From Pseudobutyrivibrio sp. ACV-2 (lineage in GTDB: Bacteria; Bacillota; Clostridia; Lachnospirales; Lachnospiraceae), in the NCBI RefSeq assembly GCF_900107545.1, contig NZ_FNQZ01000001.1, positions 1 to 64,000 of the forward strand: a stretch of 64,000 bases of DNA, in the 5' to 3' direction. The translations under genes were made by a program, and so were the position numbers. Below, one piece after another: positions 1 through 64,000 of this stretch (its first letter is position 1; each line of letters starts with the position of its first letter). The notes under the pieces are model-generated. The model made no database searches. It was not told where the DNA came from and worked only from the letters and a program-made list of their open reading frames with translations.

Positions 1-654
1 GACGGAGGCGCCTGGATAAAAAGTGGATACAGAGGATTAGCTGATGTCACATTTGTACTTGATGAGTTCCACTTGTCTAAATATGTTTTGAAAATGACAG
101 GCCATATGAAAGATTCTCAGGATGATGCAATAGCAGAAATATATGACTGTATCAGAAGCAAGAAAAAAGCTGATTTTCTTGAAGTAGTAGAAAAACTTAA
201 GGGGTGTACTGATTCAGAAAAGATACAGGCAAAGATAGATAAAGCAGCTCAATATATATCATCTAACTGGACGGCCGCTAAATATAGATTGAGAAAAAGT
301 GAGAGTGTTAAAGCCTGCTCTGCTGAGGGACATGTTTACCATGTATTATCGAGTAGGATGAGTACACAGGCTATGGGATGGAGCAATCTTGGAGCAGGTA
401 AAATGGCTCATTTAAGAGAGTATTATTACAATAACGGAGATATGCTTGAACTGGCAAAGTTCCAAAAAGAAGAAATGCAGGCGGCTGCCGGTGCTGAAGA
501 AGTGGTTCTTAGTGCTTCAGCAATACTTGCATCTGAAAAAGGTAATAGAAGTAAAATGATGATGGAGTATGGAAAATACTCTGAAAGAATACATTCAACG
601 TTGTCACTGCAAAATTCAAAACAGCTTATGTTTTATCTAAATGGAAAAATCTAA
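1..654 (+). mobile_element. ISLre2-family (UPF0236) transposase, C-terminal part, cut by window edge
   Basis: Frame 1 is open from the first base to the TAA at 652-654, so the gene starts upstream of the window. The visible 217 residues begin with an Asp-Gly-Gly-Ala-Trp-Ile-Lys run followed by a segment of the form FVLDEFHLSKYV. That pattern is typical of ISLre2-group transposases, which are usually about 450-500 aa, so roughly the C-terminal half is present. A TTG at 73 could be miscalled as a start but lies inside the conserved core. Whether the element is intact cannot be judged because its left end is missing. It marks the start of a mobile/defence region. Confidence 0.8.
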
Positions 655-683
655 AAGGAAACAACACCTAACGGTGTTGCCTT
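655..683 (+). terminator. Hairpin just after the transposase stop
   Basis: CAACACC (662-668) pairs with GGTGTTG (673-679) around a TAAC loop. AAGG (655-658) can pair with CCTT (680-683) across an internal bulge. There is no clean T-run after it, so it could be a weak terminator or an element-end structure. Confidence 0.35.
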
Positions 684-708
684 GAATAAAAGTGCTACGC
701 ACAGAGTT

Positions 709-835
709 AATCTTTCATTTGCTTGATTACAGCGTATCTGCTCTGAAATGGGTGTCAAGGATGCTTTGCACCGAAGGCGTTGTCCTTGAACACCCATTTC
801 AAAGCAGATAAAATATCAACAAGCAAACGAAGGAT
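709..835. repeat. Long imperfect palindrome (about 53-bp arms)
   Basis: The arm at 709-761 is nearly the reverse complement of 783-835. Inner blocks ATCTGCTcTGAAATGGGTGT and ACACCCATTTCAAAGCAGAT match at all but one position. Outer blocks AATCtTTCaTTTGCTTG and CAAGCAAACGAAGGATT match with two differences. A central loop of about 21 nt lies at 762-782. It sits between the transposase and the first defence gene, so an IS end, a MITE-like element or a structured RNA are all possible. I see no gene in 684-1093. Confidence 0.75.
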
Positions 836-1010
836 TATTTGTTGTACAAAAAAGTACGCATCAAGCACTAAATCAGAGGCCTTCGTAGCAGGGCTTCCTT
901 TTGAAAGAGAAAAAGAGTAAGATAGTCACAAATCTAATTCTTATCACAAACACACAGGGATTGTCTTTTCTGTGATTTCCGAGAAAAAATTTACGCTGCC
1001 ATTATAACTA

Positions 1011-1029
1011 GATTTCGTTGAACGAAATC
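1011..1029. promoter_or_regulatory. 19-bp perfect palindrome upstream of the defence operon
   Basis: GATTTCGTT-G-AACGAAATC is a perfect 9-bp inverted repeat with a single central base, 65 bp before the first start codon. Its form suits a dimeric repressor operator or a mobile-element end. No DNA-binding regulator is encoded next to it, so the role is unassigned. Confidence 0.45.
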
Positions 1030-1093
1030 GGTGAAATGATATACTTTTAATTAGGGTATTTTCTGGAATATTGATATTTATGAAAGGTAGGAG

Positions 1094-2188
1094 ATGGGTA
1101 ATAAATATTGTGGGAAATTAAAAAAGACTGCGGAGCGGATGGTAATTCGCGATGGACAAACGATATCTTCCGTTCTGATTAACAGTCCTTATAGGACAAT
1201 AGTGTCAATGTTGTTGTTGCCTTACGCAGGTCTTTATTGCAAAGAGGCAGAAGAGTTTTATGGGAAAAAGGTTGTTTCTCCAGAAATCGATACTCAGATT
1301 GTAGACTTACGAAATTCAATCAAGATATTTTGCGGAAAGTATAACGCATTAGAAAGAGAGTTCTTACTTTCAGATGAAGAACAAGATGAATATTTCAAGA
1401 GTCTTCTCAGATTTGATTTCGTTAGACAGATGAATATTCATTATAATTTAGGAATATATTTTGATAATGATGGGCATGTTATCGGCAATACTCAGTTAAT
1501 CAATTTTCATTTGAAAACTGTGACTATGGGGGATTCTGATGCAAGTGTGAAAGTATATAAGCTTGGAAATGCAGTTGGTGTATCTGTTAAGCGTATATTA
1601 ATGTTTTCGAATACAAAAGTTAACACTTGGATTCCTAAAGGAAATCGAAATTTCTGTGTAGGATATATTGATTATAACTCAAATAATGATAATTCTCCTT
1701 TTGTATATGATGGACAAAAAGGGCTAAATCTTTTGATGCTTCATATTCTTGGGTTACTTGGTATATGTAAATATGTGCTTAGAGTTTTTTTTAATGATAA
1801 CAATCAGTGGTTATATCGTTGTGAATATGTTATTTCTCATAATATATGGACAGGGTTGAGGATAATAAAAGCTCATTATGAACAGGATAAATCACTTGAT
1901 ATCGATTTAGATTTTTTAGCGAAACTAGTCGAGCACGGAAGGAATTTATTCCCATCCTCATATAGAAATTGTATGATGCATTACAATTTAGTTCATGAAG
2001 GGGAGCCTTGTATTAAAGAAGAGTATTACAGACCTGACATTCCATTATATGGTTTAGTTGAAAGCTGTTTTTCTGGTAAAACAGCTGCAGAGTATTACAG
2101 TGATTTAAGGTCGTATATAGATGAGGTAGAAGATTATCTAATTACTTGGTTTACTTTTGATTATGCAAAAATTCGTTGGGATTTATAG
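1094..2188 (+). CDS. HEPN-motif protein of unknown family
   Basis: This 364-aa soluble protein starts at an ATG preceded by GGTAGGAG. I do not recognise the whole family. Near the C-terminus, residues 291-296 read R-N-C-M-M-H followed by Tyr. This is the Rx4-6H form, with the common Arg-Asn start, of HEPN ribonucleases. HEPN proteins are RNases in many toxin-antitoxin, abortive-infection and CRISPR effectors, so an RNA-cleaving effector is a reasonable inference. It is the first gene of a same-strand set; the next gene starts 24 bp downstream. The motif could be fortuitous, since the flanking helices were judged only by eye. Confidence 0.5.
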   Translation: MGNKYCGKLKKTAERMVIRDGQTISSVLINSPYRTIVSMLLLPYAGLYCKEAEEFYGKKVVSPEIDTQIVDLRNSIKIFCGKYNALEREFLLSDEEQDEYFKSLLRFDFVRQMNIHYNLGIYFDNDGHVIGNTQLINFHLKTVTMGDSDASVKVYKLGNAVGVSVKRILMFSNTKVNTWIPKGNRNFCVGYIDYNSNNDNSPFVYDGQKGLNLLMLHILGLLGICKYVLRVFFNDNNQWLYRCEYVISHNIWTGLRIIKAHYEQDKSLDIDLDFLAKLVEHGRNLFPSSYRNCMMHYNLVHEGEPCIKEEYYRPDIPLYGLVESCFSGKTAAEYYSDLRSYIDEVEDYLITWFTFDYAKIRWDL

Positions 2189-2212
2189 ATGTAATGTTGT
2201 GAAGGGAGTTTT

Positions 2213-2701
2213 ATGGATTTAAATGGATTAGATAGAGTATTTGCTAATTCTGCAAGGCGGGTTGCGGAAATACATAATGCCATGGATGCAATGAATAGTA
2301 TTAAAATTGAAGCAGACAAGAAATATGAACGGCGTGAAAAGGAGAACCACGATAATATTGAGTATCTTTCAAAAAGCGCCCAAGAATCGAATCAGATTCT
2401 AAGGGAAATGAATGAAATGCTAAGACAGAATAATGCATTACTTTCAGAAAAAAATGAAATGCTTGAGAATTCTTTAGAAGGAATAAATCAGTTATTACAG
2501 AATATATTTGATTTGAATACAATAAATAGCGAGGAGCAGAAAGAATTGCTACAACAGGCAAATGCATTAGCTTGTGAAATAGCGGTTTCTCTTGATAAAG
2601 GAGAGAAAATAAACTGGAAAGATAAAGCTGCTGATGTGGGGGTTCAAACTGTTGTATCAGCAATAGGATTATTGCTTCGCATGAAGGGAATTATTATTTA
2701 A
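2213..2701 (+). CDS. Coiled-coil protein with hydrophobic C-terminal tail
   Basis: This is a 162-aa protein with an ATG after GAAGGGAG. Residues about 30-120 are dominated by Glu, Lys, Asn, Gln and Leu in heptad-like spacing, which predicts a long coiled coil. The last about 22 residues form a hydrophobic or amphipathic helix rich in Val, Ile and Leu (VVSAIGLLLRM), suggesting membrane association. I recognise no family. It lies between the HEPN-motif gene and the KAP NTPase with gaps of 24 and 29 bp, so it is probably a structural or membrane-targeting partner in the same complex. KAP NTPases often carry their own membrane segments; the one here does not, which fits a tail supplied by this protein. 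Confidence 0.6.
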   Translation: MDLNGLDRVFANSARRVAEIHNAMDAMNSIKIEADKKYERREKENHDNIEYLSKSAQESNQILREMNEMLRQNNALLSEKNEMLENSLEGINQLLQNIFDLNTINSEEQKELLQQANALACEIAVSLDKGEKINWKDKAADVGVQTVVSAIGLLLRMKGIII

Positions 2702-2730
2702 TAACGAATAGAATTATTTGAGGGAGAGGT

Positions 2731-4665
2731 ATGACGGAGAAACAGATAGTAGATGAAATTCTTAGATATCTAAAAGATGATACATATAATTATGCGGTTC
2801 TTATTGATGGGGAATGGGGCTGTGGTAAAACTTACTTTGCAAAGAATGCTCTTACAGATGCTATAGAAAATCAAGAGGAGCATTGTGGAAGAAAAAGGGC
2901 AATAAAATATATTTCACTGTATGGCTGTAAAACAATTAGTGATGTACAAGAGAACATTGCATGGAATTTTGCAGAAAATGCACAGGCTAAAATTAGGGAT
3001 AGGCTTCATTGGAAAGATAGGGCAGACACAGTTGTTGGAAATGCGGTTAACACATCAAGACAAATCGGAAACATTATCCTGAAAAAGTATTTACCTGAAG
3101 CAGCTGTTTATAAAATAGCGGCTGAATGGTTAGACTTGGGGTCATTTATTTTTCTTATAGATGATTTAGAGCGTTGTGAGTGTCCTATTAATGAAGTTTT
3201 TGGCTTTTTCAATGAATTAGTTGAACATGAAGATACAAAAGTGATTTTTTTAGCTAATGAGAAAGAAATTTCAGGTTTCGCGGAGAATAATAATCTTGAA
3301 TTGCAATACCTATTGTCATTGAGTAAAGAGGTCGAATGGCCAAAGGGTGAAGATAGTTTCTTTTATCAGTTAAATAAAAGAAATAGTAATTTGCTTACAT
3401 TCGACGAGATGGAACGAAGGAGATCATTACTATTTCCACAGAAAGAGGCCAATGGCCAATATAGAAGGGTTAGGGAAAAATTAATTGGTGAATCATTAGA
3501 GTATACCCCGGATTTGAATAGCATAATTCCTAAGATGATTGCGCATACCTCTTGTTCAATGGAAGCAAAGGAAATCTTAAAAACTGAACTTGATTATTTC
3601 TGTAGTTCTATGAAGAGTTATAGACATTGTAATCTTAGAACGTTCCAATTTTTTATATCAAAGGTTATTTTTCTTTTGGATGAATTAGAAAAAGTCGATG
3701 GAATTGATGATGAACTGAAGGCAAAACTGCAACTTCGTATTTCATCTGATACATTTGTGAGTGTAGTGATATATAAATCGAATTATAAGCCACCAAAAGC
3801 ATCATTAGAATGGCTTAAAGATGAGCAAGAAGAAAAATCGACATTCATAAAAGAGTATATAGAAAATGGAAGATATGATTTTAAGACGTTTAGAGATAAT
3901 GTTTTTGTTTTACAAGAGATGCTTGCTACACATTTAGATGCGGACGATCCATTTAATATCGTATATCATGAGTACTATACTAAGACTCAGGATGAGTGCG
4001 AGAAAGCCTTAAATAGATTAGTACAAAGACTAAGTGAGGGAAGATATCCGACTTCTTTATACGCAAAGATAATTATGGGAACTCAGAGACTTATCGATTT
4101 GGGGTTTGCTGAGGCATACATGGATGATATAAAGAATTCCATGCTTAGAAATATTGAATCAAATGGTAATGTAGATAAAATTGATCCAGAATTGTGGTAT
4201 TTAGATGATAAGGCATTTAAGGAACGAGTATCAGTTCACATTAATGATATAAATGTGGCCATAACTAGTCGTTCTAATGATGCGAAGCAAAAGAGTATTC
4301 AAGAATTGTTAAATGAAGATGATTGGGTAAACAAACTGCAGACTTATGTTAATCCTACTAACGAAAGGTTTGTTCAGGATATTTCAGTTTTTGAGAAGGC
4401 ACCGGTAGAACAATGGATTAAGGCTATTCATAGTGCTACACCAATTGTTATAAATGATTTCAGAAAAGTATTAGGAGAAGTGTATCCTAGAGATGTGCAT
4501 AGAAAATCATTTGATATAGATAAGACTACGATTCTGGATATAAGAAAACAGTTAGATGAATTGGAAGAAACAGATTTGATAAAAAAAGCTTCGTTGGGGT
4601 GGTTAGCATACCAGTTTGATGAAATTATAAGGCAACATATGCCTTTAGTTAACAATGAAGGATAA
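2731..4665 (+). CDS. KAP-family P-loop NTPase
   Basis: This is a 644-aa protein with an ATG after GAGGGAGAGG. The Walker A motif GEWGCGKT is at residues 27-34 and Walker B (FLIDDLE, with Asp144-Asp145) follows after a short spacer. This is the layout of KAP/STAND-like NTPases found in anti-phage systems. The two membrane hairpins often inserted between Walker A and B in KAP proteins are absent, so it appears soluble. The C-terminal about 450 residues are helical, of unknown fold, and probably a sensor or scaffold region. It lies between the coiled-coil gene and the DUF262 nuclease gene with gaps of 29 and 32 bp. The defence role is inferred from family and context. Confidence 0.75.
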   Translation: MTEKQIVDEILRYLKDDTYNYAVLIDGEWGCGKTYFAKNALTDAIENQEEHCGRKRAIKYISLYGCKTISDVQENIAWNFAENAQAKIRDRLHWKDRADTVVGNAVNTSRQIGNIILKKYLPEAAVYKIAAEWLDLGSFIFLIDDLERCECPINEVFGFFNELVEHEDTKVIFLANEKEISGFAENNNLELQYLLSLSKEVEWPKGEDSFFYQLNKRNSNLLTFDEMERRRSLLFPQKEANGQYRRVREKLIGESLEYTPDLNSIIPKMIAHTSCSMEAKEILKTELDYFCSSMKSYRHCNLRTFQFFISKVIFLLDELEKVDGIDDELKAKLQLRISSDTFVSVVIYKSNYKPPKASLEWLKDEQEEKSTFIKEYIENGRYDFKTFRDNVFVLQEMLATHLDADDPFNIVYHEYYTKTQDECEKALNRLVQRLSEGRYPTSLYAKIIMGTQRLIDLGFAEAYMDDIKNSMLRNIESNGNVDKIDPELWYLDDKAFKERVSVHINDINVAITSRSNDAKQKSIQELLNEDDWVNKLQTYVNPTNERFVQDISVFEKAPVEQWIKAIHSATPIVINDFRKVLGEVYPRDVHRKSFDIDKTTILDIRKQLDELEETDLIKKASLGWLAYQFDEIIRQHMPLVNNEG

Positions 4666-4697
4666 GAACAAAAATTATAGAAAAAGAATGTAAAAAG

Positions 4698-7265
4698 ATG
4701 GACGGAAAAGCAATTCGATTAGTACAATATTTGGAGGGGTCAGATAAACGATTTATTATTCCTGTTTATCAGAGAAATTATTCATGGAAAAAGGACAATT
4801 GTAGGCAGCTGTATGATGATTTGATTCGTGTAATAACTAATAAGCGAAAGATGCATTTCTTTGGGAGTATAGTTAGTGTTTACAATAGTTCTTACGAGGA
4901 ATACTTGGTTATTGATGGTCAACAAAGACTAACAACAATTTCGCTTTTGCTTCTTGCAATACATAATGCTTTGAAAGATGGGAAAGTTAAAAGTGATGAT
5001 GACAAACTTGAAAGCAGAGTTCTTGATGAATATCTTGTAGATAAATATGAGCCAACAGAAAAAAGAATAAAGTTAAAGGCTGTAAATAAAGATCTTGAAG
5101 CATTTACAAAGCTATTTGAAGAGGAACCGGAAGATTACCTTCATGATTCTGATATTACATTAAATTATGAGTATTTCTATGATCGGATTCAAAAAGAGGA
5201 AATAACAGCTGATCAATTATTCGATGCAATTAAAAAATTGATGGTTATAAATATAACAGTTAGCCCGGAAGATAATCCGCAATTAATATTTGAGAGTCTT
5301 AATTCAACTGGCGTAGATCTGACAGAAGGAGATAAGATTCGTAATTTCATTTTGATGGGACTTGAGCGTGATAAACAGGAAGAGTTCTATAAAAAGTATT
5401 GGGTCAAAATTGAATTGAACACAAAAGGAGATAATAACACTGATGTAAGTGCGTTTATTCGTGATTATCTCAGCATGAAAAATCTGGAGACACCTTCGTT
5501 AGATAAGGTATATCCCGTTTTCAAGCTTCATGTTCAAGGTAAGGGTATTGAAACAGAAGAGCTGTTACAGGATTTGTTGTATCACTCTAAAAATTATTCT
5601 GTATTATTAAAGGCCAATTTTGGAGATGAAGTGGTAGATGCAAGTATTGCAAGATTAAATCATTTAGAAACGGTTGTTTGTAGGCCATTCTATTTAGTTG
5701 TTTTAGATCATTATAAAAATGATGAATTATCAATTCAGGATGTTCGTGCAATAAGTAATGTTGTTGAGAACTACCTTTTTAGAAGAAATATATGTGATGT
5801 AGCTACAAATGCGTTGAATAAGATTTTCTTGCTATTAGATAGAGATATTTCAAAGCTGGAAGGTAGTTCATATGTTGAGAGGATGAAGTATGTTTTATCC
5901 ATGAAGAAAGAGAGTGGACGCTTCCCAACTGATACCGAATTTAGGCAGGCGTTATCTGAAAAGCAAGTATATAAAATGCGCGGACGCTATAAGACTTATC
6001 TATTTGAGCGCTATGAAAACTGGGGAACGGATGAGATTAAGGATGTATATCAAAGAATTGAATCTGGGAAATACACGATTGAGCATATTATGCCTCAACA
6101 TCTGACTCCGGCATGGGAAGAAGCTTTAGGACAGGATTATAAGCTGGTTCATGAAGAATGGCTGCATAGATTAGGAAATCTTACTTTGACTGCTTATAAC
6201 AGCACATATTCAAATAATACTTTTTTGGAAAAACGTGACGCTGAAAATGGCTTTGCTAATAGCGGAATTAGAATGAATATAGAGATTGCCAAGAAGGATA
6301 AATGGACATTAGAAGAAATCGAAGAACGTAGTGATAGGATGGTTGAGAAAGCCATATCAATATGGTCTTACCCGTACACTAATTATAAGCCAGCTGAGAA
6401 GGAGTTAGAATCTGTTTCATTAGACGATGATGATGTTGATTTGACTGGATGCACTCTTGCTAAGTTTTCATTTAAAAATGCTGAGCAGCCTGCAGAGAGT
6501 TGGACGGATATGTATGTTAAAGTGCTGAAAATGCTTCATTCAGATGATGCATCGTTATTGACAAGATTAGCATATGAAAATGATGTTAATGTAGACTTAT
6601 CTACATATTTTTCCACAAATGAAAATGCGTTCAATAGTAATTCAGAAATTGCAGCAGGCATATATGTACTTACTGGTTTATCAACTCAACAAAAAGCTTC
6701 TGTTCTTAGACGTGTTTTTAAATTATATGGAGTTGATGCGTCAGAATTAGTATTTTTTTTGAAAGATCAGGAAACAGAGGAAAAAGCGGTTAAGAGTGAA
6801 GCTGCTAGATTTGAGTTAAGAAGACGTTATTGGAGTTTTGCATTGCCATATATTCAGAAAGAGCATGGTGTAAATGGTTCTTTCAGTAATGTTCATCCTG
6901 GCAAGGATAATTGGTTATCAGGGTGGTTTGGAATTAGTGGATTCAATGTGAGCTGCGTAGCAAATTATGACTTGGCGCGTATAGATTTTTATATGGGTAA
7001 ATCAAATAGAGATTTGAATAAACAGGCCTTTGATTTGCTTGTGAAACATAAATCTGAAATTGAAGAAGAATTAGGTGTTTCTCTTAACTGGGATCGAGGT
7101 GAAAATATAAAAGCTTCTTTTATATCATATGCCTTAAATGGTGTGAGTATTACAAATGAAACTGATTGGATACGTATGGCAAAATTCCATGCTGAGTGGA
7201 GTAAAAAAATATGTGATGTGTTATTGCCATATTTAAAGGATTTGTATCCAGATGTTAAAGCGTAG
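4698..7265 (+). CDS. GmrSD-like nuclease: DUF262-DUF1524 with C-terminal DUF4268
   Basis: This is an 855-aa protein. Residues 21-30 (IPVYQRNYSW) and 73-77 (DGQQR) are hallmarks of DUF262, the ParB/Srx-like NTPase domain of GmrS. Residues around Glu462-His463 (EHIMPQ) and the LGNLTLT stretch near 492 are the HNH-type DUF1524 domain of GmrD. After about residue 690 a separate region with FELRRRYW, WLSGWFGISG and RIDFYMG segments resembles DUF4268. GmrSD-type enzymes cleave glucosylated or hydroxymethylated phage DNA (type IV restriction). The start has no strong Shine-Dalgarno (AAAAGAATGTAAAAAG upstream), which suggests coupling to the KAP gene 32 bp before. Confidence 0.85.
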   Translation: MDGKAIRLVQYLEGSDKRFIIPVYQRNYSWKKDNCRQLYDDLIRVITNKRKMHFFGSIVSVYNSSYEEYLVIDGQQRLTTISLLLLAIHNALKDGKVKSDDDKLESRVLDEYLVDKYEPTEKRIKLKAVNKDLEAFTKLFEEEPEDYLHDSDITLNYEYFYDRIQKEEITADQLFDAIKKLMVINITVSPEDNPQLIFESLNSTGVDLTEGDKIRNFILMGLERDKQEEFYKKYWVKIELNTKGDNNTDVSAFIRDYLSMKNLETPSLDKVYPVFKLHVQGKGIETEELLQDLLYHSKNYSVLLKANFGDEVVDASIARLNHLETVVCRPFYLVVLDHYKNDELSIQDVRAISNVVENYLFRRNICDVATNALNKIFLLLDRDISKLEGSSYVERMKYVLSMKKESGRFPTDTEFRQALSEKQVYKMRGRYKTYLFERYENWGTDEIKDVYQRIESGKYTIEHIMPQHLTPAWEEALGQDYKLVHEEWLHRLGNLTLTAYNSTYSNNTFLEKRDAENGFANSGIRMNIEIAKKDKWTLEEIEERSDRMVEKAISIWSYPYTNYKPAEKELESVSLDDDDVDLTGCTLAKFSFKNAEQPAESWTDMYVKVLKMLHSDDASLLTRLAYENDVNVDLSTYFSTNENAFNSNSEIAAGIYVLTGLSTQQKASVLRRVFKLYGVDASELVFFLKDQETEEKAVKSEAARFELRRRYWSFALPYIQKEHGVNGSFSNVHPGKDNWLSGWFGISGFNVSCVANYDLARIDFYMGKSNRDLNKQAFDLLVKHKSEIEEELGVSLNWDRGENIKASFISYALNGVSITNETDWIRMAKFHAEWSKKICDVLLPYLKDLYPDVKA

Positions 7266-7411
7266 TTTATTGAAAAAAATAGTCTTATGACGCGGTGTTG
7301 TTATAAGCGGGGTAGAGATAGTATTGTAAATACGTTGAAGAATTACTACAACAGTAATACAATAAGTACTGGTCGCATGGCATCTTTCAGGAGGCTTTTT
7401 AAGGAGGTTTT

Positions 7412-8109
7412 ATGAAGTGGTTTTATGATATTATCCCTGGCAACGTAAAAAAATATGAGGCAACGAATAAAGAAAAAATTCACAGAATAAAAGTGTATCA
7501 TTTTTTCTACATTGTGGCTATTGTTCAATAGTATCTACATACTTGGTTTTCTATAACTGCATTGATGAAAATAGAAAATTGTCAGATACCATAGCTCTTG
7601 GTTCAATTTTTGCTACGTTTGGCTCTTCAGTGGTTGCTATTTTTTCTATGAGCTTAAATACTCTTTATGATAGATTTTTATCTGATTTTATGATTTTTTC
7701 TAAATCACTTGAGCCAGAGAAATATTGGATTCGTTGGTCTTTTATAAAAAGAAAATCGCATCATATTTTATATAACGGAGTGTCTACATATCAAGAATTG
7801 ACTAATTCTATGGTAAAGTTTAATGTTGGAAGTCATACTATAGAGTTTTTCATTCCAACGATAAAGGAAGATTTTTATGATTTACCTAATTGGAAATCTC
7901 TTTTAGTGATGAAAAAAAGAAAAAAAGATTATGAAAGCTATGTTTTAAATAATAGTGAGGAACCAGCAAATGCGCTAATGATATGGGATTGTATTTATGA
8001 TGAATTGTGTTGTATAGCAAAATATAGAATGGCTAGATTTGCTGTTGTACTTGGAGAAGCATACATATTAACAAGTATTATTATGGCGTTTTTATACAGA
8101 TTAATATAA
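7412..8109 (+). pseudogene. Small two-TM membrane protein, split by a frameshift
   Basis: An ATG at 7412 with a perfect AAGGAGG site opens a frame encoding MKWFYDIIPGNVKKYE and running into a hydrophobic stretch (HFFYIVAIV) before TAG at about 7529. The frame one base back continues the hydrophobic helix (SIVSTYLVFYN) and runs to 8109 with a second membrane segment around IFATFGSSVVAIF. A single base shift near 7525 would join them into one protein of about 232 aa with a short cytosolic head, two adjacent helices and a soluble domain. Downstream, only a TTG at 7543 without a good ribosome site could start the second part. The cause could be inactivation, phase variation, programmed frameshifting or a sequence error. 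The family is unknown. 7266-7411 holds only a doubtful 42-codon ORF (7287-7415). Confidence 0.6.
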
Positions 8110-8126
8110 CTGGGAGGTAAGATTAG

Positions 8127-9059
8127 TTGGCAGCAATCGCATTATATTTTGGAAAAGTAAACTTAGTGTCAGGAGAAATTAATGGTGTTATATATAATGA
8201 AATATCATTAAGAAACATTTTAGAGCAGGTGTCAGTTGCATTAGTAGATGGGATATCTTTTAAAACAGAGAAACCTATAAAAGTTGATGATGAATTTAAG
8301 TCAGAAGAAATAGAGTATTCATTAGCAATAAAGGAAAAAAATGATTCTTATGTGAGAGGATATATATATAAAAAATCATATATTCATTACAAAGATTATA
8401 ATGAGAATACAAAGGATTTAGATTCAAAAAAAATACCAAATACAGAAGGAGTAGAATTTCTTTATGAGTATTATAGAGAAATGATTGCTTACCAGCGTAC
8501 ACAAAGATTTGGATATAAAGAAGTATTAAATGCATTTGAAGGAATTATAAATTGTGCGTGCACAAATAATGGTTTGTCATATAAGTTCTCAATAGCACAA
8601 TATACAGAAGGACTTGAGCTGGATCAATTAAAAGATTATTTAATTGAGAGACCGGTTCAGGAATTAAATATTAAATATCAAATTCCTAATCCAAACTCAG
8701 AATTATTAGATAGTATACGAGCTAATCGTGAAAAAACTATAGAGGAGTTTACTGCTGCAAATTTAACAACTAAAAGTGTGATATATCACACAAATTCGAA
8801 GAAGGGAATAAATATAGAATCTGAAATGATTGAAAATGAACTAAATCATATTTCAAGTTTACATAGTGAAATAGATGTAAGTCATGCTTTACGAAATGGT
8901 TATGTTGTTGTTGAAGCAACAGACATTAATGGAGTAAAAAAATCTTCGGCTGATATGAGACCGTTAATAAAGCATATTGATGAAAGCATTGATTTTATGG
9001 AAGCTGCGCATAGTACTATTACGGCGTCAGTTGAACGAGAGATAAGAAAAAATCAGTAA
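8127..9059 (+). CDS. Hypothetical protein, partner of the frameshifted membrane protein
   Basis: This is a 310-aa soluble protein starting at TTG 8127, 7 nt after GGGAGGT; no nearer ATG fits. I do not recognise it. It begins with a beta-rich segment (IALYFGKVNLVSG), contains a mixed central domain and ends in a helical, charged tail. It has no signal peptide, membrane segment or obvious catalytic motif. It follows the membrane gene by 17 bp and is then isolated from the next gene by 359 bp, so the two probably form a pair. A sensor or activator plus membrane effector arrangement is conceivable but unproven. Its AT content is very high, as is typical of transferred accessory genes here. Confidence 0.55.
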   Translation: MAAIALYFGKVNLVSGEINGVIYNEISLRNILEQVSVALVDGISFKTEKPIKVDDEFKSEEIEYSLAIKEKNDSYVRGYIYKKSYIHYKDYNENTKDLDSKKIPNTEGVEFLYEYYREMIAYQRTQRFGYKEVLNAFEGIINCACTNNGLSYKFSIAQYTEGLELDQLKDYLIERPVQELNIKYQIPNPNSELLDSIRANREKTIEEFTAANLTTKSVIYHTNSKKGINIESEMIENELNHISSLHSEIDVSHALRNGYVVVEATDINGVKKSSADMRPLIKHIDESIDFMEAAHSTITASVEREIRKNQ

Positions 9060-9090
9060 GAAGATTTTAATTGTTAATGAGAGATAATAG

Positions 9091-9128
9091 TATATAAGCT
9101 TGTGATTATTTGGTCATAAGTTTATATA
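9091..9128 (+). terminator. Hairpin after the first accessory operon
   Basis: TATATAAGCTTGTG (9091-9104) pairs with CATAAGTTTATATA (9115-9128) through 14 positions including G-U pairs, around a 10-nt loop. It lies 31 bp after the stop codon. There is no T-run, so termination strength is uncertain. Confidence 0.4.
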
Positions 9129-9186
9129 CAAAATTACTCTTCGCTCAGAAAATTTCATAATAATGATGATGTTTTCGACTTTTTCG

Positions 9187-9214
9187 TTGTGCGAATCTAA
9201 AAAATAGTTATAAT
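9187..9214 (+). promoter_or_regulatory. Promoter for the RNase III gene
   Basis: TTGTGC (9187-9192), a 16-bp spacer and a perfect TATAAT (9209-9214) lie 205 bp before the start codon. This predicts a leader of about 200 nt. Apart from this promoter and the leader hairpin, 9129-9418 holds nothing I can assign. Confidence 0.5.
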
Positions 9215-9344
9215 TGTATATGTAGATGTTGTAAGGTATAAAAGCTTAAATTGAAGACAATGTATCTGTTTATTTATTAGTGTTTATGCAAGTGGGCATT
9301 AGTAAATAGTTTGAAGCAAAGAATTTAATTTAATCTTATTAGGT

Positions 9345-9377
9345 CTGGCAAGTCTTTTTGTGATATCAAAATGCCAG
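9345..9377 (+). promoter_or_regulatory. Leader hairpin before RNase III
   Basis: CTGGCA (9345-9350) pairs with TGCCAG (9372-9377). An inner TTTTG/CAAAA helix continues after a 5-nt bulge. RNase III genes in some bacteria are autoregulated by cleavage of a leader stem; whether that applies here is a guess. Confidence 0.35.
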
Positions 9378-9418
9378 GCTATTATTATGCCTTCTTATAG
9401 CAAAAGGAGGTGTCTATT

Positions 9419-10453
9419 ATGGATAGAAACGATATTTCTGCTATCCAAAAAATCATTGGTTATGAATTCCATAACAGCGACTTGTTACAGCAAGCATTTA
9501 TTAGAAGGTCTTATTCTAAGGAAAAGGGCGGAGAGAATAACGAGGTCCTTGAGTTCATAGGAGATAAGGTCTTAGATTTGATTGTTGTAAAAATTCTCTC
9601 AGAAGAATTTGGCTCTATAACGAGCGGAGACTTTCATGAGTTTGCATCTGAATATCAAGAGAATAAGCTCACTGAGATAAAGAAGCGTCTTGTTGAAAAG
9701 GATACACTTGCAAATTGTATGGATGACCTTGGATTAGCTGATTACCTAATTATGGGTGAGGGCGATCGAAAGAATCACGTTGAGAATTCGCCTTCTGTAA
9801 TGGAGGACTTATTCGAGGCAATTCTTGGTGCTGTAGCTATTGATTCAAATTATGATTTACAAGCTTTACAGGATGTAGTTGAACTTATGCTTAATCCAGA
9901 GACTTTGATTTTTGAGGATGAAATCAATTATATTCAAGAAGTTCAAGATTGGAGTATTCGAAGAACAGGAGAATTACCTGAACGTGAATTTCAAGTAAAC
10001 TATGGATATTATACGCCTAATCCAGCAATATTAAATCCACATTCTCCAGGAGTAAATGAAAGACATACTTGTTACGTTACTGTGGATGGCGTAAAAAAAG
10101 CTGTTGGACATGGAACATCTAAAGTAAAAGCTCATGAAGAAGCTGCGAAAGCAATCTATGATTATTTAGATGAAAATAATATGCTTTATACCATTCAGGA
10201 TGAAATTGATGAGCCATCACTGAATATGGCAATTAATCAGCTTGAAACACTTGCGCGAAGGGGCTATTTTTCCTTGCCAGAATATACAGCTGAAGAACAC
10301 CACGATGAGAATGGTAATCCCATTTGGCATGTGGAATGTCATATTGAAGAGGTTGAATATTACTTTGATGCAGAGTCTTCCTCAAAGAAGCAGGCAAAGA
10401 AACAAGCGGCTTATGATATGTTGATGTACGTTTTGGATGAGGAGGAACGCTAG
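9419..10453 (+). CDS. RNase III-like protein with two dsRNA-binding domains
   Basis: The start chosen is ATG 9419, 8 nt after AAAGGAGG; a GTG at 9410 overlaps that site. The 344-aa protein begins with an RNase III catalytic domain. Its signature NEVLEFIGDKVLD carries Glu45 and Asp49, and EDLFEAILGA carries Asp130 and Glu133, so the metal site looks complete. Two dsRNA-binding-like segments follow, at about residues 165-245 and 260-340, each ending in a KxKAHEEAAKAIYDYL or SKKQAKKQAAYDML type helix. The housekeeping bacterial enzyme is about 230 aa with one such domain. This is therefore probably an accessory RNase III acting on particular dsRNA, possibly phage or mobile-element RNA. It stands alone with its own promoter. 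Confidence 0.8.
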   Translation: MDRNDISAIQKIIGYEFHNSDLLQQAFIRRSYSKEKGGENNEVLEFIGDKVLDLIVVKILSEEFGSITSGDFHEFASEYQENKLTEIKKRLVEKDTLANCMDDLGLADYLIMGEGDRKNHVENSPSVMEDLFEAILGAVAIDSNYDLQALQDVVELMLNPETLIFEDEINYIQEVQDWSIRRTGELPEREFQVNYGYYTPNPAILNPHSPGVNERHTCYVTVDGVKKAVGHGTSKVKAHEEAAKAIYDYLDENNMLYTIQDEIDEPSLNMAINQLETLARRGYFSLPEYTAEEHHDENGNPIWHVECHIEEVEYYFDAESSSKKQAKKQAAYDMLMYVLDEEER

Positions 10454-10509
10454 CGAATGTTCGATGATGACGATGACTTATGGTAAACATATTCATGAAT
10501 GCATGATTA

Positions 10510-10539
10510 TTGACTCTGCCTAGTAGTATGCGTTATCAT
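10510..10539 (+). promoter_or_regulatory. Promoter for the SMR exporter gene
   Basis: TTGACT (10510-10515), an 18-bp spacer and TATCAT (10534-10539) precede the exporter start by about 120 bp. This leaves a transcript leader of about 110 nt that contains the hairpins at 10560-10633. Confidence 0.5.
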
Positions 10540-10562
10540 CACATCAATTAAACAAACAGGCG

Positions 10563-10633
10563 TCCATTGCTACCGAGTAGTGGGATTCACGTCATTCCTT
10601 TACCGTTAGGTCTTAGCAGGTGGAGGAATGGCG
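10563..10633 (+). ncRNA. Structured leader of the SMR gene, possible riboswitch
   Basis: Two stems are visible. The first is CCA/TGG plus CTAC/GTAG around CGA (10563-10583). The second is a 15-bp stem between 10590-10604 and 10619-10633 whose only irregularities are G-U pairs, which suggests selection on RNA structure rather than DNA. The loop is GTTAGGTCTTAGCA. SugE/Gdx-type exporters are commonly controlled by guanidine riboswitches, so a ligand-binding leader is the first hypothesis. I cannot match it by eye to the guanidine-I, -II or -III consensus, and I do not remember the guanidine-IV consensus well enough to judge. Confidence 0.5.
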
Positions 10634-10658
10634 TATTTTATTATGTGGAGGTTTTTAT

Positions 10659-10979
10659 ATGAAGTGGAGTTATCTATTGATTGCCGGAGCGTTGGAAATC
10701 ACCTGGGCTGTGGCAATGAAAATGTCAAACGGATTTACGGTATTGATTCCATCGATTGTTACGGGAGTGGGCTACATAGCCAGTGCAGTATTTTTGGCAA
10801 TTGCACTGAGACAGTTGCCGTTGGGTACCGCCTATGCTATGTGGACGGGAATGGGAATCCTTGGAACGACGCTGCTTGGCGTAGTTCTTTTTCATGAAAA
10901 ACTGTCGGTTCCACAGGTCATATGTGTTATTCTTATTGTAGTTGGAATTGCAGGACTTAAGATTCTTGCAAAAGAATGA
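10659..10979 (+). CDS. sugE: SMR-family exporter, SugE/Gdx type
   Basis: This 106-aa protein starts at ATG 10659, 7 nt after TGGAGGT. It has four closely spaced membrane helices, as in all small multidrug resistance transporters. The essential membrane glutamate lies in the first helix (AGALEITWAVAMK), followed by GFT and the LPLGTAYAMWTGMG segment. Trp-Ala-Val/Met-Lys after the glutamate and TAYAMWTG are closer to SugE/Gdx guanidinium exporters than to EmrE-type drug pumps. The protein would act as an antiparallel dimer exchanging guanidinium for protons. The stop overlaps an ATG of the Nudix frame, so the two genes are probably co-transcribed. Confidence 0.85.
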   Translation: MKWSYLLIAGALEITWAVAMKMSNGFTVLIPSIVTGVGYIASAVFLAIALRQLPLGTAYAMWTGMGILGTTLLGVVLFHEKLSVPQVICVILIVVGIAGLKILAKE

Positions 10980-10996
10980 GAATAAAAGGGAGCAAC

Positions 10997-11569
10997 ATGG
11001 CAGAAGAAATTTTTGATATCGTAGATGAAAACGGGCAGCCTACAGGCGAAACAGTGACCAGATTACAGGCGCACGCTGAGGGTATTAGACATAGAACAGC
11101 TCACATATGGGTGGTTCGTGAAAAGGAAGATAAGACAGAGGTTCTGCTGCAGAAGAGAGCTATGAATAAGGATTCTTTTCCAGGCAGATATGACACTTCA
11201 TCAGCTGGGCACATTCAGGCTGGAGACGAGCCATTGGAATCCGCAGTCAGAGAATTGTCTGAGGAGCTTAGTATCCAGGCGGATCTTGATGATTTGCATT
11301 TTGCAGGAACATTTTCAATTCAGTATGAAAAGGAATTCCATGGAAAGCCATTCAAGGACAATGAAATAGCATTTGTCTATGTCTATGACGAAGAGGTAAG
11401 AATCGATGATCTTACCATCCAAGATGAAGAACTGGACAGTGTAGAGTGGTTCGATTTGGAAGAAGTGTATCAGGCTTGTCAGCCACCGAGAGATGAGAAG
11501 CTATGCGTTCCTACGGGCGGATTTGAGATAGTACGTAAGCGCCTTTCTTGCAGAGTGTTAAACATATGA
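10997..11569 (+). CDS. Nudix hydrolase
   Basis: The start chosen is ATG 10997 after AAAAGGGAG; the frame is also open from an ATG at 10976 that overlaps the exporter stop. This gives 190 aa. The N-terminal region (EIFDIVDENGQPTGE and the HRTAHIWVV strand) resembles the YfcD/isopentenyl-diphosphate isomerase-like branch of the Nudix superfamily. The Nudix box reads GHIQAGD, then REL-S-EEL, with Asp in place of the usual first Glu but REL and both following Glu residues present. The substrate cannot be told from sequence; a nucleoside diphosphate derivative is the default expectation. It lies 17 bp after the exporter gene. Confidence 0.85.
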   Translation: MAEEIFDIVDENGQPTGETVTRLQAHAEGIRHRTAHIWVVREKEDKTEVLLQKRAMNKDSFPGRYDTSSAGHIQAGDEPLESAVRELSEELSIQADLDDLHFAGTFSIQYEKEFHGKPFKDNEIAFVYVYDEEVRIDDLTIQDEELDSVEWFDLEEVYQACQPPRDEKLCVPTGGFEIVRKRLSCRVLNI

Positions 11570-11591
11570 CCAGTTTATTAAGAAGGATGGA

Positions 11592-11720
11592 TTGTCAGGT
11601 GGATATGGAAGAAGGTCTTCTGGAAGTTCATATGTTATCACTAAATTAATCAAATGGTTTGTAATCCTATTTGTTGTCTGCTTATTAGATGTAATTATTT
11701 GCGACATAGGCAGATACTAA
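11592..11720 (+). CDS. Possible 42-aa membrane protein or gene remnant
   Basis: A frame starting at TTG 11592 follows AAGAAGGATGG and runs to TAA at 11718-11720. It has a Gly/Ser/Arg-rich head (SGGYGRRSSGSS) and one strong transmembrane helix (WFVILFVVCLLDVIIC). The same frame is open back to 11562 without an ATG, so it could equally be the tail of a deleted gene. The composition is protein-like, which is why it is listed. The function is unknown. Confidence 0.35.
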   Translation: MSGGYGRRSSGSSYVITKLIKWFVILFVVCLLDVIICDIGRY

Positions 11721-11732
11721 CTATATTAAATA

Positions 11733-11748
11733 ATCACTATTTGTAGTG
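11733..11748. repeat. Short perfect hairpin
   Basis: TCACTA-TTTG-TAGTGA forms a 6-bp stem between the small membrane ORF and the ArsC-like gene. There is no T-run, and the role is unknown. Confidence 0.3.
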
Positions 11749-11815
11749 AAATATAAGTGGATCACTTTCAAGCTAGCGGAGGTGGCTCAAAATCAAATCA
11801 GCGCACGGAGGTTTT

Positions 11816-12157
11816 ATGAATATACAAATTTTTGGCACGAAAAAGTGCAACGATACAAAGAAAGCTGAACGCTTTTTCAAGGAGCGTGGCATCAAATATC
11901 AGTTTATCGATATGAAAGAAAAAGGCATGAGCAAGGGGGAACTAACATCAGTTGCTTCTGTTAATGGTGGTATCGCAAATATGGTTAACGTAAATGCGAA
12001 GGACCAGGATGCTGTTGCCTTATTTCAGTATATTGCGGATGAAGACAAACTGGAGAAGCTTCTTGAGTCTCAGCAGATTATCAAGACACCAGTTGTAAGA
12101 AATGGAAAGCAGTCTACACTTGGCTATCAGCCAGATGTATGGAAAAAGTGGGAGTAA
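11816..12157 (+). CDS. ArsC/Spx-family protein
   Basis: This 113-aa protein starts at an ATG after CACGGAGGTTTT. It has a thioredoxin-like ArsC fold: an N-terminal IQIFGTKKCNDTKKAERFF segment with Cys11 and no CxxC pair, and the TPVVRNGKQSTLGYQP segment holding the conserved cis-proline region. Spx proper binds RNA polymerase and usually has a CxxC, while YffB-like and ArsC reductases have one Cys in this position. A glutathione-independent reductase or regulator is likely, but the substrate is unknown. It is flanked by about 245-bp intergenic regions on both sides, so it is probably monocistronic. Confidence 0.8.
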   Translation: MNIQIFGTKKCNDTKKAERFFKERGIKYQFIDMKEKGMSKGELTSVASVNGGIANMVNVNAKDQDAVALFQYIADEDKLEKLLESQQIIKTPVVRNGKQSTLGYQPDVWKKWE

Positions 12158-12313
12158 CCGTACAGAAGCTTGTCATTGATTCCCATCGGCAAAGCCGATT
12201 ACAATCCTTCCTTAGTGTAGGTTCAATTATAGATTTCGAGTAGTGAAAAGTCTTGCAGTGGCAATAAATCAGCTACAAATTCAATTACTACCAGTTAAAG
12301 AAATGTAAAAGTA

Positions 12314-12351
12314 AAAGTGAAAGTATTATTTAGCCATAATACTTTCACTTT
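12314..12351 (+). terminator. Perfect 16-bp stem-loop before the three-gene module
   Basis: AAAGTGAAAGTATTAT (12314-12329) and ATAATACTTTCACTTT (12336-12351) pair perfectly around TTAGCC. It lies 52 bp before the helicase start. It could end upstream transcription or act as a leader or operator element for the large module. The rest of 12158-12402 holds one small ATCGGC/GCCGAT hairpin (12185-12199) and no gene. Confidence 0.55.
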
Positions 12352-12402
12352 ATTATGTTAAGCTGAATTATTATAAGATTATATTCGTGAGGGGTATAAC
12401 AA

Positions 12403-15400
12403 ATGGCTAAGTATTTACAAGGTCAACTCATAGTTCTTAAATCTGATAAAAGTGTAGAAGGTGCTATAATGCAAGTTATTGAGGGCACGCCAGAAACACG
12501 TTACCAGGTTTTTACAGCTAGTGGTCCGCAGATTTACTATGAATCTCAGTTAGAGGATAAAAAAGATTTATCTAATCAGTTAGAGCAGGTAGATGTTGAG
12601 AGATTCAATGCTGGACTAACAGCATCATTGATTAGAAATCCATCGTTGTCATCATTGTATTCGTTGAATGCAGCTAAAATAGATTACATTCCACATCAGT
12701 TTAGGCCAGTTCTTAAGTTTATACGTTCTGACAGACCACGTATTCTAATTGCAGATGGTGTTGGTGTAGGTAAGACAATTGAAGCAGGTCTTATTTTAAG
12801 AGAGATGCAGGCCCGAATGAATCTGGAGTCTGTTTTGATAATTTGCCCTCGTCCACTAGTTGCGGAGCGCAAGTGGGAAAGTGAAATGAAACGTTTTGAC
12901 GAGGAATTTACAGCTTTAGATGGTGAAACATTTAGATACTGCATCAAAGAAATGGACATGGAAGGTGATTGGCCTGATAAGTACAAGAAATGCATAATTC
13001 CATATTCTCTTTTTGATGATTCAAATATTAACGGTTCAAACAATGGTAGCCGTGCTAGATTAGGATTAACTGAAGTAGATCCACCTAAATTTGATTTAGT
13101 AATTGTTGATGAGGCTCATCATATCAGAAATACCGCCACATTTGGTTATAAGGCAGTTGAATATTTTGTTGATTGCGCGGAAGCAGTAGTATTCCTTACA
13201 GCTACACCTGTGCAGTTAGAGCAGGATGATTTGTTTGTGCTGCTTAATTTATTGCGTCCAGAATTAATTATTGATAGAAATACATTCCATGACATGGCTG
13301 AGCCTAATCAATATATTAATGCAGCAGCTATTGCTATTCGCGCTATGAAGGATGGTTGGCAAGAAACAGCACTTGAGGCTATAAAAAATGCTTGTGTTAC
13401 TAGTTGGGGGCAGAAAGTTTTCACAGGAAATCCAATTATCAAAAGAATTATTCAGACACTGCAATCAGACGGGATATCTGCAGAAGATAGAGTCCAGCTT
13501 ATCACAGATATAGAAAATTCTCATACATTCTCAAATATTATCAGTAGAACTAGGCGTAGGGATATTGGTGAGTTTACAGTACGTAAGCCATTTACAAGAT
13601 CTATTGAATTTACACCTGCTCAGAAGCAATTGCATGATGGTATTTTGGATATTATTCATCAGATTTTTTCAGCGATTTATTGTACCGACAATACTAAATT
13701 CATGATGACTACAATAAGGCGCCAGACAGCAAGCTGCTTGTTTGGTCTTGTTCCTATGCTTAATGATATTTTGTACAAGCACGTTTATGAGCTCGTTGAT
13801 GATGGCGAAGACTATGGCATCTCTATGGATAAAGAGAAAGATGCTAAGACTATTATTGAAAAGATTAAGGACATTATTGAATTAGCGGAGAGGCTTCCAG
13901 AGGATGATCCCAAACTAGAGGATATGCTTAAAATTGTAGATGCAAAGCTGGCTTCCGATAAGCCTAAGGTCATGATATTTAGTAGCTTTAAGCATACGCT
14001 TAACTATATTTATAAAAAGCTGATTTCAAGAGGATATAGAGTAGGTCTAATTCATGGTGATGTTCCAGATGAGGAGAGACGTAGCCTCCGTGAAAGATTT
14101 AATCCTCAGCAGACACCATCGGATAATCCATCAGCAATTGATGTATTACTTTTTTCAGAAGTTGGTTGCGAAGGTTTGGATTATCAATTCTGTGATTGCA
14201 TGATTAATTATGATTTGCCATGGAATCCAATGAGGGTTGAACAGCGTATTGGTCGTATCGATAGAAATGGTCAGACAAGCGAGAGTGTGTCAATCTATAA
14301 TTTGATTACTCCAGGAACTGTTGATGCAGACATTTATGACAGGTGCCTTATGAGAATCGGTGTTTTCCATAGTTCAGTAGGTGATTGCGAGGATATCCTT
14401 GGCGATTTAACAAGTGAGATTAAACGCATAGCAGAAGATTTTGAACTTACAGATGAGGAACGTAGGGCAAAGCTTCAGCAGCTTACTGATAACAAAGTCA
14501 GATACCTAAAAGAGCAAGAGGAACTTGAAGAGAAGCAGAGAGATTTATTTGGTATCAACATGCCTCAGAATGCTTTTGATGAAGAGGTAAAAGATGCTAC
14601 TAATTATTGGTTATCAGCTGAGAATATTCAAAACCTTGTTAGTGTTTATTTAAAGAATAGAACTGGAGAGGATAAAGATTATTTTTTAGGTGATAAGGAG
14701 CTGAAGACACTCAGATTATCTAAAGAGGCAAGACAGCTTTTACTAGATGATTTTAAGAATGAAAAGTTCAAACGTAGTGAGATGACTCGTTCCTGGGAAA
14801 AGTGGCTAAAATCAGGAGAGCAGCATATTCAAATAACATTTGATAACAACTGTAGTAAAGAGAATCCGAGAGTGATGTTTATAAATATTACTCATCCACT
14901 GGTTAAACAGGCTGCAGACTATCTTCAGAGCAAGGGTAAAGTTGTTTCTACACTGAAAGCTAAGACGAATGAAGTGGCACCTGGAGTATACCCATTTGCT
15001 ATTTTCCAGTGGAAGCTTTCAGGAGATAGAGAAGATATTCAAATGAAGCCTATATCTGCTAACGATGAATTGAATAAGGTGATTTTTGATTTACTAAAGA
15101 CAAGCAGGCAGGCTTCTATAGATGTAAATATGACAGAACATGATTGGGAAGCTGTAGAAACAGTGCATCATCAAATATGGGAAGAGGCGTTAGAAGAACA
15201 TAAAAGTAAGACACGCGAGATGATTCTTTACAAGGAAAGTAGTTTGAAAACTAGCCATAATGCTCGTATGGCTAGTCTTGAGGAGTCGTTACATAAGAGT
15301 AGTAATGCTACTAGAAGAATGCTTCAAGAAGGAAAAATCAAACGTGCAGTAGATGACTTTGAATATCATATGGCAAAACTGGAAGAGGCTAAGGAGAAGG

Positions 15401-15453
15401 CTGATATTTTATTTGAGTTGCTTTCATATGGATTACTTGAGGTTGAAGCTTAA
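12403..15453 (+). CDS. SNF2-type (SF2) helicase, first gene of a three-gene module
   Basis: This is a 1016-aa protein with an ATG after GAGGGG. The Walker A motif DGVGVGKT ends at Thr125, the DEAH box is Asp236-His239, and FLTATP follows. The C-terminal helicase lobe carries LIHGD, SEVGCEGLDYQ and the motif VI stretch QRIGRIDRNGQ near 614-624. These are the features of RapA/HepA- and DrmD-like SNF2 ATPases, which translocate on double-stranded DNA or remodel protein-nucleic acid complexes. About 300 residues after the motor are unassigned and rich in charged helices. It is followed after 20 bp by the sacsin-like gene. It resembles the DISARM helicase DrmD, but no other DISARM gene is present. 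Confidence 0.85.
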   Translation: MAKYLQGQLIVLKSDKSVEGAIMQVIEGTPETRYQVFTASGPQIYYESQLEDKKDLSNQLEQVDVERFNAGLTASLIRNPSLSSLYSLNAAKIDYIPHQFRPVLKFIRSDRPRILIADGVGVGKTIEAGLILREMQARMNLESVLIICPRPLVAERKWESEMKRFDEEFTALDGETFRYCIKEMDMEGDWPDKYKKCIIPYSLFDDSNINGSNNGSRARLGLTEVDPPKFDLVIVDEAHHIRNTATFGYKAVEYFVDCAEAVVFLTATPVQLEQDDLFVLLNLLRPELIIDRNTFHDMAEPNQYINAAAIAIRAMKDGWQETALEAIKNACVTSWGQKVFTGNPIIKRIIQTLQSDGISAEDRVQLITDIENSHTFSNIISRTRRRDIGEFTVRKPFTRSIEFTPAQKQLHDGILDIIHQIFSAIYCTDNTKFMMTTIRRQTASCLFGLVPMLNDILYKHVYELVDDGEDYGISMDKEKDAKTIIEKIKDIIELAERLPEDDPKLEDMLKIVDAKLASDKPKVMIFSSFKHTLNYIYKKLISRGYRVGLIHGDVPDEERRSLRERFNPQQTPSDNPSAIDVLLFSEVGCEGLDYQFCDCMINYDLPWNPMRVEQRIGRIDRNGQTSESVSIYNLITPGTVDADIYDRCLMRIGVFHSSVGDCEDILGDLTSEIKRIAEDFELTDEERRAKLQQLTDNKVRYLKEQEELEEKQRDLFGINMPQNAFDEEVKDATNYWLSAENIQNLVSVYLKNRTGEDKDYFLGDKELKTLRLSKEARQLLLDDFKNEKFKRSEMTRSWEKWLKSGEQHIQITFDNNCSKENPRVMFINITHPLVKQAADYLQSKGKVVSTLKAKTNEVAPGVYPFAIFQWKLSGDREDIQMKPISANDELNKVIFDLLKTSRQASIDVNMTEHDWEAVETVHHQIWEEALEEHKSKTREMILYKESSLKTSHNARMASLEESLHKSSNATRRMLQEGKIKRAVDDFEYHMAKLEEAKEKADILFELLSYGLLEVEA

Positions 15454-15473
15454 TAATTAATTGGAGTTCAATA

Positions 15474-18400
15474 ATGGATTTATATGAGAAGATAAGGCAA
15501 GATAGCAAAGTTAAATATGGAACTGAAGTAAGCAATTATATTCAGCTTATTATTCAGCAGTATAGTGATCGTACTCACTTTATCTATGAGCTTTTGCAGA
15601 ATGCTGAAGATGCGGGTGCTACATATATAAAGTTTCATTTATTCCAAAGTAATCTCACTCTTTATCACAACGGAAGACCTTTTAACGAAGCAGACATAAA
15701 TGGTGTCTGTGGTATTGCAAGGGGAACAAAAGGTGACGGCACACGCATAGGTCACTTTGGAATTGGATTCAAAGCCGTCTACGGATATACCATGAATCCA
15801 GAAATTTATTCTGATAATTATTGCTTTAAGATTGATAGTTTTGTAAATCCGTATGAAATAAAGGGAAAGCCAGGCTTAGCTGCAAAGGAAACTTGTATGA
15901 TATTGCCATTTAATAATGAGGCAGTATCAGAACAAATTGCTTTTAGAGAAATAAAAGATGCGTTACTACATAAAATTAGTGCTGAAAGTATACTTATTCT
16001 TGACTCAATAAAAGATATTGAGATAAAGATTGAGGGAATGCCCGAAACCATCAGCATAAATAAAGAGAAGAGAGCTATAGATGGAGATAATGTTTACGAG
16101 TTAAACCTATTATCAGCTCATGGTGATAGAGAACAAGAACAGAACTATTTGTTCTTTACTGATGCAGAGAAAGAGGCTAGTGCTTTAATCTTTAGAGTAG
16201 ATAATAAAGAGATTCAAGCAGTAAAGAACAGCAAAATATACGCATTCTTTCCAACAGCAAAAGAAGCGCATCAAAATTTTTATATACATGCCCCATTTGA
16301 TACTACACCAGCCAGAGATAACTTCAAAGAAGGCGAAGACTTTGGTAAGCATAATATCAAGCTTGTAAATAATATTTGCAGACTTATTCAGTTTACATTT
16401 ATTTGGCTAAGAGATAATGGATATTTGACTTTCGAAGCTTTAAACAAGGTCTATCCAATATATGAGTATGAAGAAACTGATTTACTGTATGCCATATATG
16501 AAAATAGTATAGATTTTATTAAATCAGGAGAGCCATTACTTCCAACAAATACTGAAGGTGTTTTCAAAAGCATAAATGATATCTGTGTTCCAGAAAACAT
16601 GGGAATAGTTAATGTTTTCAATGATGAGGATCTTCAAAGAATAATTGGTAATCACAAAATCTTTTGGCTTTCTAAAGAAATATCAACAAGAGAATACGTT
16701 GATTTTAAGAAATTTTTGGATAAGAATTTTGAGTTTAAGACATACGAATGGCGGCATCTTGTCCTAAAGCTTACCGCAAGATTTCTAGAAGCGAAAAGCA
16801 TAACGTGGCTTGAAAGACTATTAGGAAATATAGAAGGATTTTGTGTAAAGAGAATAGACAACAAGAGTCATTATATGAATGTGTCAGCTATTCCATTTGT
16901 GAGGTTAAATAGTGGACGCCACATATGTGCCAAAGAAGATGGCAAATCTCTTGTTTATATCAATAATCCTTCCTCAGCCCCATATAAGATTGACAAAGCC
17001 TGCCTAGAAAATGACAGTATTCGCAGTTTTTATGAACGTGCTCTTAACGTATTTCCGTATAATATTGAACAGGATACTATCGATAAGATCTTGCCTAAAT
17101 ATGATTCTCCTGATGTTAAGTTTAAAACAGATAATCATATCAGAGAAAACATTCAAGACTTGAATCAGATTAAGGATGCCTTGCAAACTAGCCCTTATAT
17201 GATAGATGCAATTATTAATCGATATCTGGTTACGGACGGTCAAAATTGGTATAGACCAAGTGATTTATATATTCGCAGTAATGATGTTAGATGTGGCTAT
17301 GATCTAGTAAGAGGAATAATAGACATAAAGTATCTTGCTAATAGTTATTTTGATGATACAGTTCTGAATGTTTCTCTTGATGAGGATTTCTTTAAATCTA
17401 TTGGATGTCCAAAAGGATTAAAAGAATTGAATGTATCTAGAGAAGAGTATATAAGTAAGGTTAAAAAATACTGTGGAAAAGATATCGCTTTAGAATTAAA
17501 AACACGTGTTGTAGACAAAACATATATTTCTGAAAAATGGGGGTGGAGTTTTTCTTTTGAAGGATTTCCGCAGATATTTACTGATATTACACAAGAAAAA
17601 TCCAACAATATTGCTAGGTTTCTTAATGCAAATGAGCCTTACTTTACAATTAATGGAAATCTTGTAGGTTCAGATAGTAAATCATTTTCCGGTAATAGTG
17701 TAGATGGAATGGATGCTTACTCAATGTTAGGACTCTATCTGTGCTTCGAAAAATGGGTATATATTAAGTCAGACGATGAGGCGCATAGACCAATTGATGT
17801 AGATAGAGATGATTTATTAGATTTCTATAAGGCTTCCAAAAGAATTATTGATGCTCTTCCATTTAAAGAGACTAACTCTGAATTAGAAGAGCTTTTAATT
17901 GAAAAAATGGGGGCTAATAATGCTGAAGTTGCCAAGTTTATTCAAACGTTAATTAATAATCCAGAAGAAGCGTTAAGCTATAAGCGAGCCAAGGAAAAAA
18001 GTGAAGCTAAATTAGCAGCCCAAGAAGAAAAAAAGCGCAGTTTAAAAGATAGATTAGAAAGCAGTGATAGAGCGCAGCGTGAGGCTGTCAAGGGTAGGGA
18101 GTTTGAATCTAATCCAATTTCTGAGAAAGCATTAGAAAAACGTTCTAAGAAATTGGAAGAAGAGTTGGCTGCTTCTTTAGACAACCATATTAATGTTACA
18201 AGGGGAGTTCATTTCGCACGACGTGACTGTAACCTAGAGGAAAGGATGTTTTTAAAGGAGGAATATGAAGGCTATTGCCAGATATGTCAGAAAAGAATTG
18301 TTAAGTATGATGGTTCTTGTTACTTTGAGGCAATAAATGTCATTAAGCAAAGCACAATTTATGACGAGCTTGCTAATAGTTTTGGTCTGGGTTGGAATTC

Positions 18401-18620
18401 ACTGAGTCTTTGTCCCAATTGTGCAGCTGAATACAATTATTGCTCAAAAAAAATTTCTTCTATATATGAGCAGGTTATGTCTACTGAAATAGAACCAGAA
18501 TCAGAAGAATTCATTGATATTGATGTGGAAATCCCAGAGGGAAAACAACGGACGATTAAGTATAGTCCACGCCATTTCTTGGCATTAAAAAAAGCCTTTG
18601 AAGTATTAGCAAAGGAATAA
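15474..18620 (+). CDS. Sacsin/HSP90-like GHKL ATPase with C-terminal zinc site
   Basis: This is a 1048-aa protein. The N-terminal ATP-binding fold has the N box ELLQNAEDAGA (Glu39, Asn43, Asp46), a sacsin-type YHNGRPF in place of the usual DxGxG, and the lid/G2 motif GHFGIGFK (93-100). This is characteristic of sacsin and NO VEIN proteins rather than histidine kinases. A long middle region is unassigned. A coiled coil around residues 840-900 leads into a zinc-binding end with C935-x2-C938 and C980-x2-C983, the spacing of an HNH-like or zinc-ribbon fold, though no clear catalytic His pair is visible. It lies between two helicase genes with gaps of 20 and 9 bp and probably acts in a complex with them. 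Confidence 0.85.
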   Translation: MDLYEKIRQDSKVKYGTEVSNYIQLIIQQYSDRTHFIYELLQNAEDAGATYIKFHLFQSNLTLYHNGRPFNEADINGVCGIARGTKGDGTRIGHFGIGFKAVYGYTMNPEIYSDNYCFKIDSFVNPYEIKGKPGLAAKETCMILPFNNEAVSEQIAFREIKDALLHKISAESILILDSIKDIEIKIEGMPETISINKEKRAIDGDNVYELNLLSAHGDREQEQNYLFFTDAEKEASALIFRVDNKEIQAVKNSKIYAFFPTAKEAHQNFYIHAPFDTTPARDNFKEGEDFGKHNIKLVNNICRLIQFTFIWLRDNGYLTFEALNKVYPIYEYEETDLLYAIYENSIDFIKSGEPLLPTNTEGVFKSINDICVPENMGIVNVFNDEDLQRIIGNHKIFWLSKEISTREYVDFKKFLDKNFEFKTYEWRHLVLKLTARFLEAKSITWLERLLGNIEGFCVKRIDNKSHYMNVSAIPFVRLNSGRHICAKEDGKSLVYINNPSSAPYKIDKACLENDSIRSFYERALNVFPYNIEQDTIDKILPKYDSPDVKFKTDNHIRENIQDLNQIKDALQTSPYMIDAIINRYLVTDGQNWYRPSDLYIRSNDVRCGYDLVRGIIDIKYLANSYFDDTVLNVSLDEDFFKSIGCPKGLKELNVSREEYISKVKKYCGKDIALELKTRVVDKTYISEKWGWSFSFEGFPQIFTDITQEKSNNIARFLNANEPYFTINGNLVGSDSKSFSGNSVDGMDAYSMLGLYLCFEKWVYIKSDDEAHRPIDVDRDDLLDFYKASKRIIDALPFKETNSELEELLIEKMGANNAEVAKFIQTLINNPEEALSYKRAKEKSEAKLAAQEEKKRSLKDRLESSDRAQREAVKGREFESNPISEKALEKRSKKLEEELAASLDNHINVTRGVHFARRDCNLEERMFLKEEYEGYCQICQKRIVKYDGSCYFEAINVIKQSTIYDELANSFGLGWNSLSLCPNCAAEYNYCSKKISSIYEQVMSTEIEPESEEFIDIDVEIPEGKQRTIKYSPRHFLALKKAFEVLAKE

Positions 18621-18629
18621 GGGATTTTT

Positions 18630-21600
18630 ATGGCGCTTAGTTTTTTTACTCAAAGAGATATTGATAATTTTGATTTAAATAATATTCCAGAAGAGTTTGT
18701 TAATTATTTTAATGGGTTATCAGATGAACGAAAATCTGGGATTATTTCTTCGCGCCCAGAATTAGGACCAGCTCTTGGTTATAGTCAAAAAGCATCTTTT
18801 GATAATGCTGCGGTAGAAGATGATTTTATTGAATCTAATGAGGACATCTTAGAAAGTGATTTTGAAGATAACAATCAGGGTGAAGTGGTAATAGAAAAAA
18901 CAGATATTGAATCGCAAGAGGAATCAGATTCAGTTCGTTTGAAGGATATAGCCAATAATATTTATGAGTACATTGATTTTTCTATGTATTTAAATAAAGA
19001 TTTGAATCCATTTGAAGCATTAATTATTTCAAACGGGCAGAAAAAGTGCCGCATTCATAGAAAATCATTCAGTAATCTTCAATTTAAATATAAGGCTGAA
19101 CGAGGGGGCGTTTATGGCGTAGCCCCTTTGTATTGTGATGAATGTAAGCGTCTGTTCTTAGAACAAGATAGAAGTTCTACTGTTGAGAAAGCTCTGACAG
19201 AGCGAAACATTCAAGTGAAGTTGTACTCATTAGAGTTAACCAAAGCATTTATTAATTCATGCTTACCTGTAATTGAAATAACATCTGAATCTGAGATATA
19301 TTTTCCAGATTCTTGGGTGGAAGATAATCCAATGTGTCAGATTCATCATGAACCACTTGATGAAAGTGATTGCATTATAGGCGCAGAGGAAAATTGTATT
19401 AAGTTAAAGGTTTATTATTGCAGCACCTGTGACAAATATCTATTGCGTCGTTCTGCTGCTTTAGATTTAGAAGAGGAATGCTCATCTAAAGGTATACCAA
19501 TGCCAATAATAAAGCCATTGGTGGCTAAGAGTGTAAATGCCAAGCAGATTTTTAATCGAGATATTATTCCGGATTTCTTTATCCAAGAAGGTGAACAGTT
19601 TAATTACAAATATGGTAAGAATGATGAAATAGTTAATCTTTCAGAGAATGATACTATTGTTGTATCTGATTCTATATATTGCAGCTTATCTGGTCATGAT
19701 TGTGTTGAAACCATGGCTAACTTTGTTGTGGAATTAAAGAAGAAGAGCCATGTAAAGAAGAACTATGTTTGTTCTGTTGGTTATTGTAGTCAATGTAATA
19801 AATATTATTTAGCAGAGGAAGACTATAAAGTTGTATATTCTTTAGGACGTCCAGAAGTTAATGTCATAAGTGATATAGAGGATGCAGGTTATCAAATTAC
19901 ATCTGGTGAAGTATTTGAACTTGAAAAACAACATTTAGACGATTTAGAAAACGAATTTGATGAAATTACAGATTCAATTCATGATGCTAAGGATTATGCT
20001 AATCAATATGCAACATATAAAGGTGGCTATGATGAGGGAGGACTAAGTGTAGCCAAAGAGCGCAGCAAGAGAAAGTATGGAAAAAAGCTTGGCGATATAG
20101 ATAAATATAGAGCAAAACCATATTCTTATCGTGTCGATATTACATTTGCTGGTAAAACAGAAGTTTATTACATAGGTGCTGATGATATTGAATTTGAAGA
20201 CGGAAAACGCGTCTATTCTTTCAATAGTGATTTTGGTAGACAGCTTGTGAATATTAGAAATATCAATATTATCAAAGATGGAAAGCAGTATGATATTGCG
20301 CTTACTAGACAATTTGATATCGAGGCTGCTCAACTATATGGTTATGCGAATTTAAGAACAAAAGATGATTTAATATTTAGAGAAGGTATCACAGATCCAT
20401 TCCTTGTAAAGGTATTAAAGTTAAGAAAACAACAGCATAGTTTGGTTGATATTATAGCTACAGTTCAGGAGAATCAGAATGCAATTGTAGATGAAACTCT
20501 TTATAGTAATTTAATCGTACAAGGATGTGCTGGCTCTGGTAAGACAATGGTTCTACTTCATAGATTATCAGCTCTAAAATACAATCATCCTGAATTTGCT
20601 TTCGAAGATGCAGTTATTTTAACTCCGAATGAACAGTTTAATCTTCATATTCAGGGGTTGGCAGAAGGATTACAGCTTGGTAATATTCGAAGATTATCTA
20701 TAGAAGAATATTATCAAGAAGTATTATTAGACTATGATGAAGCTTTTGTTCCATCGTCTAGGGTGGCTAATGAAATAAATGTAAATCAGCAATTTGTAGA
20801 TTATATATATTCCGATGAATTCATAACAAAGATGAACGAGGCATTTGTCGAAGGTTTAGATGAACGAGGAACTTTAGGAGAAATGCTCGATAGTGTATGC
20901 TCATTTTTTAATGAGAATACCATAGATTTTGATAAATATTCACCAAGTGAATTGATGCCAGCTATTAAGCAGAAAAATGTCCATTTTGAAGCAATTGTAG
21001 CTGCTCAAGATCAGGAATATAAAGTTGTCAAAGACAAATATGACAATTTATTATCTGAACTTGAGAAAATTAATAAGGAATTACCAAAGGCAAAGAAGAG
21101 AGCAAATAATATTGTGAAGGAGGTAATTCCATCTGTATACTTTAAGCTAAGTGAATATGATAGTAATCATGAGAAAGGAATCTATGGAATACAGTCAGAA
21201 TTAAAACGTTTGCAAGAAGAAGTAAAAAAGACGGAATCACAGTTCTTACCATTTGGGAGAAAAGCTAAACTTGAGGAACTAGATCGTGAAATAGATAAAA
21301 TCAAACGGCATCGTGCAAATATAATAAAAAAGTTTAAATTAGCGAATGAGGAACTAGCGGAAGATTTAAGTGAATTATCAGATGAAGAGATTATTTCATG
21401 GATACAAAAGGTGACATTGTATGTTCCTGAAGTAATGGATGAAGTAAGGCAATGCGTGAATATCAAAAATGCCTATAAAAATCTACAAAAACAAAAGGAA
21501 GATACATTAGCACTAACCCTAGAAGAAAATACAACAATGTTGCAAATGGAAAAGAATCTTTATCCAGATGAAATTAAAAAGGCTATAGTATATATTTCTT

Positions 21601-22382
21601 CAAAAATAGACGAGTATTCTGATTATAATTTTTATTTTAAAGTTTTTGAAGCTGCGACATCAGGATTTCTTAAAGAACACAAATTAAAATCGCTTAAGGG
21701 GATTCATAGATATGATTTATATGCAAGAATTCTATTCTGTATAAAATACTATGGAAAAGTAAATGGGACATTAAAGCTTGTATGCGTGGATGAGGGCCAA
21801 GATCTTGCATTGAACGAATATAAGATTATTTCGTCAATCAATCAGAATAAGCTATTGTTTAATATTTTTGGTGATACAAATCAATTGCTTAAGCCAGGAC
21901 GAGGGATATCTGATTGGTCTTCGTTAAAGAACCAATTTGACATGAAAGAATTTGTTCTTAACGAGAATTACCGAAATACTAATCAAATTACAAGATTTTG
22001 TAATGATAGCTTTGATATGAAAGTTATGCAAACAGGTGTAGATGGACCTAGCATAAAAGAAATCCGACGAGTTGAATTAGAACAAGAGCTGTCAAATACA
22101 CCTATTGTAACCGAAAGGGTTGCTATTTTACTCCCCAGGTCTGTACGTAAAACTAGCTATATTAAGAAAGATTTATTACCTACAAAAATATCAAGACTCA
22201 TTAGTAATAAGATTGATAATGGTCTGATTTCCCTAATGTATGTAGATGAGGTAAAAGGTATTGAATTTGATAGAGTATATGTCATTTCCAATAAGATGAC
22301 AAAGAACGAGAAGTATATTGCCTTTACTCGTGCACTTACGGAATTGATCGTTGTTGTAGATAATAACATTACTGCAAAATAA
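18630..22382 (+). CDS. HelD/UvrD-like SF1 helicase with three N-terminal zinc fingers
   Basis: This is a 1250-aa protein starting 9 bp after the previous stop. The N-terminal 400 residues hold three repeats of a CxxH or CxnH site followed by CxxC: C140/H143 with C169/C172, C236/H239 with C264/C267, and C351/H356 with C386/C389. The motor begins near residue 610. It has a HelD-like lead (DIIATVQENQNAIV), Walker A GCAGSGKT (632-639), the DEGQD box (1054-1058), NYRNTNQI and a terminal VKGIEFDRVYV motif. A coiled-coil insertion lies between Walker A and B, as in HelD, which removes stalled RNA polymerase. The zinc repeats are not typical of HelD and may read nucleic acid or RNA polymerase. Confidence 0.85.
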   Translation: MALSFFTQRDIDNFDLNNIPEEFVNYFNGLSDERKSGIISSRPELGPALGYSQKASFDNAAVEDDFIESNEDILESDFEDNNQGEVVIEKTDIESQEESDSVRLKDIANNIYEYIDFSMYLNKDLNPFEALIISNGQKKCRIHRKSFSNLQFKYKAERGGVYGVAPLYCDECKRLFLEQDRSSTVEKALTERNIQVKLYSLELTKAFINSCLPVIEITSESEIYFPDSWVEDNPMCQIHHEPLDESDCIIGAEENCIKLKVYYCSTCDKYLLRRSAALDLEEECSSKGIPMPIIKPLVAKSVNAKQIFNRDIIPDFFIQEGEQFNYKYGKNDEIVNLSENDTIVVSDSIYCSLSGHDCVETMANFVVELKKKSHVKKNYVCSVGYCSQCNKYYLAEEDYKVVYSLGRPEVNVISDIEDAGYQITSGEVFELEKQHLDDLENEFDEITDSIHDAKDYANQYATYKGGYDEGGLSVAKERSKRKYGKKLGDIDKYRAKPYSYRVDITFAGKTEVYYIGADDIEFEDGKRVYSFNSDFGRQLVNIRNINIIKDGKQYDIALTRQFDIEAAQLYGYANLRTKDDLIFREGITDPFLVKVLKLRKQQHSLVDIIATVQENQNAIVDETLYSNLIVQGCAGSGKTMVLLHRLSALKYNHPEFAFEDAVILTPNEQFNLHIQGLAEGLQLGNIRRLSIEEYYQEVLLDYDEAFVPSSRVANEINVNQQFVDYIYSDEFITKMNEAFVEGLDERGTLGEMLDSVCSFFNENTIDFDKYSPSELMPAIKQKNVHFEAIVAAQDQEYKVVKDKYDNLLSELEKINKELPKAKKRANNIVKEVIPSVYFKLSEYDSNHEKGIYGIQSELKRLQEEVKKTESQFLPFGRKAKLEELDREIDKIKRHRANIIKKFKLANEELAEDLSELSDEEIISWIQKVTLYVPEVMDEVRQCVNIKNAYKNLQKQKEDTLALTLEENTTMLQMEKNLYPDEIKKAIVYISSKIDEYSDYNFYFKVFEAATSGFLKEHKLKSLKGIHRYDLYARILFCIKYYGKVNGTLKLVCVDEGQDLALNEYKIISSINQNKLLFNIFGDTNQLLKPGRGISDWSSLKNQFDMKEFVLNENYRNTNQITRFCNDSFDMKVMQTGVDGPSIKEIRRVELEQELSNTPIVTERVAILLPRSVRKTSYIKKDLLPTKISRLISNKIDNGLISLMYVDEVKGIEFDRVYVISNKMTKNEKYIAFTRALTELIVVVDNNITAK

Positions 22383-22394
22383 CATATTTAACCG

Positions 22395-22431
22395 AAAAGC
22401 TTCTGACAGAATACTTTGCAGGAGCTTTTTT
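22395..22431 (+). terminator. Rho-independent terminator of the three-gene module
   Basis: AAAAGCTTCTG (22395-22405) pairs with CAGGAGCTTTT (22419-22429), 11 positions with one G-U pair, and runs into a T tract. It lies 12 bp after the helicase stop and closes the 10-kb transcript. 22432-22569 shows no gene. Confidence 0.75.
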
Positions 22432-22569
22432 GAATAATGACTATAAATTGTGGAAAAGATTAGTAAAATCAAGGCTTTGAGCTGTCCGATAAACCGCGCT
22501 AAGATTTGATAATCTATAATCACAAAGAAACAACCAATTGATTAAGGAGATTATCCTGGAGGTAGCACA

Positions 22570-22914
22570 ATGAAAAAGACAATTATTAGCGTATTTGTAA
22601 TCGCATTAGCTTTTACATTTATAGCACCTATACCAACTCAGGCCAAGACAAAGAGCACCACTAGTTATTCTACATCTAAGTCAAAGTCTACAAGCAAGAG
22701 CAAATCATCTAAGAGTAGCCAGTCAAATAGTAAGTCTAAAAGCAAATCATCAAGTAAATCTAAGAAGCATGATTCGTATAATAGCAGCCGTTACAAAGAT
22801 GCAGATAGTTTTGCAGAGGATTATTACGAAGAGTTTTACGACTACGAAGATTACGAAGATGATGACGATGCTTATGATGGCGCAGTAGATTATTGGCACG
22901 ATATGAATGATTAG
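22570..22914 (+). CDS. Secreted Ser/Lys-rich low-complexity protein with acidic tail
   Basis: This 114-aa protein starts at an ATG after CTGGAGGTAG. A clean signal peptide (MKKTIISVFVIALAF to about residue 25, cleavage after TQA) is followed by about 45 residues made almost entirely of Ser, Lys and Thr. The C-terminal end is rich in Asp, Glu and Tyr. The basic and acidic blocks make the mature protein strongly bipolar, suited to binding wall polymers or self-association. No family is recognised. It begins a run of three small genes with gaps of 11 and 24 bp. Confidence 0.7.
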   Translation: MKKTIISVFVIALAFTFIAPIPTQAKTKSTTSYSTSKSKSTSKSKSSKSSQSNSKSKSKSSSKSKKHDSYNSSRYKDADSFAEDYYEEFYDYEDYEDDDDAYDGAVDYWHDMND

Positions 22915-22925
22915 TGAGGAGCGAT

Positions 22926-23228
22926 ATGAGATATAAAGTTACACAGACAGAAACAGTTGAATATGTGCTTGAAGCAAAAAATGAGGAAGAGGCATGGGAG
23001 TTCATGAAATGCTGTACTACTAGAGAGTTAAGAGCATTGAAGCATGACATAAAAACTCAATACAGTGCAGCTATAGTTGAAAAAACTGTTATGCCTGCAG
23101 ATTTTCATTATGAGGATGAGGTGCCTGAAATATTTGATGATGTACCGGATTTCCTTTTACATAATAGTAATAATGAAGATACTGAAAAATTTGCTGAGGA
23201 TATTGATTTATCCTTACCTTTTAATTAA
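22926..23228 (+). CDS. Small hypothetical protein, possible DpnD/PcfM-like fold
   Basis: The start chosen is ATG 22926, just after GAGGAGCG; the frame is open to GTG 22914, which overlaps both the upstream stop and the ribosome site. The 100-aa product opens with a strand-helix pattern (YKVTQTETVEYVLEAKNEEEAWEF) reminiscent of DpnD/PcfM-like small proteins. It ends in an acidic tail. There are no membrane segments. The assignment is weak and based on pattern only. It sits between the secreted Ser/Lys-rich protein and the acidic EF-hand-like protein, in the same orientation. Confidence 0.55.
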   Translation: MRYKVTQTETVEYVLEAKNEEEAWEFMKCCTTRELRALKHDIKTQYSAAIVEKTVMPADFHYEDEVPEIFDDVPDFLLHNSNNEDTEKFAEDIDLSLPFN

Positions 23229-23252
23229 GTGTTTTTTTTAGGAGGTATCCCT

Positions 23253-23468
23253 ATGTTTCCAGGAAGACCAGTAAGAAATGTAGATGAAATGGCTTTTGAT
23301 TTCGATGGTGATGATTATCTTGATCCTGCAGAGGAAGCAGAAATGGCGCGTTATCTTGATGATGACAAAGAAGACGAAGATGATGACTTTGATGAGGACA
23401 TGGAAGATGAGGATGAAGATGACTGGGATTTAGATGATGGGGATGATTTTGACGGCGATGACTGGTAA
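23253..23468 (+). CDS. Very acidic 71-aa protein with an EF-hand-like loop
   Basis: The start chosen is ATG 23253, 6 nt after AGGAGGT; the longer GTG start at 23229 would place the ribosome site inside the gene. Residues 16-27 read DFDGDDYLDPAE. This satisfies the spacing of an EF-hand calcium loop: Asp at 1, 3 and 5, a hydrophobic at 8 and Glu at 12. The C-terminal about 40 residues are almost only Asp and Glu. Calcium binding is plausible. A DNA-mimic role is an alternative because of the extreme negative charge and the nearby defence genes, but nothing proves it. Confidence 0.6.
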   Translation: MFPGRPVRNVDEMAFDFDGDDYLDPAEEAEMARYLDDDKEDEDDDFDEDMEDEDEDDWDLDDGDDFDGDDW

Positions 23469-23543
23469 GAGCATTTTCTAAAAAATAATTCAGTTTTTAG
23501 TGGTGACTATATTTCTTATAATTGAATCTAATTTATTATAATG

Positions 23544-23566
23544 GCTGCTGGGCTTGACTCAGCAGC
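23544..23566 (+). promoter_or_regulatory. Promoter-proximal hairpin before the 60-aa peptide gene
   Basis: GCTGCTG (23544-23550) pairs with CAGCAGC (23560-23566). It follows directly on a perfect TATAAT at 23537-23542, so the hairpin would sit at the very 5' end of the mRNA and could stabilise it. Confidence 0.4.
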
Positions 23567-23587
23567 ATATTTTAAAAGGAGAAAGTT

Positions 23588-23770
23588 ATGAATAAAAAAG
23601 ATCAAATGACAGTAGAAAACTTTGTAAGCACAGGTATGGATTTAGAAACCTTATATATTTGTTTTAAAGATTTCTCTAAAGAGGAAATTGCTGACATTTA
23701 CAATAATTATAAAGAAAATCAGGTTAATGTTAATACGGATAGTACTGGTGTCAGCATTAATTGTTCTTAA
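23588..23770 (+). CDS. 60-aa peptide, copy 1 of a duplicated family
   Basis: The ATG follows AAAAGGAG. The product shares almost its whole first 40 residues (DQMTVENFVSTGMDLETLY, FSKEEIA, IYNNYK) with the peptide encoded at 25323-25505. A variable linker follows, then an identical SINCS end. A conserved helical front, a variable segment and a fixed Cys-Ser end suggest a signal or modified-peptide precursor, or a small regulator. No processing enzyme or transporter lies beside it. It has its own promoter and lies just ahead of the toxin-antitoxin pair. Confidence 0.65.
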   Translation: MNKKDQMTVENFVSTGMDLETLYICFKDFSKEEIADIYNNYKENQVNVNTDSTGVSINCS

Positions 23771-23791
23771 TATAATAGAATTGTATTTGTA

Positions 23792-23820
23792 TTGACAATA
23801 TGTTTAATACGACATATTAT
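23792..23820 (+). promoter_or_regulatory. Promoter and overlapping operator of the toxin-antitoxin pair
   Basis: TTGACA (23792-23797), a 17-bp spacer and TATTAT (23815-23820) form a strong promoter. An inverted repeat AATATGT (23797-23803) and ACATATT (23812-23818) covers the spacer and the -10 box, the expected place for autorepression by the HigA-type antitoxin. Confidence 0.65.
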
Positions 23821-23842
23821 AATGTTAAGAAAGAGGAGAATT

Positions 23843-24190
23843 ATGTACGAAATTGAGTTTTATGATACCGAGGATGGTCGGTGCCCGGTGCAAGAGTTTT
23901 TAGATGATTTAGATCCAAAGATGCATGCTAAAACACTTAGGACTATCGACTTATTGGAGGCTAATGGACCAGCTCTTAGAGAACCTCAGTCAGGATCGAT
24001 GGGTGATGGTATTTTTGAATTGAGAACAAAGCAAAGTTCAAATATTACAAGAATCTTTTATTTCTTTTTTGTAGGTAAAAAGGCTATCTTGACAAATGGG
24101 TTTATTAAGAAAACACAGAAAACACCCAAGGCGGAATTGGAATTGGCTAAAAAATATAAAGCAGATTACGAACGGAGGTATTGTAAATGA
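23843..24190 (+). CDS. higB: RelE/ParE-superfamily toxin (HigB/Gp49-like)
   Basis: The start chosen is ATG 23843, 5 nt after AAGAGGAG; the longer frame from 23792 would start inside the promoter. The 115-aa protein has the Gp49-like/HigB pattern: EIEFYDTEDGRCPVQEFLDDL, then a GIFELRTKQ strand, RIFYFF, and a basic end with GFIKKTQKTP. HigB-type toxins cleave ribosome-bound mRNA. The toxin gene comes first and overlaps the antitoxin by four bases (ATGA), the inverted order typical of higBA. Confidence 0.85.
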   Translation: MYEIEFYDTEDGRCPVQEFLDDLDPKMHAKTLRTIDLLEANGPALREPQSGSMGDGIFELRTKQSSNITRIFYFFFVGKKAILTNGFIKKTQKTPKAELELAKKYKADYERRYCK

Positions 24191-24477
24191 GTAGCTACAA
24201 GGAATATAAAGAAAAAGTTCTGAAGAATCCTGAGATTAAAGCAGAATATGATGCGTTAGAAGCAGAATATGATATTATTCAGGCTATGATTGATGCCAGA
24301 AACAAACAACATATTACCCAAAAAGAATTAGCTGAAAGAACAGGAATAACTCAGGCTGATATTAGTCGTATTGAGAATGGTACAAGAAATCCAAGTTTAG
24401 CAATGGTAAAACGTATTGCTGAAGGATTAGGAATGCGTCTTAAGCTTGAATTTGTTCCTACTGCAGCGAAACAATAA
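24187..24477 (+). CDS. higA: XRE-family antitoxin (HigA-like)
   Basis: This 96-aa protein starts at the ATG of the ATGA overlap with the toxin. After a helical front it carries an XRE helix-turn-helix: ITQKELAERTGITQADISRI followed by ENGTRNPS. It ends with the short beta segment RLKLEFVP common in HigA antitoxins. It would neutralise the toxin and bind the inverted repeat in the promoter. A terminator follows 17 bp downstream, so the pair is a closed transcription unit. Confidence 0.88.
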   Translation: MSSYKEYKEKVLKNPEIKAEYDALEAEYDIIQAMIDARNKQHITQKELAERTGITQADISRIENGTRNPSLAMVKRIAEGLGMRLKLEFVPTAAKQ

Positions 24478-24493
24478 TATTGTGTTTTAAATT

Positions 24494-24523
24494 AACCATG
24501 GTCGTTTGGATCATGGTTTTATT
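24494..24523 (+). terminator. Terminator after the toxin-antitoxin pair
   Basis: AACCATG (24494-24500) pairs with CATGGTT (24512-24518), followed by TTTATT. Confidence 0.6.
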
Positions 24524-24596
24524 ATTATGTTATGTCAACATGCAACCCTAAAGAATAGTAATATAAACGGAAAACCATGGGTATTTTTTATTACTT

Positions 24597-24890
24597 ATGA
24601 AAAGAAGAAAACGAAAAGAAAATCTTAAGAACCTAATATGGGCCAAAAACGATGGAATCTGCGCCAAATGTGGTAAGAGAGTTGAAGCGGACAAACGTAC
24701 TATTGATCATTTCATCCCAAAATATCATGGTGGCACTGATGACATCAGGAACCTTATTCCTTTGTGCAAAGCTTGTAACAGAGCAAAAAGCTCTAGGCTT
24801 ATGAGTATAGAGGAATGCTGTCCATATCTAGGCGAAGAATATAGGATACAAATTAAAAATTACGCCGGAGGAGAATTTGACCATGAATGA
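24597..24890 (+). CDS. HNH endonuclease
   Basis: This 97-aa protein has a classic compact HNH nuclease core: CAKCGKRV, then IDHFIPKYHGGTDDIRNLIPLCKACNRAK. The first His follows Asp, the Asn precedes Leu-Ile-Pro, and two CxxC pairs hold the structural zinc. It would cut or nick DNA, but the target is unknown. The start has no recognisable Shine-Dalgarno site, so expression may be low or from a leaderless message. It overlaps the next gene by 8 bp, which suggests coupling. Confidence 0.85.
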   Translation: MKRRKRKENLKNLIWAKNDGICAKCGKRVEADKRTIDHFIPKYHGGTDDIRNLIPLCKACNRAKSSRLMSIEECCPYLGEEYRIQIKNYAGGEFDHE

Positions 24891-25308
24891 AATGGAAGCT
24901 AGAGAAATTAGAGAAGCTATAGATGCTGCGGATAATGCACTTAATCATCTTCGTTCAGCAAGAAGATATCTTGATAGTGCAGGTAACTGGGGCTTGCTTG
25001 ATATGTTCGGTGGTGGCTTAATCTCTGGATTTATGAAGCATAGCAAAATGAGTGATGCTGAGCGAGAGATTGACGATGCCAGATATGCGCTCCAGAGATT
25101 TAGTAAGGAGCTTAGAGATGTTAGTGGCTACAGTTCTATTCATATAAATGATTTCCTGACTTTTGCAGATTTCTTCTTTGATGGATTTGTTGCAGATATC
25201 CTGGTACAGTCAAAAATCAGTGATGGCAAAAGACAATGTGAAGATGCTATTAGAAGAGTTGAGGGTATCAAAGCTGAACTGCAAGATAGATTAAGATCAA
25301 ATAATTAA
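24883..25308 (+). CDS. Helical hypothetical protein with internal duplication
   Basis: The start chosen is ATG 24883, 10 nt after CGGAGGAG, overlapping the end of the HNH gene. The 141-aa protein is almost all helical with two related halves. Each half has a glycine- or phenylalanine-rich segment (MFGGGLISGFM and FFFDGFVADIL), then HSKMSDAER or QSKISDGKR and an amphipathic helix. Similar proteins are widespread in Firmicutes without an assigned function as far as I recall. There is no signal peptide or confident membrane helix. Its place beside the HNH gene does not settle its job. Confidence 0.65.
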   Translation: MNEMEAREIREAIDAADNALNHLRSARRYLDSAGNWGLLDMFGGGLISGFMKHSKMSDAEREIDDARYALQRFSKELRDVSGYSSIHINDFLTFADFFFDGFVADILVQSKISDGKRQCEDAIRRVEGIKAELQDRLRSNN

Positions 25309-25322
25309 GGGGAGACCAGATG

Positions 25323-25505
25323 ATGAACAAAAGAGACCAAATGACTGTAGAAAATTTCGTAAGTACAGGCATGGATTTGGAAACACTTTATGCATGCTTT
25401 CAGGATTTTTCAAAAGAAGAAATCGCTGAAATCTATAATAATTATAAAGCAAATCAGCCAACTGATGCTGTAGGAGAAAATAGCATGAGTATAAATTGCT
25501 CGTAA
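25323..25505 (+). CDS. 60-aa peptide, copy 2 of the duplicated family
   Basis: There are two adjacent ATGs at 25320 and 25323 after AAGGGGAG; the second aligns with copy 1 at 23588. The shared part covers the first about 44 residues with few changes. The variable stretch differs (here QPTDAVGEN), and both copies end in SINCS. It is co-oriented with the flanking genes, 14 bp after the helical hypothetical gene and 25 bp before the next. See copy 1 for possible roles. Confidence 0.65.
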   Translation: MNKRDQMTVENFVSTGMDLETLYACFQDFSKEEIAEIYNNYKANQPTDAVGENSMSINCS

Positions 25506-25530
25506 GTTTGACGGAATGGGAGAGATTAGT

Positions 25531-25785
25531 TTGAAGTACATTGTAAAGAAAATCCAGGAAGCAGATTTCGGATGTGAAGAACGTCCAGAAGGATATACAC
25601 CACAAGTTGTCATCAGACTTCGTGATGAGGCTGGCCATGAAATAGAGATGGAAGTTGCAGATGCAGATCTTTATGCAAATGACATTAACGAAGCTGACTG
25701 GGTTTATTTTGATAAGGATAATCAGATTTATAAGGAAGTACATTTAATAAATGAATTTTTATTTGACAAGAAATTCAAGAAATAA
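25531..25785 (+). CDS. Small hypothetical protein
   Basis: The start chosen is TTG 25531, 5-6 nt after GGGAGAG, giving MKYIVKKIQEADFGC; an ATG at 25516 lacks a good ribosome site. The 84-aa product is a mixed alpha/beta soluble protein with GYTPQVVIRL and a GHEIEMEV strand, then acidic loops. I recall similar short proteins in Clostridia without function. A strong terminator follows 19 bp downstream. Confidence 0.6.
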   Translation: MKYIVKKIQEADFGCEERPEGYTPQVVIRLRDEAGHEIEMEVADADLYANDINEADWVYFDKDNQIYKEVHLINEFLFDKKFKK

Positions 25786-25804
25786 CTTATCAGAAGGAAA
25801 TGTG

Positions 25805-25847
25805 AAAAGGCGTAAACCTAATGTTTTGAAATAAGGTTTCGCCTTTT
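25805..25847 (+). terminator. Terminator ending the small-gene patchwork
   Basis: AAAAGGCG-T-AAACCT pairs with AGGTTT-CGCCTTTT through 14 bp with one bulged base. It separates the accessory genes from the two-component system. The rest of 25848-25984 holds only AT-rich promoter-like sequence, including TTGACA at 25911. Confidence 0.7.
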
Positions 25848-25984
25848 CAGCTGAGTTATGTTTATCAATCGTTTAGCATCATATCACGAATTTTTTATTT
25901 TTAACCTATTTTGACATAATATGTTGATTTGTTTACATAAATGGTATATTTTCAGATAAACATATTTGAAAGGACTTCAGATTC

Positions 25985-26698
25985 ATGCTTAGAATTGCAA
26001 TAGTTGAAGATGAAAAGGAATGTCAGGCAAGCTTGATAGAACAGCTGTCACGATATGAAAAGGAGCATTCAGATAATTTCATAGTACGTACTTTTTTTGA
26101 TGGTATAGATATTTTAGACGACTATACTTCAGAATATGATTTGATTTTTTTAGATATTCATATGAAGCATCAGGATGGTATGACTACTGCTAAAAAAATT
26201 CGCATGTTGGATAGTAGTGTAATTATTGTATTTATCACAGCTCTAGCCCAATATGCCATAGAGGGGTACAAGGTTAATGCTCTTGATTTCATTTTAAAGC
26301 CGGTGGTTTATGAGCAGTTCGAAGGAACAATGGATAAAGTTCTAAAGACAGCTGATAAGTATCGAAAAAGTAAAGAGCTGATTGTGTCCGATGATGGTAG
26401 CAAAAGAAAAATAGATACTGATGATATTTATTATATAGAGGTAGTTGGTCACATTATTGTAATTCACAGTAAATCAGGGGTTTTTGAAACTAGAAGCAAA
26501 TCCCTAAAAGCCATCGCTGATGATTTAAAAGAATATGGCTTTATACAAAGTGGTCAGTCACATTTGATTAATCTTAAATTCGTAGACAAGATAAAGGGGG
26601 ATGTAGTTACGGTAGCAGGAGAGGAATTGTTTCTAAGCAGAAGCCGTAAAAAAGAATTTATTGCTGCATTTGGTGACTATGTAGGAATGGAGATATAG
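25985..26698 (+). CDS. LytTR-family response regulator
   Basis: This 237-aa protein has an N-terminal receiver domain (IAIVEDE acidic pocket, phosphoacceptor Asp57 in LIFLDIH, Lys in FILKPV) and a C-terminal LytTR DNA-binding domain from about residue 130 (IDTDDIYYIEV, then FIQSGQSHLINLKFV). This is the AgrA/VirR type, which often controls peptides, adhesins or carbohydrate functions. It lies one base before the GHKL kinase gene, its obvious partner. A target is not evident, though the GH3 gene starts 120 bp after the kinase. Confidence 0.9.
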   Translation: MLRIAIVEDEKECQASLIEQLSRYEKEHSDNFIVRTFFDGIDILDDYTSEYDLIFLDIHMKHQDGMTTAKKIRMLDSSVIIVFITALAQYAIEGYKVNALDFILKPVVYEQFEGTMDKVLKTADKYRKSKELIVSDDGSKRKIDTDDIYYIEVVGHIIVIHSKSGVFETRSKSLKAIADDLKEYGFIQSGQSHLINLKFVDKIKGDVVTVAGEELFLSRSRKKEFIAAFGDYVGMEI

Positions 26699-26699
26699 A

Positions 26700-27998
26700 A
26701 TGAATACTACATTTAACATTGGTTATTTACTGGAAATGCTCTTGCCAGTGCTTGGAATATGCATTGTTTTAAACAAACATAAACATCCCATTCTAAAAGG
26801 TGCATTGTGTGTGGCTATTGGTTTGATTGTTGACATGGCTATAATCTGGATTTTTAAATTGTTAGGCTATGAGGGGTCGGAATTTTCGGATGTAAATTCT
26901 ATGTCAAATTATTTTGTACTGTTAATTTGGTTTATGGCAATTTGGCTTATTGTGATAATAGGAATTTATATTGTCTTTGAAGTGACATTCCAGGAAGCAC
27001 TTTATCTGTTTGCAGTCAGTTATGCCATAGAACATATTTTTTACTGTATCAGAGAATTGGTAAGCTTTGCATCGGGGAGCAATATTTCTGACAATCATCC
27101 AGTTTTATATTCTATTTGCTTAATTGCTTCATTCCTTTTGGCGTATTTATGGTTCGCTAAAAAAACTGTTATGAACGGAAAATATCTAATAGAGACTCTT
27201 TCAGCAACTGGTGCAACAGTCATTATTTTGATTGTGGTATGGTTTTTTAGTCTGGTGGCAAGCTTTAATAATATAGGTCATATTCACGCCATTTATGCAA
27301 TTCTTTCATGTCTTTTTATTTTAATAAATCAAAGGGCTCAGCTTATTAATGAAAACGAAAAGCAGAAATTTAAAATAAAGGAACAGCTGTGGAAGGATAC
27401 GCAGATTCGTTATCAATTTTCAAAAGATGCCATGGCTGTTGTAAATCAGCATTACCATGACATGAAGCATCAGATAAATGCTTTGGCTAGTATGGAAAAT
27501 GATGAAAAACGAAGAGGCATTCTTGCAGAGATGGAAAATGACATAGCTGTATACGATGCTGTGGTGCGTACTGGCAACGAGCTGATAGATACAGTTTTAA
27601 CTGAGAAAAAACTGATTTGTCATAGCAAGGATATTCAAATGAGCTGTATTGCTGATGGCATGCAACTTAAATTTATGGACGAGATCGATTTGTATACGCT
27701 GCTGGGCAATGCCTTAGATAATGCTATCGAGGCGAATGAAAAAATATCAGAAGCCTCCAAAAGATGGATATCCATTCAGATTCAAAATAAAAAGGGCATA
27801 GTACTTGTTGAGATAATAAATCCATTTACTGGAACTATAAAAATGAAAAATGGTATGCCTGTTACATCCAAAACTGATAGGCTTAATCATGGGTATGGCA
27901 CCCAGAGCATAAAAAATATTGTTGAAAAATATAATGGGCAGATGATTATTAAAACTGAAAATGAAAAATATTTACTTAGAATCATTTTTACAGATTAA
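26700..27998 (+). CDS. AgrC-like GHKL sensor kinase
   Basis: This is a 432-aa protein. The first about 215 residues form six or so membrane helices without a large outside domain, as in peptide-sensing AgrC kinases. A linker helix leads to the H box His253-Asp254-Met-Lys-His, then an N box NALDNAIEAN and a G box GYGTQSI of a GHKL ATPase. It pairs with the LytTR regulator. No AgrB or AgrD homologue lies nearby, so the signal is unknown. Confidence 0.88.
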   Translation: MNTTFNIGYLLEMLLPVLGICIVLNKHKHPILKGALCVAIGLIVDMAIIWIFKLLGYEGSEFSDVNSMSNYFVLLIWFMAIWLIVIIGIYIVFEVTFQEALYLFAVSYAIEHIFYCIRELVSFASGSNISDNHPVLYSICLIASFLLAYLWFAKKTVMNGKYLIETLSATGATVIILIVVWFFSLVASFNNIGHIHAIYAILSCLFILINQRAQLINENEKQKFKIKEQLWKDTQIRYQFSKDAMAVVNQHYHDMKHQINALASMENDEKRRGILAEMENDIAVYDAVVRTGNELIDTVLTEKKLICHSKDIQMSCIADGMQLKFMDEIDLYTLLGNALDNAIEANEKISEASKRWISIQIQNKKGIVLVEIINPFTGTIKMKNGMPVTSKTDRLNHGYGTQSIKNIVEKYNGQMIIKTENEKYLLRIIFTD

Positions 27999-28022
27999 TA
28001 TGCCAAATATGTCAAAAAATAT

Positions 28023-28050
28023 GCAGGCTAGGACAAAGCCTGCTTTTTTT
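28023..28050 (+). terminator. Terminator after the sensor kinase
   Basis: GCAGGCT (28023-28029) pairs with AGCCTGC (28037-28043), followed by seven T. The GH3 gene is therefore probably transcribed from its own promoter. Confidence 0.8.
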
Positions 28051-28118
28051 AAAGCTAATTTGCTATTCTCTGAATAGGTTATAAATCAGGGCGATTGCCT
28101 TAGAAAAGGAGAATGTAA

Positions 28119-31100
28119 ATGAGCAAAACAAGGAAAATTGTAGGAACAGTTATCCGCTCTGTATTAATTATCGTATTTACGGTAATTATCGCTGCGGTTA
28201 ACATCATTCTGCCTAACTATACACGAATGGCAGACAGTATGGTGGGTGGCTTTAACACCAAAATTGATAATTCAGATATTGATACTACAGGACTGGATCT
28301 TCAGTACAACAAGGCTGATTATGATGCAAATTCTATCAAACCAACAGAGGCAAAGCTTCATCAGCAAATTGCCGATGAAGGCACAATTCTGCTTGAAAAT
28401 GAGGATGGATTTTTGCCAAAAACTGCTGACGCAACATTTAGTTTTTTTAGTGTAAATTCAGCAACAGTTACAGCTAATGACAGTATGATGGGCGGAAGAA
28501 GTCTTTCTCAGATTTTTGATGGTGCAAATGTGTCATTAAACAAAACTCTTTATGAATTCTACGGTGAACAGACTGAAAGCTATGGCTTAGGAAAGGGATC
28601 TATTTCTTATGGTGATGAAGAGGACTTTTCAATTAATGAGGTTCCATTATCAGCATTAAAAGAAAACACTGAAGTTATGAATTCTCTAAAGGATACTGTA
28701 CCAGTATATTTCTTAAAGAGAGTGGCTGGCGAGGGACGAGATATGCCTCGCTCGATGTACAATCATGCTAAAACTGATGAGGATAAGACAAAGACATATC
28801 TAGAGCCAGATAGTACAGAGCTTGAAATTATTTCATACTTAAATGACAACTTCGACGGAGTAGTTTTAGTTTCAAACTCAAATGCGGCACTGGATTTGGA
28901 TTTTATAAAGGATTATCAAAATATTAAGGCTGTAATTTCGGCAACAGCAATAGAAGCTTTACCATATATTCTCACTGGTCAGGTAAATCCATCAGGTAGA
29001 ACAGTAGACACCTTTGCAGCAAACCCTCTTGAGTCACCAGCAGCTCAAAACTTTGGTGATTATCAGTATAGTGATGCCAACGGAGAACTCACAAAATACA
29101 ATTATGTTACATATGAAGAAGGTATCTATGTAGGTTACAAATACTACGAAACCAGATATGAGGATGTAGTTTTAGAGCGCGCAAACGCAGGTGATTTTGA
29201 TTATGACTCTGAGGTAGTCTATCCATTTGGATATGGTTTGTCTTATACAACATTTGAATGGTCAGATATGAAGACAAGCTGGGATGGTGATGAATGTAAC
29301 GTTCAGATTACAGTAACAAACACAGGTGATGTTGCAGGTAAAGACGTTGTAGAAATATATGCACAAAGCCCATACACAGAATATGATATTGAAAATGGTG
29401 TTGAAAAGGCTTCTGTAGAACTTGTAGCCTATGACAAAACAAAAGAGCTTGAGCCTGGTCAGTCACAGAGCCTTACCCTTAAGTTTGATAAATCTCAGTT
29501 AAAGGCTTATGACGCAAACAATGCAAAGACTTATATTTTTGACGCAGGAGATTATTACATTACTGCAGCAAAAGATGCACATGAGGCAGTTAAAAATATT
29601 ATTGATGTAAAAAGTCAGGCAGTTAATTCAGAAGCAGTTGAAGCTCAAATTGCAGAGAAACCAGAGATAACATCTGATTTTGTAGCTGTATACACACCTG
29701 ATATTACAGAGGTTGATGTAGTAACTTATTCAAAGGATAGCTACTCAGGCGAAAAAATAACAAATCAGTTAGATGATGCTAGAGGAGATGCCACATATCT
29801 TAGCAGAAATGATTGGGTTGGAACCTTCCCAACACATGATGGAAAAGCAAGCACTCAGATAAGTACCTGGGGCAATGAAATTAATGGTGATGATGGCAAG
29901 TCATATACTTTTACAAAGGAAGCCTCAGACGAACTTATAGCACAGCTTGATAGCTTCGATTCTGGTTCACCAGTTGATCCAGCTACACTTTCAGACACAA
30001 AAATTGTCTATGGAGCAGACAATGGACTTAAGTTAATTGATATGCGTGGACTTGATTTTGATGATCCTCTTTGGGACGATTTGCTCGATGAACTTACAGC
30101 AGAGGAAATCTACAACGCAATCGGCGTCAGTGGTTATGGCATTGAATATATCAAATCTATAGAAAAGCCATTTAACATTGATGCGGATACAGCTGCAGGA
30201 CTTATTTATGGTGGTACAAGTGCTATGTTTCCTAATGCCATGACTCTTGCACAGTGCTGGAATCCATCCCTTGCTCTAGAGTTTGGTACTATGATAGGAA
30301 ATGAAGGCTTAATAGGCGGTGCTGATGGCTGGTATGCTCCATCCATGAACATCCATCGCACTCCATTCTCAGGTAGAAACGGTGAATATTATTCTGAGGA
30401 TGCATTCCTTTCAGGAACTGTAGCTTCAAACGCAGTGCAGGGTGCAGCATCAAAAGGTATGTACACTTACATCAAACATTTTGCATTTAACGACCAGGAG
30501 AACCATCGTGGTGATAGAGATGGTCAGTTTAGTATAGCCACATGGCTTAACGAGCAGAGTGCACGTGAAATATATCTTGTTCCATTTGAGATGTGCATGA
30601 AATCTGGTGATGTAACTCTTAACTATGTAGAAAAGCAAGATGATGGAACCTATGCCAATGCATCTAAGGATATCAGAGCTTCACAGGCTGTTATGACATC
30701 ATTTAACAGAGTTGGTGCTACATGGGCAGGTGGAGATTACGGTCTTATTACAGGTATTCTTAGAAATGAGTGGGGCTTTGATGGAATTGTTTTAACAGAC
30801 AATGCTAACACAGGAGTATTTATGGATGGCTACCAAATGACAGAGTCTGGTGCTGACATTAAACTGACATCACTTCCATCAGCTGCAAGATATAATTTTG
30901 ATAAAAACGATCCTGCAACATACTATTATGCAAGACAGGCAATGCACCGCATGCTTTATATAATAGCAAACTCAAAGGCCATGAATGGTGCAATGCCAGG
31001 CAGCCATATTATAGATGGCACAAGACTCACAACTCATCTTATGAGAATTGTTACAGTAGTATTTTTACTTTTAATCATTCTTGAAATATACAAGATATTT

Positions 31101-31184
31101 AGACTCTTCAAGCCTACTGCAAAAAAGCTGGCAAAGCTTCAGGCCAAGGCTGAAAAGAAGGCGGCAAAAAAGGCTGCAAAATAA
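28119..31184 (+). CDS. GH3 beta-glycosidase, swapped domain order, two membrane anchors
   Basis: This 1021-aa protein starts at an ATG after AAAAGGAG. A membrane helix at about 9-30 comes first. Then follow the GH3 C-domain (EGTILLENEDGFLP), its second part (NPSGRTVDTF, YPFGYGLSYTTFEW), a fibronectin-III-like domain, and only then the catalytic TIM-barrel domain. The nucleophile Asp894 lies in GIVLTDNA and the substrate-binding KHFAFNDQE stretch precedes it. A second membrane helix near 975-995 is followed by a Lys/Ala-rich tail. The usual GH3 order is barrel first; the reversed order is known from rumen bacteria. The enzyme would sit on the outer face of the membrane and trim beta-linked oligosaccharides. 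Confidence 0.88.
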   Translation: MSKTRKIVGTVIRSVLIIVFTVIIAAVNIILPNYTRMADSMVGGFNTKIDNSDIDTTGLDLQYNKADYDANSIKPTEAKLHQQIADEGTILLENEDGFLPKTADATFSFFSVNSATVTANDSMMGGRSLSQIFDGANVSLNKTLYEFYGEQTESYGLGKGSISYGDEEDFSINEVPLSALKENTEVMNSLKDTVPVYFLKRVAGEGRDMPRSMYNHAKTDEDKTKTYLEPDSTELEIISYLNDNFDGVVLVSNSNAALDLDFIKDYQNIKAVISATAIEALPYILTGQVNPSGRTVDTFAANPLESPAAQNFGDYQYSDANGELTKYNYVTYEEGIYVGYKYYETRYEDVVLERANAGDFDYDSEVVYPFGYGLSYTTFEWSDMKTSWDGDECNVQITVTNTGDVAGKDVVEIYAQSPYTEYDIENGVEKASVELVAYDKTKELEPGQSQSLTLKFDKSQLKAYDANNAKTYIFDAGDYYITAAKDAHEAVKNIIDVKSQAVNSEAVEAQIAEKPEITSDFVAVYTPDITEVDVVTYSKDSYSGEKITNQLDDARGDATYLSRNDWVGTFPTHDGKASTQISTWGNEINGDDGKSYTFTKEASDELIAQLDSFDSGSPVDPATLSDTKIVYGADNGLKLIDMRGLDFDDPLWDDLLDELTAEEIYNAIGVSGYGIEYIKSIEKPFNIDADTAAGLIYGGTSAMFPNAMTLAQCWNPSLALEFGTMIGNEGLIGGADGWYAPSMNIHRTPFSGRNGEYYSEDAFLSGTVASNAVQGAASKGMYTYIKHFAFNDQENHRGDRDGQFSIATWLNEQSAREIYLVPFEMCMKSGDVTLNYVEKQDDGTYANASKDIRASQAVMTSFNRVGATWAGGDYGLITGILRNEWGFDGIVLTDNANTGVFMDGYQMTESGADIKLTSLPSAARYNFDKNDPATYYYARQAMHRMLYIIANSKAMNGAMPGSHIIDGTRLTTHLMRIVTVVFLLLIILEIYKIFRLFKPTAKKLAKLQAKAEKKAAKKAAK

Positions 31185-31207
31185 ATAAAATAAGGTAATA
31201 AATTACG

Positions 31208-31230
31208 AGGCAGTGGATTTTCCGCTGCCT
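31208..31230 (+). terminator. Hairpin after the GH3 gene
   Basis: AGGCAGTGGA pairs with TCCGCTGCCT with one G-U pair around two T residues. Confidence 0.55.
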
Positions 31231-31282
31231 ATAAATTATACGTATAGATATGTTACTCTACTAAAATAATTGATTTTATCAG

Positions 31283-31303
31283 GGCAGGAGAAATCATCCT
31301 GCC
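31283..31303. terminator. Terminator hairpin at the end of the minus-strand cluster
   Basis: GGCAGGA (31283-31289) pairs with TCCTGCC (31297-31303), 7 bp before the stop of the convergent exonuclease gene. It may serve both strands. Confidence 0.5.
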
Positions 31304-31309
31304 TTAAAT

Positions 31310-31843
31310 TTATTTAAAAGAACAAGTTCTGATAGCACCCTTTATATACCCACCATCCTGAAAATATCTCAAAAGAATTTCAGCGCAGGCATGGCTATCG
31401 CTGTCTGCCTGATGGTGGTTTAATTCTATTCCGTAGTAGTCGCATAAATCATTTAGTTTGTGACTGATGCCGGGGAGTAATTGTCGGCCCATTAAGACTG
31501 TGCAGACGTATCTAGCGTATGGCTTCCATTCGATATTGTAGTCCTTTAAGCATTTTTTCAGTACATTCATATCAAAGGATGCATTATGAGCCACAAGCAT
31601 GCCACTACTCATAATAGGTTCAATCTGTTCCCATAATTCAGGGAAAGTAGGAGCATTAGCGACCTTGTTTTCATCAATGCCTGTCAGTTTCACATTGAAA
31701 TAATCAAAATGAGTCTCTGGGTTAACCAGGGAGAAGAATTCTTCGACAATATGATCATCTTCAATAACGCTAATACCGATAGCGCTCATACGGTTGTTAC
31801 TTCTATTAGGCGTTTCTACATCAAAAACTACAAATCTGGACAT
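31310..31843 (-). CDS. DnaQ-like DEDDh 3'-5' exonuclease
   Basis: This 177-aa protein starts at an ATG after GGGGAGGATT. All exonuclease motifs are visible: FVVFDVET (the DxE pair), HNASFDMNVL (second Asp) and HHQADSDSHACAE (His and last Asp). It is the size of the DNA polymerase III epsilon domain and lacks a polymerase or helicase fusion. It is the last gene of a minus-strand set headed by a Y-family polymerase, which suggests a role in damage repair or end trimming. Confidence 0.9.
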   Translation of the reverse strand: MSRFVVFDVETPNRSNNRMSAIGISVIEDDHIVEEFFSLVNPETHFDYFNVKLTGIDENKVANAPTFPELWEQIEPIMSSGMLVAHNASFDMNVLKKCLKDYNIEWKPYARYVCTVLMGRQLLPGISHKLNDLCDYYGIELNHHQADSDSHACAEILLRYFQDGGYIKGAIRTCSFK

Positions 31844-31871
31844 ATTAAAATCCTCCCCATAACTTAGTCTA

Positions 31872-32159
31872 TTAATCCATCCCTAATAGCCAAAGATGAC
31901 CTTCTGGCTGAAAATAGAGACGTACTAATTGAAGCTTATCATCTATAGTAATTTGGCATTCAAATACAACGGTGCTGAACGTGACAAATATATCATCAAC
32001 AGTTGTGTATGTTCCCTTTTTAATTATTTGTCGATATCCTTTAATTGAAAATGCCTCTGGTTTGCCAGCGGCATTTATCATTTGAATACGCATTGGGATG
32101 ATGCTGCCATCATGTTTAAATTGAGCTATAACATCTATTTCATCTAGTACTTTTGGCAT
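31872..32159 (-). CDS. Small hypothetical protein in the Y-polymerase operon
   Basis: This 95-aa protein appears to be mostly beta strands (IDVIAQFKHDGSIIPMRIQM, VVFECQITIDD, LVRLYFQPEG). No family is recognised. It lies 50 bp after the YolD-like gene and 28 bp before the exonuclease gene, all on the minus strand. The start lacks a strong ribosome site. An all-beta C-terminal half of a split YolD-like protein is a possible reading. Confidence 0.6.
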   Translation of the reverse strand: MPKVLDEIDVIAQFKHDGSIIPMRIQMINAAGKPEAFSIKGYRQIIKKGTYTTVDDIFVTFSTVVFECQITIDDKLQLVRLYFQPEGHLWLLGMD

Positions 32160-32209
32160 ATGTTGGTATGGTTGTTATTCTTTCTTAATTTTTTAATTTT
32201 TAGATTTTC

Positions 32210-32437
32210 CTATGGATATTCCTCTGCAGGTACTCGCTCTAAATCAGAATAGTTAGACTCAAATTCTGATTCGGTACTAGCAATTTCTTCATTAAATCCT
32301 TTTAGTGCATCAAAGGGGCTAAAAATCTTAGCACGCCGTGATAAGTCCATAGCAGGATGTTTGATTGAAAAATCATCGTTTGGTTCGTGCTTTGGTTTAC
32401 CTCTTTCATACACTTTTTTGTATCTATCAGTAATCAT
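32210..32437 (-). CDS. YolD-like small protein
   Basis: This is a 75-aa protein. The segment HPAMDLSRRAKIFSPFDALK followed by Gly-Phe matches the conserved HPxMSxxxRAxxFxPFxALxGY pattern at the front of YolD-like proteins, which in Firmicutes accompany UvrX/UmuC-type polymerases and may assist them. YolD proteins are commonly longer (about 110-130 aa) with a beta-rich end; here the end is short and acidic. The last 14 codons recur as a fragment upstream of the SRAP gene at 36606-36649. Confidence 0.75.
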   Translation of the reverse strand: MITDRYKKVYERGKPKHEPNDDFSIKHPAMDLSRRAKIFSPFDALKGFNEEIASTESEFESNYSDLERVPAEEYP

Positions 32438-32501
32438 ATCATTTCATCCAATCTCATAAAATATAGATAGGCAAATTAAAGTTTATGAAATCCTAAAGTT
32501 T

Positions 32502-33929
32502 TTATTTTTTGTGCCCACCAATTTGAAGATTTCTTTCTCTTGTAGTTGCCCCATCTAGAAGGTTAAATCCTTTTAATATTGCGTTTGCTCCGTACTTAGT
32601 TCTTACCTCTAAAAGTGCAGAATGAATAAGTTGCTCCTTGTTAAGTGCTTCATAGTCAGTGAATAGATCCATTTGAAAATAACCACCGTTATTCTGAACA
32701 TTGCAAGCGCATATTCCTAACCTACGAAACAATATTCTATGATCCGTTTTCTTTATTACATCATCCATTACAGCTTGAATTACAAGTTTAGATGCGTTTG
32801 TTGCATTACGTAGGTTTACTGTGCCATTAGAATGAGCTGGATGGAGTCTGCCATACCAATCTATAGCTAATGGACCATCGTAGTGAGGGCAGTATTCAAG
32901 ACTTTTGTAATCGTAGCTTACCCACCAGGTAAATTTTGAAGAAACAAGATTCTTTTTGTACATGTCACAGCATAGGAGATCAATCATTTCTGTTAAAACA
33001 ATACATGCTTCCTCGTATTTGTATGGTCTAGGTAGCACCTGGCCATTAGAAAGAGAGTGGTTGTCTGACTTGTAGTTCTTAATATCATGCATTGTAACAG
33101 GCTCTATTCCCCAGGCGTGATCAATAAGAATTTCTGCATCAATTCCAAATGTTTTATAGAACCATTCTTCATCTATCTGAGACCGCTCGGCAACATCGCC
33201 CATTGTATACATCATATTTTTCTCTAATCGACGAGCTTTTCCATTTCCAATCTGCCAAAAGTCAGTAAGAGGTTTGTGAGGCCATAGTAAAGATTTATAT
33301 GATTCTTCGGTTAGGGCTGCTATGCGAACACCATCCTTATCTGCAGGAGCTTTTTTGGCTACGATATCCATGGCCACCTTTGCCAGATATAGATTTGTTC
33401 CAATGCCAACTGTAGCTGTAATACCAGTTTGTTTGAGAACATCTCTAATCATAGTCAGAGCCATGACGTGAGCTGGACTCTGTTTAGTTAGAATTGCTGC
33501 AGTTTCATACAGATGCAGGTAGGGTGTGCAATCAATGAAGCTCTCGTCGATGCTATAAACATGAATATCCTCTGGTGCAACATATTTTAGAAAAATACCG
33601 TAGATTTTGGCTGATACCTTTTCGTATTCAAGCATACGTGGGACAGCAGTAATATACTTAACAGTGGTGTGGTGAGAACGCTCATATTTTTCGATGGCTC
33701 GTTTGGCTTCGAAAAGTCTGGGTCTACTTGGAACACCTATAGCCTTAAGGGCAGGAGAGACGGCGAGGCAGATGGTTTGATCTGTCCTGGTTCCATCGGC
33801 AACTAAAAGATTTGCTTTAAGTGGATCTAGTCCCCGGGCTACGCATTCCACAGATGCATAGAATGACTTCATATCTATAGCTATGTAGCATTTAGGGAAG
33901 AAAAAATGATTAGACATATCCAGTTGCAT
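32502..33929 (-). CDS. Y-family (UmuC/UvrX-like) translesion DNA polymerase
   Basis: This is a 475-aa protein. The palm motif YIAIDMKSFYASVE holds the first catalytic Asp19. YSIDESFID holds Asp128 and Glu129, completing the metal site. A helix-hairpin-helix-like region (FWQIGNGKARRLEK) and a little-finger domain follow. Such polymerases bypass lesions and are usually SOS-induced. The chosen ATG lies only 2-3 nt after GAGGAGG; an ATG at 33917 is 13 nt away, so the exact start is uncertain. It heads the operon with YolD-like, hypothetical and exonuclease genes. Confidence 0.9.
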   Translation of the reverse strand: MQLDMSNHFFFPKCYIAIDMKSFYASVECVARGLDPLKANLLVADGTRTDQTICLAVSPALKAIGVPSRPRLFEAKRAIEKYERSHHTTVKYITAVPRMLEYEKVSAKIYGIFLKYVAPEDIHVYSIDESFIDCTPYLHLYETAAILTKQSPAHVMALTMIRDVLKQTGITATVGIGTNLYLAKVAMDIVAKKAPADKDGVRIAALTEESYKSLLWPHKPLTDFWQIGNGKARRLEKNMMYTMGDVAERSQIDEEWFYKTFGIDAEILIDHAWGIEPVTMHDIKNYKSDNHSLSNGQVLPRPYKYEEACIVLTEMIDLLCCDMYKKNLVSSKFTWWVSYDYKSLEYCPHYDGPLAIDWYGRLHPAHSNGTVNLRNATNASKLVIQAVMDDVIKKTDHRILFRRLGICACNVQNNGGYFQMDLFTDYEALNKEQLIHSALLEVRTKYGANAILKGFNLLDGATTRERNLQIGGHKK

Positions 33930-33985
33930 TACCTCCTCTCTACATGAACATAGTTTCTCGAAAATATGTTTGTCTTTGTAAAATG

Positions 33986-34037
33986 ATAATACACCCGGAT
34001 ACTTTACGAGTCAATCGAACATCGAAAAAATGTTCGA
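33986..34037 (-). promoter_or_regulatory. Promoter and flanking inverted repeat for the Y-polymerase operon
   Basis: On the minus strand, TTGACT (34014-34009), a 17-bp spacer and TATTAT (33991-33986) form a good promoter. Directly upstream, TCGAACAT and ATGTTCGA (34015-34022 and 34030-34037) form a perfect 8-bp inverted repeat with a 7-bp centre. The half sites resemble the LexA box (GAAC/GTTC) but the spacing is 7 bp too long. A closer LexA-like site, GAAACTATGTTC, lies in the leader at 33941-33952. The promoter closely matches that of the SRAP gene. Confidence 0.6.
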
Positions 34038-34091
34038 AGATATTTCTTGCTGAGGATAGAGACTATATTTTATTGAAAAATTTTTATTTTG

Positions 34092-34118
34092 CCTCAGGTT
34101 TGGCTGAGGACCTTTTTT
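34092..34118. terminator. CCTCAG/CTGAGG hairpin with T-run
   Basis: CCTCAG (34092-34097) pairs with CTGAGG (34104-34109); on the plus strand a run of T follows. It lies about 65 bp after the stop of the minus-strand membrane protein gene and could act in either direction. Confidence 0.4.
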
Positions 34119-34182
34119 TAAATTCAATACGAAGAACGTGCTACGATATTTTTTATCCTTTTCAATTATTACAGCACTGTTT

Positions 34183-34971
34183 CTATACTTCTTTCTCCTC
34201 ACTATATTTTTCTAGCAGATATTTAATATTTCCAATGGTTGGAACAGAATAGTTTTGAGTAATAATAAACTTAAGTAGCCAAAATGCTAAAACTAAAATC
34301 AATATAGGAATGAGACAGGTTACCACTACCATTACGGCCAAGGCACGAATGAGTTGTGATAAATAGTTTCCAGCATTTGAAATGGTTGCTTCTGCAGAAT
34401 TGGTAAGTTGAGAAAGTATGCCTGCATCTTCGACATCAGCAGAGGACAGTTCATTATTTTGAGCAGCTGAAATTGTCTCTTCGTAGGTATTAGAAACTAA
34501 ATTTGTAATCTGCACAGTACAAGGGACTATTAAATAAATGATAATTCCTGCAAGCAGGAGCTTTACAGCTATTTCTTTAAATTTAACGTTATTAAAGAGT
34601 AGGTAAAGAACCAGCAATATGCATATGGCTGGAATAACAATATATGTAACGATAAAACCTGAAATTAGAGCAAAGTACTGTTCGAAAAACAGTGCGCTAA
34701 GGACAATTAAAAAGTATGTTGAGAAATTGGCCAGCTGGTCTGCAATTGGAGTACCTGCATCACCCGGTATGAGGGAAATAGCAGTTGAAGCAATTGCTGA
34801 ACCGGCAGATAGGCCCATAACAGTATTTATTTTTTCATCAAATGACTCTATGTTTGTTTTATTGAATGAAAAGTCTGGATCAGTTGCAACTTTACTAAGC
34901 TTTGTAAAAGATAAGATCCCAATAAAAATGCATAGCGTGATAAGACAGTATTTTTTTATAGTTGAATTCAT
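34183..34971 (-). CDS. Multi-pass membrane protein of unknown function
   Basis: This 262-aa protein starts at an ATG after AGGGGGCG. It has an N-terminal membrane helix, an exposed segment, at least two hydrophobic helices in the middle (YFLIVLSALFF, VTYIVIPAICILLVLYLLF), another at AVKLLLAGIIIYLIV, and a strong one near the end (MVVVTCLIPILILVLAFWLL). I recognise no family. It lies 12 bp after the DUF4230 gene on the same strand, so the two membrane proteins likely work together at the cell surface. Confidence 0.65.
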   Translation of the reverse strand: MNSTIKKYCLITLCIFIGILSFTKLSKVATDPDFSFNKTNIESFDEKINTVMGLSAGSAIASTAISLIPGDAGTPIADQLANFSTYFLIVLSALFFEQYFALISGFIVTYIVIPAICILLVLYLLFNNVKFKEIAVKLLLAGIIIYLIVPCTVQITNLVSNTYEETISAAQNNELSSADVEDAGILSQLTNSAEATISNAGNYLSQLIRALAVMVVVTCLIPILILVLAFWLLKFIITQNYSVPTIGNIKYLLEKYSEEKEV

Positions 34972-34983
34972 TAGTAGCGCCCC

Positions 34984-35628
34984 CTAATTAAAAGCTAAAG
35001 AATATTTATTTGTATCTATTAGCTGAGAAACAAAGTTTGCAATTATGGTTTTAGCTTGTGTATCAGCTTTATCTAATAAGCCCTTGCTTAAAGCATTCTT
35101 CTTGGCATTTTCTTTAAATTCTTTTTGAGCATTATTAAAGTCTTTTGGCTTGATTGGATTCCAAAATTTGTTATCAGAATCGTATTCTTTAAAGCTATTT
35201 TCATCTACAGTTACGGTGTGTACTTCTGAATCTGGAATCGTAATTGTTATCACTTTATTATTGTCGTCTACAGAAACTTTTATTTTTGAAAAGTCTACAC
35301 CAGCCTCGACAACACCATCATAGCTATATGTAAATGATGATTTAGAGGTCCAAAATGCGATTTGCTTTTCCTTGGTATATTCTTCAACTTGAGTAAAGTA
35401 GTACTCTTGCGTAATAAGAAATCCCATATCATTTAGACCATCTTCAATTATAGAAAAGTCTGTAGTATAGCTTGTGTTAGTTTCGTCGTATGACTTTGGA
35501 ACAAGATTTTGGAATGATGAATTGGAATCGTCTGAATTAAGATGACTAGTTATAATCAAATAAATTGAAGCAATTCCCAAGAGAATAATCAGAGTGATTC
35601 CTAATCTATTTAATGTCTTTTTATTCAT
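34984..35628 (-). CDS. DUF4230 family protein
   Basis: This is a 214-aa protein with an ATG after AGGGGT. One N-terminal membrane helix (GITLIILLGIASIYLII) anchors it. The outside part matches DUF4230: ITQEYYFTQVEEY, FTYSYDGVVEAGVDFSKI, a VITITIPDSEV strand, then a helical end. The role of DUF4230 proteins is not established. It pairs with the downstream multi-pass membrane protein gene (12-bp gap). Its left neighbours on the plus strand are gene fragments. Confidence 0.8.
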   Translation of the reverse strand: MNKKTLNRLGITLIILLGIASIYLIITSHLNSDDSNSSFQNLVPKSYDETNTSYTTDFSIIEDGLNDMGFLITQEYYFTQVEEYTKEKQIAFWTSKSSFTYSYDGVVEAGVDFSKIKVSVDDNNKVITITIPDSEVHTVTVDENSFKEYDSDNKFWNPIKPKDFNNAQKEFKENAKKNALSKGLLDKADTQAKTIIANFVSQLIDTNKYSLAFN

Positions 35629-35696
35629 ATTTACCCCTATTATCTGCTAAAAGCATAGTGTTGGTAACATATAATAAACAATGTTTTATTAATTAT

Positions 35697-35819
35697 ATGC
35701 CAATTTTAGTTTGCTTGCACGTATATGAGACACATTTTCCCTTCGCCCGCGGCATCGGTTACTTTGTGAGTCATCAAAAGGAATATGTAGAGCAGTTAGA
35801 GAGATTTATATCTGCTTAG
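35697..35819 (+). pseudogene. C-terminal fragment of a lost gene
   Basis: The end of this frame (RGIGYFVSHQKEYVEQLERF) reads like a protein C-terminus, possibly an alpha/beta-hydrolase, although nothing upstream in frame looks coding and no ribosome site precedes it. It is directly followed by a good ribosome site and another truncated ORF. The identity is a guess. Confidence 0.35.
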
Positions 35820-35844
35820 AGAACAGACAGGGAGGAAAAGTATT

Positions 35845-36000
35845 ATGAAAACAGATTATAAAAATTGGATGCCTAAGGGCATGATTAGTGGATTTGCCAC
35901 AGCAGCAATTCCCGGATATGATCCAGATGTTAGAAGTGATTTTAGCAGCATTGAGGAGATTTCAGCGGAACTAGAAGGCTTTTTCAGCAACTGTATCTGA
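35845..36000 (+). pseudogene. N-terminal fragment (51 aa) of a truncated gene
   Basis: The ATG follows a strong AGGGAGGAAAAG site. The product begins MKTDYKNWMPKGMISGF, which looks like a genuine protein start and recalls the front of some Clostridia methyltransferase-like proteins. After about 44 codons it runs into the 3' end of the convergent SRAP gene and stops. It overlaps that gene by 30 bp, so a deletion probably fused the two. Confidence 0.5.
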
Positions 36001-36594
36001 TAATGCAAATTGTATCAAATCTGCAGGATTAGAAGAAGGATTAATCCAATCATTAATTTTGTTCTTAGGAAGCATGAGTGGCATTCTATCATGTATCTTA
36101 GCCAGCTCTGCTGAGGGTTCTGTGGTAAGGATGACAAAGACAGGATATCCATCCTCAATACGATATAGGCCGCATAGCCAGGTAGTAGTGCAGCCGGCTG
36201 GCTGAATGGCGTATTTATCACCGGTTTTTATTTTTCCATCAGGGCTTTTAAAATGTTCCCATTCATAGTAGTAGGCTGCAGGAATGACACATCTATGAGA
36301 TTGCCAAGCATCTTTAAAGGTAGGCTTTTGACCAGCTGTTTCAAGTCTTGCATTGAATAGGGTTCGCTTATTATCCCTGGCAGTGAAGCCCCATTGCATA
36401 GGAAACACCTGTTGTTCTCCTTTAGAGTTAGGCGCAATTACAGGTACTATATCTGTAGGGCGGACTTCTCCATCTGTGATAAGTGGTCTGGCATGAGTAT
36501 CTATAAATTTGTCAGTGAGAGGTGATCTCTTTGCAATATCTATTATTTCTCTTAATTCAGGTTGAGTTATATCAAGTGCATATCTGGTACACAT
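35971..36594 (-). CDS. SRAP/HMCES (YedK-like) abasic-site protein
   Basis: This is a 207-aa protein. Cys2 directly follows the start Met (MCTRYAL), as required for the thiazolidine crosslink to abasic DNA. PMQWGF, FNARLET, RCVIPAAYYYEWEH with the catalytic Glu, and KIHDRMPLML with the active His are all present. SRAP proteins shield abasic sites in single-stranded DNA. Its promoter closely resembles that of the Y-family polymerase 2.7 kb away, suggesting joint induction by DNA damage. Confidence 0.92.
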   Translation of the reverse strand: MCTRYALDITQPELREIIDIAKRSPLTDKFIDTHARPLITDGEVRPTDIVPVIAPNSKGEQQVFPMQWGFTARDNKRTLFNARLETAGQKPTFKDAWQSHRCVIPAAYYYEWEHFKSPDGKIKTGDKYAIQPAGCTTTWLCGLYRIEDGYPVFVILTTEPSAELAKIHDRMPLMLPKNKINDWINPSSNPADLIQFALSDTVAEKAF

Positions 36595-36603
36595 AATGGT
36601 TCT

Positions 36604-36649
36604 CCTATGGAAATTCCTCTGCAGGTACTCGTTCTAAATCAGAATAGTT
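36604..36649 (-). repeat. Fragment of a YolD-like gene, repeated from 32209-32254
   Basis: 44 of these bases match the end of the YolD-like gene with two differences. On the minus strand they still read NYSDLERVPAEEFP and stop, just ahead of the SRAP start. It is a relic of a second polymerase/YolD operon copy. Confidence 0.75.
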
Positions 36650-36708
36650 CTTTTCATGGTGAATAGTTAATAATCTATAATAAATGTCGAATGTATGTTT
36701 GTACTTTT

Positions 36709-36737
36709 ATAATACACCTGAATGCGCGATGAGTCAA
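36709..36737 (-). promoter_or_regulatory. Promoter of the SRAP gene
   Basis: Minus strand: TTGACT (36737-36732), 17-bp spacer, TATTAT (36714-36709). The flanks (GATTGACTC, GGTGTATTAT, ACAAACATA, TTCGA) are shared with the Y-polymerase promoter. Confidence 0.6.
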
Positions 36738-36837
36738 TCAAAAACAGAAAATTTGTTCTATTTCATATTATAAAGTCTTGTCTACTCTTTGTGCCTGAAA
36801 TGACATATTTTAATTTCATTATGGTAAAATAAAATAT

Positions 36838-36965
36838 AGATTTCGGATGCTGATGCCATAACGGAGCATGGCAAACAGGCTCACTTTAGGGGACTTGAGG
36901 AATTAAAAGCAGGATTTGTAGGAGAAAGTGTAATAGAGAGATTCGAGTCGACAATTAAGCCCTAA
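36838..36965 (+). pseudogene. Gene fragment, C-terminal end
   Basis: An open frame without a start codon encodes about 41 residues (including EHGKQAHFRGLEELKAGF) and stops at TAA 36963. It looks like the end of a protein cut off by rearrangement. No family is assigned. The AAGCC/GGCTT hairpin at 36957-36970 follows. The rest of 36738-37119 holds the GNAT leader. Confidence 0.35.
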
Positions 36966-37040
36966 GGCTTGATTATAAAATTTATTAAAAGGAGAAGTGC
37001 TGTTTGACAAAGTACAACACACGAGAGATTGTAGGCTAAC

Positions 37041-37074
37041 CGGGAGGTTTGCAGACAATCACACAAACCTCCCG
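37041..37074 (+). promoter_or_regulatory. Perfect 10-bp leader hairpin before the GNAT gene
   Basis: CGGGAGGTTT (37041-37050) and AAACCTCCCG (37065-37074) pair perfectly around a 14-nt loop. The left arm resembles a ribosome binding site and the right arm an anti-Shine-Dalgarno, so it could exchange with the real AGGAGG 30 nt downstream. Confidence 0.5.
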
Positions 37075-37119
37075 CTGAAAAGCAACTTATGGTCACAAGT
37101 TTTCAGGAGGTAAAAAACA

Positions 37120-37746
37120 TTGAATAAAAATGACTACACTATTCGATTAGAAGAAAAGAAAGATTACAGAGAAGTAGAGAACCTGGTAAGAGAATCATTT
37201 TGGAACGTATACCGTCCAGGGTGCAGTGAGCACTATGTGATTCATGTACTGAGGGATGATGAGGCTTTCATACCAGAACTTGATTTTGTCATGGAAAAAG
37301 ATGGAGCACTGATTGGCCAGAACATGTTCATGAAGACTATCATTGAAGCAGATGATGGCAGAGTGATTGATATTCTTACTATGGGACCGATTGGTATTAC
37401 TCCAAAACTCAAGCGCCAGGGCTACGGCAAGGCTATTCTTGACTATTCTCTTGAGAAGGCCACTGCAATGGGCTTTGGTGCAGTTCTTTTTGAAGGCAAT
37501 ATTGATTTCTATGGTAAAAGTGGTTTTGATTATGCTCGTAAATTTGGCATCAGATATCATGATTTGCCAGAGAAAGCTGACGATTCATTCTTTCTCTGTA
37601 AGGAGTTGATTCCAGGGTATTTGGATGGCATAACTGGAGTTTATCAGACACCACAGGGATATTATGTCAGTGACGAGGATGTGGAAGAGTTTGATAAAGC
37701 ATTTCCGCCAAAGGAGAAGCTAAAGCTTCCAGGGCAGATATTTTAA
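37120..37746 (+). CDS. GNAT N-acetyltransferase
   Basis: This 208-aa protein starts at TTG 37120, 8 nt after CAGGAGGT; there is no ATG alternative. It has the GNAT fold with TIRLEEKKDYREVENLVRES, a VIDILTMGPIGITPKLKRQG strand, and the acetyl-CoA loop R-Q-G-Y-G-K, followed by GFGAVLFEGN and YGKSGF. The YhbS/Eis-like pattern does not identify the acceptor. It stands alone between a structured leader and a terminator. A 42-codon relic with 19 identical bases of its 3' end lies at 49486-49613. Confidence 0.88.
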   Translation: MNKNDYTIRLEEKKDYREVENLVRESFWNVYRPGCSEHYVIHVLRDDEAFIPELDFVMEKDGALIGQNMFMKTIIEADDGRVIDILTMGPIGITPKLKRQGYGKAILDYSLEKATAMGFGAVLFEGNIDFYGKSGFDYARKFGIRYHDLPEKADDSFFLCKELIPGYLDGITGVYQTPQGYYVSDEDVEEFDKAFPPKEKLKLPGQIF

Positions 37747-37758
37747 TTGAATAGTATT

Positions 37759-37798
37759 AGCCTCACCTATGTGTAGAATCACAGGTGGGGCTCTTTTT
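37759..37798 (+). terminator. Terminator after the GNAT gene
   Basis: AGCCTCACCT (37759-37768) pairs with AGGTGGGGCT (37783-37792) with one G-U pair, then CTTTTT. Confidence 0.75.
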
Positions 37799-37862
37799 GT
37801 TGAATGTTTAGTTTATATATCATAAAATTTTAATATAAGGTTAATTGCTGGGGGATGAGGAT

Positions 37863-38687
37863 TTGAAGATATTTGAGAAGCTAGTATGGAAGCCAGTTGC
37901 ATGGATTGTTGTTTTTGTGATTGGCATGGTGGTTTTTACGTTTTTAGATTTACCAATTGCAAAAGCAGTATATCGGAATAACAACACCTATGGAAGAGTA
38001 TTTGAAATAGTTGGTTTGTTTACTACACCAATGGCGGGAATCTTTTTTGCGATTAGTAATTTCTATACTATTAGAGTAGCAAAAAAGAGGATGCTGTCTT
38101 TCATTTTAGGGTGGTTAGCTCTGATTGCCTTTGTCGGAATAAATTGTCTTTCTATTTTTATGCTGAATAAAGAATGGTTCACTAATATGTTTTTGCTGTA
38201 TGTTCTATTCATTTTTTTCTCAAGGTGGGCTGTTAGGTATATATGTAGTTATGCACAGGTGGTGGAATTAAGAAAAGTAATGATAGTTGGCCTGAGTGCT
38301 ACACTTATGGCAGTTCTGGGCCAGACCTTGATTAAGTATTGTTTTAATCGGCCAAGATTCATCTGGCTTACAGATCCTGATACTCAGTTCAGGTATTGGT
38401 TTGTACATTATCCAATGTCTCATGATTCATCATTTCCATCTGGTCATGCTGCCCAATCTGCTCTTAGTTTTATTCTGGTAATGTTTAGACGATTCGTTCC
38501 CAATTTTAGGACTAAAAAATGGGACATAATAATGTGGACCGTTGCCATATTTATAACTGGGTCAACGATGATATCCCGTATGCTTTTGGGAGTTCATTAC
38601 GCCACTGATGTTTGGGCAGGAGCTTTTTTAACACTATTTACTATATCGTTGTCAAATTGGTATGTAGAGAAAGTTTATAAGGAATAA
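37863..38687 (+). CDS. PAP2-superfamily membrane phosphatase
   Basis: The start chosen is TTG 37863 after GGGGGATGAGG; an in-frame TTG at 37845 would precede that site. This gives 274 aa with about six membrane helices. The three phosphatase motifs are present: KYCFNRPR (Arg163), PSGH (192-195) and SRMLLGVHYATD with the catalytic His. Such enzymes dephosphorylate undecaprenyl pyrophosphate, phosphatidate or related lipids at the outer face of the membrane. It is followed after 30 bp by an M15 peptidase gene, so a cell-wall link is likely. Confidence 0.87.
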   Translation: MKIFEKLVWKPVAWIVVFVIGMVVFTFLDLPIAKAVYRNNNTYGRVFEIVGLFTTPMAGIFFAISNFYTIRVAKKRMLSFILGWLALIAFVGINCLSIFMLNKEWFTNMFLLYVLFIFFSRWAVRYICSYAQVVELRKVMIVGLSATLMAVLGQTLIKYCFNRPRFIWLTDPDTQFRYWFVHYPMSHDSSFPSGHAAQSALSFILVMFRRFVPNFRTKKWDIIMWTVAIFITGSTMISRMLLGVHYATDVWAGAFLTLFTISLSNWYVEKVYKE

Positions 38688-38717
38688 ACACAAGGATAAG
38701 CTTTAAGGAGGTAGCTA

Positions 38718-39509
38718 ATGAAAAGACGACTGCTAACTTTGGTACTCGTTATTGTAATCGGTGGTGTATTTGCATGTGGTCAAGAACCTACAAATACACA
38801 GGCTAGTGTTCTTGAAGAGTCATCTGCGAATGTGACGGACAAAACAGAACAGGTAGCATCACGGGAAGGTTTTTATATTCAGGAAATATCAGACGAGTTG
38901 TTTGAAAGGATGAAAAGTGGGAATACCTATAAAGAGGATTGCATTGTTCCTCGTGAGGACCTTCGGTATCTTGTGGTTCTTCACAAAGATAAGGACGGCA
39001 ATACTCATCAAGGGGAAATGGTGGTTCACAAACTGATTGCTGAGGATGTACTGGAAATTTTTGAGCAACTGTATGATGCTGGATATCCCATTGAAAGAAT
39101 GGTGCTTCCGGATAACTATCTTGCAGATGATGAGATTATGATGCGCGACAATAACTCATCCAGCTTCAACTTCCGATTTATATCTCACACGAACAAGATT
39201 TCTAAACATGGTTTGGGAATGGCAATAGATATTAACACACTTTACAATCCTTACCATAAAGTCGTGACAAATGATGATGGCAGTAAAGAAGAAGTAATAG
39301 AACCTGCCACAGGAAAACCTTATCTGGACAGAACACAAAACTTCGATTACAAAATAGAAAAAGGTGATCTTTGCTATAGGCTCTTTACGGAAAAAGGATT
39401 TGAATGGGGAGGAGACTGGACAGATAGAAAAGACTACCAACATTTTGAACTACCTAGCGACATCACCGAGAAGTATTCTGAAATGTATAGCCTTAAAAAT
39501 GTAAAATGA
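38718..39509 (+). CDS. M15-family peptidase lipoprotein (DD-carboxypeptidase-like)
   Basis: This is a 263-aa protein with an ATG after AAGGAGGTAG. The signal peptide ends in a lipobox GVFAC with Cys20. The mature part carries the zinc-peptidase motif SKHGLGMAIDIN (His164, Asp171) and a distal DYQHFE (His242) after EWGGDW. These define M15C-type L,D- or D,D-peptidases acting on peptidoglycan cross-bridges or stem peptides. It would be tethered to the outside of the membrane. It is likely co-transcribed with the PAP2 gene. Confidence 0.87.
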   Translation: MKRRLLTLVLVIVIGGVFACGQEPTNTQASVLEESSANVTDKTEQVASREGFYIQEISDELFERMKSGNTYKEDCIVPREDLRYLVVLHKDKDGNTHQGEMVVHKLIAEDVLEIFEQLYDAGYPIERMVLPDNYLADDEIMMRDNNSSSFNFRFISHTNKISKHGLGMAIDINTLYNPYHKVVTNDDGSKEEVIEPATGKPYLDRTQNFDYKIEKGDLCYRLFTEKGFEWGGDWTDRKDYQHFELPSDITEKYSEMYSLKNVK

Positions 39510-39602
39510 CATCAGCTAAGGACTCTAAGACAACCGGTTGCAAAGTATATTTTTTTATATACTGTGTTTTAAAATTTATATTTGTAATAGTTACTTTTTG
39601 TT

Positions 39603-39640
39603 AACCTATCCCTAACTTAAAAGAAAGGGATAGGTTTTTT
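39603..39640 (+). promoter_or_regulatory. Terminator-like hairpin directly before the maltodextrin operon
   Basis: AACCTATCCCT (39603-39613) pairs perfectly with AGGGATAGGTT (39626-39636), and TTTTTT ends two bases before the ATG at 39643. The only Shine-Dalgarno-like sequence for that gene (AAAGGGA) lies in the right arm. It must be either the upstream terminator or an attenuator/ribosome-site switch for the operon. Confidence 0.7.
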
Positions 39641-39642
39641 AG

Positions 39643-40911
39643 ATGAAAAAGAAATTATTATGTTTACTGTTAAGCAGCACACTATTGATGGGGATGGTAG
39701 GCTGCGGTGATGCAACTGGTTCAGCAAAGACCACAGGGACCGACGATGAGGAGAGCCTGTATGCTGAAGATGCAAAGCTGAAGCTTTGGGGCTCACAGGA
39801 TGATCAGGAATATCTTCAAGATGCCATCGATAGTTTTAAGGAGGATTTCCCAGAAGCTGCAAATTGGGACATTGAACTTGCTGTAGTTAGTTCAGCTGAT
39901 GCCAAGGACCAGGTTCTTAAGGATACAGAAGAAGCAGCTGATGTATTTGAGTTTGCATCAGATCAGCTATACAGTCTTGTTACAGCCGGTACACTTTATA
40001 AAATAACATCTGATAGAGAGGATGTTGAATCTAGAACAACAAAAACTGCAGTAGATGCGGCTATTTTAGATGGCAATTTATACGGATATCCATCTACATC
40101 AAATTCATACATTATGTATTATGATAAATCAAAGTATACAGAGGATGATGTAAAGAATTTGGATACAATACTTTCTAAGGATTTAGGAAGTGATGTTAAT
40201 TTTGCAATGGACCTTGATAATGGTTGGTACATGGCAAGCTTCTTCTTTGGAAATGGATGTACACTTTTCGGTACTGACGGACAGGATGCATCAGAGTGCT
40301 CATTCAACAATGAAAATGGTTTAGAGGTTGGAAATTACATCTTAGATTTGACACATAACAAAAAGGTTGGCAACTATGATGATACATTATTATTATCAGG
40401 ATTTGCTGACAGAACTCTTGGAGCTGCTATCACAGGAACCTGGAATGCAGTAGCTATTAAAGAGTACTTAGGTGACGATTTTGGAGTAACAACATTCCCA
40501 ACAGTAAATCTCGCAGAAGGTAAAGAGGTACAGCCAAGTCCAATTGTTAACTTTAACATCTACGGTGTAAATGCACAGACAAAATACCCATTAGAAGCAA
40601 TGGCATTGGCAAACTATATTACATCTGAAAAGATTCAAAAGCTTAGATTTGAGCAGCGTTCATCAACACCAGTATGTAACTCTCTTATAGAAGATAAGGA
40701 GCTACTTGGTTCAAATCCTGCAGTTAGTGCATTGGCAGAGCAGGTTGCTCTGGCTTCAACAGTACAGACATCAAACCCACAGATTTCAAATTTCTGGTCA
40801 CCAATGGAAGCATTTGGTCAGGATTGTATTGCTGGCAACATCACTCATGATAATATGCAGCAAGCACTTGATACATTGGTAGAAAGTATTCTTGCAAAAT
40901 TAGGCGAATAA
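39643..40911 (+). CDS. Maltodextrin-type ABC binding lipoprotein
   Basis: This 422-aa protein has a lipobox MVGCG (Cys21) and a family 1 solute-binding fold: KLKLWGSQDDQEYLQDAIDS, DVFEFASDQLYSL, LYGYPSTSNSYIMYYDKS and GAAITGTWNA. This is the MalE/MdxE group. It delivers oligosaccharide to the two permeases that follow, and the pullulanase behind them makes alpha-glucans the probable substrate. No ATPase is encoded here, so a shared MsmK/MalK-type ATPase elsewhere must power uptake. A hairpin overlaps its ribosome site. Confidence 0.9.
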   Translation: MKKKLLCLLLSSTLLMGMVGCGDATGSAKTTGTDDEESLYAEDAKLKLWGSQDDQEYLQDAIDSFKEDFPEAANWDIELAVVSSADAKDQVLKDTEEAADVFEFASDQLYSLVTAGTLYKITSDREDVESRTTKTAVDAAILDGNLYGYPSTSNSYIMYYDKSKYTEDDVKNLDTILSKDLGSDVNFAMDLDNGWYMASFFFGNGCTLFGTDGQDASECSFNNENGLEVGNYILDLTHNKKVGNYDDTLLLSGFADRTLGAAITGTWNAVAIKEYLGDDFGVTTFPTVNLAEGKEVQPSPIVNFNIYGVNAQTKYPLEAMALANYITSEKIQKLRFEQRSSTPVCNSLIEDKELLGSNPAVSALAEQVALASTVQTSNPQISNFWSPMEAFGQDCIAGNITHDNMQQALDTLVESILAKLGE

Positions 40912-40921
40912 TAAAATGCTT

Positions 40922-40958
40922 TAGACTCTCTGAAGTTAATTTGGGGAGTCTATTTTTT
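40922..40958 (+). terminator. Internal attenuating hairpin between binding protein and permease
   Basis: TAGACTC (40922-40928) pairs with GAGTCTA (40946-40952) followed by TTTTTT. In the middle of an operon this usually lowers downstream transcription or protects the 3' end of the binding-protein mRNA. Confidence 0.7.
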
Positions 40959-40974
40959 AGGAAAGGAAATCCAA

Positions 40975-42306
40975 ATGCTTAAAACATTTAAAAAGGGTGA
41001 TAATATCACAAGATTATCTCTGTTGATTTTTGGCCTTGGAAATATAGTTAGAGGCCAGCTGGGAAAGGGATTGATTTTTCTGGGCGTAGAGATACTTTAT
41101 ATTTTTTATTTTATAGAATATGGAATAGGCGCTTTAAAGGGATTATTTACCTTAGGCACTCAAGAGCAGGGCTGGGTGATGGATGAAAGAAAGGGCATAG
41201 AGATTCTAGTAGATGGAGATAATTCTATGCTTCTTCTATTGTTTGGCACTTTATGTCTGATGATAATTGCCAGTTTGCTTATTGTAGCAAAGCTTAGTTT
41301 AGAATCAGCATATTTGGCGCAGGAGAGTATTGAAAAGGGATTAAAACCTGTGTCACTAAAAAAGGATTTAAGTTTTTTCCTGGATTCAAAAGTACATATA
41401 ACTCTTTTATGCATGCCTATCATTGGTATTTTAGCATTTTCAGTTTTGCCACTTTTATACATGATACTTGTAGCTTTTACAAACTATAATCATGACCATC
41501 AGCCACCAGGAAAGCTGTTCGATTGGGTTGGACTTGATAACTTTTTTGTCATTTTAAATACCCACTCACCTTTAGGAAAAAGCTTTTGGCCTATATTAAG
41601 CTGGACTATTGTTTGGGCTATAGTTGCTACAATTACATGCTTCCTTTTTGGATTAATTCTTGCTATGTGGATTAATTCTCCTTATGTAAAAATCAAAAAG
41701 GTGTGGCGCTCAATTCTAGCAACCAGTGTGGCAGTTCCACAATTTGTTTCACTACTTATAATTAGAACAATGCTTCAGCCAGAAGGCTCAGTCAATGTGT
41801 TATTAAAGGAACTTGGAGTGATTGACAACGCATTGCCATTTTGGGCAAATGCTACCTGGGCTAGAATTACAATCATACTTGTAAACCTGTGGATTGGAGC
41901 ACCATACACAATGATGATTGTTACAGGTATTCTTATGAATATACCAGCTGAACTATATGAAGCAGCAAAGATTGATGGAGCCAATACCATTACTATATTT
42001 AAAAAGATTACATTGCCATATATTGTTTTTGTAATGACCCCATATTTGATTACTCAGTTTATAGGTAATGTAAACAACTTCAATGTTATTTTCCTGTTAA
42101 CCGCAGGAGGACCAAGTACCATCGATTACTATCAGGCAGGAAAGACCGATTTGCTTGTTACATGGTTGTACAAATTAACTGTTGGTAGCAAGGATTATTG
42201 CTATGCATCTACAATCGGTATCCTGGTATTTATTATATCTGCAGCGGTTTCGTTATTGACCTATCACAGAACCTCTGCATATAACAATGAGGAGGGCTTC
42301 CAATAA
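40975..42306 (+). CDS. MalF-like ABC permease
   Basis: This 443-aa protein starts at an ATG after AGGAAAGGAAATCC. It has the long N-terminal region with extra membrane helices typical of MalF, then the permease core and the EAA loop EAAKIDGANTITIFKKITLP that docks to the ATPase. Its stop overlaps the ATG of the MalG-like gene by one base. Together they form the maltodextrin channel. Confidence 0.9.
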   Translation: MLKTFKKGDNITRLSLLIFGLGNIVRGQLGKGLIFLGVEILYIFYFIEYGIGALKGLFTLGTQEQGWVMDERKGIEILVDGDNSMLLLLFGTLCLMIIASLLIVAKLSLESAYLAQESIEKGLKPVSLKKDLSFFLDSKVHITLLCMPIIGILAFSVLPLLYMILVAFTNYNHDHQPPGKLFDWVGLDNFFVILNTHSPLGKSFWPILSWTIVWAIVATITCFLFGLILAMWINSPYVKIKKVWRSILATSVAVPQFVSLLIIRTMLQPEGSVNVLLKELGVIDNALPFWANATWARITIILVNLWIGAPYTMMIVTGILMNIPAELYEAAKIDGANTITIFKKITLPYIVFVMTPYLITQFIGNVNNFNVIFLLTAGGPSTIDYYQAGKTDLLVTWLYKLTVGSKDYCYASTIGILVFIISAAVSLLTYHRTSAYNNEEGFQ

Positions 42307-43148
42307 TGAGAACAAAAGCACGAATAAAAACAATTTTATCTCATATATGTTTAGTATTACTATCGGTGGTTTGGTTGTTCCCTATATTTTGGGTAGTGCT
42401 GGCATCCTTTAGAAAAGAAAGAGGTTCCTATACCTCATATTTTTTCCCAAAGGCCTACACTGTAGAAAACTACAGAAGATTACTTTTTGAAACAGATCAG
42501 TTTCATTTCGCTAAATGGTTTGGAAATACATTTACAGTAGCAGTTTTTAGTTGTCTCATTTCAACTATATTTGTATTATCCGTATCATTTTGTATGAGCC
42601 GACTTAGATTTAAAATGAGAAAGCCATATATGAACATAGCAATGATTTTAGGAATGTTTCCTGGCTTTATGTCTATGATTGCTGTCTATTATATTTTAAA
42701 GGGAATCGGCATAACACAGTCATTGCTTGCACTTATTTTAGTTTATTCGGGAGCTTCTGGAGCAGGATTCTTTGTAGCAAAAGGATTTTTTGATACCATA
42801 CCTAAGTCAATGGAGGAAGCAGCAAGTATTGAGGGCGCCACAAAGATGCAAATCTTCACAAAGATTATTCTGCCTCTGTCAAAACCAATTGCGGTTACCA
42901 CGATACTTACTTCATTTATGGGACCATGGGTTGACTATATTTTTGCATCTGTAATAATGGGTGATAACTACGATAAATATACAGTTGCAATCGGTTTAGC
43001 AAAGATGCTTGAAAGAGAATTTATTTCTGAGTATTACACTCAATTCGCAGCAGGCTGTGTGCTTGTTTCAATACCTATTTCAATTCTATTTATGGCATTG
43101 CAAAAGTATTATGTGGAAGGAATAACCAGCGGAGCATCAAAGGGGTAA
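42306..43148 (+). CDS. MalG-like ABC permease
   Basis: This 280-aa protein has six membrane helices. The EAA loop reads EEAASIEGATKMQIFTKIILP and the C-terminus ends VEGITSGASKG, as in MalG/MdxG. It overlaps the MalF-like gene by one base and precedes the pullulanase by two bases, so translation is tightly coupled. Confidence 0.92.
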   Translation: MRTKARIKTILSHICLVLLSVVWLFPIFWVVLASFRKERGSYTSYFFPKAYTVENYRRLLFETDQFHFAKWFGNTFTVAVFSCLISTIFVLSVSFCMSRLRFKMRKPYMNIAMILGMFPGFMSMIAVYYILKGIGITQSLLALILVYSGASGAGFFVAKGFFDTIPKSMEEAASIEGATKMQIFTKIILPLSKPIAVTTILTSFMGPWVDYIFASVIMGDNYDKYTVAIGLAKMLEREFISEYYTQFAAGCVLVSIPISILFMALQKYYVEGITSGASKG

Positions 43149-43150
43149 TA

Positions 43151-45007
43151 ATGGGCATATATAAAGGAAAACTATCTGAAGATTTTAATGAAAAATATAA
43201 TTATGATGGGTCTCTAGGATTGGAGGTAAAAAGCGACAATCTAACTTTTAGAGTATGGGCTCCAGAAGCAGATAATGTTTGGCTTTTAGTATATGAGTCA
43301 GGAGATATTTTAGATACAACCAGCAAGACGAAGGTCCCAATGATATACGAGGGCAAAGGCGTATTCAAGGTAAATCTTAGCAAATGCTTTTTGGGCTGCT
43401 TCTATACATATCTTGTAAAAAGAAATAATGATATAACAGAGGCCTGTGATCCATACGCAACTGCAGTTGGAATAAATGGTGACCGTGCAGCTATCGTTGA
43501 TATGAAAAGCACAAATCCATCAGGCTGGAATGAAGATAAAAATCCTAATAGTGGCCTAAGTGCAAATGAAAGTATTATCTATGAAGCCCATGTGAGAGAT
43601 TTGACCATTTCAGATTCATCAAATGTAAAGCATAAAGGTCTGTTTAAGGGAGTAACCGAGACTGCAGAAGATAGCAGTGAGATTGGCTTGAACTACATTT
43701 CATCATTAGGCGTTACTCACATTCAGTTCTTACCAATATATGATTTTGGAAGCGTTGATGAGAAAAATCCATCCTTTAATTGGGGTTATGATCCTAAAAA
43801 TTATTTTGCTGTAGAGGGCTCTTATTCTACCAATCCTTACAATCCAAGCTCTAGAATAACAGAGCTAAAGGAAATGATTATGGCTTGCCATAAAAAGGGA
43901 CTTAGCGTAGTGATGGATGTGGTTTTAAATCACGTTTTTGACGCCAAGGATTTTAGCTTCAATAAAATTGTCCCAGGATATTTTTCAAGAATAGATGAGG
44001 ATGGAATATATAGTAACGGTTCATTTTGTGGAAATGATAATGCCTCTGAACGATACATGGTGAGTCGGTTTATAGTGGACAATATTTTATATTGGGCAAA
44101 GGAATATCATATCGATGGATTCAGATTTGATTTGGTGGGTCTGATAGATGTAGACACAATCAATCGAGTTGTAGCCACAGTGAAGGAATATAGATCTGAT
44201 ATTATCTTTCATGGTGAAGGCTGGGATATGCCTACCGTGATGACCGAGGAAAAACCACTTGCGATTCAGATGAATTCTGCTGAGACAAAAAACTTTGCTT
44301 ATTTTGACGACGTCATAAGAAACCTTTTACGTGGGGACAATTTTCATCCTCAGGAAAAAGGTTATTGCAACGGTGGAAAGGGAATGAAAAACCTTTTAAA
44401 AAGTTGCATCCTTGGAAAAAGATATTGGTCAGAAAATGCTAATCAGCTGATAAATTATGTGAGCTGTCATGATGATTTCACTTTGTATGACAAATTTAAA
44501 ACCGCATCAAAGGATGCATCCGATGACATATTAATGAAGCAGTGCATGTTGGCAGCAGGTATCTGTTTTATTTCAAAGGGAATACCACTTTTTTTGAATG
44601 GTGAAGAATTTGGAAGAAGCAAGTTAAACGAGGATGGTACACTTAATTCAAATTCATACAAATCAAGTGACTATGTAAATGCAATAGATTGGAATGTTCT
44701 TAAGGATAATAAAAAACAGGAAATGATCCAATATTATAAGGAGCTTATTGCATTTAAGAAAAAAGCTGTAAATCTTCATTATGAAAGATTTAAGGATGGT
44801 ATAGATGATGAGAGTTTAATGGTATTATGTAGCTTAGAAGGGGAAAGGATAATTATTCTTATGAATCCAGAAGAAAAGGAAGTATGCTATGACCTTCCGG
44901 AAAATAAGTATAGTACCATACTTTCCTCAAGTAATATGGTAAGACAAAACTATGAGACTCAAGTTGTTGTCCCACCAGTAACATTTATGATTTTAAAGAA
45001 GAAATAG
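43151..45007 (+). CDS. pulA: Type I pullulanase (GH13), intracellular
   Basis: This 618-aa protein has no signal peptide. An N-terminal CBM48-like domain (LTFRVWAPEADNVWLLVYE) precedes a GH13 barrel. The pullulanase signature appears as YNWGYDP-type FNWGYDPKNYF. The catalytic set is Asp327 (GFRFDLVG), Glu356 (HGEGWD) and Asp441 (SCHDD). It cleaves alpha-1,6 branches of imported oligosaccharides. Two bases separate it from the permease and three from the regulator gene, so it belongs to the same transcript. Confidence 0.92.
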   Translation: MGIYKGKLSEDFNEKYNYDGSLGLEVKSDNLTFRVWAPEADNVWLLVYESGDILDTTSKTKVPMIYEGKGVFKVNLSKCFLGCFYTYLVKRNNDITEACDPYATAVGINGDRAAIVDMKSTNPSGWNEDKNPNSGLSANESIIYEAHVRDLTISDSSNVKHKGLFKGVTETAEDSSEIGLNYISSLGVTHIQFLPIYDFGSVDEKNPSFNWGYDPKNYFAVEGSYSTNPYNPSSRITELKEMIMACHKKGLSVVMDVVLNHVFDAKDFSFNKIVPGYFSRIDEDGIYSNGSFCGNDNASERYMVSRFIVDNILYWAKEYHIDGFRFDLVGLIDVDTINRVVATVKEYRSDIIFHGEGWDMPTVMTEEKPLAIQMNSAETKNFAYFDDVIRNLLRGDNFHPQEKGYCNGGKGMKNLLKSCILGKRYWSENANQLINYVSCHDDFTLYDKFKTASKDASDDILMKQCMLAAGICFISKGIPLFLNGEEFGRSKLNEDGTLNSNSYKSSDYVNAIDWNVLKDNKKQEMIQYYKELIAFKKKAVNLHYERFKDGIDDESLMVLCSLEGERIIILMNPEEKEVCYDLPENKYSTILSSSNMVRQNYETQVVVPPVTFMILKKK

Positions 45008-45010
45008 TTT

Positions 45011-46585
45011 ATGGAATTATTAAAACTTGTAATAGTTGATGATGAACCTATTATTTTAGCAGGCCTCAGTCAAACATTTGACTGGGAGTCTGTAGGTTTT
45101 TCTGTGATTGGCACTGCAATGTCTGGTCGTGAGGCATTATCTATTATTGAAAAAGAGCACGTAGATATTGTACTTACAGATATTTGCATGAAAAATATGG
45201 ATGGAATAGAGCTGATGGAAAAAGCTGCTCTAGTCAGTCCAGACACTAAATTTGTAGTGCTTAGTGCTTATAAGGATTTCGAATATGCCAAAGCTGCCTG
45301 TGATAAGGGGGCTTTGGCTTATATTGTTAAGCCGGTAAATGATGAGATGCTTATAACTATGGAAAAGATAGCGCAAACTATTATTTCCGAAAAAAAGAAG
45401 GATAAAGTGATAGAGGCCTGGGAAAAGATTTTTATAGAAAATCAGGGCAGCTATATTACATATATGATTGGTCGCCTGATAGATGGTGGTCTTTCAAAAG
45501 AGCAGTTTATTTATGGCTGCAAGGATATTCTTTCTGATTCCGCTGACAGTCATTATTATGCAGCGATTATTGCGGATGTGGATGTTATATACATGATAAG
45601 CGAATACGATAATTTCGACAGGAAGCGTTTTGCACTGTTTTCATATCTGGAAAATGAATTGTCTAAAGAGTACAAGGTCTGGACCAAGAAAAACATTGAT
45701 GGGAGCAGTATTTTTATAGTTGATTTAGGGGATAGTAGCAAGTCCTATAAATGTAAGCTGATATTAAATAACGCTAAAATTGAGTTAGGCTTTGATACTA
45801 TTTCAGCAGTCACTGATGGCTACTATGGTTTAGACGGGATGATTACTGCTGTAGATTCTGCCAAAAAACTCTATGACTTCGCCTGTGAAGTGGATGCTGA
45901 CATGGAGGATTGTGAGATAGAAGATAATACAGCCAGCTATCCATACGAGGTTGAAGCGGGAATTATCCATGCTATTAGAAAAAATGATGAGGAGGAATTC
46001 AAAGAGAAGCTTATCGTCTTCTTGGACTCCTTTGTGTCAGAAGAGTCAGTTGACTTAGCCTTTGTTCATCACCTTGTGGTAAATACTGAAATATTCCTTA
46101 GAGAGAGCTATGGAATGGACAAGGATTTGTATAAAAGAATCCGTGGAATGTACGAAGCTTTATTTAATTATCCCACACACAAGATTGTTAGAATGTATTA
46201 TGACTTAGGGCTTTATGCTATTTCAAAACGCAAGAGAATGGCCATGGGAGATGAGAATCATCGCACCAATGAATACGTGTATAGTGCCTGCAAATATATC
46301 GAGGCTCATCTGGAAGATGATTTAACCATAGGAAAGGTGGCAGAAGAAGTTCACTTAAATCCTGTGTATTTTGGAAGGATATTCAAGGCTGTGACCAATT
46401 GTTCATTTAAGCAATATGTTTTAAATCAAAAGGTGGAAGTAGCCAAGGGACTATTAGTGACTACCGATTTAAGTATATCCGAAATAGGAAGACGACTTGG
46501 TATAGCAAATGCTTCCTATTTTACAAAAATTTTCAGAGAAGCAACTGGGAAAATACCTAGTGATTATAGAGTAGATTCAAAATAA
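45011..46585 (+). CDS. YesN-like AraC-type response regulator
   Basis: This is a 524-aa protein. The receiver domain (LVIVDDEPI, Asp57 in DIVLTDIC, Lys in YIVKPVN) is followed by a long middle region and a C-terminal AraC DNA-binding domain (DDLTIGKVAEEVHLNPVYFG, FKQYVLNQKVEVAK, ISEIGRRLGIANASYF). It probably activates the maltodextrin operon in which it is embedded. It is transcribed with the sensor kinase one base downstream. Confidence 0.92.
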   Translation: MELLKLVIVDDEPIILAGLSQTFDWESVGFSVIGTAMSGREALSIIEKEHVDIVLTDICMKNMDGIELMEKAALVSPDTKFVVLSAYKDFEYAKAACDKGALAYIVKPVNDEMLITMEKIAQTIISEKKKDKVIEAWEKIFIENQGSYITYMIGRLIDGGLSKEQFIYGCKDILSDSADSHYYAAIIADVDVIYMISEYDNFDRKRFALFSYLENELSKEYKVWTKKNIDGSSIFIVDLGDSSKSYKCKLILNNAKIELGFDTISAVTDGYYGLDGMITAVDSAKKLYDFACEVDADMEDCEIEDNTASYPYEVEAGIIHAIRKNDEEEFKEKLIVFLDSFVSEESVDLAFVHHLVVNTEIFLRESYGMDKDLYKRIRGMYEALFNYPTHKIVRMYYDLGLYAISKRKRMAMGDENHRTNEYVYSACKYIEAHLEDDLTIGKVAEEVHLNPVYFGRIFKAVTNCSFKQYVLNQKVEVAKGLLVTTDLSISEIGRRLGIANASYFTKIFREATGKIPSDYRVDSK

Positions 46586-46586
46586 T

Positions 46587-48329
46587 ATGACAAAGAAAAT
46601 ATATGGTATAAGAAACAAAATATTGATTTTTGCAATGGCACTAATCCTAGGACTATCTTTATCTTTTTTGCTTGTAATGGTTAGTTTTATCCATGAGGAG
46701 AGAACGGCCATCATAGATATTGGTATGAATACCTCAAGCCAGATGGTGGATAGTATGGATGAATTGTTTTCTGATATAAAGGAAGATACTGACGGGATTA
46801 TTGTTGACTCCTTTGTTCAGAAATGCATATTAAACACCAATCTAAATGTAAAGGAAGAAGAAAATTTACTTCATAATCTTTTGACCTATACAGAGGATTT
46901 ACAAGCATCCACATACTATATAAAAAATACAGGAGAAATATATTCATATTCTGGAGGAAATATTAATACCAAAAATCAATATGTTGATACCTTGCTAAAT
47001 ACCGATTATGCAAAGCTCCATTTATTCTGGCAGAACGCTTCCGACATATACAAAGACAAGAGTGTTGATTCTGTTGGAATGTATGCCATTAGAAATATTC
47101 GAAGTATAGATACTTTAATAGACCCAGATCGTATTTTAATTGAAATACAGCCTGATAAAATTTCACAGGTGCTTCAGGTAAACAGCGATGAGCGCTTCAA
47201 TTATTTCATAGTAGGGCCAGATAAAAAAATATATGCAAAAAAATGTTTTCATGAAATAGATGATGAAACCCTCATAAAAATCCAGAAGGCAGTATCAGAT
47301 CAAAACATGGTAAAGCTTCCTGAAGGCTATGTATTTACCAGCTATCACAAGGATAGCGATATGTATTTTGTTTCCTATATCAGTGATGCTGAGATGTACC
47401 AGTCTGTAAAAAGTGCTTTGGGATGGATGTTTATATTTATGGGTGCGGCTATTGTTTTTGCAATAGTTTTTGGTTTTACAGCATCACAAAAATTATCTGA
47501 GCCTGTACAGATGATTTCAAAGGAGATGCAGGATTTTTCGGAGAATTCTCTTTCAAAGGAAATGCATATTAAAACTAATACTGAGCTGGATGAAATCGGT
47601 AAATCCTATAATACCATGCTGCACAAAATAAAGGATTTAATGAATCAGGTTCAGGATAAGGAAAAAGAAGCCAGAGACTTAGAGATGGAGTCACTGATGT
47701 ATCAGATTCATCCTCATTTCCTATACAACACCTTAGAAAACATATATATGCTGGCCAGAATTAACAAGCAGGAAAATATAATGCTTATGGTAGATTCCTT
47801 GTCTAAGCTGCTTCGCATTACCCTTTCAAATGGGCATAAGATTATATCTCTTGAGGATGAATTGACTCACGTTAAATCCTATTTGGACATCCAAAAATAT
47901 AGAAATAACAATCTGTTCGAGTATGAAATCATATGTCAGGATAATCTCAATAACAAAAAGGTGCCTAAATTATTCTTGCAGCCAATAGTAGAAAACTGCA
48001 TAAAACATGGATTTAGCCAGATTGATTCCGGTGGACTGATAAAAATAGAGGTCAAGAGTGAATACGAAAATGGAGATGAAAAGCTGATTTTTATTGTAAG
48101 GGACAATGGAAAGGGAATGGATGAAAAAGATATTACCATCCTAAATGAAAATATTAAAAACCAAAATCTGGCACAACCATCTGTAAAAGAGGGTGGCTAT
48201 GGAATTATAAATGTGGCAAGACGCCTACAGCTTATGTGTAAAAAAGTCAGTATGCACTACAGCAGCATAGTGGGAATGGATTGTACCATTGAAATTGTAA
48301 TGGGCGAGGATTATATGGATGAAGAATAA
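46587..48329 (+). CDS. YesM-like sensor histidine kinase
   Basis: This 580-aa protein has two membrane helices (about 12-35 and 278-300) enclosing an extracellular sensor domain. A HAMP linker, the His_kinase motif QIHPHFLYNTLENI (His377) and a GHKL ATPase with VENCIKHGF and DNGKGM follow. It is the partner of the AraC-type regulator. Its last 11 bases overlap the start of a binding-protein gene, which suggests that protein presents the sugar to the sensor. Confidence 0.92.
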   Translation: MTKKIYGIRNKILIFAMALILGLSLSFLLVMVSFIHEERTAIIDIGMNTSSQMVDSMDELFSDIKEDTDGIIVDSFVQKCILNTNLNVKEEENLLHNLLTYTEDLQASTYYIKNTGEIYSYSGGNINTKNQYVDTLLNTDYAKLHLFWQNASDIYKDKSVDSVGMYAIRNIRSIDTLIDPDRILIEIQPDKISQVLQVNSDERFNYFIVGPDKKIYAKKCFHEIDDETLIKIQKAVSDQNMVKLPEGYVFTSYHKDSDMYFVSYISDAEMYQSVKSALGWMFIFMGAAIVFAIVFGFTASQKLSEPVQMISKEMQDFSENSLSKEMHIKTNTELDEIGKSYNTMLHKIKDLMNQVQDKEKEARDLEMESLMYQIHPHFLYNTLENIYMLARINKQENIMLMVDSLSKLLRITLSNGHKIISLEDELTHVKSYLDIQKYRNNNLFEYEIICQDNLNNKKVPKLFLQPIVENCIKHGFSQIDSGGLIKIEVKSEYENGDEKLIFIVRDNGKGMDEKDITILNENIKNQNLAQPSVKEGGYGIINVARRLQLMCKKVSMHYSSIVGMDCTIEIVMGEDYMDEE

Positions 48330-49485
48330 AATCTTTTCTATTAAGTTAAAAATGGCTATTTGCCTAATGGTGATAGGGGTCAGCTTTTATGGATGTGGTG
48401 TTAATGAAAAAAGTGCCCCTGAATCACAAGGTGCGGACACTGAGGAAGAGATTGTAATAACAATTCTTTTAAGAAGCGAACCGGATGGAATTAACAGTAC
48501 GTATTCCGACTTAATTACTGAGTTTAACCAAAAATATGAAGGAAAATATAAGGTGGATGTCACTCTTATCAGTGAGACTGAAGAGGGATATCGTACTAGA
48601 CTGCAGGAGTTAAATGCTATCGATGATCTTCCAGCCATAATTACAGATGCTGCCTTTGGCTCAAATTTTTTGGCGTTGATGGAGGAGAATGGCAGATACT
48701 ATGACCTATATCCATTAAATGATGGAATGTATTCTTCGGCAGGGATGTTTTACAATGCCGACATTTTTAAAAAGTGTGGTATTGATGGTTATCCTAAGAC
48801 TTGGGATGAATTTCTAGAAGATTGTGAAATTATAAAATCAGCAGGATATACACCCATATCTCTACATGGTGGTGGGGATTATTGGTCTGCCCTTCTTATT
48901 GGTACTGCCTATATGTGCAGTGAAGATACTGGCATGGACTTTCTAAAGGAAACTCTACCCAAAAGCTATGATAATGAATCTTTTAGAAAAATGCTCAGCT
49001 TCGTAAATACGATTTATGACTATACCTTTAGCGATGCACTTAGTATCAGTCATGATGAATCTTTATCAAGATTTATTTCTGGTGAAACAGCCATGATACC
49101 AGGAGGATATTGGATGGTTCCACAGATAGAAGGCGCTTTTTTTGAACAGGGATTTTCTACTTTTAGTGGTGGGATAATGCTTGTAGATAAACGAATGTCA
49201 GCATGGGGAATCGTAAATCAAGATGATAAAAAAGTCCTTGAAGGGGCCAAGCTTTTTATGGATTACAGAAGCACCAAAACATCTCAACAGGAAAAATCAC
49301 ACAGTGATATTGGCATGAAATATATTGCTGAATATGAATCCCATGCAAATGAGTTTCCTAATTATCAGCTGCAGTGGCAGGATAAAGTAATCAAAGAAGA
49401 TTTTGATGTGTTGTTTCCAAAACTTATTAAACATGATATAACGGTAGATGATTTTATCGACGAGTTATCTATAGCAAATAATTAG
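48319..49485 (+). CDS. Second solute-binding lipoprotein, likely sensor partner
   Basis: This 388-aa protein starts inside the kinase gene (11-bp overlap). It has a lipobox FYGCG (Cys26) and a family 1 binding fold: ITILLRSEPDGINSTYSDLI, MFYNADIFKKCGIDGYPKTW and ETAMIPGGYWMVPQIEG. No permease follows. Translational coupling to the kinase and lack of transport genes favour a role as an accessory sugar sensor (three-component system), although it may also feed the upstream permeases. Confidence 0.85.
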   Translation: MKNKIFSIKLKMAICLMVIGVSFYGCGVNEKSAPESQGADTEEEIVITILLRSEPDGINSTYSDLITEFNQKYEGKYKVDVTLISETEEGYRTRLQELNAIDDLPAIITDAAFGSNFLALMEENGRYYDLYPLNDGMYSSAGMFYNADIFKKCGIDGYPKTWDEFLEDCEIIKSAGYTPISLHGGGDYWSALLIGTAYMCSEDTGMDFLKETLPKSYDNESFRKMLSFVNTIYDYTFSDALSISHDESLSRFISGETAMIPGGYWMVPQIEGAFFEQGFSTFSGGIMLVDKRMSAWGIVNQDDKKVLEGAKLFMDYRSTKTSQQEKSHSDIGMKYIAEYESHANEFPNYQLQWQDKVIKEDFDVLFPKLIKHDITVDDFIDELSIANN

Positions 49486-49613
49486 CAGAGTTTGATAAAG
49501 CATTTTTATTAAAAGGAAAAGCTAAAAGCGTCCTGGTTAGTTTTTTGGTTTGGAGTAATTTATTTTATGAACAAAAGTCAAGCACGCAAAATTTTTGGAT
49601 TCGATGGGACTGA
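49486..49613 (+). pseudogene. Relic resembling the end of the GNAT gene
   Basis: The stretch at 49487-49505 is identical over 19 bases to 37686-37704 in the GNAT gene. The reading frame (EFDKAFLLKGKAK) parallels EFDKAFPPKEKLK, then diverges and stops at TGA 49611. There is no start codon or ribosome site. Confidence 0.5.
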
Positions 49614-49620
49614 ATAATTT

Positions 49621-50136
49621 TTATTTTACAGTTTGTTTTCTCCAATCTACAGCGCCGCATCTGGCACATCCGTAATTACGATAATTTTTTGTAAAACGAC
49701 TATCGCGTTTACGATAAATGGTGGCACCACAGTTGCCGCAAGTGAATATGTATTTGATGGTCATGGAGTTGATGGACTTATAGTCCTCAACTCCTTTTTC
49801 AGTACCAGATGTGACTCGCTTGATGTTGTAGCCGTAAACCTGATTCATGACCTCGGCATAATGTTTCCACTGCCCAGTGTGCCTCATGCAACCCTTGCAG
49901 GTGTGAAGAATCTCATGGATAATTGTTTCCTTGCAGGCTTTCTCAGAGATTCTGTCATCGGTCAAAAGCTTATCTGCTATCTGAATTTCAAAAGTTTTAT
50001 CTGGGTTCTGTTTACAAAGTCCCCAGCGAGTTTTTGCTCTGTTATTTATTGTCCATGATGTAATGACCCCAGGCTTGATGCCAATCCTGGTCACCTCTGC
50101 CATGGATTCTGTAATTAATCTTTCTAAGTCTTTCAT
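49621..50136 (-). CDS. SprT-like zinc metallopeptidase family protein
   Basis: The start chosen is the ATG at 50136 (MKDLERLITES). The longer frame to 50211 adds only a hydrophobic leader uncommon in the family. The 171-aa protein has the SprT motif H74-E75-I-L-H78, an RWGLCKQ segment and a C-terminal zinc ribbon (FTCGNCGA, YGCARCGA). SprT/Spartan-like proteins are linked to DNA-protein crosslink repair in eukaryotes; bacterial roles are less clear. It converges on the maltodextrin operon. Confidence 0.82.
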   Translation of the reverse strand: MKDLERLITESMAEVTRIGIKPGVITSWTINNRAKTRWGLCKQNPDKTFEIQIADKLLTDDRISEKACKETIIHEILHTCKGCMRHTGQWKHYAEVMNQVYGYNIKRVTSGTEKGVEDYKSINSMTIKYIFTCGNCGATIYRKRDSRFTKNYRNYGCARCGAVDWRKQTVK

Positions 50137-50212
50137 AAAGATTATTTCCAAAAATATAATGAAAATGAAAAGTGTAAAAGTTTTAGTAATTAATAGTAAA
50201 AGTGGTGACACT

Positions 50213-50680
50213 TTATAATGTATTTGCTCTATCTGCGATATTCTTTTGGAAATTGATAACGTCGTGATTGTATGCCATATCCATGTAAAGTGACTTAATC
50301 ATGAAATCTGCTGACGCTTTGTTCACTGCGATTGGAATATCATAAACCTGTGCGATTCTGGTAAGAGCCTTTACGTCTGGATCGTGTGGCTGCGCGGTGA
50401 GAGGATCTGAGAAGAATATAATCATATCGATTCTACCTTCAACAACCTTGGCACCAATTTGCTGATCACCACCTAAAGGGCCTGAGTTGTAGCCTCTGAC
50501 AGGAAGGCCTGTTTTATCAGAAATCATTTTTGCTGTAGTACCTGTACCACATAAGAAATGATTCTTAAGAACTTCTTTATTGTCTTCACACCACTGAATA
50601 AGAAGTGGTTTTTTCCCATCGTGAGCAATAAGAGCGATAGTCTTTTGCTTGTTTATAGTAAGTGTTATTTTGTCTTCCAT
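50213..50680 (-). CDS. mgsA: Methylglyoxal synthase
   Basis: The start chosen is ATG 50680, 5 nt after GGAGG. The 155-aa enzyme carries all family hallmarks: LIAHDGKK (His20, Asp21), [19 protein letters not shown] with catalytic Asp72, and [15 protein letters not shown] with His99. It converts dihydroxyacetone phosphate to methylglyoxal and phosphate, bypassing lower glycolysis when phosphate is short. 50681-50954 holds a doubtful membrane ORF only. Confidence 0.95.
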
Positions 50681-50954
50681 AAAAACCTCCAATTTCTTTT
50701 TGCTAGTGATATTTTATAAGCTGAAATGGAAAATCACAAGAATAAAAGTGGTGATTTTTAAAATATTTTCAGATTATACAGATAAATATGTAGTAACACT
50801 AAAAGATGAGGAGTCAAAGGAAAAGTTTACCATATTAATAATGTGGCTGATTACATTGTGGTCAGTGGCATTGCATTACATTTATATTAGTGTTATAACT
50901 GTATTAATGAAACTAGAACACTTATAGGGAGATGTTCTTGGAAAGGATGATGTT

Positions 50955-52148
50955 ATGAAAGCGAAAATAGTACTACCTATTGTTATAGCAGCTATAGCTG
51001 TGGCTGGAGTAGCCGTATATAAGTCTGGAATTTTGGAAAAGGTGGGGGCAACCACATCAGATTCATCAGAGGTATATGTTATGCCTCTATCAGAAATAAT
51101 GGGAGCAAACAGTTCCTATTCTACGAATGTCTTTATGGGTGTTGTAGAGGGTCAGGAGTCTACAAGTCTAACCAAAAGCTCAGAGCGTGAACTGGATAAG
51201 GTTTTTGTATCAGAAGGAGATGTGGTAAGTGTCGGTACACCGCTATTTTCCTATAAATCTGATAAGCTTACTGCAGAAAATACACAGTACGCATTTGATA
51301 TCGAAAGATCTAATCTTCAAATACAAGAGTACACAGATAATATTGCCAAAAATCAGGCGGCTCTTGATAAAATAAAGACTGACACTGAAGAAGATAAGAA
51401 TAATAGGGAGCGTCTTAATAATGAAATAAATGGTTGGACTACAGATATTGCTATTGCCCAAAACAATATAGCTCAGACCGAAGCCAAAATAGAAGAGAAT
51501 AATAAAAAAATAAACAATTCTACAGTCTCATCAACCGTTGCTGGAACTATCACAAAGGTTGCGGATGATACAAACCCATATACGACTGATGGAACATTTA
51601 TTACCATTCTTGCTTCAAAAGAAATGAGAGTAAAAGGCCAGATAAATGAGCAAAATGTGTGGGCTATTAATGTGGATGAGCCTGTGACTTTACGATCACG
51701 TGTAGATAAATCGCAAACCTGGCATGGAACTATTTCTAAAATAGATACTGAGTCTAAGCAGGAAGAAAATAACAATTCCTATGACGGTAGTTCATCGGAA
51801 GGCAGCTCTACCAAATACCCATTTTATGTAACCTTGGATGACAGCGAAGGACTTATGATGGGACAGCATTTATACATAGAGCTAGGTCAGACTGATGCTG
51901 CTGAAATGGATTTTTCTGATGGAACCTATATCTATGACTACTACATTTCTTATGACGAGGATGGCAATCCTTTTGTATGGGCATCAAATGGTGGAAAGCT
52001 TGCAAAACAGTCTATTGAGCTAGGGGATTATTATGAGGATCAAATGGTTTATGCTGTTTCAGGAATTGATAAGGATACTCAGATTGCATACCCTATGGAG
52101 GACTTCACTGAAGGAATGAAGACTGTGAGTGGCACAGAGGGAGAGTAG
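50955..52148 (+). CDS. MacA-like efflux adaptor 1
   Basis: This 397-aa protein has an N-terminal membrane helix (VLPIVIAAIAVAGVAVY), a lipoyl/barrel-sandwich segment (VFVSEGDVVSVGTPLF), a coiled-coil hairpin around residues 100-180 and a second half-lipoyl segment (STVAGTITKVADD). It links a MacB-type permease to outside partners. The ABC ATPase gene begins two bases later. A second, longer adaptor gene lies two genes on. Confidence 0.85.
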   Translation: MKAKIVLPIVIAAIAVAGVAVYKSGILEKVGATTSDSSEVYVMPLSEIMGANSSYSTNVFMGVVEGQESTSLTKSSERELDKVFVSEGDVVSVGTPLFSYKSDKLTAENTQYAFDIERSNLQIQEYTDNIAKNQAALDKIKTDTEEDKNNRERLNNEINGWTTDIAIAQNNIAQTEAKIEENNKKINNSTVSSTVAGTITKVADDTNPYTTDGTFITILASKEMRVKGQINEQNVWAINVDEPVTLRSRVDKSQTWHGTISKIDTESKQEENNNSYDGSSSEGSSTKYPFYVTLDDSEGLMMGQHLYIELGQTDAAEMDFSDGTYIYDYYISYDEDGNPFVWASNGGKLAKQSIELGDYYEDQMVYAVSGIDKDTQIAYPMEDFTEGMKTVSGTEGE

Positions 52149-52150
52149 CT

Positions 52151-52855
52151 ATGATTGTAAAACTTGAAAATATTTTTAAAGTATATGGTGAAGCCGGTAC
52201 CGACACCTCAGTTCCTGCGCTTAATGATGTCAGTTTAACTGTTGACGAAGGAGAATATGTAGCCATAATGGGACCTTCTGGATCTGGGAAAAGTACCCTT
52301 ATGAATGTTATTGGCTGCTTGGATAAACCAACCTCAGGTTCATATTTTTTTGAGGACAAAGATGTTTTAAAGCTTAACGATAGAAGAATGTCAGATCTTA
52401 GACTGCATTCAATTGGTTTCGTCTTCCAAAGCTTTTATCTTATGAATGAAGAAAATGCTATAGAAAATGTAGCTCTACCACTTAGCTATGCAGGTGTATC
52501 AAAAAAGGAGCGAGAAAAAAGGGCTATAGAAGCTCTTACAAAAGTAGGACTTGCCGATAGAGTGAAATTTAGGCCAGATCAGCTTTCAGGTGGACAAAAA
52601 CAACGTGTTGCTATTGCAAGGGCTATTGTTAATAATCCAAAGGTTCTTTTAGCGGATGAACCTACAGGAGCTCTAGATCAAAAGTCTGGTGCTGCTATTA
52701 TGGAATTATTTCAAAAACTTAATGATGAAGGCACTACCATCATTATGATTACCCATGATTCTGGCATTGCAAGTCATGCAAAAAAGACATACAGAATAGT
52801 GGACGGTAAACTATATCATGGTTTAGAGGAGGCGGACAATGAAGAAAATAATTAA
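52151..52855 (+). CDS. MacB/LolD-type ABC ATPase
   Basis: This 234-aa protein has Walker [10 protein letters not shown] (41-49), signature LSGGQKQR, Walker [13 protein letters not shown] and H-loop ITHD. The [10 protein letters not shown]-type front and [11 protein letters not shown]-loop place it with MacB/LolD exporters of peptides, antibiotics or lipoproteins. It overlaps the next adaptor gene by 17 bp. Confidence 0.93.
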
Positions 52856-54401
52856 AGTTCTCCTTATTATAGTAGTCATATTTGGATTAGCCGCAGGTGG
52901 TTTATATTTTTATTATAATTATGAACAGGGCAAAAAGATTGCTCAGGTTGTCAGTCTTCAAAATATTGCCATGGACAATTATTGGGGCGATACAATAGAA
53001 AGCTATGGTCAGGTCACCGCTGAAAAGGCTCAAACCGGATACATTCCAACAGGTACAGAAATCCTAAATATAAATGTAGCAGTTGGAGATCATGTTGAAC
53101 CAGGTGATGTGCTGATATCAGTAAAAAAGGAAACTCAGGATATAAATGGCAAGAGATTAGAAGTACAAAAAGCTGAACAGGCCTATATTGCTGATAAAAA
53201 TCGTTTGGAAAGATTAGAGAATACAAAACCTATTCCTGAATATATTGCCAGCGCTCCTGACACTAGAGATATTAAGGTTTCCACCAAAAGCTATTTCCTG
53301 AATGAAGGTAAGTCTTTGGAGGGATACAGTTATGGCAAAGACGACGTAGTATTTATGATTTCAGATAACGGAAGAGGTAACATTACTATAGATTATTACG
53401 AGCCAGGCGGAAAACTAATCTATTCGGACAAAGAAGAAAATAAAGCCAAAATAAATGAATTAAAAACAAAAATTGACGCTGCAAAGGCAGCTGATTCTGA
53501 TTTCTTTAGAGAGTCTGTTGTAGAAGACACTGTTGAGATTCAGGTAGGAACTTTCTATTATGATGGCGAGACAGGAGCTCTTATTGGTCATGAGGGAATC
53601 GGCCTCAATGGAGAAATCCGTGAAAGATATGATGAACCAAAAGGTTATAAGCCATCTGAGTTAAAAAAGCTAATCGAAGAAACCACCAAAGCTTTAAAGA
53701 AATCTGACCTCGAATATCGTGTTCAACAGTCTCAATTGGAGCAGATGGTAAATACCAACGAGAATGGTGATATATGTGCCAAAATATCAGGCACTGTTTC
53801 AAAGATACAAGGTGCTGAAAACTATAATGCAAACCAACCTTTTTTTATTATTACAGCAACAGATGATTACTATATTTCTGGAAGCATAGGTGAATTTTAT
53901 CTGGATAAAGTTCATATAGGCGATACTGTATCTGTTAATTCCTGGGAAACTGGAAATGTTGCGGAAGCAGTTATCACTTCTATAAATGATACACCTTCAA
54001 AAGACGATAATTTTTGGGGTGGCTCCGGAAATACGAATTCAAGTAATTACGAGTTTAAGGCTTCCTTTGATAAAAGTGCTGGAATAGATATAGGGGCACC
54101 CGTTGATATCACAATTACACCATCCACAGATGAGGAGGAAAGTTCAGGTCTGTTTATTCCAAATTATTTCATCAGAAAAGATGCTACAGGCAATTATGTT
54201 ATGAGAAAAAGCTCATCTGGTGTGTTAGAAAAGGTTAATGTAAAAGTTGGACGAAGCCTTTATGGCAGCATGACAGAGATTAAATCTGGAATATCCATCA
54301 AAGACTTCCTTGCATTCCCTTATGGAAATGGTGCAGTAGAGGGAATTAAATGCGAAGAAACAGAATCAATGGATGGATTTTATGATGGAGGCTTGGGATA
54401 A
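52839..54401 (+). CDS. MacA-like efflux adaptor 2, long variant
   Basis: This is a 520-aa protein with an N-terminal membrane helix (VLLIIVVIFGLAAGGLYFYY). Lipoyl-like halves (ILNINVAVGDHVEPGDVLIS and SGTVSKIQGAENYN) flank an unusually large insert of about 150 residues in place of a simple coiled-coil hairpin. The start lies inside the ATPase gene and the last base is shared with the permease ATG (TAATG). Two adaptors for one ATPase/permease pair is uncommon and may build a heteromeric channel. Confidence 0.8.
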   Translation: MKKIIKVLLIIVVIFGLAAGGLYFYYNYEQGKKIAQVVSLQNIAMDNYWGDTIESYGQVTAEKAQTGYIPTGTEILNINVAVGDHVEPGDVLISVKKETQDINGKRLEVQKAEQAYIADKNRLERLENTKPIPEYIASAPDTRDIKVSTKSYFLNEGKSLEGYSYGKDDVVFMISDNGRGNITIDYYEPGGKLIYSDKEENKAKINELKTKIDAAKAADSDFFRESVVEDTVEIQVGTFYYDGETGALIGHEGIGLNGEIRERYDEPKGYKPSELKKLIEETTKALKKSDLEYRVQQSQLEQMVNTNENGDICAKISGTVSKIQGAENYNANQPFFIITATDDYYISGSIGEFYLDKVHIGDTVSVNSWETGNVAEAVITSINDTPSKDDNFWGGSGNTNSSNYEFKASFDKSAGIDIGAPVDITITPSTDEEESSGLFIPNYFIRKDATGNYVMRKSSSGVLEKVNVKVGRSLYGSMTEIKSGISIKDFLAFPYGNGAVEGIKCEETESMDGFYDGGLG

Positions 54402-55654
54402 TGTTTGAAAATATACGTTTGGCCTTTCGTGGTATATGGACTCACAAGCTCAGGTCTTTTTTGACAATGCTTGGTATCATTATCGGTATAGCAGCTATTA
54501 TAGCTATAGTTTCCACAATCGAAGGCACTAATCAAAGAATAAAAGAAAATCTTATAGGCTCAGGCTCGAATACAGTAGATATTCAACTGTACCAGAACGA
54601 CTGGCCATATGAAATGGGCTATAATGGTGCACCTTATGGTGCCCCACAGGTTTCAGATGATGTATTAGCTGAAATCAGGCAGATTACTGAGGTCAAAGCC
54701 GCCAGTCGATATGCCAATAGACAGATATATAGTGGAGTATATTATCAGAATAACTCCATGAGTGGAGGATATGTAAAAGGCGTTGAGCAGGATTATTTTT
54801 CCACAGCCAACCTCACTGTAAAAGAAGGCAGATTGTTTACTGAAAAAGAAGCAGATGCTTTTACAAAGGTTTGCGTAGTAGATGAAGCCATTGTTGAGGG
54901 GCTTCTTCAAAATGAGGATGCAATTGGAAAGATACTTGAAATAGGTGGAGATTCTTATACCATTGTTGGTGTGGTCAGAACACGCTCAACATTTGAACCA
55001 GTCATTAATAATCTATCTGATTATGAGACTTACAAACAGGATGAATCTGGATCAATCTACATACCACTTTCAGATTGGCCTATCAGCTATAGCTACGATG
55101 AGCCGGAAAATGTTTTGGTTAAGGCCACATCCACAGATGATATGACAGCTGCGGGAAAGAAGACTGCAGATATTTTAAATGCATACATTCATCCTACAGA
55201 CGATACCATAAAATATCAGTCCAAGGATTTGCTGGAACAGGCACAGCAGCTACAGCAGCTCTCTTCATCTACCAATTCTATGCTTATTTGGATAGCAGCC
55301 ATTTCTCTTTTAGTAGGTGGAATAGGTGTTATGAATATCATGCTTGTTTCTGTAACAGAGCGAACTGCTGAAATTGGTTTGAAAAAAGCCATTGGAGCTA
55401 GAAAAAGTAAAATTATGTGGCAGTTTTTGACAGAGGCAGCAGTGCTTACATCTATGGGTGGTGTTCTTGGTGTGGCAAGCGGTATAGGATTGGCTCAGAT
55501 TATTTCTATAATGAGTGGCACTCCAGTAGCTATTTCATGGCCAGCAGCCATTGTAGCAGTTGTGTTTTCTATGATAATAGGTGTCGTATTTGGAATTTTA
55601 CCAAGTCATCAGGCTGCAAATCTTAACCCAATAGATGCTCTTAGAACAAATTAA
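54401..55654 (+). CDS. MacB-like ABC permease
   Basis: This 417-aa protein has an N-terminal helix after AFRGIWTHKLRSFLTMLGIIIG, a large extracytoplasmic MacB periplasmic-core domain and three C-terminal helices with the FtsX-type motif GGIGVMNIMLVSVTERTAEI followed by GLKKAIGA. It uses the mechanotransmission scheme of MacB with the ATPase encoded two genes earlier. It ends the operon, with a strong terminator 26 bp downstream. Confidence 0.92.
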   Translation: MFENIRLAFRGIWTHKLRSFLTMLGIIIGIAAIIAIVSTIEGTNQRIKENLIGSGSNTVDIQLYQNDWPYEMGYNGAPYGAPQVSDDVLAEIRQITEVKAASRYANRQIYSGVYYQNNSMSGGYVKGVEQDYFSTANLTVKEGRLFTEKEADAFTKVCVVDEAIVEGLLQNEDAIGKILEIGGDSYTIVGVVRTRSTFEPVINNLSDYETYKQDESGSIYIPLSDWPISYSYDEPENVLVKATSTDDMTAAGKKTADILNAYIHPTDDTIKYQSKDLLEQAQQLQQLSSSTNSMLIWIAAISLLVGGIGVMNIMLVSVTERTAEIGLKKAIGARKSKIMWQFLTEAAVLTSMGGVLGVASGIGLAQIISIMSGTPVAISWPAAIVAVVFSMIIGVVFGILPSHQAANLNPIDALRTN

Positions 55655-55680
55655 TATACATTACAAGAGCGTAAAAAAAG

Positions 55681-55714
55681 CGGTTCTCACGAATATGTGA
55701 GAACCGTATTTTTT
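55681..55714. terminator. Bidirectional terminator
   Basis: CGGTTCTCAC pairs with GTGAGAACCG around GAATAT. A T-run follows on the plus strand and an A-run precedes, so it serves the exporter operon and the convergent zinc-ribbon gene. Confidence 0.88.
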
Positions 55715-56183
55715 AATGATGATCAAGAAAATAAAACTTTCCAGAATCCCCTTTTTTAGGAGCCTTCTGAGGCTTTTCACCCATCTCGGGATTAAAGAAA
55801 ACACCGTTTAAATTGTTGGTGCGTTTTTTTATACAATCAGGACAATAACGGCCGAAACGAATGCTACAGCCACAGCTTTCACATTCGATATAAACGTCAC
55901 TTCCTTCTGGAATTTCAAGTCTGCCTTCACGAAGCATTCCATTGACCAAATCAATTGGGATATTCGTCTGTTCAGAAATTACAATGGCAGGAGATGGACC
56001 ATATTCTTCGATGAAATCTTTAATCTTGCCAAAATCATCTACTTCTTTGTTTCCGCAGTCATAGCATTCATAATATCCGCCACCTATGTATTTCAGTTTG
56101 CCTTTACATTTCGAACACTTTACTGGTTTACGTTCGATAAATGCCTTCAGAAAAGCCTTTTTTTCCTCTTTTGAATATCCCAT
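55713..56183 (-). CDS. Zinc-ribbon protein, YvyF-like
   Basis: This 156-aa protein has one C4 zinc ribbon near the front (CSKCKGKLKYIG and CYDCGNKE), a helix-turn-helix-like middle (PSPAIVISEQTNIPIDLVNG) and a second C4 site (CESCGCSI and CPDC). This layout recalls the flagellar-operon protein YvyF (TIGR03826-type), but no flagellar genes are nearby, so it is left unnamed. It precedes no other gene and shares a terminator with the exporter operon. Confidence 0.7.
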   Translation of the reverse strand: MGYSKEEKKAFLKAFIERKPVKCSKCKGKLKYIGGGYYECYDCGNKEVDDFGKIKDFIEEYGPSPAIVISEQTNIPIDLVNGMLREGRLEIPEGSDVYIECESCGCSIRFGRYCPDCIKKRTNNLNGVFFNPEMGEKPQKAPKKGDSGKFYFLDHH

Positions 56184-56201
56184 AAAAATCCCCCTATACT
56201 G

Positions 56202-56957
56202 TTATTCAAAATCCAGTTCGATAGGACAATGGTCTGACCCCATTATATCAGTGTGGATTTTAGCATCCTTCATCCTGTCCTTAATGTCATCAGAAACAAT
56301 AAAATAATCAATACGCCAACCAGCATTTTTTTCTCTGGCTTTAAATCTATATGACCACCATGAATAAATGTCTGTCATATCAGGGTAGAAATATCTAAAG
56401 CTATCCACAAAACCTGAGGCTAAAAGCACTGTCATTTTGTTTCGTTCCTCGTCTGTAAAGCCTGCATTTTTGCGATTGGTTTTTGGATTTTTTAAGTCTA
56501 TTTCCTTGTGGGCAACATTTAAATCTCCGCAGAGTATTACGCCTTTTTTCTCATTTAATTTCAGAAGATATTTTCTAAAATCATCCTCCCAGGTCATACG
56601 ATAATCAAGTCGTGCAAGCTCGTTTTGAGAGTTTGGAGTGTAGCAGGTGATGAAGTAGTAATCCTCAAATTCAAGGGTGATTACGCGCCCCTCATGGTCA
56701 TGTTCATCGATTCCGATACCATAGGTTACAGAAATAGGCTCTATTTTAGAAAAAATAGCAGTGCCAGAGTATCCCTTTTTCTCTGCATAATTCCAATAAA
56801 TGTGATAGCCTTCCTTTTCACAGTCAAGCTGTCCTTCTGATAGTTTGATTTCTTGTAAACAAAAGATGTCAGCATCTGTAGAATCAAAGTAATCCCAAAA
56901 GCCCTTGCCGATTACGGCCCTAAGTCCGTTTACATTCCATGATATGAATTTATTCAA
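56202..56957 (-). CDS. xth: Exodeoxyribonuclease III (AP endonuclease)
   Basis: This is a 251-aa enzyme. Motifs of the Xth/APE1 family in order: [20 protein letters not shown] with the metal-binding Glu, [23 protein letters not shown] and GSDHCPI with the catalytic His. It incises DNA at abasic sites in base excision repair. The gene is 18 bp upstream of the zinc-ribbon gene on the same strand. Confidence 0.95.
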
Positions 56958-57129
56958 TATGTTTTCCTCCGGAAAATTATCCTATTTATCTAATTATAAC
57001 CGAATTTTAAGGTAAAATCATCAATTCATATGTAATTGTAGTAATAATTATTTTTTGTATAATGATTTATGTAACGTTTAATGTGTTATTATGTATAAAG
57101 ATATAGGAAACACATGGGAGGTGTGAAAA

Positions 57130-57294
57130 ATGGCTGATAATAAAGATGCAACATTTGTGGTACACGTTAATAAATGCGAAAATGAATCATGGCAGGGACA
57201 GATTACCTGGGCTGACAGAGATGAAAAAATCAATTTTCGCAGCGCTTTAGAGCTGATAAACATCATGGATGCAGCTCTTGATTCAGAAGAATAA
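57130..57294 (+). CDS. Conserved 54-aa small protein
   Basis: This gene is shorter than 60 codons. The ATG follows GGGAGGTGTG. The product has a strand-turn-strand front (ATFVVHVNKCENESWQGQIT) and a helical end (RSALELINIMDAALDSEE), a compact pattern that I recall as common in Clostridia without function. It has its own AT-rich promoter region and a terminator 14 bp after the stop, so it is a complete monocistronic unit. 56958-57129 holds no other gene. Confidence 0.75.
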   Translation: MADNKDATFVVHVNKCENESWQGQITWADRDEKINFRSALELINIMDAALDSEE

Positions 57295-57308
57295 TTGAGC
57301 TTAATTGG

Positions 57309-57340
57309 AAAATCCTTTGCGTAAAGCAGAGGATTTTTTC
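57309..57340 (+). terminator. Terminator after the 54-aa protein
   Basis: AAAATCCTTTGC pairs with GCAGAGGATTTT with one G-U pair around GTAAA, running into T. Confidence 0.85.
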
Positions 57341-57489
57341 ATTTTTGTAAAAATTTATTTAAGATTTTGTGATTTTGGCCATAAAAACAAAAATTAAAAT
57401 TATAATTACAAAAAGGATATAAATGTGATAATTAGTGACGCTTTATTACATTTTACACAATTTTTTTTAGTTCTACAGGGGGGTAGTAC

Positions 57490-59334
57490 ATGGGTAGAGA
57501 AGAATTTAAAAAGAAAGTAGATGGAAGGCTTACTACTGAACAACGAGATAATCTCAAAGGCGTAGGAAAGGTGGTTGAGAATAGTAAAGGAAATTTCTTT
57601 CAATCAATTACTTTTCAAAACATTATAGTAAATGCTCTTATTTTGGTGGCATTTGTTATTTATGCTATAGTTACAAATCAGGCTTTGACTAGTGTAAGAA
57701 CTCAGGCTTTGCTTGCCAGTGAAAACGAATTAATATGCGCAACAGAAGCAGCTGGCATTAAAGAGGATGTTATACATATTTCTGCTGAAATTAATAGAAC
57801 TCTTGGACAGATGGAAGCTGGGAAAGTTCTCGATGCAAGTGAATTTGCGGATATGGATGGTTATATAGCAGATGTGGCAGCACATTTGGACTACATGGAC
57901 TCTAGTTTGCTTATTGGAAACCTACCTGATGGCCAGGAGCGAGTTGATAATTTGCGTTCAAATGTAGAAGCTTACTGTGAAACAGCAAAAAATGTGAAGG
58001 TTGCAATTCTCGCTGGTGATGTTCAAAAGGCTGTAGAATATGTAACAACCGACTATGGTGCTCAACTTGTTGCTTCTTATGATGCAATTGCTGCAGTAGA
58101 TGAAGGAATTATGACCCTAAGCAATGGTTTTGCTTCCTATCTGGAACGATTTACAAGTAGAACTTCAAGAAGTGGATATATTGTAATGGGTATTGTAGTT
58201 GTTCTTATAATAGTAAGTTTTCTGCTTATTTTTATTAGGATTAATAAAACTATATTTGGTATAACATATGAGCTGCAGTCAATTATTAATAATGTTAATA
58301 AGGGTAAAGGTGATTTGACAGTTCGTATTAATACGAAAACAAAAACTGAGCTTGCACTTATTTCAGATTGCATTAATCAGTTTCTTGACACATTACAGGG
58401 TGTTATCAAGGACGTTAAAGATGGCGCAGGTGTTCTTTCATCATCTTCAGATAGCATGGTTATGAAAATTCAAAGTGCCAGTGATAATGTAACCAACACA
58501 TCAGCCGCCATGGAACAGCTAGCTGCATCTATGGAAAATGTTTCGACTACAGCAAGTGACTTAAACGAAAGCGTTTTACAGGTTAGGGAAGCTACAATTG
58601 CCATTGATGATGAGGCAAAGGCTGGAGCTGGAAAGGCCAACGAAATCAAAGAAGCAGCTGATGCTATCAAAAAAGAAGCAAACAGCAAAAAGGAAAGCAC
58701 TGGAGCTAAGATGGAAGAGCTTTCCAAGGTGCTTGAGATTTCAGTTAAGGAATCAGAACAGGTTAACCAAATCAGCGATTTGACAAATGAAATTCTTGAT
58801 ATTGCAAGCCAGACCAATTTGCTTGCTCTTAATGCATCAATAGAAGCTGCACGTGCAGGTGAGGCTGGTAAGGGCTTTGCAGTTGTAGCAGACGAAATCA
58901 GTAAGCTTGCTGCAAATTCACGTGATACTGCAGGCAATATTCAGGAGATATCTTCAAAGGTAACTTCAGCAGTTAAAGCATTGTCAGATAATGCTATTCA
59001 GGTTATTGATTTTATTAATAATAATGTTCTGGCTGACTATGATGCCTTTGTAGACACAGGAATAAAATATGAAAACACAGCCACAATGATTGAGGAAATG
59101 CTTGATACCTTCTCAGATAAGGCCGATAATCTCAATTCAGTTATGAATGATATGGCAGAAAGAATCGAAAGTATTTCAAGCTCTGTTCAGGAAAGTTCAA
59201 GCGCTATTGGAATGTCGGCGGCAGCTGCTACAGATATAGTTGGTGAGATTCAAGGTATTTCTGAGGCTGTAGATCAAAATAACGATGTAACAAAACAGCT
59301 GAATGAAAGCACCCAGAAATTTGAGATAGTTTAA
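57490..59334 (+). CDS. Methyl-accepting chemotaxis protein
   Basis: This is a 614-aa protein with an ATG after GGGGGGTAG. Membrane helices at about 42-60 and 229-251 enclose a four-helix-bundle sensor domain. A HAMP-like linker and a long cytoplasmic coiled coil follow, with the signature tip [20 protein letters not shown]. It signals to CheA through CheW. The ligand is unknown. It stands alone between two terminators. Confidence 0.92.
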
Positions 59335-59376
59335 GCTTTTGATTTTCATAAGAAAATCTGTAGGGTTCATAAATTT

Positions 59377-59415
59377 GTCAACCAGTAGCGCTAAAAGCCT
59401 ACTGGTTGACTTTTT
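59377..59415 (+). terminator. Terminator after the chemotaxis receptor
   Basis: GTCAACCAGTAG (59377-59388) pairs perfectly with CTACTGGTTGAC (59399-59410), followed by TTTTT. Confidence 0.92.
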
Positions 59416-59483
59416 GACTTATTACCACTATAATTACTTTAACGCTTTTAATCGCTAAAGCATAAATTAGGAGGACATAAAAG

Positions 59484-60458
59484 ATGAAAGAGGTTTCTAA
59501 GCTTCTCGCAGTGCGAGAGAGTGTACGTGTGGTTGATGCAACACTTCGTGATGGAGGTCTAGTTAATGATTTCTATTTTACAGATGAGTTTGCAAAGGCA
59601 CTTTATTTAACTAATGTAAAGGCTGGGGTTGACTACATGGAAATGGGTTATCGCGCTGATAAGGAGCAGTTCGATGAATCAAAATTCGGACCATGGAAGT
59701 TTTCATCTGATGATTATATTAGAAAAATTATTGGCGAGAATAATACTGACTTAAAGATTGCTATCATGGCAGACGTTGGAAGATGTAATTACAAGGAGGA
59801 TATTCATCCAAAGGCTGAAAGTCCTGTAGATTTAGTGCGTGTGGCTACATATCTTCACCAGCTCCCTGGAGCAATCGAAATGATTGAGGATGCAGACAAA
59901 AAAGGTTATGAGACTACTTGTAATATCATGGCTATTTCATCTGCTTCAATGGACGATGTCAAGGCAGCTCTTGATATTGTTTGTCAGACTCCAATTTCCT
60001 GTGTCTATATTGTAGATAGCTACGGCTCTTTATACCCAGAACAGATAGAGCGCATCGCAGATGTTTACTGCAATGCTGCAGCAAAATATGGAAAAAAGGT
60101 GGGAATGCATGCCCACGACAATCAGAAACTTGCATTCGCAAATACGATAGAAGCAGTGGGGGACAATGTAGACTATCTTGATGGAACCTACTGTGCAATG
60201 GGCCGTGGTGCAGGTAACTGTGCTATGGAGCTTTTACTTGGATTTCTTAAAAATCCAAAATACAAGGAGCGTTACGCTATAAAATTCGTAGAGGACTACA
60301 TGGTACCACTTAAGGAACAGGGCGTAGTTTGGGGTTATGACATGCAGTACCTTACTACAGGTCTTTTAAATCAGCATCCACGTACAGCTATCGAATTCAC
60401 AAAGCAGGGACGTAAGGATTACTTTAATTTCTATCAGGAGATGTTAAATATCGACTAA
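59484..60458 (+). CDS. HMGL-like aldolase family protein
   Basis: This 324-aa protein starts at an ATG after TTAGGAGG. The TIM-barrel front VVDATLRDGGLVN carries the metal-binding Asp of the HMGL/DRE-TIM family and HAHDN the second metal site. GRGAGNCAMELLL resembles 4-hydroxy-2-oxovalerate aldolase and isopropylmalate synthase loops. It lacks the regulatory domain of LeuA. The substrate is uncertain; a 2-oxo acid aldol reaction is likely. It overlaps the convergent glycosyltransferase gene by four bases. Confidence 0.85.
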   Translation: MKEVSKLLAVRESVRVVDATLRDGGLVNDFYFTDEFAKALYLTNVKAGVDYMEMGYRADKEQFDESKFGPWKFSSDDYIRKIIGENNTDLKIAIMADVGRCNYKEDIHPKAESPVDLVRVATYLHQLPGAIEMIEDADKKGYETTCNIMAISSASMDDVKAALDIVCQTPISCVYIVDSYGSLYPEQIERIADVYCNAAAKYGKKVGMHAHDNQKLAFANTIEAVGDNVDYLDGTYCAMGRGAGNCAMELLLGFLKNPKYKERYAIKFVEDYMVPLKEQGVVWGYDMQYLTTGLLNQHPRTAIEFTKQGRKDYFNFYQEMLNID

Positions 60459-61615
60459 TTGGAAAGCTCCTGTAATATAACCTTCGCAATATTGGTCCAG
60501 GTATGGTTCTTTGAGGCAATCTCATAGCCAGCTTGGGCTATTTTTTTCAAGCCCGTTTCATCTGATAGTGCGGCATCTACCTTTTCTGTAACAGCATCTA
60601 TATTATTCAAATCGTAAAATAATATATTTTCTAAATCCTTGTACTCACTACGTAAAAGCGTAGTGGAGTCCGTAAGAGAAACAGCACCATTAAGCTGTCC
60701 TGAAAAAACTCTGTCATGACTGCCAGCTTTGAAATTTGGCATAATATTTACAGAGATTTTTGATTTCGCAAATACGGTAAAGGTCAGATTAAAAGGAATT
60801 TCACGATGGAGTGTGGCATTCTTCAAATCAAGTTCCTCCCACAATGCACCAAATATATGGAAATTATGGGAGGTTTTGTCTAGTGCCTGTACCAGCTTTT
60901 TTCTATTTATACAACGTATATACGTATCAGCCAGATAAAAGGATTGGGTGTGTAATGGCTTATCAGAATTAATATAATCATAAAATTCATTTTGAGATAA
61001 AATATCTACAGCATCCTCTATAGACAGCTTAGAGTCAGCCGTCATCATATCAATTAGCTGATATACGTTTTCAACGATGATTTCAGGCATTTTATTAATG
61101 GCGGTTTCAATTCTGACAGGATCGGTATAGGTTCCGGAAAAAATAATATCGTAAGGACGGTTTTCAAAACTATCCCAGTCTATCGAATCATGACCAAAGG
61201 CCAATTCCCCTGTCATTGGTGTCACAGAGACTGATTTTATATGAGGATAATATTTTAGGATATAGTCTTTATGCCTGCTATCAAGACAAACCACATTAAA
61301 GTTTTTTATTTTTTGTTTGAGTGAGTCGTGATGGTAGAGTGGATGATCTAGAATAACATCAAAAAAAGGAGCCTCAATATGGTCTAAAAAATAAGTGTCA
61401 TCATCCATGAAAAGCTTTGATAAATCAGAATTGAAATCTATTAAGGCATCATATTTTTGCCCAACAAAGTTTTCAAGGTCTTCAAGTCTGTCCTCATCAA
61501 CCTTAAAATATTCCACTTCATGGCCGAATTTTGCTAGAGCATATCCAATAGAATCACCAAAATAAAGATAAGAATTATAACAAACTGTTTTCATTTCAAA
61601 AATAAGAAACTTCAT
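60455..61615 (-). CDS. CgeB-like glycosyltransferase
   Basis: The start chosen is ATG 61615, 7 nt after GGGGGAG; a longer start at 61630 would cover that site. The 386-aa protein has a Rossmann-like front (FLIFEMKTVCYNSYLYFGDS), a central DIIFSGTYTDP segment and a donor-binding end (PNFKAGSHDRVFSGQLNGAV), as in CgeB/DUF3880-type GT-B enzymes. Such enzymes decorate surface or flagellar proteins. The target here is unknown. No signal peptide or membrane segment is seen. Confidence 0.75.
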   Translation of the reverse strand: MKFLIFEMKTVCYNSYLYFGDSIGYALAKFGHEVEYFKVDEDRLEDLENFVGQKYDALIDFNSDLSKLFMDDDTYFLDHIEAPFFDVILDHPLYHHDSLKQKIKNFNVVCLDSRHKDYILKYYPHIKSVSVTPMTGELAFGHDSIDWDSFENRPYDIIFSGTYTDPVRIETAINKMPEIIVENVYQLIDMMTADSKLSIEDAVDILSQNEFYDYINSDKPLHTQSFYLADTYIRCINRKKLVQALDKTSHNFHIFGALWEELDLKNATLHREIPFNLTFTVFAKSKISVNIMPNFKAGSHDRVFSGQLNGAVSLTDSTTLLRSEYKDLENILFYDLNNIDAVTEKVDAALSDETGLKKIAQAGYEIASKNHTWTNIAKVILQELSN

Positions 61616-61709
61616 ATAAAACTCCCCCAAGCCTTAAGATTTAACCAAATTTTAACATACTTTTTACTCACTATGATATACTTTGTATTATAAAGAACAG
61701 GGGGAGCCT

Positions 61710-62366
61710 ATGATTAAAGCAGCAGCTTACAATTGTGAACCACTACAAAATCCGTTCATATTTGACGAAGTCTACGACATGATTAGTCCACAACGCCGTG
61801 AGCATGTAGATGAGGCAAAGACTCTCAAGGGAAAGTGCGAGCGTTTAGGGGCTGCGCATCTTTTAGAAAAATTATTGTGGGAAAACCACATACAAAGACC
61901 CTACGTTTATTCCACCACTTCTCAGGGAAAGCCTATTTTTATTCAGCCAAAGAATGTTGATTTCAGTATTAGTCATGCGGATTATTTCGCTGTGGCTGCC
62001 ATTTCTGACAAACCTGTTGGGATAGATGTGGAGCGAATCCGTCCATACGATAAGGATTTGGTGAAGCGTTTTTTTACGCGATATGATTTGGAATATTTAG
62101 AATCCGTAAAAAAGAACGAGGTAAACAAAAAGTTTACAGAAGTTTGGACTTTCAAAGAGGCCACCTGCAAAATGATGGATAGACCTTTGATGCAGGTCCT
62201 TCAATGGGTGGATTTTAGTGAATACTGTGACTGCGAAAAGGGCAATACTGAATGGACAAAGCAGGGCTTCGAATTTAGAGATTTTTATATTACCCTTTGC
62301 TATGAAGACAAGCGACAGCCTATACAGATGGGGCTTTATAACCCTTACGATGGAAAATATTATTGA
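61710..62366 (+). CDS. 4'-phosphopantetheinyl transferase (Sfp-like)
   Basis: The start chosen is ATG 61710 after AGGGGGAG. The 218-aa protein has the family motifs FSISHADYFAVAA, VGIDVERIRP with the Mg-binding Asp and Glu, and VWTFKEATCKM with the WxxKEA core. It transfers phosphopantetheine from CoA to a carrier protein. The two-lobed size matches the Sfp type rather than the 120-aa AcpS type. No polyketide or peptide synthetase lies in the window. A terminator follows. Confidence 0.9.
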   Translation: MIKAAAYNCEPLQNPFIFDEVYDMISPQRREHVDEAKTLKGKCERLGAAHLLEKLLWENHIQRPYVYSTTSQGKPIFIQPKNVDFSISHADYFAVAAISDKPVGIDVERIRPYDKDLVKRFFTRYDLEYLESVKKNEVNKKFTEVWTFKEATCKMMDRPLMQVLQWVDFSEYCDCEKGNTEWTKQGFEFRDFYITLCYEDKRQPIQMGLYNPYDGKYY

Positions 62367-62372
62367 GAAAAG

Positions 62373-62420
62373 CAACTGCCAATTATTTGTAATAATTTAT
62401 TTGGCAGTTGTTCTTTATTT
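62373..62420 (+). terminator. Terminator after the phosphopantetheinyl transferase
   Basis: CAACTGCCAA (62373-62382) pairs with TTGGCAGTTG (62401-62410) followed by TTCTTTATTTT. Confidence 0.75.
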
Positions 62421-62448
62421 TACTTATTAAACTAAGATAAAATTTATA

Positions 62449-62509
62449 TTGACATATAAATGTAGTGTGCTATTATTTTAAATAGTTTCATACTTCACAG
62501 TAGTGAAGT
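62449..62509 (+). promoter_or_regulatory. Promoter of ilvN with leader hairpin
   Basis: TTGACA (62449-62454), a 16-bp spacer and TATTAT (62471-62476) precede a perfect hairpin ACTTCAC-AGTA-GTGAAGT (62492-62509) close to the expected mRNA start. The leader is too short for a T-box. Confidence 0.65.
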
Positions 62510-62525
62510 GGAAAAGGAGTAATAT

Positions 62526-63026
62526 ATGGAATCTACAAAAGTTCTTTCAATATTAGTTGAAAACACACCAGGTCTTGCAAGTCGAATTTCAGGCTTATTC
62601 TCACGTCGAGGTTACAATATTGACAGCTTTTCATCAGGCGTTACAGCTGATCCAAGATACACCAGAGTTACAATCGTTACCCATGGTGATGAGCAGGTAC
62701 TTGAGCAGATTGAAAAACAGGTTTCAAAGCTTACAGATGTTGTTGATCTCAAGGTTTTGGAACACGGTATGTCTGTAAAAAGAGAACTTATGCTTGTAAA
62801 GATTTCTGCTAGAAGCGTTGAAAGACAGGATGTACTTACAATCGTTGAGATTTTCCATGGCAAGGTTGTTGATGTCACACATGATTCAATGATACTTGAG
62901 GTTACAGGAAATCAGGACAAGCTTGCAGCATTTTTAGATATGCTTGCAGATTATGATATTTTGGAGCTTGCCAGAACAGGAGTTACAGGCTTAACTCGTG
63001 GCAGCGACGATGTAGTTATTTTATAA
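62526..63026 (+). CDS. ilvN: Acetolactate synthase small (regulatory) subunit
   Basis: This 166-aa protein starts at an ATG after AAAAGGAG. The ACT domain front (VLSILVENTPGLASRISGLF, then SRRGYNIDSF) is diagnostic of IlvN/IlvH. The C-terminal half (ELMLVKISA, VDVTHDSMILEVTG, ARTGVTGLTRG) completes the regulatory subunit that mediates valine feedback. The catalytic subunit gene is not adjacent upstream. It is followed after 78 bp by ilvC. Confidence 0.95.
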   Translation: MESTKVLSILVENTPGLASRISGLFSRRGYNIDSFSSGVTADPRYTRVTIVTHGDEQVLEQIEKQVSKLTDVVDLKVLEHGMSVKRELMLVKISARSVERQDVLTIVEIFHGKVVDVTHDSMILEVTGNQDKLAAFLDMLADYDILELARTGVTGLTRGSDDVVIL

Positions 63027-63092
63027 ATGGTTCATCAGGAATTACTTTTTGTAAACACTTTACAATAGTTTTTTATTAATTTTAAAAAGTAG

Positions 63093-64000
<908 letters not shown>

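Follow-up and report, generated by a model that had tools for sequence, protein, structure and literature searches.

Tha, a HEPN protein of Staphylococcus phages, is tail-activated and acts against phages, as given in the accessible text of PMC11087260. AbiF and AbiD (Abi_2) are single-protein HEPN abortive-infection systems, known from prophages and with an R and an H five residues apart, and in the HEPN motif as published the R is followed by N, H or D (accessible sections of PMC12373285). Among KAP P-loop NTPases, Tmn has two transmembrane domains (excerpts of PMC11846954), and in GmrSD type IV restriction the GmrSD_N, GmrSD_C and DUF4268 domains have been described together (excerpts of PMC4619093). 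Here we analyze a row of four genes that resemble these systems. We consider that the row probably belongs to a defence island, a head-to-tail stack of anti-phage genes that each move independently and suffice on their own; gene 1 would be a standalone abortive-infection RNase.

Layout of the four-gene row

The window is a 64,000-nucleotide stretch of Pseudobutyrivibrio sp. ACV-2 that starts at base 1 of its contig, and the four-gene row stands near the contig start. The host is a gut-type bacterium. All four open reading frames are on the + strand, and their previously recorded coordinates and intergenic gaps (24, 29 and 32 bp) were exact on recheck. Codon usage favours the annotated frame for each gene. 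By eye, good ribosome-binding sequences precede genes 1–3 and a weak one precedes gene 4. No terminator-like sites were found between the four genes on the + strand, and the genes probably share transcription. At the contig edge, 73..654 (+ strand) encodes the C-terminal fragment of an ISLre2-type transposase, which matches NCBIfam ISLre2 over residues 6-150 (1.2e-18, 67.6 bits, under the cut-off of 200 bits) and PF06782 (3.2e-10). This fragment marks mobile-element activity upstream and lies outside any system.

Genes 3 and 4 have recognizable domains

Gene 3 (2731..4665, + strand) encodes a 644-residue KAP P-loop NTPase that matches PF07693 (2.1e-10, 40.8 bits, cut-off 20) and the PADLOC model PDC-S49, a single-gene candidate (6.3e-43). 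The Walker A (GEWGCGKTYF) and Walker B (FLIDDLERC) motif columns are invariant across five sequences. The first-pass annotation had called the protein a KAP NTPase without its usual membrane insert, and the description holds: the top 19-residue hydropathy is 1.36 and there is no membrane segment. Many KAP proteins of this group likewise lack the insert: 36 of 44 related loci had no 19-residue stretch reaching a hydropathy of 1.6 (some of these ORFs are incomplete). PDC-S49 was matched by all nine of the KAP relatives tested (from the 44 fetched) as well as by gene 3. Many of the relatives are, by eye, lone cargo genes in prophages, located beside the integrase in P2-like prophages, after the amidase gene in Bacillus-type ones and, in one relative of 48% identity (L075), with a tail-assembly gene on one side and the tape measure on the other.

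Gene 4 (4698..7265, + strand; 855 residues) encodes a fused GmrSD-type (DUF262-DUF1524) modification-dependent nuclease with a C-terminal DUF4268 domain. The matches are to GmrSD_N (1.2e-35, 123.9 bits, cut-off 33.2), GmrSD_C (2.5e-27, 95.9 bits, cut-off 23) and DUF4268 (1.6e-28), and a DGQQR motif and HNH-type residues can be read in the sequence. The initial label of a GmrSD-like modified-DNA nuclease was thus right.

Gene 2 is a coding orphan

Gene 2 (2213..2701, + strand) encodes a coiled-coil-like protein of 162 residues. By codon usage it is a real gene, its frame scoring 0.287 bits per codon and the other five frames at most -0.079. No homologue other than itself was found in 250 family genomes (E <= 0.001), in 29 genus genomes (E <= 0.005) or in plasmids, phages and viral contigs. 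Its library matches are weak (the best is PF01496 at 0.0012) and probably due to chance; a coiled coil that evolves fast may escape sequence search. The hydrophobic tail noted earlier is present at residues 144-162, although it is just borderline, with a hydropathy of 1.66 and both Arg and Lys within it. As gene 2 was seen only here, recurrence is no guide to whether it is tied to the KAP gene or to gene 1.

Gene 2 could belong to one neighbour only, perhaps silencing or otherwise partnering gene 1, or serving the KAP protein as an adaptor, in which case the row would be a two-gene unit plus two single genes. We regard this as unlikely. Gene 2 is placed between genes 1 and 3 and has a ribosome-binding sequence of its own, and small same-strand neighbours stand beside some gene-1 relatives: a membrane protein (L021, by eye), a GIY-YIG protein (L034) and a DUF1643 protein (L033). 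However, these neighbours are unlike each other and unlike gene 2, of which the searches found no homologue other than itself. In the preferred reading of stacked, self-sufficient genes, gene 2 would be an orphan in the row.

Gene 1 has a predicted C-terminal HEPN-type domain

Gene 1 (1094..2188, + strand; 364 residues) belongs to what looks like a previously unnamed, HEPN-type, RNA-cutting family. Its protein had no significant match in Pfam, PADLOC, NCBIfam or PHROGs. Among 21 family members no Pfam model scored better than E 0.017; with PADLOC, two of the 21 matched a methyltransferase model, the only one hit (best 5.3e-4). A literature search of partial coverage found no paper on the family or on the four-gene order. 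The alignment contains 27 sequences, mostly from Clostridia and other Firmicutes (taxa as given in the sequence records). The predicted catalytic motif, R291-N-C-M-M-H296 (RNCMMH; codons at 1964..1981, + strand), follows the R-polar-x3-H form of the HEPN motif (R-x4-6-H). Both R291 and H296 are invariant in 27/27 homologues, and the position next to the R holds N in 24 sequences, S in two and G in one.

In the predicted structure the N-terminal domain is modelled with confidence and the HEPN-type domain spans about residues 209-350, which contain R291-x4-H296. When the C-terminal domain was modelled in isolation, its four top neighbours were HEPN toxin-antitoxin entries (Z 9.5, 9.4, 9.2 and 9.2; rmsd 3.2-3.5 over 110-114 aligned residues), although unrelated helical bundles gave values up to Z 8.8 and scores below Z 13 can reflect a common arrangement. 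The matched chains of these entries were taken as the HEPN ones by their length and helical fold. HEPN-toxin entries made up 11 of the best 50 structural matches listed. In a second structural comparison, this time of the whole gene-1 model, the top row was a HEPN-MNT entry (Z 4.9). As the best structural matches are HEPN toxins and R291 and H296 are invariant, gene 1 most likely encodes a HEPN RNase, a proposal that the first-pass annotation had made as a possibility and that the model and alignment strengthen.

Gene 1 might instead encode some other helical-bundle protein in which R-x4-H is merely structural. Consistent with this, Foldseek found nothing significant for the C-terminal domain (best E 0.2) or for the whole model against PDB and BFVD, and no sequence kinship was detected to HepT (nine proteins), to Tha or to Pfam families. 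Against it are the four leading HEPN-toxin neighbours, the share of such entries among the best 50 matches listed and the conservation in and beside the R/H pair, and we judge a non-HEPN identity quite improbable.

Within the HEPN reading, we also considered that gene 1 is an internal HEPN duplication in which a degenerate N-terminal half would pair with the active C-terminal half in one chain, a guide-free, Cas13-like minimal pair. When residues 30-175 were compared with shifted copies, the best secondary-structure shifts among 90 tried were 181 and then 180, and a shift of 180 superposes H116 on H296. In the whole-string version of this test 181 and 180 ranked only 7th and 9th of 220, and the segment-shuffle control was not significant, the observed value being reached by 583 of 2000 shuffles. 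The best hhalign match of the N-half to the C-half was in the same register (E 0.25, probability 0.2%), whole-profile self-comparison of gene 1 found no internal repeat and H116 is replaced by Tyr in 4 of the 27 homologues. We hold the duplication to be doubtful.

Relatives of genes 1 and 3 occur apart

We surveyed 29 other loci carrying a gene-1 homologue or fragment (25 + 4). Six close homologues (L044-L047, L049 and L050) have about 100-190 bp of upstream DNA in common whereas the genes beyond differ, which suggests that gene 1 moves as a single gene. Other homologues, placed by eye, include L054 on a phage-like contig, L205 in a conjugative-element-like region, L021 on a plasmid and L039 within a cluster of type I restriction genes. 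Comparison of 18 upstream stretches gave sequence common only to the L043-L050 group without L048. Identity in this group was 81-100% upstream and 81-98% in the coding sequence, and thus no extra constraint upstream of gene 1 is shown. With PADLOC (E <= 1e-10), 176 family models, redundant among themselves, were matched among 88 ORFs near gene 1 in 24 loci (89 ORFs were selected and one of 1306 residues was left out), and 80 models were matched among 69 ORFs far from it. As defence-type genes are found both near to and far from gene 1 among the matches listed, we claim no enrichment near it.

A KAP or gene-2 homologue was found at 0/29 gene-1 loci, gene 1 or gene 2 at 0/44 KAP loci and homologues of genes 1–3 at 0/14 GmrSD loci. 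Among the loci surveyed several are short or end at a contig boundary, and the members of two pairs (L020/L037 and L022/L035) have one context between them. Some pairing with GmrSD-like genes may occur. In L030 a GmrSD_N gene lies 207 bp downstream of the KAP gene; KAP locus L154 contains, at a distance of 3.6 kb, a sequence weakly matching the C-terminus of gene 4; and L047, a gene-1 locus that coincides with L023, has a weak blastp hit to the beginning of gene 4 (E 6e-4) at a distance of 6.8 kb.

The first-pass annotation had taken genes 1–3 for a sensor-NTPase-effector set with its membrane anchor supplied in trans, and had named a lack of recurrent linkage to the KAP gene as one outcome that would refute it. 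Such a three-gene machine, in which gene 2 would sense and anchor at the membrane, the KAP protein transmit and the HEPN RNase execute, is very unlikely and was rejected because the linkage does not recur: despite the common strand, the gaps of 24 and 29 bp, a KAP protein without its own membrane segment and the weakly hydrophobic gene-2 tail, the pair is absent from every gene-1 and KAP locus surveyed, the KAP relatives L025 (50%) and L075 stand without a gene-2 homologue, the gene-2 tail is borderline and membrane-free KAP proteins are frequent. The tight spacing and common strand could mean a co-adapted operon in this lineage.

Interpretation and comparison with known systems

The reading we prefer remains that of stacked, self-sufficient defence genes; relatives of gene 1 and of the KAP gene are found as single genes in prophages, on mobile elements and within defence regions. 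For the activities of all four gene products, and for any anti-phage effect, we infer the following. The N-terminal ~200 residues of gene 1 would both keep the RNase inactive and detect some product of the invader. Once triggered, the C-terminal HEPN domains of two molecules would pair and cut RNA by means of R291 and H296, and this cutting would halt growth ahead of phage release, both steps being modelled on known HEPN proteins such as Tha and AbiF. Gene 3 would be a KAP NTPase that defends on its own, in the manner of PDC-S49, and gene 4 a fused GmrSD enzyme that cuts modified phage DNA. On this basis the standalone abortive-infection RNases would gain an unnamed HEPN-type family with clear residues to mutate, and the confidently predicted N-terminal domain could be a phage sensor. 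Note that tightly packed defence-island genes need not be one machine: the recognizable genes of this row occur apart elsewhere.

Gene 4 resembles GmrSD type IV restriction enzymes in having all three of their domains, here in one chain, and nothing else unusual was seen in it. Gene 3 is, like Tmn and PDC-S49, a KAP P-loop NTPase of the defence-gene type, although it has none of the transmembrane domains of Tmn.

Like AbiF and AbiD, gene 1 is predicted to be a single-protein HEPN abortive-infection system and has an R and an H five residues apart, although Abi_2 was matched by 0/21 family members (E <= 1). The idea of an AbiF-like RNA partner was rejected, since Rfam searches found no abiF RNA motif (RF03085) in the window's first 9.5 kb or in 18 gene-1 loci. 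The window segment gave one sub-threshold, snoRNA-like chance match (4992-5052), and at gathering thresholds the 18 whole loci gave only tRNAs, Listeria rli38, pemK RNA, Staphylococcus-1 RNA and a group II intron. With Tha, as far as the accessible text of PMC11087260 describes it, gene 1 has in common a single gene of ~300-360 residues, a C-terminal HEPN domain (predicted for gene 1), an R-N-x3-H motif (R265NSIMH270 in Tha-1, R291NCMMH296 in gene 1) and relatives on mobile elements. Both also match structure 5yep, the Tha-1 HEPN domain with a DALI Z of 9.9 (same source) and gene 1 with a VIA Z of 9.2. In contrast, no similarity between the two sequences was detectable (hhalign probability 0.4% over 16 columns outside the motif), and the N-terminal domain is confidently predicted in gene 1 but not for Tha in that text. 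The best reading, by analogy, is that gene 1, without detectable descent from either, works like Tha or AbiF as an abortive-infection RNase.

Organization of the four-gene row

The four open reading frames lie on the + strand exactly as first reported: gene 1 at 1094-2188 (364 aa), gene 2 at 2213-2701 (162 aa), gene 3 at 2731-4665 (644 aa), and gene 4 at 4698-7265 (855 aa), separated by gaps of 24, 29, and 32 bp. Codon usage backs all four as genes, the small gene 2 included. By eye, ribosome-binding sequences are good for genes 1-3 and weak for gene 4. As no terminator-like site turned up between the genes in a simple scan of the + strand, a single transcript is plausible but unproven.

The genes occur apart in other genomes

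Loci fetched from other genomes, plasmids, and viral contigs (L numbers) were scanned using profiles for gene 1 and the KAP NTPase (gene 3); gene 2 and the GmrSD-type nuclease (gene 4) were each searched for with a single sequence. Twenty-six gene-1 loci were taken, 25 of which had a confirmed homologue or fragment (L024 had none; L051-L053 hold incomplete copies and L022 a split one). L023 covers the L047 location a second time and was left out of the count, and L020/L037 and L022/L035 each represent one shared context. The scan found no KAP, gene 2, or GmrSD gene in the 25 loci, the exception being a weak blastp match in L047, 6.8 kb off, to residues 16-83 at the beginning of gene 4 (E 6e-4), and four more distant gene-1 loci likewise added none by blastp. 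Neither gene 1 nor gene 2 was present in 44 KAP loci, which are part of all KAP matches (18 plasmid records with KAP matches were left out). One of them, L154, weakly matches the gene 4 C-terminus 3.6 kb from its KAP gene; outside the scan result, a GmrSD_N gene lies 207 bp downstream of KAP in L030. Genes 1-3 were also absent from 14 GmrSD loci drawn from the 17 other gene-4 matches. The first-pass annotation had proposed that genes 1-3 form one sensor-NTPase-effector set with its membrane anchor supplied in trans; despite the close spacing, recurring linkage of gene 1 to KAP did not appear in the 25 plus four gene-1 loci or the 44 KAP loci, and such a single machine is very unlikely in this lineage.

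Relatives as probable mobile cargo

Gene-1 homologues are scattered: 4 of 250 family genomes (own included; one of the four, G084, was not confirmed by profile), 5 of 391 in the class (own included), and only its own genome among 29 of the genus. Other collections gave 21 loci in named genome contigs, one viral contig, and two plasmid-collection records, with none among phage records. The settings, as judged by eye, include an IMG/VR phage-like contig where the homologue adjoins an FRG-domain gene (L054), a conjugative-element-like region (L205), a plasmid (L021), and the interior of a type I restriction cluster (L039). Six close homologues (L044-L047, L049, and L050, the shared-flank group located around 8.7-10.4 kb) have ~100-190 bp of upstream DNA in common, beyond which the genes differ; in an alignment of the five other than L047, the shared DNA breaks off sharply on its left side. 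Downstream, ~270 bp or more is common to five and ~60 bp to L047. L045 and L050 also share the next downstream gene; in L044, L046, and L049 the contig stops within 400 bp. These six homologues resemble mobile-element cargo. By eye, prophages carry many of the KAP relatives as cargo, and the closest whole-genome relative (L025, 50%) follows an HTH gene beside apparent Tn7-type transposition genes. The locations of the gene-1 and KAP relatives and the shared upstream DNA are signs of genes moving alone.

Several neighbors were seen in passing. In the phage contig L075 a KAP gene (2661-4613, 48% identity to gene 3) apparently has, by eye, a tail-assembly gene on one side and the tape measure gene on the other, an unusual cargo site. 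Directly upstream of the L049 homologue are two genes (6890-8255), apparently for a nucleotide cyclase and for an effector nuclease; one cyclase and one NucC match are among the results of PADLOC scanning of ORFs near the gene-1 homologues, the locus not being named.

Base 1 of the window is also base 1 of its contig (592,094 bp), and an ISLre2-type transposase fragment (NCBIfam) lies at 73-654. A gene for a small protein with two hydrophobic stretches (7410-8109) precedes a 310-aa gene (8127-9059); Pfam, NCBIfam, and PADLOC gave no significant match for either. The former is apparently broken near its start, where a short frame preceded by a good ribosome-binding sequence ends right before the listed ORF, which carries on in a different frame. 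An additional RNase III-like gene (9410-10453), in which two stretches are of double-stranded-RNA-binding type, is rare: 2 of 100 family genomes have it at E <= 1e-60, own included; L053 has a 50%-identical copy (11112-12236) ~1.6 kb from its gene-1 fragment homologue. Three large adjoining genes at 12403-22382, an SNF2-type helicase, a sacsin-like ATPase (PADLOC TmtA match, 5e-43), and a UvrD-like helicase, are possibly a second defence unit.

Gene 1 is a predicted HEPN RNase

Searches of Pfam, PADLOC, NCBIfam, and PHROGs gave nothing significant for the gene 1 protein. Across 21 family members every Pfam model was matched by a single member (best E 0.017); in PADLOC, one methyltransferase model was matched by two (best 5.3e-4). 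The AlphaFold2 model is confident (21 sequences; mean pLDDT 88.2, pTM 0.89); that of the C-terminal domain alone (17 sequences) has a pLDDT of 89.3. Foldseek gave no significant match to the whole model or to the C-terminal domain (best E 0.2 for the latter). With a second-look aligner the four best matches to this domain were HEPN-MNT toxin-antitoxin entries (6m6u, Z 9.5; 6m6w, 9.4; 7bxo, 9.2; 5yep, 9.2; rmsd 3.2-3.5 across 110-114 residues). HEPN entries made up 11 of the best 50 rows listed, with unrelated bundles from Z 8.8 down. R291 and H296 are invariant in 27 of 27 homologues. Because of the structural matches and this conservation taken together, the HEPN RNase first suggested as possible is the most likely prediction, subject to the caution due any helical bundle.

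The two halves of the model have a comparable order of helices plus a hairpin. When residues 30-175 were compared with shifted copies the best shift was 181, then 180, which brings H116 into register with H296; when the full string is used these shifts rank just 7th and 9th. The best N-half to C-half profile match has the same register and is not significant (E 0.25), nor is the similarity in a segment-shuffle control (583/2000), and H116 is Tyr in 4 of 27 homologues. Therefore a tandem single-chain HEPN pair is conceivable but unlikely.

Genes 2, 3, and 4

Gene 2 encodes a coiled-coil-like protein, as described; the hydrophobic end is present, although borderline as a tail. It had no homologue besides itself in 250 family genomes (E <= 0.001) or 29 genus genomes (E <= 0.005); plasmids, phages, and viral contigs gave none either. 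Weaker matches of coiled-coil type occur in 74 other family genomes, and the libraries gave weak matches, the best being PF01496 (0.0012) and phrog_4780 (0.0043). Gene 2 is an orphan in these searches. A two-gene unit including gene 2, a real gene by codon usage, is improbable.

Gene 3 is, as annotated, a KAP NTPase in which no membrane segment was seen. It matches the PADLOC PDC-S49 models (6.3e-43), as do all nine KAP relatives tested of the 44 fetched. Lack of membrane segments is common among its relatives: 36 of the 44 loci, where some ORFs are truncated, have no 19-residue stretch as high as hydropathy 1.6, seven fall between 1.6 and 1.88, and L098 alone reaches 2.99. The modified-DNA nuclease label of gene 4 holds, with GmrSD_N, GmrSD_C, and DUF4268 in a single chain. 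Of 250 family genomes, 17 carry a relative of gene 4 (E <= 1e-30, own included).

Comparison with known defence systems

The four genes are probably a stack of autonomous defence genes (this reading overlaps with those of the single machine and the two-gene unit, and the three likelihoods need not sum to one). In the stack, the gene 1 N-terminal sensor would hold the HEPN RNase silent and, once triggered, the C-terminal domains would pair and cleave RNA. Gene 3 would be a switch driven by NTP and gene 4, judging from its family, would cut modified DNA. The arrangement is unusual solely in the way that defence islands are.

Gene 4 resembles fused GmrSD enzymes, for which PMC4619093 describes the same three domains jointly. 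Gene 3 has no membrane segments, whereas the KAP defence protein Tmn has two, according to PMC11846954. The gene 1 motif RNCMMH is similar to RNSIMH, the Tha-1 motif given in PMC11087260. Gene 1 has no detectable sequence similarity to Tha, HepT, or Abi_2, and no abiF RNA motif was found near it, so gene 1 would act like the abortive-infection proteins Tha or AbiF without belonging to either. Its family is an unnamed, predicted HEPN-type family, an addition to an already known kind of protein.
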